Source of the DNA: a virus
Virus record (IMG/VR): IMGVR_UViG_3300034198_012703
Span: 1 to 28,642 of that record
DNA length: 28,642 nt
Reading direction: 5' to 3' (one strand)
Shown one piece after another: positions 1 to 28,642 of the stretch (its first letter is position 1; every line of letters starts with the position of its first letter). The position numbers were made by a program, and so were the translations under genes. The notes below the pieces were generated by a model, which was not told where the DNA came from, did no database searches, and saw only the letters and a program-made list of their open reading frames with translations.

Positions 1-534
1 AATAATTGCCGCATTGGCAGCAGTGATATTTGCCTGCAACTGTGTTGCATTTGTTTGCAATTGGACAATAGTGGAATCACCTGGCAAATATGCTGCTACA
101 TTTGAATTAGCATAATACGGTGTACCATTTTTGTAAAAAAATCCTGTTGTGCTATAGATAGCAGCGTTAGACAAAAACGAATTGGCCACCACTGACCCGC
201 TAAAATTACCATTTTGCAAAGATAGGTTGGCTATCAATGCATTGGTAATAGCAGTATCTACATATCCAGTTGATGCCTGAGGAGACCATGTTCTGCCATC
301 GTAAACATTGATTTGCCCAGTGGTAGTATTGTACCAAAGTTGCCCAATGATAGAATTAGTTGGGGGCAACGAATAAGCAAAATTTTCTAATAGTCTGACA
401 ATATTTTGATTTTCAAGTTGTCCGTAATTTAAACTTTTTCTGCCAATTAGAGTCAAACTTGTAGTTGTTGTGTCTTGGGTACCATCTAATATTATGATGG
501 TTTCTCCGTTGCTTTTAGTGATTTGATAACTCAT
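1..534 (-). CDS. Tail-fibre-type virion structural protein (N-terminus, runs off left edge)
   Basis: The ATG is at 534-532 and the frame stays open for 178 codons to the window edge, so the C-terminus is missing. The start lies three bases after the stop of the upstream gene and is preceded by a CTGGGG stretch that can serve as a weak ribosome binding site. The N-terminus contains a pattern I recognise from many T4-like phage tail and fibre proteins: a GRKSLNYGQLENQN segment, then LLENFAYSLPP, then IIGQLWYNTTTGQINVYDG followed by W. In those proteins this segment heads long fibre or virion proteins. After residue 95 the sequence becomes Asn/Ala/Thr-rich, as expected for a fibre shaft. By position after the baseplate genes it is probably a baseplate-attached fibre or decoration protein. 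The exact counterpart in T4 cannot be told from the fragment. Confidence 0.7.
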   Translation of the reverse strand, partial: MSYQITKSNGETIIILDGTQDTTTTSLTLIGRKSLNYGQLENQNIVRLLENFAYSLPPTNSIIGQLWYNTTTGQINVYDGRTWSPQASTGYVDTAITNALIANLSLQNGNFSGSVVANSFLSNAAIYSTTGFFYKNGTPYYANSNVAAYLPGDSTIVQLQTNATQLQANITAANAAII

Positions 535-537
535 TGA

Positions 538-1230
538 TTACCCCAGTGAACTCAAATTAGTAAGAGTTTGAATACGCACAGTATAGTCAACTTGAATTAA
601 TCTGTTTAATGCTTTTTGCACAGGATGAAAAATTACATGTGTTAAAAGTTTGCCAGTACTGGCTAATCCTATAGTACCATCTGTGCTTCGTGCACGTAGT
701 CCTAATTCGTCAAATGTGAATGTATCATTTAAATTGGTACTGGTATCAAAAGCACTTTGGCTACTGGGTTCACCGTAATCTATTAAACATGTAATAACAA
801 GATCTGAATATATGTTGCCTGGTACATGACGTATTTGTATTTTATTACGTGCCGGGTCAGTGTTGTAACTGCTGGTGTCATCAATTATTTTTGAAAATGT
901 GGCATTGTATAATGTGGCGTTTTGTGTGTTTGTATTTGGCGGCAAATAGGTAATAATACCAGTGGGGTCTATACTGGTACCACCGTTACCAAAATTCATT
1001 TCAAAAATATAACTTTGCCCTTTATTCGCTAGACAATATGCAATAGCTTCGCTGATGTTTTCGTAATGAATTGCATTAGGCTTATCAATAAAAACTTCTC
1101 CAGATTCTGGATCAAAGATTTTGATATGTCCACGCACATGTAGTGCGCCAGCTTCATCCACTTGCGGGTTAATTTTTTGTTTTTCAGTTTCCATGTTCGT
1201 TTGATCCATATCTGTATTTATTGTATTCAT
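538..1230 (-). CDS. Conserved virion structural protein, tail/baseplate cluster
   Basis: The 230-aa product has no signal peptide or membrane segment. Residues 34-60 (HIKIFDPESGEVFIDKPNA) and the C-terminal part with FDELGL and LLTHVIFHPVQKALNR look like a conserved phage structural protein, but I cannot assign a T4 gene number. A gp8-like wedge role is possible from its place after the gp6 and gp7-like genes, although it is shorter than T4 gp8. The first ATG (1230) has no convincing ribosome binding site. A late-promoter-like AATAAATA box overlaps codons 3-6, and Met13 (ATG at 1194) sits behind the same ATATGGAT element and at the same 20-base distance as the gp6 start, so the real product may be 218 aa. 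The stop is three bases before the next start, which suggests co-translation with the fibre-type gene. Confidence 0.75.
   Translation of the reverse strand: MNTINTDMDQTNMETEKQKINPQVDEAGALHVRGHIKIFDPESGEVFIDKPNAIHYENISEAIAYCLANKGQSYIFEMNFGNGGTSIDPTGIITYLPPNTNTQNATLYNATFSKIIDDTSSYNTDPARNKIQIRHVPGNIYSDLVITCLIDYGEPSSQSAFDTSTNLNDTFTFDELGLRARSTDGTIGLASTGKLLTHVIFHPVQKALNRLIQVDYTVRIQTLTNLSSLG
1215..1222 (-). promoter_or_regulatory. Candidate T4-type late promoter box AATAAATA
   Basis: On the minus strand the box reads AATAAATA, one mismatch from the T4 late consensus TATAAATA and fitting the NATAAATA form. Twenty bases separate it from the ATG at 1194, and an ATATGGAT element lies between. Exactly the same spacing and element are found between the GATAAATA box and the ATG of the gp6 gene. 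Such boxes occur by chance in AT-rich DNA, so the shared arrangement is the main support. Confidence 0.5.
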
Positions 1231-1249
1231 TTTATTGGGTTAAATCATC

Positions 1250-4200
1250 TTATGTATTTACTACGCCATCGGTGTAAGCAAATGTACTTGATCCAATAGA
1301 ATTTATAGTAAAATCTTTTATAAACGTTGCAGGAATAGTATTAGCGGCCACAAATCCACCGTATCCGTATTGAGAAACTGTGTTTCCTGTCATATTTAGA
1401 TAGGAATATTCAAAATTATTGATGATAGTTATATTTGCACTATTTGCCGGAGGTGCAGTGAATACAATATTCCATTGATTTGAAATAGATGTATCTGGAG
1501 CAAAACTCCAATTTTGTACTACATTTCCATTAACTACCATAGTTAAACTGTAAGGATCTACATTAGCTGCAAAAGTTGTAGTTGTGCCGTTACCGGTGTA
1601 GTATATATATTTGTTGGCATAACTCCACGGTATCATTTGGTCCAAGCTACTATTATATACTGTGGCATTTGCTAGGTGTCTTAATGGAACACCAGTACCA
1701 TCAACTCCGCGTCTTATTTGTGTTAATTTTTTATTGACCTGATCAATTCCGTAGTAGGTGATCTTTTCCCCATTGATGAAAACTACCCCAGGTATGGCCT
1801 CATTGACGTTGGGTATTGATAAACCTTGTGTGCTTGTCACTGAAATATTGGAATCTGTGACATTTAAATTGGCAGCTAATTGAGCAGAAAACTGATTGCT
1901 TATTCTAAAATATTCACGTTTGCCATTCATGTTATAGAAACTTCTATAGGCCCAACCGTATGTTTCATCATGAGCATTGAGCGTGATGACTTTTAAATCA
2001 AGAGTATCGTACAATCTACCAGGTATTAATTCTTCAGGAGCATGACTACTATATTGGTCTACGTATGCACCGCCAACAATGTTTATATCTTCTGGGCGTG
2101 TTCCAAGTGCAGTATCTAAATATGAACTTTGTATAATGGTGTCAATATTGGTATTATCAGTTTGGTCTATGTAGGTTATTCTAACATTTGCACCATAAGC
2201 AATTGTGCTAACTGGAGCACCAGTAATCATCATTGAATTTGACGTAACATTAACAATTGTATATTGTGCATTATTTTGGAAATTAGTAATCAACCCTTCA
2301 ACAGTAATGATATTATCAGGAGTAAATCCTAATTTCACAAAATCAATTTGTGTTGTGTCGTTACTGGTAATACACATACCTTGGTAATTGAATCCAATTA
2401 CATTTGATGTAAATTGTAATGTATTTGCATTGAATTTGGCTCCTGTTATTTTAACCCCAGGATATTCAATTCCCAACATCAGCTGTGCGTAATCTTTACC
2501 AGGCATACCAGCAATTGGTTGATAATACGCTGTTATTCTATCAGTAGCCTGTGCAAACACATCTCCACGTAATACAGTATATCGTGCAGGATTGAACACT
2601 GCATCAGTGGCTATATTCGCATTTACCGCTAAGTAAGCAGTTCCAGAATAACTCACAAACGATGAGGTGGCATAGGCAGTATTTGCTTGCCACTGTTGTA
2701 CATTACTAGCAAAGCTGATTCTGTCAAATTTTAATGTAGTTGACAAATTACGCACTGTGTTATAGCTATTTTGCGGAGCAATACTATAGTATTGATTATT
2801 TAATATTGCAGCCCCACTTGCTCCTTCACCTGTACCAGTAATTTTAACTGTAGGTATCGAAGTATATCCAGTGCCAGGATATGTTACAGTAATACCAGAT
2901 ACTTGTCCAGTATCAATGTTGATGGTTGCAATTGCAGTTGCTCCTTTGCCGCCGCCACCTGTAATTGAAACCACCGGAGGTATTAAATATCCTTCGCCTG
3001 GGTTGTCTAATTCAATACTAATAACAGAATAGGTATAATTATTCAGCCAATCTTGATATTCATCTGCAGAACTAATAATACTAGCATCAATGTTATTGTA
3101 GATATTTAATGGACGATACGTATTACTTTGCGGGTCAAAGTATGTAGGTAAATCAAAGTCAGTCATTCTGCCCAGTGCAGTATCAACACTAGAATAGGTA
3201 GGTAAATATTCACGAATTTGTGTTCTAAATGGTTTTACTTCGTTTATATAATCTTGATAATATGTTTGATTATCATTGATATAACTGGGCAATTGCGATA
3301 GTGTTCTTAAATTTTGTGTCACTGTAGCAAAACTGGTTTTAAATACCCAATCCGGGGCAACTTGTTCGGAGAACACATAATTTATCAATACAAAAAATAA
3401 ATTATTAAATTCTATTTTTAAATCATCGATGAAAATATCATTGTATACCGCATCAAAAATATATCCAAGTTCTATAAAGGGATTTTGATCAAATCGTATA
3501 ACACCAAAATTATCATTGTCAAACCCCATGTTGTTATTAGATAAGTCATAAACACTAGGCAATAGTTGTATAGTTCCGTTTTGTACACCAACTAGTTCCA
3601 ATGATAAATCTGTCATTACTCGGTATATTGCCCATGTACCATTTCCGTTATTTGCAACTTTTATAGTATTTCCTGCGGACAACGTCAATAACTTGATGTC
3701 AGCATAAATGTTAACTTGATAGGTTATACTGTTGCTGAGATCAAAGTCTGACATGTACCAATCAGCAAATTTCCAATACAATGATGTATTATAACTTTGT
3801 ATTCTGTTTACTATCCATACGTTAGTAGATTTTACATATTGATATATTACCCATAGTCCACTATTGTTAGCATCACTGTTTACCAATGCCCGTGCACCGT
3901 CATCAAGAGTTGAAGTATTTACGTATGCTAATTCAGAATACATATCAACTGAGAAATCATATGATCCAGGCGGAACTGGCTGACTAGTTTTTAATGTTGT
4001 TATATTGTATTGTAATGCAATAGGGTTCGCTAGCATTACTGCATTGACCTTATCAATGAAATTTTCTACTGCAATTTGTCTATTAATAAACAACCCTTGT
4101 CTTGGTCTAATCAATACTCCGTATCTATCAGCAGGTTTTAATGTTGGGTCTGGAACCAACAATCCTGCAGAATTTTGTCCTGATAAACTGTCTCGTAATT

Positions 4201-7200
4201 TTGTTATTATACGTGACGGGAATACCACATTAGCATCGTGTTCTGCAACCAATTGATATTCGCTATGAATAATATTTGTGTTGGTTAACTTTGATGTGTC
4301 GACATGCAATACAACTTGATTAGATACCAATTGATCATAAATGTTATATAAATTAATTGCATTGGTACTCAGTAGTGCCAAGTAAAGGATTCCTTGACTT
4401 TCAGGAGACCTGATCATGTTTTCTAATTGTATTATACTGATATTTCTACCAGTTGACAATGTAGTATCTACACTAATTTTCTTGCTGACCCAAAAGTAAT
4501 AGGTACTGGTAACAATTCCGCTTGATTGGTTAACCTGTACTACAGAACTGTAAGCGGTATCGTCGGGGTATTTAGGAATACCATCTCCGCCATTGGCGGT
4601 ATACTGACTAGGTAGATAGTTGCTAGATACCCATTCGTAAACTGTTACTACAGATCCCGGAAACAACTTACCCCAATTTTTGCTACGATAAGTTATAGTG
4701 TCTTGCTCGTAATCTATATATCTTATGGTGCTTAAATCCCACCAAGTACGACCAACATGGTGTGCGTTCCAACTTAGTTCAATTTTGTTTACTACATCTG
4801 TACGCAAAGTACTGTTATAGATTGCTGGATCAAATTGCGACTTAATATCAATAAATTGTTCAGCAGCACCAAGTATTTTACCTTTGGCAGGATCCACATG
4901 ATCTAAATGAGTAATCATTTTTTGTGTAACACTATTGTAGATATATGCTGAAGACAAGCTATTGATGTCAACTGAAGTGTCTTGACTACGAATCAATGAC
5001 CAACCTTTGACCCCTGTTGCATTATGTAAAATTTCAACTGTGCCGCCTTGATTTACAACAAATGAATCTTTATCACTACCAACTGCCATGTAATTGGATC
5101 TAACATCCATGCTGGCACCATAATTTATATTTTGAGCTAGGTTAATTGATTCTAACTGTTGCGAGAACGCAAACAACGATGGATTTGTTACCGTGGCCGA
5201 TGGAGTAGACATCAAATCATATGTATAAACTGCTCCGCTGCCAGTAACCGGGTGAGTAAATACTGTAGCTCCACTGTCAAATATTGTTTTTGTACCATCA
5301 AAAGTGTTATCTTGTATGGTAGTGGCCCCACTACTGGAGATTAAAATTGTATCTGCCGTATCAGCCACTGCAAATCCTGTAGCAAACTTTTCTCCGGGTA
5401 CTGTTTGCGTAATTGTTTGTGTATACCCAAATACCTGCAACCCTAGATCTGTAAATGCAGTTCCGTCCCCGGGTGCTAAATCTAACTTTTTATAGTTTGA
5501 TTGCAGTGTGCTATTAATTTGTAGGTACCCATTTGCATTGCTTGCAACCACTCCGAGTATATTTGAATTGTTGATTTTTAATATCACGCTATCAAGTGAG
5601 GAACTATCAAATGATATTACCACACCATTGATTCGTATCCAGTCGCCGGGATTCACCCTAGGATTATAAATAGTGCCTGTTATAGTACCATACACTCTTC
5701 CAGTATTGGTAAATCTAAATACTGCCCCTTCGTTAATGGTATTTTTATATTTAGGAACTGTTGCATATACTGTGCAGTTAACTGGGCAAAGATCTACAAT
5801 TTGTCCAAAGTTATCGTAGGCGTTTGGTGATACGCTGGTTAGATAATTTAATAATCTAAATTTGTTTGTGTCAATGGTTATAGAAGAACCCGGAGTTGGC
5901 GGAATATCAAATTGTACTGCCCCGCTTCGAACTGCATAATCATGCCCTTCAATTTGTGTAATACCATTTAATTCAACATGATGAATAGTTGTCAGTGGAT
6001 CCTTAGTTATAAATATATCGTTTGATCCAGTGCCTGTAAATTTCTCTACACTGCGATCGTAAACAAATATGGCTCCTGCCTGAGTTGCATTGGATACAGT
6101 ATAGTTAGGGGCACCAATAATTAATTGTGTACCGTCAGTTGATGTTTTGATACTGGTTCCAAAATTTGTAAAATGATCTGCAGTCAATACTTGAGATTGT
6201 AGACTATAGTAATCATTTTGATAAAATATGTAAGAGGTACCGTTTTCAATATAAACATTGGCACCTGTTGCAGGTGATGTTAAGAATGTTACAGTACCAG
6301 TGCCGTTAGCGTGGTTGACTACCGTATAGTCGCCTTGCCCTGCTGAAATATTTCCTTGAGTTTTTACTATTCCATTAACACGAATTCTATTAATAGATGA
6401 AATTGTAAATGTTGTGGTAAAGGTCGAAGTTGATCCGCTGGCAGTATTGGTTTGATGATTTTGTGCAGTGATACCAATAAAGTTGATACTATTTGTGCCA
6501 AATGTGTAGTCCATGCCAGGAACCAAAGAAGTAATTCCGCTATAAATTGTAAAATTGCCGCTACTACCGCCTGCAGAAGTTAATGTATTGTTAATGCCTT
6601 GAGTCAATAAATTTGCACTTGTTTCTGTTCCGTACAAATTAAATGATTGGTTAACTGGTGTTTGATTTATTTTAGCATAAGCATACACTTGACCTACCCC
6701 AGGCGAACTGACATATAGCCAGCGACCATCACCACTTATAGACATTCCGGTACCAAATCCAGCATTGCTTAGTGCAACATTAGGTGCAGTTAAAATCTGA
6801 CTTAGACCAATTCCAGAACTTTGTGTTTTGTACACATAAACATATCCTGTGCCGTTGTTGCTAGATGGTGCACTAATAGCAACGTCTAACCCACCAATTT
6901 CAACTCTTTGGCCAAATGATGCCACTGCATTACTCTGCGGTATCAAAGAAGAACCTTCGATCCATGTGTTATCAGCCGAACTACGTTGATTGATTGTGAC
7001 ACGACCTGTTCCGTTGCCCGGAGCACCAACTAACAATGTGGTCGCATCACTGTTAAATTTTACACTGGTGCCAAATTTATCAAAAGTTGTATATTCACTA
7101 CTGTTTAGTGTTACTAATTGTTGGTATGCCCATGGTTTAGTTTTGTTATAAACTTCCCACCCGTTAACACCATCAACCCAAATTTTATCATTGTTGATCC

Positions 7201-10200
7201 AACCATTCAGTGGTGTAAGTTGTGTCACTTGACTTGGGATTGAAATTCTCATGCTAAACAATTTAAATACTACGCCAGTGCCATAGATATTTTTTGCACT
7301 TTGAATAACAGATAAATTTTGATACATCAAAATAAAGAATCCATTTTCGCCGTCGCTGCTGAAAACTTGATAAAACCCATCAAATCTAGAATCAAAGTTT
7401 TTGATTGCAACAATGTCGCCGGGCTGCAGTCCATGTGGGTTTGCAGTAAGAACTTTTACCAAATTGTCGTTGTTGTAACTAAGTTGTAGTATAGAATTGT
7501 TTAACCCTGAGCAGCGGTACACATCCCATCCGCCGTTAAAACTCTTTGCAGTCCATATTTTGTATCCATCTCGTAAGCTGGACATGACTGCATCCAATAC
7601 TGCATAATTTCTTAGATCAAATATGGTTGCATCTATGTCATTCAAATTGACATATCCAGCTTTTGGCAAATCTTGTACTGTTATAGTATCTGATGTTCGT
7701 GCAGCAACGACGTTGACATTATATGTTCCCGAAATTCTGTAAACATCATTGCCGTTGTAACTTTGTATGCTGTCAGATTTTGTTGTGCCTATATCTACAA
7801 ACAAAATTGGAGTAGGACTGGTTTGTATGTTGCCTTCGGGCAAAATTACTTCTATATAAGCATTACTGTCTAGTGCTCCGTACTCGCCAACTCGTATGGC
7901 CCACTCTTCATTGTATGCAATGTTAGATCCAATGGCCCCAAATTGGGCTCCATTTAGTGCATCAACTGCATTTAACGTACCTTTTTGTTTGATAAATCCT
8001 TGATAGAATTTATTTTGAGTTGGAGTATCCATGCCAATGTTGGTTAGATAATCTCTTTCTCTAAATCCTGTGATTCCTTGGCTATATGCCAATATGGTTG
8101 AATCTTCAATTGGGTTGTCTATATCATAGAATTTGGTAAATTTACCAGCATTAATGCTAAAGTTATTGAGCAATCCAGTCTGTATATCTGTCTTGCTGAT
8201 CAATTGCCAATTGGTATTATTAAATGTTACCGCAGCTGGAATATCAGTAACTGCAGTATAGTAATTTGATTTGTATGTTACCAATGCGCCTTTTAGATAA
8301 TCAGTATTGGCATGCCAGTCGGCAATGATATTGTCGTTGTATACAAATCCAGGAATGTTTGGACTTCCGTCCCATGACCCAGTTTTGTTTCCAATCAATT
8401 TCAATCTATATTGTCTATTTCCAGTTTCCGGACTGTAGATAATATCATTGAACACAGTTTGATTATCAAATATAATAGTTTGTTCAAATTGTACCAAATC
8501 TAATTCAGCAAACGCAATTGTTTGCCCGCCAATAGATGTAAAAGTAAATGTATTGGCATCTCTGTTAACAGTGAAATTGTTTGATTTAATAGGTGCAAAA
8601 TTTACATCTATTATTCGTCCTGCATACGGATTATTTGTAATCTCGTCAACTACCGATAAAGCAGTGACTAATTTTAATGTAGTGTACACCGGACTCAATA
8701 CCAATACATTGCCTTGTTGCCAACCTTGTTGAGCCCAACTTAATAGTTCTTTAACACTCAATGTAAAGTCTTGTGTATCAGTTAGATCACTGTTTATTTG
8801 ATTAAAAATAAATCCTTGGCTTTTTAAGTAGCGTTGATAACTAATCAAAAAATCAGCAACTTGTTGTATTGTTTTAAATTCATACCCATAACTGTAACGA
8901 ACTTTAACAGGCCTATAATTTTTGTATAAAATTGCAGTCTCGTTACCTATTTTGATGCTAGAATAACTGTTGTCTACCAAGCTAGGAATAATAGTGAAAT
9001 AAGGATCATTCAAGTTGTATCCGCTTACGCTATACCCGTTGCTGGTTTTTTCTACTATAACCCCACTGTAGGTTACCTTGTTAATAGGCGATGATTTGGA
9101 CAACTCAATTGCATAATTTTCTTTAGGTACAACAATACTATCATTGATACTAGACGGACTGCTTTGTTCTGCAAGTACTGTAATATAATTTTGACCAGTG
9201 TATCCACCTACATGATAGGCCAATTGTACTGACAACCCTTGTAAGGCATTTTTTATATACTTTGCTGAATTGCCAATACCAAGATTGGTCAAATAATCAC
9301 TAACCCAGTTGACATATCCGGCGGTTCTACTAACAGACCCGTTGGCGTTGTTGTATCCATTTACATCAATATCTGTTGGTTGTATGTGCCTATTTGTGAT
9401 ACTATCAATGAATTGATTAATTTCAGCAGAATACTTGTAGTTGTTGATGTTGGCCAAAGTACCAAAATACCTTGCTGGCTTTAGCAGAGCCAGTGCATAT
9501 TGAACTGCGAATGGATAATCGCTACTCCGGCGCCAGGCGTTTTCAGCCGGGCCAATGTCGCCAACTGCCCAACTGATTGCAGCGTTTGTCAAAGATGTTA
9601 TTTTTGTTAGAAATACACTAGGGTCTCTTAAATTTCCTTGGTCATCAACTGGTACAAAATTAACCAGACCCGGACGCTGGAATTTTGCATCAAACCCCGT
9701 GCGTGATCCGCTATAGATATACCCAATACTCAAGTCGCTCCAAAGAATACTGTTGCCAGCGGTGTATGGTGCTGGACCATAACGTGTTTCCCACCAGTCT
9801 GGTTTTTCAGAAAATCCTAACATTTCCCACGGATGTGTATGTGGTCTGTCGGTATCGTAGAAATATTTAAATACTGCTCTCCAAGACCCAGCCATTGATT
9901 GCCCGTTGATAATGTCATTGTATTTTCTGTAGTTCCACGTGAACCCATTGCCATTGAGGAAATCGCCATTGGTAGTATAATCAATTCTACCAGCACCACT
10001 CCATTCCAAAAAGTTTTGTGTTACTATTTGATTAAATTCGGTCAAGTTATATTCTGTTAATCTAAATTTTCCAGGAATATAATCATAAAGATTGAAATTA
10101 TTTTCATTATAACTAATTTTTAAATTGTTATAAATTCTAAGTTCCAATTCCAACAATAATTGATCTCTAAAATCTCCAAACGCTGGAGTTAAGCTACCGT

Positions 10201-13200
10201 CGTGTCCTTGGATAACTTGTGTAGGTGTAACATACGTATTATCAAGATAGATTTGTGGAACAAATTTTGGATACAAACCCAATTTAGTAGGAGTTTCAGG
10301 AATATAATTACCATCAGTACTTGAATACTCTACTATTGAAATAACATCTCCGTATAACAAATTAAAACTATCCAATATGGTTATACTAGGGGTATTTTTG
10401 TTAAATTGATAATCATGATCTTTAACCAATAGTGTTTTTGTAGATTTTTTATCAATAACTCGAGTTAGATATACCAATACTGCCTTACTGCTTAATACTG
10501 TATCATCAAATATACTGGTTAATTCATAATTTCTAATGGTTGGCGTTAGTACTGTATATGATAGAGATGATGTATTATTTTGTCCGTATGGAACCATATC
10601 ACTATAGTACCAAGGGAATGTATTGTTTTTAATTGCATTTATAGTTAATAAAATTTTATCCGTGGCGCTTGCTGGATCATTGTAATCAATTTCTAATTTT
10701 AACGCATTTTCTAAAAAGCGATTCTTAAATTTAGTATATTCTTTTTGAGCCAATCTTAATCCATTGATAAAACTCAAATTTTCATTTACTAAAAATAAAT
10801 TACTATAAATTTGCGGCGCACTATGTTGTAAAATATTACCAGGAGTACTTTTGTAATTTAAATCTCTAAGATTGTTGTTGCCAGGCACTTGCCCAGTTAC
10901 TGCCGTATTGTTTTGGGAAACTGCAATCAAGTGATTGCGTAATTGTCCCAAAGTTAACAATTGGAAATTTGTATTTAGAGAATTTAAATCTAAATTTTTA
11001 GGAACTTCATAATATGAATTTGCACTTATTGCATCACTGAAAATTTGTACGTAAATAGTGTCACCAGTCTGCATCAATAAAGGATTAACTACAACTGCAT
11101 ATCTGTCAACAATTTGTATAATTGCATACTGCCCCAGCGCCAAATTGGTGTTATTGACTACTACTTTTAGATTGGGCTCTAATGTGCTTGGATTAGGTAA
11201 AACTTCTAATTCAAAATAATTATTTGTACCGTCGTAAGTAAATTTTCTTAATTGATATTGTTTGCTTAACGATTCAACTGTGGCCCATAAGTTTACTTTA
11301 CTACCCACAGTAAGTCCATTGTTCTTGATCAATAATCCTGTGTTGATATTCTTGGTGGTAGCCACGGCACCTAATAGATAGGTAAATTTATCAGAATCAT
11401 AATTGTTCTGAAATTGAATATCTCCGATATTATTGATATTTCTATAACTTAATGGAAATCCCAATACAGAATCGTTTCTGCCTGTGCCCTTAAGATAAGA
11501 AAACAACTGAGTACCAACAAATGAACTATTTGTATATACGCTAGTGTCACCAAAGCTGTTGTTATCTGCATCAAGCATATCCAACAAAGGCGGTTGATTG
11601 ATTTTTGATTTTTGTTGTGCTTTTATCCAGCTGGCACCATTATAATAGTATTGTTGTCCAATCTTGTCCCCACCTAAAATAATAGTAGTGTGCCCTGCTT
11701 CAACCAGGGCATCTGGTTCTTCGGTCAGGTAACAAATATAGACTGGATTGGTTACACTTGCAACAGTATTGGCAATTTTAAATCTATAGATTTTATTTTT
11801 TACATTAGGGTTTGTATCTGCAGAAAAAACAATTCTGGTATTATTTTTTAATGTAATAGTTGTATTACCGACTGTTATATCTGCAGATGCTAGCGTTGGA
11901 GTGGATAAACCTTCGACCTGGCTAAATGCATCTGTAATCACAGTATCAAGAATGTTTACTGGATCTTTTGCAAGTTTACCATAATTAAATAATTGTAAAT
12001 CTGCTTCAAATTCAATAATAGGGCGTTGTGCTCTAGCCGATTGGTCAATTATTGGAACTTGATTTAAATAGGCGGCGGTTGCAGTAATTACATCAATATG
12101 CACCCAACGATTGCTGCGACTCCATGCATTTAAATCTTGACTAGCTCTGTTAATAGTTATGTAATCTGCAGTTAATGCACCTGTTATTGTTGAATCAAAG
12201 TTATCAAAATCAAATCCACGCCCAGTGGTATGAGCAGCATCAAAACTAGAAATATATGAATTAATTGTTGCTAACTCGGCTGGATTGTTTGGATTTAAGG
12301 GGATACCATTTTCCCAATGCCATTTTGTCGAATCGGCTAGGTTACCGGGCAATATAGATGCTCTTACATCCGGCGGGGTAATTGCCCAATCATACTGGCT
12401 GGTGCTGCCGCCCATGTCGAATCCAATGTATGTATTGGTATCTGCAAGTTCGGGAGTAATTGTATTTGCAACATTAATTAATCTAATAGCTGTTCCAACA
12501 CCTTCTACATAATATGTGTTTCCTGCATAAGCAGTTGCAGTTGTATTGGCATCAAATGTTATTTTAAGCCCATTAGTCAATGTGACACCATTGGGACTTG
12601 TGTAATAAACTTTTCCCACTATGTCGGTACTGGGGTCAATAAAACTATCTTGTTGATTAGATACTGTGATTGTTCCTGCAGATTGATACTGTCTACTTTG
12701 ATAATAAAGAGATGTCAATGGTGCAGTAATAAGAGGTATTTGCTGATAAAGATTGGTTACAACAACATAAAAACTATATGTAGCATATACAGCACCGGCA
12801 CGAACATAAACTTTATTATTGGGGGAAACTGATGAAACTGGAGTTAATAAAATATGGTCTTCACCATAAGTGTCTTGATAAACATTTATTCTAAATATGC
12901 TGGTTCTCAAGTCAACAGGAACAACCCCAGAAGGATCAAACGCGGTATCAAAAATGTCTGTGTCAAATTCTGCGTTTGAAGTCCAATAATCATCACCGCC
13001 AACTTGGTCAGTGCTGACAAAAATTAAAGTTTTTAAATCCAGTGATCCAGTGAATCCATCGATACCTTTGAATATATTGTTGATGTCGGCTACCGAACGA
13101 CCTTGTAAATCCTTGTATGAAATTGTAGTTGCAAGGTCAGCGGTGCCTGCTTGGGGCATGCTGGTCCATCTTGCCTGGTCTTCACTGTGTGGTACTGTAA

Positions 13201-13909
13201 ATGTTATAGTACCAACATCTATGCCATTGTTTTCTACTCCTAATACCTGTGTGACATCAATATTAAGCCTTAACAGGTCGTAGCCATTTTGACTTGGTTT
13301 TGATTGTATGTAAAAATGATTTCCAGGTTCGTTGATAACAAACTGGTATGTACCACCTTGTGCTAAAATTAAATTTGGATTATTTTCATTGCCGTTGCTG
13401 CTAAATCTCCAACTGCGGCTAGCACTATCAAAAGATACGTTGTAAGTGTATGTTAAAGGAACTCCGCCGGCACGAATTGGCACTGCGTCTGGGCCATTAG
13501 GTAACCAATAATAATTATTAAAATTTACAAACTTATCAAAATCAAAATGACCATCAAACGTATAATATTCATTATTGAACATTCTGTTATGGTCTGTAGT
13601 ATTACCGCCGTAGTAATTGATTTTATTAACTACGTCAGGGTACCCGGAATAAAAGTTTATCTTGTTGGCAGCACTATCTTTAACTATAACATGTGGTTCA
13701 AGTTGATAATTTTGTCTAGTAGCAGTTGGCTCTTTAATATAATTGTCAGTAGATTTGTAACTTGGAGAAAATTCACGTCCAATATATCCATTTACTTTAC
13801 GAAAATCTGGATCAGTTACTAACTGATCCATAGTTGCATTTAAGAATTTCTGATTGGTGTCAGTTCTAAATATTTCTGGTAGAAATTGAATTGTTTTTGT
13901 AACGGCCAT
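1250..13909 (-). CDS. Giant modular baseplate-associated structural protein with FG-GAP-like propeller (gp7 position)
   Basis: A single uninterrupted frame encodes 4,219 aa, about four times the length of T4 gp7, which occupies this position after gp6. Visible modules in order are: an N-terminal domain to about residue 140 with NYYWLPNGPD; a cupredoxin-like segment near 170-240 (GGTYQFVINEPGNHFYI, later GTITFTVP); a long conserved stretch near 1340-1380 rich in Trp/Tyr/Pro (YDTDRPHTHPWEMLGF, PDWWETRYGPAPYT); seven FG-GAP-like blades at about 2267-2975; two Gly-rich repeats at about 3635-3700 (GEGYLIPPVVSITGGGGKGA and GTGYTSIPTVKITGTGEGAS); a segment near 4030-4085 with GVVFINGEKITYYGID and RRGVDGTG; and a fibre-like beta module near 4103-4140. 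These modules recur in T4-like phage structural proteins. The start follows the gp6 stop by 20 bases with no strong ribosome binding site. I infer a baseplate wedge or peripheral adhesin; gp7 homology itself is not demonstrated. Confidence 0.8.
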   Translation of the reverse strand: MAVTKTIQFLPEIFRTDTNQKFLNATMDQLVTDPDFRKVNGYIGREFSPSYKSTDNYIKEPTATRQNYQLEPHVIVKDSAANKINFYSGYPDVVNKINYYGGNTTDHNRMFNNEYYTFDGHFDFDKFVNFNNYYWLPNGPDAVPIRAGGVPLTYTYNVSFDSASRSWRFSSNGNENNPNLILAQGGTYQFVINEPGNHFYIQSKPSQNGYDLLRLNIDVTQVLGVENNGIDVGTITFTVPHSEDQARWTSMPQAGTADLATTISYKDLQGRSVADINNIFKGIDGFTGSLDLKTLIFVSTDQVGGDDYWTSNAEFDTDIFDTAFDPSGVVPVDLRTSIFRINVYQDTYGEDHILLTPVSSVSPNNKVYVRAGAVYATYSFYVVVTNLYQQIPLITAPLTSLYYQSRQYQSAGTITVSNQQDSFIDPSTDIVGKVYYTSPNGVTLTNGLKITFDANTTATAYAGNTYYVEGVGTAIRLINVANTITPELADTNTYIGFDMGGSTSQYDWAITPPDVRASILPGNLADSTKWHWENGIPLNPNNPAELATINSYISSFDAAHTTGRGFDFDNFDSTITGALTADYITINRASQDLNAWSRSNRWVHIDVITATAAYLNQVPIIDQSARAQRPIIEFEADLQLFNYGKLAKDPVNILDTVITDAFSQVEGLSTPTLASADITVGNTTITLKNNTRIVFSADTNPNVKNKIYRFKIANTVASVTNPVYICYLTEEPDALVEAGHTTIILGGDKIGQQYYYNGASWIKAQQKSKINQPPLLDMLDADNNSFGDTSVYTNSSFVGTQLFSYLKGTGRNDSVLGFPLSYRNINNIGDIQFQNNYDSDKFTYLLGAVATTKNINTGLLIKNNGLTVGSKVNLWATVESLSKQYQLRKFTYDGTNNYFELEVLPNPSTLEPNLKVVVNNTNLALGQYAIIQIVDRYAVVVNPLLMQTGDTIYVQIFSDAISANSYYEVPKNLDLNSLNTNFQLLTLGQLRNHLIAVSQNNTAVTGQVPGNNNLRDLNYKSTPGNILQHSAPQIYSNLFLVNENLSFINGLRLAQKEYTKFKNRFLENALKLEIDYNDPASATDKILLTINAIKNNTFPWYYSDMVPYGQNNTSSLSYTVLTPTIRNYELTSIFDDTVLSSKAVLVYLTRVIDKKSTKTLLVKDHDYQFNKNTPSITILDSFNLLYGDVISIVEYSSTDGNYIPETPTKLGLYPKFVPQIYLDNTYVTPTQVIQGHDGSLTPAFGDFRDQLLLELELRIYNNLKISYNENNFNLYDYIPGKFRLTEYNLTEFNQIVTQNFLEWSGAGRIDYTTNGDFLNGNGFTWNYRKYNDIINGQSMAGSWRAVFKYFYDTDRPHTHPWEMLGFSEKPDWWETRYGPAPYTAGNSILWSDLSIGYIYSGSRTGFDAKFQRPGLVNFVPVDDQGNLRDPSVFLTKITSLTNAAISWAVGDIGPAENAWRRSSDYPFAVQYALALLKPARYFGTLANINNYKYSAEINQFIDSITNRHIQPTDIDVNGYNNANGSVSRTAGYVNWVSDYLTNLGIGNSAKYIKNALQGLSVQLAYHVGGYTGQNYITVLAEQSSPSSINDSIVVPKENYAIELSKSSPINKVTYSGVIVEKTSNGYSVSGYNLNDPYFTIIPSLVDNSYSSIKIGNETAILYKNYRPVKVRYSYGYEFKTIQQVADFLISYQRYLKSQGFIFNQINSDLTDTQDFTLSVKELLSWAQQGWQQGNVLVLSPVYTTLKLVTALSVVDEITNNPYAGRIIDVNFAPIKSNNFTVNRDANTFTFTSIGGQTIAFAELDLVQFEQTIIFDNQTVFNDIIYSPETGNRQYRLKLIGNKTGSWDGSPNIPGFVYNDNIIADWHANTDYLKGALVTYKSNYYTAVTDIPAAVTFNNTNWQLISKTDIQTGLLNNFSINAGKFTKFYDIDNPIEDSTILAYSQGITGFRERDYLTNIGMDTPTQNKFYQGFIKQKGTLNAVDALNGAQFGAIGSNIAYNEEWAIRVGEYGALDSNAYIEVILPEGNIQTSPTPILFVDIGTTKSDSIQSYNGNDVYRISGTYNVNVVAARTSDTITVQDLPKAGYVNLNDIDATIFDLRNYAVLDAVMSSLRDGYKIWTAKSFNGGWDVYRCSGLNNSILQLSYNNDNLVKVLTANPHGLQPGDIVAIKNFDSRFDGFYQVFSSDGENGFFILMYQNLSVIQSAKNIYGTGVVFKLFSMRISIPSQVTQLTPLNGWINNDKIWVDGVNGWEVYNKTKPWAYQQLVTLNSSEYTTFDKFGTSVKFNSDATTLLVGAPGNGTGRVTINQRSSADNTWIEGSSLIPQSNAVASFGQRVEIGGLDVAISAPSSNNGTGYVYVYKTQSSGIGLSQILTAPNVALSNAGFGTGMSISGDGRWLYVSSPGVGQVYAYAKINQTPVNQSFNLYGTETSANLLTQGINNTLTSAGGSSGNFTIYSGITSLVPGMDYTFGTNSINFIGITAQNHQTNTASGSTSTFTTTFTISSINRIRVNGIVKTQGNISAGQGDYTVVNHANGTGTVTFLTSPATGANVYIENGTSYIFYQNDYYSLQSQVLTADHFTNFGTSIKTSTDGTQLIIGAPNYTVSNATQAGAIFVYDRSVEKFTGTGSNDIFITKDPLTTIHHVELNGITQIEGHDYAVRSGAVQFDIPPTPGSSITIDTNKFRLLNYLTSVSPNAYDNFGQIVDLCPVNCTVYATVPKYKNTINEGAVFRFTNTGRVYGTITGTIYNPRVNPGDWIRINGVVISFDSSSLDSVILKINNSNILGVVASNANGYLQINSTLQSNYKKLDLAPGDGTAFTDLGLQVFGYTQTITQTVPGEKFATGFAVADTADTILISSSGATTIQDNTFDGTKTIFDSGATVFTHPVTGSGAVYTYDLMSTPSATVTNPSLFAFSQQLESINLAQNINYGASMDVRSNYMAVGSDKDSFVVNQGGTVEILHNATGVKGWSLIRSQDTSVDINSLSSAYIYNSVTQKMITHLDHVDPAKGKILGAAEQFIDIKSQFDPAIYNSTLRTDVVNKIELSWNAHHVGRTWWDLSTIRYIDYEQDTITYRSKNWGKLFPGSVVTVYEWVSSNYLPSQYTANGGDGIPKYPDDTAYSSVVQVNQSSGIVTSTYYFWVSKKISVDTTLSTGRNISIIQLENMIRSPESQGILYLALLSTNAINLYNIYDQLVSNQVVLHVDTSKLTNTNIIHSEYQLVAEHDANVVFPSRIITKLRDSLSGQNSAGLLVPDPTLKPADRYGVLIRPRQGLFINRQIAVENFIDKVNAVMLANPIALQYNITTLKTSQPVPPGSYDFSVDMYSELAYVNTSTLDDGARALVNSDANNSGLWVIYQYVKSTNVWIVNRIQSYNTSLYWKFADWYMSDFDLSNSITYQVNIYADIKLLTLSAGNTIKVANNGNGTWAIYRVMTDLSLELVGVQNGTIQLLPSVYDLSNNNMGFDNDNFGVIRFDQNPFIELGYIFDAVYNDIFIDDLKIEFNNLFFVLINYVFSEQVAPDWVFKTSFATVTQNLRTLSQLPSYINDNQTYYQDYINEVKPFRTQIREYLPTYSSVDTALGRMTDFDLPTYFDPQSNTYRPLNIYNNIDASIISSADEYQDWLNNYTYSVISIELDNPGEGYLIPPVVSITGGGGKGATAIATINIDTGQVSGITVTYPGTGYTSIPTVKITGTGEGASGAAILNNQYYSIAPQNSYNTVRNLSTTLKFDRISFASNVQQWQANTAYATSSFVSYSGTAYLAVNANIATDAVFNPARYTVLRGDVFAQATDRITAYYQPIAGMPGKDYAQLMLGIEYPGVKITGAKFNANTLQFTSNVIGFNYQGMCITSNDTTQIDFVKLGFTPDNIITVEGLITNFQNNAQYTIVNVTSNSMMITGAPVSTIAYGANVRITYIDQTDNTNIDTIIQSSYLDTALGTRPEDINIVGGAYVDQYSSHAPEELIPGRLYDTLDLKVITLNAHDETYGWAYRSFYNMNGKREYFRISNQFSAQLAANLNVTDSNISVTSTQGLSIPNVNEAIPGVVFINGEKITYYGIDQVNKKLTQIRRGVDGTGVPLRHLANATVYNSSLDQMIPWSYANKYIYYTGNGTTTTFAANVDPYSLTMVVNGNVVQNWSFAPDTSISNQWNIVFTAPPANSANITIINNFEYSYLNMTGNTVSQYGYGGFVAANTIPATFIKDFTINSIGSSTFAYTDGVVNT
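4985..7110 (-). other. Seven FG-GAP-like blades (putative beta-propeller domain) inside the giant protein
   Basis: Seven segments share the pattern F/Y-G-x-S/x-h-x-h...D-G-x-x-h-h-h-G/S-A/S-P...G-x-V-x-h-Y. They centre on KFGTSVKFNSDATTLLVGAP, SFGQRVEIGGLDVAISAP, GFGTGMSISGDGRWLYVSSP, NFGTSIKTSTDGTQLIIGAP, NFGQIVDLCPVNCTVYATVP, KFATGFAVADTADTILISSS and NYGASMDVRSNYMAVGSD. Most are followed 10-25 residues later by a closing strand such as GYVYVY, GQVYAY, GAIFVY, GAVFRF, GAVYTY or GTVEIL. FG-GAP repeats form seven-bladed propellers in integrin alpha subunits and in some bacterial surface proteins. Long beta-rich insertions separate blades 3/4, 4/5 and 5/6. Coordinates are approximate. Confidence 0.7.
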
Positions 13910-13929
13910 TATTAACTACTTTACCTAAT

Positions 13930-16900
13930 TTATGTATTTAACCCTGCAGCAGATAGGTTGATTTGAGCCGCAGTTATTGCACTGATAATCTCAACATTGT
14001 CAACTGTGGCTGCACTGACAATAATTTCATTTGGCTCAGCATTGACTTGATATAGGCCGCCAAAACTAGCAGCGCCTGCATTGGGCACAATAATAATACT
14101 GGCAATATTTGGGACTAGCACTTGATGCAAGTAGGCCGCCAATTCACTAAAGTAAAAAGTTTCTCCAAAATCCCAATTTGAGATATTGAAATATGTGTTA
14201 ATGGCATTTATAACTGAACTCTTGACATCGTTATCGCTTACAACTATGTTGGGGTTCTTTACTACTTTGAATGTTGCTTGCAATGCTGTATCAGCTTTTG
14301 CACCAAATAATGGTTTAAATGACACAGTATTATAGATGATAGTGTCACTGAGTGCTTTATAATTGGACAATGCTCCGTAATTGGTGCTGAGTTCTTCGCT
14401 GGTTGGTGCAGACGGATTTGATATTTTTCCAGTTGTGTCGGCCAACCAATTAAAATAACTGTTGCTGTAATCTTGTGTTAATACATAAAGATCCATGATA
14501 TTTGTGGGGCTAGGATCTATTCTTCTATTGTTTGGACTTGCATGCGTGTATTGAAAATACAAATTGCTTCTTCCAGTCTGGACTTGATAATTTGTTAACA
14601 ATATTAAATTTGGATCAACAAATTGATAAAAATTATTTTCGGCGTATGCATAAAATATTTGGTTTTGCGGATACAGTCCCAGCACCGAAATTATGTCAGC
14701 ATGTGTAGCATAGGTAGAAATGATAGATCCGTCAGTAACAGGAATTAAACTTATAAAATTAGATGTGTTTGTAGTATCTTGTTTAAAATATACATATTTT
14801 TGTGTCTGGTTTACTGATGGTGCAACCAATTTAGTAAACAGATCAGGATCGTCAGGTATACCAGTTGAATTTGTGTCAGGAAATGATACTAAAATTTTTG
14901 TATTGTCTTCGTATCCATCACTTTCAACAATATTATTGTAAATTGTCCAAATTTGGTCAGATCCCAATGGTACCAAACTGTCTGGCCGAGTATTTGTTTT
15001 TAATACTTTTATTTGGTCATAGATTGTCTGTCCCAACGTAGTGTCGTATACTTTGACTTGTGGATCGAAATAAAATCTTGTTTCTTGAACGCTTTCAAAT
15101 GTGTATGCTAGCCCTCTATAGGTAACAACATACTCTTGATTTATATATTCAAATTTAATAAACCAACTGCTGTCAAGCCCCTGTCCACTTAAATCACCTT
15201 CATTGGCAAGACTGTAATCAGCATCACTCAAATTTGATTGATCTATCAATGCCCAACCTGCAATATCTGTAGTCACTCCGTTTATTTTTATGCCAGTGCT
15301 GTAACGGAATCCAAATTTTTTGTTATAAATCAAGATATTATTTACAATAGTAGAGATAATATCATTACTCCAAGTATTGGTCCAGGCTGGCAATATCTTA
15401 TCAAGTATAGCTCCTGATGGTACAATAGAATTCAAATTTGCTTGTGTATTGTTGTTGTAAGATACACTGGCCCACATTTCTACTCTGTCATTGCTGGTTT
15501 GAGGAGTGCCTGCTATCAACTGATTTTGTGCATTGAAATAGTACCCTGTTGGCGCAAGGAAATGCACCAGTGCCCCAACAGTGATAAATTGGAAGTTGTT
15601 GCTTGCCCCTAACCCGATACTTATTGGATTACTATTTGCATCAACAAAATATCCAACACTGGAATTGGCGCCAAAACTGACCTGTGCCCAACTGTTGACG
15701 CTGCCGTTTAGTGGCACTGGGCGTGTAGCAGTACTGTAGAACAACTGTGTCATTTCCTTTGATTGAATCAAAGGCAAAATTTGATTAATAATGATGGCTG
15801 CCACTTGACTGCTACTGTTGAATTGAAAACTCAATGTATTTGCAGTTGGCGATTCATAAATTATTCCGTCTTCGGCAAATATATTTGTGCTTGAGTATTT
15901 TCCTGTTACATCAATTACATCTAGATATCTGCTAATGCCCGAACTGGTACGATTTACTGTTTTAATTTTTAAAATATCACTAAACATCGTATACGGAAGA
16001 ATATTATAATCTTCACCAGTGATCATACGATTTTGTGTGTAATACTGTTGCGGAGCTTTAGAGCGTATGTCGTTTATACTCTCTCGTGTGCTGGCATTTG
16101 TTACAGTATATTTTAAACTGGCATGTATGGTCAAACTTTGTGTTGCACCCGACGCACTCACATAAGGTATAGTCAATGTGATATTTTGCATTTCGTCAGG
16201 AGTAATTTTGTAATTTAAATTGTTGCCTTGACGGTAGTATAATCGAAAATTTCCTTGTGGCACATTGGTAAACGAACCATCACCAAATATTAGATCAATT
16301 TGATCGTTTGCTCGTGTATTAACCTGGAATAAATTTCTATCTGCAGAATTGTTATAAATGATGTTGAGCCCGCTGATCGCAGGAACTTGTGCCCATTTTA
16401 CGCTATCAGCATTTGATTGATTTAATGCATATAACCAAACATCGGTATTGTTGATGTTATCGAAGTTGATGTTGACAACTCTGTTGGGTAAACTGTCAGC
16501 AATGTTAAATACCTGTGTCTGCAAAGAGCCTTGTGTAAAATACACAAAAAACCCAGTGTTATTACTGCCGTTGCCTAAATTATCATTGAGGTATAAAAAG
16601 TTAAAACCACCGTTTGGAGTAGGGTCAACTTCGTAAACATAACTTTCACCTGCAGTGGTTGCACTCACTGCTTCAAAATTTGTTGTTACACCTTCAACTT
16701 GAGCAGTATACGGTACAACTGGCGTTTGAGTCGATGGTATTCTTATAGTGTATTCATCAGTTCTTACACCATTTAATGTTTGGCTGCCACCAGGTTTGCC
16801 TACCACCTGACTTGAGATCAATGTGGCATTTAACACAGTGATAAACTGTTCTAACCAATTGTCATTGGACGAATCATTCCAGCTGATATTTAAATTGGCC

Positions 16901-17310
16901 AAATTGAGCCCATTGCTGTCGGTAACATTTTCTGTGGTGCTTACAGAATCAAATTTCAAATATCCTGTAGCAGAAATGTTGCGTTTAGGATTATAACTGA
17001 TTAACCTCGCTAGTTTTAAAATACTATCGCGACGATCAGCCGTATCAATGAAATTTTCGCGTGCATTTAAATCTGTGCGAAAAGCTAAACTTTGCCCTAA
17101 AAATGCAATTAAATCAATCAGTGCAATGTATTCGCTACTATCAATAAAATCATTAAAATCTTCAGGATAGTAAGTTTGCAAGTAATTGATCATCGACTTG
17201 CGTAGTGTTTCGAAGTCGTAACTCCGAAAATCAGCTTCTCTAAAAGTCTGATATATTTTAGTCCAGTCTTGCTGAACCAATAAACTGGTTTGACGTGTTG
17301 TTAATGCCAT
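13930..17310 (-). CDS. 6: Baseplate wedge protein gp6 (gpJ/baseplate J-like), enlarged
   Basis: The 1,126-aa product matches the T4 gp6/baseplate J family at both ends. The N-terminal part has YYPEDFNDFIDSSEYIALID, then the helix LGQSLAFRTDLNARENFIDT and the R-x-S-I-L-K-L-A-R-L-I-S-Y-N-P segment. The C-terminal part has NTYFNISNWDFGETFYFSEL, the usual fold end of this family. gp6 forms the ring that ties wedges together in the baseplate. T4 gp6 is about 660 aa, so roughly 450 extra residues lie between the conserved ends. I chose the ATG at 17310: a TTG at 17316 would add two residues, but the ATG is preceded by ATATGGAT and by a GATAAATA late-promoter-like box at fixed spacing. It follows gp25, as in T4, and precedes the giant gp7-position gene. 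Confidence 0.93.
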   Translation of the reverse strand: MALTTRQTSLLVQQDWTKIYQTFREADFRSYDFETLRKSMINYLQTYYPEDFNDFIDSSEYIALIDLIAFLGQSLAFRTDLNARENFIDTADRRDSILKLARLISYNPKRNISATGYLKFDSVSTTENVTDSNGLNLANLNISWNDSSNDNWLEQFITVLNATLISSQVVGKPGGSQTLNGVRTDEYTIRIPSTQTPVVPYTAQVEGVTTNFEAVSATTAGESYVYEVDPTPNGGFNFLYLNDNLGNGSNNTGFFVYFTQGSLQTQVFNIADSLPNRVVNINFDNINNTDVWLYALNQSNADSVKWAQVPAISGLNIIYNNSADRNLFQVNTRANDQIDLIFGDGSFTNVPQGNFRLYYRQGNNLNYKITPDEMQNITLTIPYVSASGATQSLTIHASLKYTVTNASTRESINDIRSKAPQQYYTQNRMITGEDYNILPYTMFSDILKIKTVNRTSSGISRYLDVIDVTGKYSSTNIFAEDGIIYESPTANTLSFQFNSSSQVAAIIINQILPLIQSKEMTQLFYSTATRPVPLNGSVNSWAQVSFGANSSVGYFVDANSNPISIGLGASNNFQFITVGALVHFLAPTGYYFNAQNQLIAGTPQTSNDRVEMWASVSYNNNTQANLNSIVPSGAILDKILPAWTNTWSNDIISTIVNNILIYNKKFGFRYSTGIKINGVTTDIAGWALIDQSNLSDADYSLANEGDLSGQGLDSSWFIKFEYINQEYVVTYRGLAYTFESVQETRFYFDPQVKVYDTTLGQTIYDQIKVLKTNTRPDSLVPLGSDQIWTIYNNIVESDGYEDNTKILVSFPDTNSTGIPDDPDLFTKLVAPSVNQTQKYVYFKQDTTNTSNFISLIPVTDGSIISTYATHADIISVLGLYPQNQIFYAYAENNFYQFVDPNLILLTNYQVQTGRSNLYFQYTHASPNNRRIDPSPTNIMDLYVLTQDYSNSYFNWLADTTGKISNPSAPTSEELSTNYGALSNYKALSDTIIYNTVSFKPLFGAKADTALQATFKVVKNPNIVVSDNDVKSSVINAINTYFNISNWDFGETFYFSELAAYLHQVLVPNIASIIIVPNAGAASFGGLYQVNAEPNEIIVSAATVDNVEIISAITAAQINLSAAGLNT

Positions 17311-17330
17311 AGACAAATATCCATATTAGA

Positions 17331-17338
17331 TATTTATC
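17331..17338 (-). promoter_or_regulatory. Candidate T4-type late promoter box GATAAATA for gp6
   Basis: The minus strand reads GATAAATA in the 42-base gap between gp25 and gp6, one mismatch from the T4 late consensus TATAAATA. The ATG at 17310 lies 20 bases downstream. Between them is ATATGGAT, whose GGAT can act as a ribosome binding site about eight bases before the ATG. The predicted leader is only about 15 bases. Confidence 0.6.
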
Positions 17339-17358
17339 GACTTTATTCTATACTAATA

Positions 17359-17736
17359 TTAAGATGTAGTTAGCGTATTGCTATTGTTGTTAAAAGTCAA
17401 CTTTATGCTCTGGCTTTGATCTCTTGGAATATATGTAAGATCAATCTGCAGTTGAATACCTATATCCAATTGGTCTACAGTGACTTTGGTAACTCTAACC
17501 CTGGGATCGTAGGAAATAATAGTAGACACATCATCTATAATTGCCGATTTGGTAGATTCTGTTAAGGGTTCAAAAATCATATCCCATATTATGGTGCCAA
17601 AATTTGGCTGCATTAGCTTTTCGCCTTTGCGTATGCTGAAGTGATTGATAAGATCGCATTTAACTAACTCAAAATTAGTTACTCTAAATTTTTTATATCT
17701 ATCTACTGTACTGAATCCGCGATATGTTATTGCCAT
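17359..17736 (-). CDS. 25: Baseplate wedge protein gp25 (GPW/gp25 family)
   Basis: The 125-aa product carries the gp25 hallmarks. Residues 36-58 contain RKGEKLMQPNFGT followed by IFEPL, and DPR at 77-79 stands where the family has its conserved E/D-P-R motif. Length is close to T4 gp25 (132 aa). gp25 is the small core wedge subunit that joins gp6 and gp53 and has a fold related to TssE of type VI secretion. An AGGAT ribosome binding site lies about 11 bases before the ATG. The gene sits 16 bases after the 509-aa gene and directly before gp6, the same gp25-gp6 order found in many contractile-tail clusters. Confidence 0.95.
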   Translation of the reverse strand: MAITYRGFSTVDRYKKFRVTNFELVKCDLINHFSIRKGEKLMQPNFGTIIWDMIFEPLTESTKSAIIDDVSTIISYDPRVRVTKVTVDQLDIGIQLQIDLTYIPRDQSQSIKLTFNNNSNTLTTS

Positions 17737-17752
17737 ACTATTACTTATCCTG

Positions 17753-19282
17753 TTAAACTCCTGTTAAACTAACACCCACAACACCAAGTTTGTTTGCTAC
17801 TACAGAAGCAGTTTGGCCACCAAGTAATGCAGTTGCAGGAGATGCTATAGCAGTTGCACTTGCCAACAGTTGACTACTCACACCATTAACTGCTTGCCCG
17901 GCTGTAGCTGCAAGTGACGAAGACAAATTTGATACTCCTGTTAACGATGCAGCTGCTGATGTTGCAGATGATAAGGCCGCACCAGCCGACCCTAATAACG
18001 ATGTAGCTGCCGATGTTGCAGATGATAAGGCTGCACCAGCTGACCCTAATATACCATCTGACAACGGATTTGGTATTTTGCTGGTATCCAAAGACGGAAG
18101 ACTAGGCAACACTGATGGAAATGTTGGAGGATTAAATGTACTTGGCGACGATAATGCAGCCTGTACACCATTAACTGATGCATTTGCTAATGCTATAGCA
18201 GGCGATATGCCTTTGCTTTTGGCATCAGCAATAATCTGTGCTTTTTGATCTGGAGTTATTTTGGGAGCAGGTGAACTGGTGTCGGTACTTGACCCAATTG
18301 GCAATGCCACTCCAGCGGCCAAGGCCCTTGCTAGCACTGTTGAAGGGTTAATAGACAATGATTTTATATTTGGCAATACTTTTCCTAGTGCAGATGCAGC
18401 CATACTAACATCTGCAAATGCATTTGCTTTTGCTCCAAATGCCGCACCTGCAGCCGATGCTAGACCGCTGATATTAGTAGCTCCAGCAGCTAGTCCAGCA
18501 GTTAATGCTGATGTAGCACTAGCGGATACTGCTGATGCAGCATTAAATGCACTAGTTAAACCAGAAGGGATTGCACTAGTTATTCCAGACGTTAATGATT
18601 GTGCACTGAGTGAACTTCCACTGGGTACACTGGGCAAGTTTGATAGCTTGCTTGCTAATCCTGCAGCACTTGTTGCCAAAGAATTAACTCCAGAAATTAT
18701 ACTTGCTGATGACAATGGGCTAGTTGTTGAAAGCCCAGGTATGCTGGGTAAATTAGGCAATCCTGCCGTTAATGATGCAGCCGATGGCAAGCCAGGCAAG
18801 CTAGGCAAGCCAGGCAAGCTAGGCAATCCTGCCGTTAATGATGCCACCGATGGCAACAGCGAATTAACAGAAGCTTTCAGAGAAGCAGCGGCACTGGCTG
18901 CAGTTGCACTGGCTGCATCGCTGGCAGCGGCTACATCACTTAATTTTTCAGGTTTTATTTTTTCACTTGATAATTGTTGCAGATCTAATCTAGCAATACT
19001 GGGTAAAGCAAATGTTGGCAAACTACCGCTAGATGCCTCCGCAGTTGATGTTCCAGTACCTGCTATACCGGGCAAATTTATTCCATTTGTTATGGCAGAT
19101 GCTACTGCCGATGCAGGGTCTTGCCCTAAAGCAATGGCGCTGGCTTTTACTGCTTTGAGTTGGTCCAAGCTGAGGCCACCACCTAGTCCGTTGCCAGCAC
19201 TAGCAATTGCAGCTGATACCCCACCACTGACCATAGATACTTGCGACTGCAGTTGACTACTAAGCTGATCATAAACTCCCAT
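17753..19282 (-). CDS. Low-complexity Ala/Ser/Leu/Pro-rich protein, probable virion component
   Basis: I do not recognise a family. The 509-aa product is dominated by Ala, Ser, Leu, Gly and Pro, with almost no Cys, Trp or His. It has internal repeats: LPSLPG units near residues 150-170, two 18-residue copies of GSAGAALSSATSAA-type sequence near the C-terminus, and two related helices (DQLKAVKASAIALGQDPASA and DQKAQIIADAKSKGISPAIA), each followed by an Ala-rich A-x-x-N-G segment. There is no clear signal peptide. An AGGA ribosome binding site lies seven bases before the ATG. Position between spike and gp25 genes suggests a tail or baseplate component, perhaps a flexible linker, tape-like or tip protein. 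The style resembles the disordered C-terminus of the neighbouring gp5-like spike. Confidence 0.7.
   Translation of the reverse strand: MGVYDQLSSQLQSQVSMVSGGVSAAIASAGNGLGGGLSLDQLKAVKASAIALGQDPASAVASAITNGINLPGIAGTGTSTAEASSGSLPTFALPSIARLDLQQLSSEKIKPEKLSDVAAASDAASATAASAAASLKASVNSLLPSVASLTAGLPSLPGLPSLPGLPSAASLTAGLPNLPSIPGLSTTSPLSSASIISGVNSLATSAAGLASKLSNLPSVPSGSSLSAQSLTSGITSAIPSGLTSAFNAASAVSASATSALTAGLAAGATNISGLASAAGAAFGAKANAFADVSMAASALGKVLPNIKSLSINPSTVLARALAAGVALPIGSSTDTSSPAPKITPDQKAQIIADAKSKGISPAIALANASVNGVQAALSSPSTFNPPTFPSVLPSLPSLDTSKIPNPLSDGILGSAGAALSSATSAATSLLGSAGAALSSATSAAASLTGVSNLSSSLAATAGQAVNGVSSQLLASATAIASPATALLGGQTASVVANKLGVVGVSLTGV
17946..18053 (-). repeat. 54-bp tandem repeat, two copies, in the 509-aa gene
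   Basis: Copy one is 17946-17999 and copy two is 18000-18053. They differ at only a few positions, mostly third codon bases, and encode two 18-residue GSAGAALSSATSAA-type units. The repeat is in frame, so copy-number change would shorten or lengthen the protein without a frameshift. Confidence 0.9.
18754..18856 (-). repeat. Nested direct repeats: outer 36-bp pair around an 18-bp tandem
   Basis: A segment beginning taggcaatcctgccgttaat occurs at 18754-18789 and again at 18820-18856. Between them, an 18-bp unit (gccaggcaagctaggcaa) is perfectly repeated at 18791-18808 and 18809-18826. On the minus strand the 18-bp unit encodes a six-residue LPSLPG-type repeat. Because all lengths are multiples of three, recombination between copies keeps the frame. 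Confidence 0.9.
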
Positions 19283-19291
19283 GGTGTATTC

Positions 19292-19771
19292 CTATAATAC
19301 AATACTTAGTTGATTTATCGCGTATCTGCCGTAGTTAAAATACTGCACACATCCTACATTGTCTGGACTCATAGCATTTACTTTCCATCGACGTGCAGCT
19401 TCGGCTGCAATCTGTTCGTATGGATACCAATTTAACAAAAAATAAGACACTAAAATTAAACCTGCAGCAATATCTGCTGGATCGTCGTTGGCAATGGAAC
19501 CATTGTTGATTAAATTTAAATACAAATTTTGTATTATTTCTTTGATCAAGTTGTTTTGCAGTCCAATACTTAAATTAAAAGCATTTTCTGATGTAATGGC
19601 ATTTTTTCCTAGCCACGTAGTATTATTTTTAAACCCTTTGGCCTGTAACACTTTGTCTGTAATACGGTACTGCCCATATGCAATATCTGGGGTTGCATTA
19701 CTGATGTAATCAATCTTGGATAACTGAACCAGAATTCCTCGTATTTGATATTTGGTAAATGTGGGGATCAT
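19292..19771 (-). CDS. Baseplate-cluster protein, possible degenerate lysozyme-fold protein
   Basis: The 159-aa product has no membrane segment or signal. The pattern AYGQYRITDKVLQAKGF, followed by WLGKNAITSENAF, a helical ADIAAGLILVSYFLL segment and a closing YFNYGRYAI, recalls phage transglycosylase/lysozyme-like domains that have a YGxYQ motif. However, no Glu precedes the YGQYR motif (the first Glu is in ITSENAF), so the usual catalytic acid appears absent. It starts one base after the gp5-like stop, with no ribosome binding site, so it is probably translated by coupling to the spike gene. A structural cell-wall-binding role at the tail tip is possible. The family assignment is uncertain. 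Confidence 0.65.
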   Translation of the reverse strand: MIPTFTKYQIRGILVQLSKIDYISNATPDIAYGQYRITDKVLQAKGFKNNTTWLGKNAITSENAFNLSIGLQNNLIKEIIQNLYLNLINNGSIANDDPADIAAGLILVSYFLLNWYPYEQIAAEAARRWKVNAMSPDNVGCVQYFNYGRYAINQLSIVL

Positions 19772-19772
19772 A

Positions 19773-21815
19773 TTAATTTATATTGTTGAGCTTTGACAAT
19801 AAACTGGATGCCCCAGTGTCAATGCTGTTGGTGAGTTGATTTAACGACGGTACTCCAGCACTGGCTATGCTTGCAGCCGCTGATGTGGGATTTAAACTGA
19901 ATCCTCCAGGGACTACACTACCCAATAGGTCAGATACACCGGCCGGATTGGGTATACCAACATTGATTGCCGACGCAATACCTGGTGACACTGCAGATGC
20001 GGCCATAGGATTTCCTAACCCGTCTGTTAAATTTGAAGATGGCAATACACTTGATGTGTTTTGTCCAGTGTTGGTATCTGTTGGAGTAGTCAACGAAGTG
20101 TTTGGGGGTGCTGCACTGGATTTTGGAGTGGGTACTGGTTTTTGATTTACTAGATTATCAATTTCAGCAACGTTGTTTGTACCACTGACTCTAACCCAAG
20201 GTTCGTGTGCTGGCATGATTGCAGAAATGGTTTCGACACTTTGACTCACTGTGTCCCATTTGCCAGTGCTGGTTGTTAGGCTAGTGTCGTCTTGTCTATA
20301 TAGTCCGTTATCGAAATCAAACAGGGCAACATCATTGGGTGTATCTGGAGATGGCGGTGTATCTGGCGTGGTAGTGGCAGGAGCTGCATTGGTATTTAAA
20401 TATATTTTTCCGCCGCTAAATGTTAGATTAGCACCTGAATCTGCCCATCCTCCACCAGTGGATGAAAGAGCCAAAGTTCCAGTATTCTGCCAACTACCAT
20501 TGGCAGAATTAAATGCAAGTCCGTCACTGGTGGTCCACCCGCCTACTGCTGATTGAAACAACAAGCCTTCGGCAGCAATCCATCCACCATTGTTGGAGTC
20601 AAGCAATAAACTATCACTGGCTGTTAGTCCATAGGTAACTGTTTCTATTCGTAAACTGCTGTCACTTTTCATGTCGATATAACCAGCTTTGCTGATTTTT
20701 CCAGTGATAGCCAAATCTGCTGCTACATCTGTTTCAGTTTCGATTGATGTATTACTGTGCATGCGAATGGTATTTTGTGCATTCAAATTAATGTCGTTAT
20801 CAGCATGTATGTTTACATCTTTTTCTGATCTTATGCTTATGCTACGTTGTCCGTAGATGTTGATATAACCTTCACCAGTGAATTCAATGTAACAACTACC
20901 ATCCATGTTTGCTATGTAAACAATATCTTCACTGTCGTTCATCATTATCTGATGACCACCTGATGTGCGTAATCTAACTAATTTGTTTTTGTTGTTGATA
21001 TCGCCGTCATCCATTACAAATGTGTGACCACCTTTACGGCTTGTAACATTATAATCTGCGGGATTGTAGGTGCCATTGGACACTTTGCTTGCAAAGTTAG
21101 GATCATCTGCAGGATCATTTTGCAAGGGTCTGCCTGGGGTACTCATACCAAATACTGCACTAGGTGCTTCTCGCTGACTGCTAGAAGTGATAGCGCCACG
21201 AATTGCATCTCGATCTAGTCCTTGATTAATTAGTACCTGAGCCTGTGCATCATGTACGGGTTTTTTGTTTGCTACCCATGCAGTGGCATTGTTGGCAATG
21301 TCGTTTACATTAAATTCTGCAACAGGTAACACACTATCTTTTCCTACCGCAGATTTTATAGTATCACTTACACTAGTAGAGTCTGTATCTGGTGCAGTAG
21401 CCAGGCCTGGTGTCATATGGTTACTCAAGTTGGGATGTAAACATGCAAAATAGAATCCACGAGCTTGATCGCCTAATGTAAACATGACCAGCACTTGATT
21501 TTCAAGGTCTGGTGGCACTGCCCAAAATCCGTAGGTATGTTTTACACTATCGTATCTATTGTTGGTGGTTGCGCCAGGCCCAGGTGTTTGACCTGCAAAA
21601 GGACTAGCGTACTCTACTTTGATCCAATTGTCTTCGACTGTGGGGTCTTTACCAGATATTTCAGGTATATAGACTCTTAGTCTGCCAAGACGTGCAGGAT
21701 CCACATTGTCTTTGACAATGCCAATAAACGGACCGTGATCAATTCTAGTACCTGCAGTGGTTTCTCTATTGACCCAACTTGGTGTTTTCTTTCCTGCTCT
21801 GCTATCTATTGCCAT
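19773..21815 (-). CDS. 5: Central spike/hub protein gp5-like (OB fold plus beta-helix, no lysozyme)
   Basis: The 680-aa product starts with an OB-fold of the gp5/VgrG type at about residues 28-125 (GPFIGIVKDNVDPARLGRLR, then YGFWAVPPDLENQVLVMF, then GFYFACLHPN). A beta-helix begins at about residue 265, with GGHTFVMDDGD, GGHQIMMNDSEDIVYI and IRSEKDVNIHADNDINLNAQ, as in T4 gp5C and VgrG spikes. No lysozyme domain lies between them, unlike T4 gp5. Residues 403-462 are four 15-residue repeats with a GGW/GSW core. The last 150 residues are Pro/Ser/Ala-rich and probably disordered. The protein should form the trimeric membrane-piercing spike under the hub. A strong AAGGA ribosome binding site lies six bases before the ATG. 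Confidence 0.9.
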   Translation of the reverse strand: MAIDSRAGKKTPSWVNRETTAGTRIDHGPFIGIVKDNVDPARLGRLRVYIPEISGKDPTVEDNWIKVEYASPFAGQTPGPGATTNNRYDSVKHTYGFWAVPPDLENQVLVMFTLGDQARGFYFACLHPNLSNHMTPGLATAPDTDSTSVSDTIKSAVGKDSVLPVAEFNVNDIANNATAWVANKKPVHDAQAQVLINQGLDRDAIRGAITSSSQREAPSAVFGMSTPGRPLQNDPADDPNFASKVSNGTYNPADYNVTSRKGGHTFVMDDGDINNKNKLVRLRTSGGHQIMMNDSEDIVYIANMDGSCYIEFTGEGYINIYGQRSISIRSEKDVNIHADNDINLNAQNTIRMHSNTSIETETDVAADLAITGKISKAGYIDMKSDSSLRIETVTYGLTASDSLLLDSNNGGWIAAEGLLFQSAVGGWTTSDGLAFNSANGSWQNTGTLALSSTGGGWADSGANLTFSGGKIYLNTNAAPATTTPDTPPSPDTPNDVALFDFDNGLYRQDDTSLTTSTGKWDTVSQSVETISAIMPAHEPWVRVSGTNNVAEIDNLVNQKPVPTPKSSAAPPNTSLTTPTDTNTGQNTSSVLPSSNLTDGLGNPMAASAVSPGIASAINVGIPNPAGVSDLLGSVVPGGFSLNPTSAAASIASAGVPSLNQLTNSIDTGASSLLSKLNNIN
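20430..20609 (-). repeat. Four exact-length 15-residue (45-bp) tandem repeats in the spike protein
   Basis: Residues 403-462 divide into four units of 15 residues: LLLDSNNGGWIAAEG, LLFQSAVGGWTTSDG, LAFNSANGSWQNTGT and LALSSTGGGWADSGA. Each starts with a hydrophobic strand and carries a G-x-W at the same position. A partial fifth unit (NLTFSGGK) follows. This is what a repeated beta-helix turn or beta-prism extension would look like. Confidence 0.85.
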
Positions 21816-21841
21816 TGATTATCCTTTTTATATATGTTGCA

Positions 21842-24800
21842 TCAACTTGATTTTCCTAATTTTTTATTTAACTGATAAATTTGCGAATTCAAATTGTTTA
21901 CTTTTTCTATTAACCCTTTTGCATTAGCACTGGCTGTTTCAGATGCAGTATAAGCTTCATCATTTGCAGCTTGTGCAGCTTGTGCAGCTGCTTCGGTATC
22001 AATAACTGCTTGTTTCAATGCAGGATCGTCGGGTTGAAAACTAAGTTTTGTTTTGGCTCGGTTAGCATATACTGTGGCTTTTTGCAAAGCCGCATCTGCT
22101 GCATTTAATGCATCTGTTGCTTGACTTTCTGCTATATATTCAGGCGAAGTTACTATAGCAGTCTTTTGTGCCTGTAAGTCAGCTACTGTTTGTTCGTTGG
22201 CAGCTTTTTCTGCGGCCTTCTTGGCTTCGTCTTCGGCATTGGGCACATTGGCAGCTGGCTCTTTGCTGACATCTGCATCTGCTTTGTCTTTGTCGGCACT
22301 GATAGTTTCTGCGTTGGCTCCAACTGCTTTTAAATCAGCAATTTCTTTACTGTTGGCTACAGTATCTACTGCATCGGTGCCAAATTTTGCTCCCTGTGCA
22401 GAAAGTGCAGTACTTGTACTGCTTGAGGTGCCATCATTTTCGTAATATGTAGTAGCGGTAGATGATATTGCTGGTGGTGGAGTGGTACTGGAACTGTCAG
22501 TGGGCGTGGCACTAGCGACTCCCGTTGCAGTTGCACTACGCTCAGTGTTGGTAGACGCATTAGTAAAATCAAATAGTCTATATAGTTCTAGTACTTGCTC
22601 AAACTTTCCATGAGAAAAATGATTTTCTACAGTCAATATATTATAGTATCCATTGAACGATGAATTAATATACTGGCCGTTTTTTGCCAACAATCCAGTG
22701 TCAGTGTCTATATCACTGGGAGTTAAAAAATTAATTTTGCAAAACACTTGGCCACTGTCCATGGTTATGCTGCCTGTATTTTGGTCGAGTCCCGGATGAC
22801 TTGAATAATCAGTTTGCCCAGGATTACTATATACATCATCTTGTTTGATCAATGTCGGATCGCCATTGATTTTAAGTTTTAAATTTATCATGTCGCCAGC
22901 TGATCCAGTATAGATTGATTTAATAAAATTTCCAGCCAACTGCGATTTGGCATCACGCCCTGCGTCCATGGTAGCCCCGGCCTGTGCATCATTGCCATAT
23001 ACTTTGGTCACACGCGGGGTTGCTGAATTAGGAGCTGGCGGAATTATTCCAGCCGTTGATCCAACACCAGAATCCGCATCAGACACTGGCGATCCACTAG
23101 TTGATTGTAATGCATTTTTATCCAGTGTCACTGCCACATAATATGCTGCTTTGAATTCTATATCAAAATCCAATACATCAGTGTTTAATCCAGTATAAAT
23201 GTAGTTGTATTCTTTGACTGGAGATGGTGGACCACTCAACGCCACTTGCGGATGTTTTGTATTTTTTACAGTATAGGGCACTACGTGATATGTGGTCTTT
23301 GTTGCGTATTCATTTCGGTTGGTGTCAAAACTTTTCAATTCAATTTGTGGTATAATTTTGAACCAATTGAAATCTTTATTTGTAGGAAGAGCCAATTTAT
23401 TAGTTTGCGTATCATTAACTAATTGGTTACGCACATAGTCGCTTTGACGGATAACATCTTCAATTATTTTGATAATACTGTCACCCTGCGCCACGTGGAA
23501 TGCTTTTTTGCTGGTTTGATAATTGTTGTTGGATTTAGATGCTCCAGTTTGTACTTTGACTTCAGCCACTTTACCAGCTGAATTAGTCATTGGTGTTTGC
23601 CCCGGACTGGTTGTACTACCATCTGCATCTACAATTTTGCTGTTTGCTATTATAGGATCAATAACAAAAGCAATTTCATTGTTGTCTGTTGCAATTTTTG
23701 CATCTTTTACATGTAGATGCCAAGCATTCCATGCATCAGCAAAACTTCTTACTTTATAATTTGCATTATCTAACGCTTGTTGTGCTGCAGCAACATTTTT
23801 TGCAGCAGTATCAACTAGTAACGGTTTTGATCGTAGTGTAGATGCATTTGCAGATACCAGTGCATTTTGTGCATTTATTAAGTTAGTCTCTAATCGATTT
23901 TTATCTGCTAGGGCTGAATCACCACTGTTGTCGGCATTAGGGTCAAAGAATTCTTTGACTGTACTAGCAGTTATTTCAAAACTTCCTGGGCTACTGTTGT
24001 TATAGGTTGTAAATGCCATATGATTATATGGGATACAAGTAACGTCATAGTGTGCACCTGCTTTGCTAACTTTAATGTTGAAATCAGTAATGTTGATAGG
24101 AATACGTTTACGTTGAGATGACAACTCTGTTAGTGTACCATCATCTGTGATCCCAAAAAAATCTATTTGTAATAGGTAAGGTTGTTGAGTATAGTTGGCA
24201 CCACCTAATGCAGCACTGGACGCAATTAATCTATCAAGCAATGTTAGCCCATATGGCTCTATGATACTAAATTTCAATTCAATAGCATTGCTGCCACGAG
24301 ACCCATCATTTAACCCAATAACAGTTTGTATATCTAAATTATCAAAGAAAAAATTATCTAAAAATTGCGGGTTTCTTACTGTAGTGGATGTGCCAGTTGT
24401 ACTGGTATTGTTATAACGACCAGCACTGCTGATCAACGCCTGTGATGGATTCCATGACGATGCTGTACCTGTGCTCAAACTGTTAAAATCATCTTTGCTC
24501 AATATAAACAATGTAATATTGTAGGTGTAACTGGCAAAATTGTTTAATGGATTTGGGGTAATGTTATTTGTAGTTGCGGCCTTAGGTGTAACACTGGCAG
24601 GAGTATCTGTGCCAACTGCCACCGGTGCAGTGGTTTTACTAGCTGACCCATCATTTTCATAATAAGTGGTGGTGTTTGTGGCCGGAGGTGTATAACTGGC
24701 TTCCCCGGGCGGCGCTTGCGAATTGCCTAATGCAGACAATTCATTATTAGACAGTGGAGTTGAGCCTGTGTTTTCTTTAGCTGGATCAGGAGTTGTTGTT

Positions 24801-25150
24801 GTGGGAGCAGCTGCTGGATCAGGAGGTGCAGGAGGTGCAGTTTTGGCGTCGGTCAATTGTTGATTAGCATCTGCCAGTTGTTGAGTCAGTGCATCAACTT
24901 CTGCTTGTGCCTTTGCCAATTGAGTAGTTTTTAAATAATCAGCATTTGCAGTCTGTTTTGCAGCAACGGACAAGGCAGCTGCTTTTTCAGGAGAGCCATC
25001 AGGTAAGTTGGCAGCTTGGGCTGTATATTTTGCTGCTTCTTCTAGATTATAGGCAAGAACGCTTTGTTGTCTTTTTAAATTTGTATTAGCGTCCTCTAAC
25101 TGACTGGTTAGATTCTTAACCTTGTTTTCTAATTCATATATGGACGCCAT
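21842..25150 (-). CDS. Baseplate hub-like protein with coiled-coil arms at both ends
   Basis: The 1,102-aa product has three parts. Residues 1-105 are a charged coiled coil (YELENKVKNLTSQLEDANTN, then Ala-rich heptads), followed by a Pro/Thr linker. The middle, about 205-880, looks like a phage tail hub: IIEPYGLTLLDRLIAS, then QPYLLQIDFFG, IPINITDFNIKVSKAGAHYD, FHVAQGDSIIKIIEDVIRQS and a late VENHFSHGKFEQVLEL segment. I infer a gp27/gpD-like role, consistent with its place between the gp53-like and gp5-like genes. Residues 915-1102 form a second Ala-rich coiled coil. The octapeptide TTYYENDG occurs in both linkers, near residues 160 and 900. T4 gp27 is about 390 aa, so this is far larger. The start is three bases after the upstream stop, with a weak GGGG ribosome binding site. 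Confidence 0.75.
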   Translation of the reverse strand: MASIYELENKVKNLTSQLEDANTNLKRQQSVLAYNLEEAAKYTAQAANLPDGSPEKAAALSVAAKQTANADYLKTTQLAKAQAEVDALTQQLADANQQLTDAKTAPPAPPDPAAAPTTTTPDPAKENTGSTPLSNNELSALGNSQAPPGEASYTPPATNTTTYYENDGSASKTTAPVAVGTDTPASVTPKAATTNNITPNPLNNFASYTYNITLFILSKDDFNSLSTGTASSWNPSQALISSAGRYNNTSTTGTSTTVRNPQFLDNFFFDNLDIQTVIGLNDGSRGSNAIELKFSIIEPYGLTLLDRLIASSAALGGANYTQQPYLLQIDFFGITDDGTLTELSSQRKRIPINITDFNIKVSKAGAHYDVTCIPYNHMAFTTYNNSSPGSFEITASTVKEFFDPNADNSGDSALADKNRLETNLINAQNALVSANASTLRSKPLLVDTAAKNVAAAQQALDNANYKVRSFADAWNAWHLHVKDAKIATDNNEIAFVIDPIIANSKIVDADGSTTSPGQTPMTNSAGKVAEVKVQTGASKSNNNYQTSKKAFHVAQGDSIIKIIEDVIRQSDYVRNQLVNDTQTNKLALPTNKDFNWFKIIPQIELKSFDTNRNEYATKTTYHVVPYTVKNTKHPQVALSGPPSPVKEYNYIYTGLNTDVLDFDIEFKAAYYVAVTLDKNALQSTSGSPVSDADSGVGSTAGIIPPAPNSATPRVTKVYGNDAQAGATMDAGRDAKSQLAGNFIKSIYTGSAGDMINLKLKINGDPTLIKQDDVYSNPGQTDYSSHPGLDQNTGSITMDSGQVFCKINFLTPSDIDTDTGLLAKNGQYINSSFNGYYNILTVENHFSHGKFEQVLELYRLFDFTNASTNTERSATATGVASATPTDSSSTTPPPAISSTATTYYENDGTSSSTSTALSAQGAKFGTDAVDTVANSKEIADLKAVGANAETISADKDKADADVSKEPAANVPNAEDEAKKAAEKAANEQTVADLQAQKTAIVTSPEYIAESQATDALNAADAALQKATVYANRAKTKLSFQPDDPALKQAVIDTEAAAQAAQAANDEAYTASETASANAKGLIEKVNNLNSQIYQLNKKLGKSS

Positions 25151-25153
25151 GGT

Positions 25154-25456
25154 TTACAGCCCCAGGTCAGAAGTCAGTGTGTCTTTCTTGGGTATATAAA
25201 TTCTAACACCAGCTCGAAAGTCAAACAATGGATCTTTTAACACATTGGGATTGCGTTGTGCAAATACCCACCACAGCGAACTATCGCCGTATAAATCGTA
25301 ACTCAACATGTCAGGCCGAAATTGATACACATTGTCAATTTCGTACAACACATCATCTGGCAACGCAGTGATTGGCCTATCAGTCATCACATCTAAAAAT
25401 TGCCCAAACAAACTTGTAGTATAGTATGGACTTGTTTTGCTATAAGTCTCTGCCAT
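25154..25456 (-). CDS. 53: Baseplate wedge protein gp53-like (LysM-like)
   Basis: The 100-aa product contains the compact gp53/LysM-like pattern: YYTTSLFGQFLDV near residue 11, FRPDMLSYDLYGDSSLWWVF at 47-65, RNPNVLKDPLFDFRAG and a closing IYIPKK. Residue spacing between YGD, WW and the final IYIP strand is typical of the phage baseplate family that includes T4 gp53 (196 aa), here in a shorter form. gp53 clamps wedges onto the hub. The ATG overlaps the stop of the preceding gene as TAATG, and an AAAGGA ribosome binding site lies eight bases upstream, inside that gene. This indicates translational coupling with the tube-cap-like protein. Confidence 0.85.
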   Translation of the reverse strand: MAETYSKTSPYYTTSLFGQFLDVMTDRPITALPDDVLYEIDNVYQFRPDMLSYDLYGDSSLWWVFAQRNPNVLKDPLFDFRAGVRIYIPKKDTLTSDLGL

Positions 25457-26358
25457 TATAGAAATCCTTTACCTTTGATCAAATTGCCTTGACTGAAATC
25501 AGATAAGCTCCATTGTTGTTGGCTTTTTCTGCTGTATATTGGTTGCACACTGATTGTTATTGTGCTAATGGTTGGTACTCGAGTCCCGCTGCCACCAGTG
25601 GTACTGATATAATCAACTTCTGATGGCATAGTGTGACTAAAACTGGTCAGCACACAAGGAACGTCAGATAAATAGTGTTGTCCGTACCCGTTTAGTTTCA
25701 GTATAGGTGGCGGATTGCCCACATTAGGTCCTGATCCAAAAAACATTTTGGTTGATGTCCTAAAGAAATAAATTGCAGCCAACAAATAATTTGCTTCGGC
25801 TACACTTTGTACAGTGAATTCACCTACTATTGAAATTGCTGGAACTTCTGAACCTTCGTAAAAATATTGTGCATAATTACTGTGTGTTAGCTTTTGTGGA
25901 CCATACGTTGCAGTTTCTTGCACCGTCAGCGTCGGAGTATGCGGGAAAATGACACCATTTGTTGTTGCCAATGGTAGCATTACACCGCTATACGATATCG
26001 GTGGCGGATTGCCTGCGAACCCAATTTTAACACGCCAATCTGTTTTATCCCCAACAAATCCAATTGGTGCACTACCAGATTTAGTAGACCCTGGTGCGTT
26101 AACTAATGATGTTAATCCACCTAACAATCCAATAGCCGTGGCCGCACCTCCACCTGGTAGTAGGCCGCTCAATAGGCCTCTACCGATGGCACTGGACGCA
26201 TATTTGCTGACTTCTCCTAACCCTGTTCCTATTGCTGCCCCTATTCCTGACATAAAAGTAGGTGTAGTTTGGTTAACTTGGGCCGCATCTGCTGCTTGTC
26301 CCGAGGTTTGGGTTCCCCAATTGCTTTCGTCGTCTATACTATCATCTACTACTGGCAT
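25456..26358 (-). CDS. Baseplate tube-cap-like protein (gp48/gp54-like role inferred)
   Basis: The 300-aa product is the first gene of the minus-strand tail cluster. Residues 1-100 are Gly/Ala-rich and probably flexible (FMSGIGAAIGTGLGEVSK, then LLSGLLPGGGAATAIGLLGG). From about residue 105 it becomes a beta-rich domain: FPHTPTLTVQETATYGPQKL, EVPAISIVGEFTVQSVAEAN, then YFFRTSTKMFFG and YLSDVPCVLTSFSHTMPSEV. This pattern resembles the tail-tube initiator/cap proteins of T4-like phages, where the C-terminal domain copies the tube fold. Resemblance to T4 gp48 is in architecture rather than obvious sequence identity. An AGAGGA ribosome binding site lies eight bases before the ATG, behind an AATAAATA late-promoter-like box. 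It overlaps gp53-like by one base. Confidence 0.75.
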   Translation of the reverse strand: MPVVDDSIDDESNWGTQTSGQAADAAQVNQTTPTFMSGIGAAIGTGLGEVSKYASSAIGRGLLSGLLPGGGAATAIGLLGGLTSLVNAPGSTKSGSAPIGFVGDKTDWRVKIGFAGNPPPISYSGVMLPLATTNGVIFPHTPTLTVQETATYGPQKLTHSNYAQYFYEGSEVPAISIVGEFTVQSVAEANYLLAAIYFFRTSTKMFFGSGPNVGNPPPILKLNGYGQHYLSDVPCVLTSFSHTMPSEVDYISTTGGSGTRVPTISTITISVQPIYSRKSQQQWSLSDFSQGNLIKGKGFL

Positions 26359-26366
26359 TATAAATA
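26359..26366 (+). promoter_or_regulatory. Candidate late promoter TATAAATA upstream of gp55
   Basis: The plus strand reads TATAAATA, identical to the T4 late promoter core, in the divergent region, 56 bases before the gp55 ATG. It overlaps the ribosome binding region of the opposite gene. The same octamer occurs by chance inside the giant gene (near 5664 and 6007), so only its position supports function. Confidence 0.4.
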
Positions 26367-26371
26367 TCCTC

Positions 26372-26400
26372 TTGCTTTTTATATTTATTCAGTGTATTAT
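26372..26400 (+). promoter_or_regulatory. Possible host-sigma70-type promoter for gp55
   Basis: TTGCTT at 26372-26377 and TATTAT at 26395-26400 are 17 bases apart. The -10 hexamer matches TATAAT at five of six positions; the -35 matches only the TTG. Transcription would start around 26407, shortly before the AAAGGA ribosome binding site at 26412-26417. This could give early expression of the sigma factor before late promoters are active. Confidence 0.35.
26382..26389 (-). promoter_or_regulatory. Candidate late promoter box AATAAATA for the tail cluster
   Basis: The minus strand reads AATAAATA, one mismatch from the T4 late consensus. The start of the tube-cap-like gene at 26358 lies 23 bases downstream, with AGAGGAT between. 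It is placed at the head of the whole minus-strand structural cluster and lies inside the putative plus-strand sigma70-type promoter spacer. Confidence 0.55.
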
Positions 26401-26422
26401 GTACTCAGTTTAAAGGAAAATA

Positions 26423-27280
26423 ATGAAAACTAACTACCTTAACAATAAAGATATCTTGAAAGAAATCCACAAAAGTAAAACAACCTATTGTTCATATATT
26501 GATCAGGCAGATGCCGATTATGACATAATTTTGCCGGATGTGAAAAAAATCAACAAGACCAATACACTACAAGCACGTAAAAATCGTGCTGAACGATTGG
26601 CCAAGTTAGCACACGAAGCAGCCATGTTAGAAACTGGTGTTAAACGCAAATTGGACGAATTTGAAATAAAACTCAAAGAAATCAAAGACACCGATGTGGT
26701 TTTCAGGGTAATGACCTGGGATCATGTGCCTGAAGATATCAGTAAACGCAAAAAGGTAGAAATAGATCCTGCTGATGAAGTTATTGTCAGCGAGTATGAT
26801 GATCCAAAAGAAGTTGCTATTGTAAAATATACAAAATGCAACTTTCCCCCGTTTCAGCACTATAAACTCAATGAAGTAGGCGAAATTGTTTGCGTGGGCA
26901 AAAGCCATTGGAAAGGTCCGTTAGATACCGGAGTATTCAGCAGAGATCACGGACAAATGACTAACAAACTAGCTCACATGTTTATGAAACTATGTGAACG
27001 TTATGCTACTCGTAGCAATTGGCGTGGCTACACTTATAACGACGAAATGCGTAGCCAAGCATTACTGCAGTTAAGTCAAATTGGGTTGCAGTTTGATGAA
27101 TCCAAATCACAAAATCCATTTGCTTACTATACCGCAGCCATTACCAATAGTTTTACTCGTGTGTTAAACATTGAAAAACGCAATCAAAATCTACGGGATG
27201 ATATCTTAGAAATGAACGGGCTGAATCCCAGTTATACTCGTCAAGGTATGAGCTCAGGCAGCGGGACCTATGACGAATAA
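26423..27280 (+). CDS. 55: Late-transcription sigma factor gp55, with a large internal insertion
   Basis: T4 gp55 replaces host sigma on RNA polymerase to read late promoters. Here the C-terminal region, residues 179-275, matches it: MTNKLAHMFMKLCERY, SNWRGYTYNDEMRSQALLQL, then LQFDESKSQNPFAYYTAAIT and SFTRVLNIEKRNQ. The first 20 residues (YLNNKDILKEIHKSK) match the N-terminus of T4 gp55 (YNYVNNKELLQAI...). Between them about 150 residues, partly a charged helix (48-90) and partly beta-rich with SHWKGPLDTG, are additional, so the protein is 285 aa against 185 in T4. The C-terminal hydrophobic clamp-binding tail of T4 gp55 is not evident; the protein ends in a Ser/Gly-rich segment. AAAGGA lies five bases before the ATG. 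It leads the plus-strand genes, divergent from the late tail cluster it should control. Confidence 0.92.
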   Translation: MKTNYLNNKDILKEIHKSKTTYCSYIDQADADYDIILPDVKKINKTNTLQARKNRAERLAKLAHEAAMLETGVKRKLDEFEIKLKEIKDTDVVFRVMTWDHVPEDISKRKKVEIDPADEVIVSEYDDPKEVAIVKYTKCNFPPFQHYKLNEVGEIVCVGKSHWKGPLDTGVFSRDHGQMTNKLAHMFMKLCERYATRSNWRGYTYNDEMRSQALLQLSQIGLQFDESKSQNPFAYYTAAITNSFTRVLNIEKRNQNLRDDILEMNGLNPSYTRQGMSSGSGTYDE

Positions 27281-28160
27281 GATCGTTTTTACACAAGATG
27301 TGCCAGGAGAACGCGAATGGATCAACTCTCATTTTCCTGGCTACATCAATTTAGAAACTGTGCATAGTGGCAAATGGCCACCAAATGGTATTTTTGCCGA
27401 TGATAATAATTTATTATTCGAGTACTCTCGAAAAGATCCAATTGTTGACACCGAATTTGTTGGTGCAACCAAAAGTCTATATACAAAAGACATCGGAATC
27501 ATAGACAACACATGGATTTATGCAGATAATTTAATTTCTAATTTAGACTTTAGTATACCCAAAACTTGTAATGAATACTATCAAGCTGTTACATTTAGAC
27601 GAGTTGGTACTGTGTTTACCGAATCTTTATTGCGGCAACAATATAAAAGATTAGCCGCACATTATGCCAATAATAAAGATAACAAATTGGTAAATTTATT
27701 AACCAATCATAAAAATACCGACATTGCATTAATATATAGGGACAACTGGTGGGAGTGGATAACCAGTTGTTTTATTGGACACAACTACGGATTTCATCAT
27801 CATGATACCCAAATAGATTGGGCATCGTTACCTGCCATTGAATTATCAGAATCTGTGTTAGATCAACATTATCAACTGTGCAAAACTAACTGGAACTTTT
27901 TTTGTAATTTAAGAGTGTTATTTCCTGATCGTATATTTTATCTATTAGAATTTTCAGATATGATAGAAAAATATTCAGCATACACTGATCATAAAAAAAT
28001 AATTTATGATAAAAAACAATTAATATCAAATTTTGATTTAATGCACAATATTTTTAATCTGCGTTATAAAAATAATTTCGAAACAATCACAAAACGATGT
28101 TGTTCGCATTTAGTCAAAATGAAATGCATTACAAATTTAGATAATATTATACATATTTGA
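27270..28160 (+). CDS. Uncharacterised protein, possible sulfotransferase-like P-loop fold
   Basis: The 296-aa product has no certain family. The ATG overlaps the end of gp55 by 11 bases, so it is probably co-translated. Three segments in the right order recall sulfotransferases: residues 107-119 (VTFRRVGTVFTES), resembling the 5'-phosphosulfate loop; 152-170 (IALIYRDNWWEWITSCFIG), resembling the R...S motif that holds the 3'-phosphate; and 223-235 (FYLLEFSDMIEKY), resembling the Y-E-D-L segment. The classical Lys/Arg in the loop is matched only loosely by Arg110/Arg111. Aromatic and His residues are frequent (YGFHHHD). The 3' third is more AT-rich than the neighbours, which fits a gene inserted between gp55 and gp47, genes that are often adjacent in T4-like cyanophages. 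A glycan or lipid-modifying role is possible but unproven. Confidence 0.75.
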   Translation: MTNKIVFTQDVPGEREWINSHFPGYINLETVHSGKWPPNGIFADDNNLLFEYSRKDPIVDTEFVGATKSLYTKDIGIIDNTWIYADNLISNLDFSIPKTCNEYYQAVTFRRVGTVFTESLLRQQYKRLAAHYANNKDNKLVNLLTNHKNTDIALIYRDNWWEWITSCFIGHNYGFHHHDTQIDWASLPAIELSESVLDQHYQLCKTNWNFFCNLRVLFPDRIFYLLEFSDMIEKYSAYTDHKKIIYDKKQLISNFDLMHNIFNLRYKNNFETITKRCCSHLVKMKCITNLDNIIHI

Positions 28161-28191
28161 CTTTATGCATTTTATGTATTAAACTAGCATT

Positions 28192-28642
28192 ATGACTAAT
28201 CTATTTAAAAAAGCCGCACTATTTACTGATATCCATTTTGGCCTCAAATCAAATAGTACTCTGCACAATGAGGACTGCTTAAATTTTGTCAAATGGGCCA
28301 CTACTAAAGCAAAAGAAGAAGGATGCGAGACTGCAATGTTCTTAGGCGATTGGCACAACAATCGTGCCAGTATCAATATTCTAACATTGGGCTATAGTCT
28401 ACAAGCACTGGAACATTTAAATGACAATTTCTCTCATACTTATTTCATCCCTGGTAATCACGACCTGTATTATCGTGATAAGCGTGATGTTCAGTCAGTG
28501 GCTTGGGCCAAACACTTACCCAATATTACGATATGCAACGATTGGTTTTCTGACAGCAACGTTGTTATCGCCCCTTGGTTGTGTGGAGACGATTACAAAA
28601 GAATCCCCAAGCTCAAAGGCCGGTATATGTTTGGGCACTTTG
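28192..28642 (+). CDS. 47: Recombination endonuclease subunit gp47 (Mre11-like), N-terminal part
   Basis: The ATG is at 28192 and the frame is open to the right edge (150 codons), so the C-terminus is missing. The calcineurin-like metallophosphoesterase motifs appear in order: D-x-H at residues 13-15 (FTDIHFG), GDWH at 52-55, GNHD at 88-91 and GHF at 148-150. PWLCGDDY at 128-135 matches the P-W-M/L-C segment of T4 gp47. With gp46 (Rad50-like, expected further right), gp47 processes DNA ends for recombination-dependent replication. It follows the 296-aa gene by 31 bases without a recognisable ribosome binding site. The gp55-gp47 neighbourhood is typical of T4-like cyanophage genomes. Confidence 0.92.
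   Translation, partial: MTNLFKKAALFTDIHFGLKSNSTLHNEDCLNFVKWATTKAKEEGCETAMFLGDWHNNRASINILTLGYSLQALEHLNDNFSHTYFIPGNHDLYYRDKRDVQSVAWAKHLPNITICNDWFSDSNVVIAPWLCGDDYKRIPKLKGRYMFGHF

Follow-up and report, generated by a model that had tools for sequence, protein, structure and literature searches.

A removable FG-GAP_2-type cassette, predicted to form a seven-bladed propeller, in a giant baseplate-locus protein of uncultured phages

What does a run of seven FG-GAP-type segments build within a giant phage protein, and what might such a domain do there? The question is raised by a 28,642-base record of an uncultured jumbo-type phage, IMGVR_UViG_3300034198_012703, which was analyzed over its whole length and is termed here the window. 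An initial annotation had read seven FG-GAP-like segments in a 4,219-amino-acid protein, and proposed that they form an integrin-type propeller within a phage baseplate cluster. The genes that define this setting are as follows.

1250..13909, minus strand: giant virion-protein gene of the phrog_10938 family, 4,219 amino acids, containing the propeller
13930..17316, minus strand: gp6-type baseplate wedge subunit (phrog_10646, E 3.1e-289)
17359..17736, minus strand: gp25-type baseplate wedge subunit (phrog_261/phrog_43)
19773..21815, minus strand: gp5-type baseplate hub/tail lysozyme protein (phrog_13211, E 5e-46)
25154..25456, minus strand: gp53-type baseplate wedge subunit (phrog_7145, E 5e-25)

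The proposed baseplate setting is borne out by these PHROG matches: a T4-like cluster of gp53-, gp5-, gp25- and gp6-type genes precedes the giant ORF, all in the same direction. The giant protein matches phrog_10938 ("virion structural protein"; E=0, 1140 bits), and its membership in this family is evident from homology across the protein body and from the gp25-gp6-giant gene order. E. coli phage 121Q gp582 and PA5oct gp355 belong to the same family and are homologous to it along most of their length. PA5oct and 121Q are annotated with the same gene order, as is Atu_ph07, although gp25 has no name there. The PA5oct homologue carries the label "ESI-MS/MS," and thus was found in virions according to its annotation. 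The family counts at least 598 confirmed IMG/VR stretches.

By gene order only, the giant protein occupies a T4 gp7-like position; homology to T4 gp7 was rejected, as hhalign detected no sequence similarity between the two (probability 0.2% or less). VrlC, a large baseplate protein of pelagimyophages and cyanomyophages, has been proposed as a T4 gp7 replacement, and YHYH domains have been reported in its structural region (PMC7029224). The giant protein resembles VrlC in being a large baseplate-region protein with YHYH domains in the region, but profile comparison with VrlC of HTVC008M detected no sequence similarity (hhalign probability ~0.1%), and homology was again rejected.

The region annotated initially (4985-7110, minus strand) corresponds to residues 2267-2975 of the giant protein. 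Seven consecutive FG-GAP-type blades lie on the minus strand at residues ~2257-2976, with segments that start at about residues 2276, 2330, 2382, 2582, 2700, 2840 and 2928. The parts of the propeller and its socket are listed in protein order.

7142..7222, minus strand: N-terminal socket flank (..KIWVD..GWEVYNK), residues 2230-2256; kept in propeller-less PA5oct, Atu_ph07 and L106
5006..7141, minus strand: propeller cassette, residues 2257-2968; the part absent from empty-site relatives (compared with PA5oct and L106)
7100..7135, minus strand: N-terminal strand WAYQQLVTL in the AF2 model; equivalent to a strand 4 and a candidate to close blade 7
6938..7084, minus strand: blade 1, residues 2276-2324; Pfam FG-GAP_2 20.3 bits, hhalign 97.5%
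6779..6922, minus strand: blade 2, residues 2330-2377; Pfam FG-GAP E 0.0012, hhalign 96.7%
6668..6766, minus strand: blade 3, strands 1-3, residues 2382-2414; hhalign 98.2%
6212..6667, minus strand: blade 3 insertion between strands 3 and 4, residues 2415-2566; mostly pLDDT <50
6179..6211, minus strand: blade 3, strand 4, residues 2567-2577; AF2 model
6050..6166, minus strand: blade 4, strands 1-3, residues 2582-2620; Pfam FG-GAP_2 E 0.0075, hhalign 95.2%
5864..6049, minus strand: blade 4 insertion, a small beta module, residues 2621-2682; weak DUF2460 match, pLDDT ~81-90
5828..5863, minus strand: blade 4, strand 4, residues 2683-2694; AF2 model
5699..5812, minus strand: blade 5, strands 1-3, residues 2700-2737; hhalign 95.2%, alone without an FG-GAP Pfam match
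5438..5698, minus strand: blade 5 insertion, an alpha/beta module, residues 2738-2824; AF2 model
5402..5437, minus strand: blade 5, strand 4, residues 2825-2836; AF2 model
5144..5392, minus strand: blade 6, with a conserved TFD..TTF loop (5243-5326), residues 2840-2922; hhalign 89.3%
4982..5128, minus strand: blade 7, residues 2928-2976; hhalign 97.0%
4790..5005, minus strand: C-terminal socket flank (GWSLIRSQ..VD..DPAKGKILG..), residues 2969-3040; kept in propeller-less relatives

With Pfam FG-GAP_2 (PF14312; curated cut-off 23 bits), the complete protein scores 26.8 bits and the segment 41.8 bits, with three matched stretches. All 30 aligned relatives match the same model (best E 1.6e-24). 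In single-blade Pfam searches, FG-GAP was matched by blades 1, 2 and 4 only, blade 3 gave a weak match to other propeller families, and blades 5-7 matched no FG-GAP or propeller model. Because single-sequence HMMs thus fell short of five blades, a more sensitive held-out test was run, in which a long-clade profile for each blade position was compared with compact-clade blades of the other six positions by using hhalign. Blades 1-7 were all recovered, with probabilities of 89-98%, and eight control stretches from the insertions and flanks scored 0.1-13%. As the held-out templates are themselves members of this protein family, the result speaks for repeat identity and not for an independent family assignment. 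The assignment to FG-GAP rests instead on the Pfam matches and on a profile search of the PDB, which placed integrin alpha chains first (E 8.6e-6; 1.5e-7 with the compact clade).

A blade HMM scored 61.0 bits on the window protein, compared with a maximum of 8.1 among 300 shuffles. Searching for the Cage motif with a regular expression, a weak test for blades, gave six hits in the window, one of them spurious (shuffle mean 0.77, maximum 5); the true hits fall in blades 1-5, and blades 6-7 are missed. The existence of seven FG-GAP-type segments in series is therefore confirmed by the FG-GAP_2 score above cut-off and the held-out profiles, although matching of at least five segments was reached by the profiles (seven of seven) and not by single-sequence Pfam searches (three to four of seven). 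The closing G-x-V-x-x-Y strand that the annotation had described is clear for most blades but weak for blade 7.

Integrin-type propellers also occur in bacteria, and several of their blades have a DxDxDG calcium loop that joins strand 1 to strand 2 (PMC3192720). The window propeller contains no DxDxDG loop, and the string appears anywhere in the propeller region of only seven of 103 propeller-bearing relatives. Blades 6-7 have degenerate motifs and have lost the GAP motif. Because of these two features, the domain is classed as an FG-GAP_2-type propeller and not as a strict integrin domain. The earlier description as an integrin-type propeller thus holds for the seven FG-GAP blades and for the fold and profile matches, but not for the calcium loops or the regularity of the last two blades.

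An AF2 model of residues 2180-3080 of the window protein, made with 30 alignment rows, has a mean pLDDT of 69.5 and a pTM of 0.70. Its blades mostly have pLDDT values of ~80-95; confidence drops in the first insertion and at both ends. The model of an insertion-poor (compact) relative, L020, reaches a mean pLDDT of 77.8 and a pTM of 0.78. In Foldseek searches of the PDB, integrin alpha propellers rank at the top for both models (E 1.6e-10 for the window, 6.3e-13 for L020). TM-scores normalized by target are 0.60 for the window and 0.61-0.64 for the compact relative, against closed integrin propeller chains of ~450 residues. When normalized by query the scores are low (0.3-0.5), as insertions and flanks form part of the query. 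Seven consecutive four-strand antiparallel blades are found by the held-out hhalign comparison together with the AF2 strand order, and the integrin-type seven-blade fold that had been anticipated is predicted by AF2 and Foldseek. Ring closure and the face of the insertions were judged by strand order, model confidence and Foldseek scores. By these measures the ring is predicted to close in the real protein, and the strand WAYQQLVTL may pair with blade 7.

Insertions of about 152, 62 and 87 amino acids follow the cores of blades 3, 4 and 5. The initial annotation had placed them, as beta-rich modules, between blades 3/4, 4/5 and 5/6. These modules are real and separate, but the AF2 model puts each of them within a blade (3, 4 or 5), after strand 3 and before strand 4. 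When the 4/5 insertion was used as a profile, it matched a second copy in the C-terminal half of the 3/4 insertion (E 1.5e-8). Two relatives match Flagellin_IN, perhaps at the blade 5 insertion. Connections at the first two insertion sites are much shorter in the L020 clade, and L105 has none of the large insertions; seven uninterrupted blades are found in both.

In standard propeller topology, loops 1-2 and 3-4 lie on one face and loops 2-3 and 4-1 on the other. Because all three insertions occupy strand 3-4 loops, they are predicted to project from a single face, as had been proposed; this would be the calcium-loop side of integrins, opposite the integrin ligand face. It follows that presenting insertions and binding in the manner of an integrin are different hypotheses for this domain. 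The TFD..TTF loop of blade 6, whose D and T residues are invariant in alignment A2, lies between strands 2 and 3, and therefore would be on the face opposite the large insertions.

Comparison of relatives indicates that a conserved socket of the phrog_10938 giant protein holds the propeller as a removable cassette, which is a new observation. In PA5oct and 121Q, the stretch bounded by the conserved flanks, which end in VD..DPxxGxIPG, contains no propeller, and the same is true of all six cultured homologues examined, these two included. Tblastn searches of 50,697 phage records matched only the C-terminal flank or nothing, and no direct DNA or protein match of the propeller itself was obtained in sequenced phages. 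The propeller is present in 103 of the 118 records that have both anchors, in a non-random sample that includes duplicates; because relatives were selected by similarity to the window, such frequencies are not representative. Presence was called with a blade HMM and a whole-propeller HMM together, because the blade HMM alone missed one relative (L102) that scores 635 bits with the latter.

The site is short and empty in L106 and L139. In L101 and L109, a YHYH domain is found at the propeller site between the same socket motifs (Pfam E 6e-31 and 4e-29). Members of a sister group have GDSL-hydrolase domains inserted upstream and a short unrelated sequence at the propeller site. Such a GDSL-type domain was detected in three propeller-less relatives (L115 with 41.5 bits in Pfam, L121 and L129 by motif), and is possibly an envelope-modifying enzyme of the tail. 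In Atu_ph07, the propeller site of the giant protein is occupied by many repeats resembling PGxGY..P.V.

A quick tree of 96 rows, in which some cultured rows sit on long branches, was built from the conserved region upstream of the propeller. Propeller presence requires four changes on this tree, forced by well-supported branches, compared with a mean of 14.3 when shuffled. The simplest reading is that the propeller was gained once, at the base of an environmental clade of 90 rows (SH-aLRT 100), and was lost or replaced three times, with the empty L106 and the YHYH replacement among these events. L105, with its complete propeller, and the empty L106 are sisters with 99% SH-aLRT.

What, then, is the function of the cassette? 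Our preferred explanation, which we consider probable, is that a closed FG-GAP_2 propeller in a fixed socket serves as a putative peripheral adhesin head. The conserved flanks would anchor the base of the propeller in the baseplate region, and its exposed faces would attach to the host surface, the ligand probably being a glycan or an outer-membrane structure. The receptor or glycan binding suggested initially would fit this reading. In the lineage of the window, blades 3, 4 and 5 may have acquired small beta modules in their strand 3-4 hairpins, where these would gather on one face and create a larger exposed surface. Adaptation to hosts could then proceed through rapid change of the domain and its insertions, and through loss or replacement of the whole head.

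Several observations speak for a putative host-binding head. The propeller region has lower conservation and is richer in insertions than its flanks. This faster change, coupled with the fold class, the modular loss or replacement and the phage precedents described below, makes putative host binding the best inference. The weak CBM5/12-like stretches of the same protein, described below, also count in its favor. That the domain can be absent argues against a purely structural role. Three points weigh against the adhesin reading: the T4 gp7-like position is a matter of gene order, the first insertion has low model confidence and blades 6-7 are degenerate, and a beta-propeller can also serve solely as an assembly platform.

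This last point leads to the main alternative, which we regard as rather unlikely, that the propeller is an architectural platform that docks fiber or wedge subunits without host contact, its insertions touching neighboring virion proteins. The gene adjoins gp6, the socket flanks are conserved, and many propellers act as protein-protein scaffolds. However, L106, L139, PA5oct and 121Q lack the propeller completely yet retain the remainder of the protein, and the unrelated YHYH domain can take the place of the propeller, which is unlike a core docking platform. It is improbable that the domain is a carbohydrate-active enzyme or an envelope-degrading domain and not a binder. Carbohydrate-active enzymes are often propellers, and GDSL-hydrolase domains are inserted elsewhere in some propeller-less relatives, but the matches obtained here are to FG-GAP/integrin-type proteins, a binding family, and not to glycosidase families. 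That separate, non-circular beta domains merely resemble FG-GAP repeats is hardly credible: few blades match Pfam singly and three large insertions break the repeat, but held-out profiles recover every blade, relatives (the L020 clade and L105) carry them uninterrupted, and the top matches of both models are closed integrin propellers.

The adhesin-head explanation finds precedents among known systems. Propellers in phage baseplates are already known. The receptor-binding protein Gp45 of Staphylococcus phage phi11 has a five-bladed propeller with a GlcNAc-sized pocket, and PhiKZ gp131C has a seven-bladed domain at the baseplate periphery (PMC4901313). Like the present domain, both are beta-propellers of baseplate-associated proteins, with host binding known or suspected. 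However, the phi11 domain has five blades, the gp131C propeller is the C-terminal domain of another protein, and neither is described in PMC4901313 as FG-GAP-type or as a socketed cassette of a wedge-locus protein.

FG-GAP-like proteins of phages and giant viruses are likewise known, among them a stand-alone propeller-like protein with Pfam FG-GAP in Mantoniella virus MntV1 (PMC11467894). By Foldseek, cyanophage S-TIM5 H6WG31 and Atu_ph07 A0A2L0UZX4 share the fold class, but are separate phage proteins of ~400 amino acids and not insertions in a giant protein. The latter (BFVD, 393 amino acids, annotated "hemagglutinin") stands alone and is propeller-like, and the giant protein of Atu_ph07 has no propeller; the small protein could represent the same head in detached form.

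The closest fold and profile matches in the PDB remain the integrin alpha propellers that form the head of animal integrins, which also have seven FG-GAP blades of four strands each and can hold extra domains within the ring, such as the integrin I domain. The I domain sits between blades 2 and 3, whereas the insertions here occupy strand 3-4 hairpins of blades 3-5. The window domain further differs in its missing DxDxDG motifs, the lost GAP of blades 6-7, its FG-GAP_2 subtype and its location within a 4,219-amino-acid phage protein. Our literature search found no relevant paper that joins FG-GAP with phage tails or baseplates, and no description of this exchange site or of a giant wedge-locus protein that contains an FG-GAP propeller.

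More tentatively, we propose that the wedge-locus socket of jumbo-type phages may accept exchangeable host-recognition heads (propeller, YHYH, others or none), and that the propeller insertions are integrin-style but of independent origin and on the opposite face. If so, host range would be set by whole-head swaps in a baseplate-region protein and not only at fiber tips. In these uncultured phages, a large and widespread family, the FG-GAP repeat type appears to build an entire propeller. A single site that exists in empty, propeller-bearing and YHYH-bearing forms offers a natural experiment in how contractile-tail phages gain and lose non-fiber binding heads. Residues ~2225-3045 delimit a bounded domain for expression and testing.

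Other features of the giant protein and its surroundings were also observed. Tandem PGxGY..P.V repeats at residues 3626-3741 produce a misleading match to phrog_460 ("head closure Hc2"); identification as a neck protein was rejected, as the match reflects common GxGY repeats. Two CBM5/12-like (chitin-binding type 3) stretches, at window positions 8252-8317 (minus strand) and residues 3739-3770, are weak (23.0 bits, under the Pfam cut-off of 26.2); the PA5oct and Atu_ph07 relatives also have such stretches. In four relatives (L085, L087, L088 and L092), the giant protein reaches ~5,900-6,000 amino acids, ~1,700 more than that of the window. Between the gp25- and gp5-type genes, positions 17753..19282 (minus strand) encode a 509-amino-acid protein that has a high Ala, Ser, Leu and Pro content and no PHROG match. 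Divergent from the baseplate cluster is a late sigma factor gene (26423..27280, plus strand; phrog_12791), followed downstream by an ORF of 296 amino acids (27270..28160) and a cut-off ORF at 28192. In PA5oct, the late sigma factor gene at the equivalent position adjoins an SbcD-like gene.
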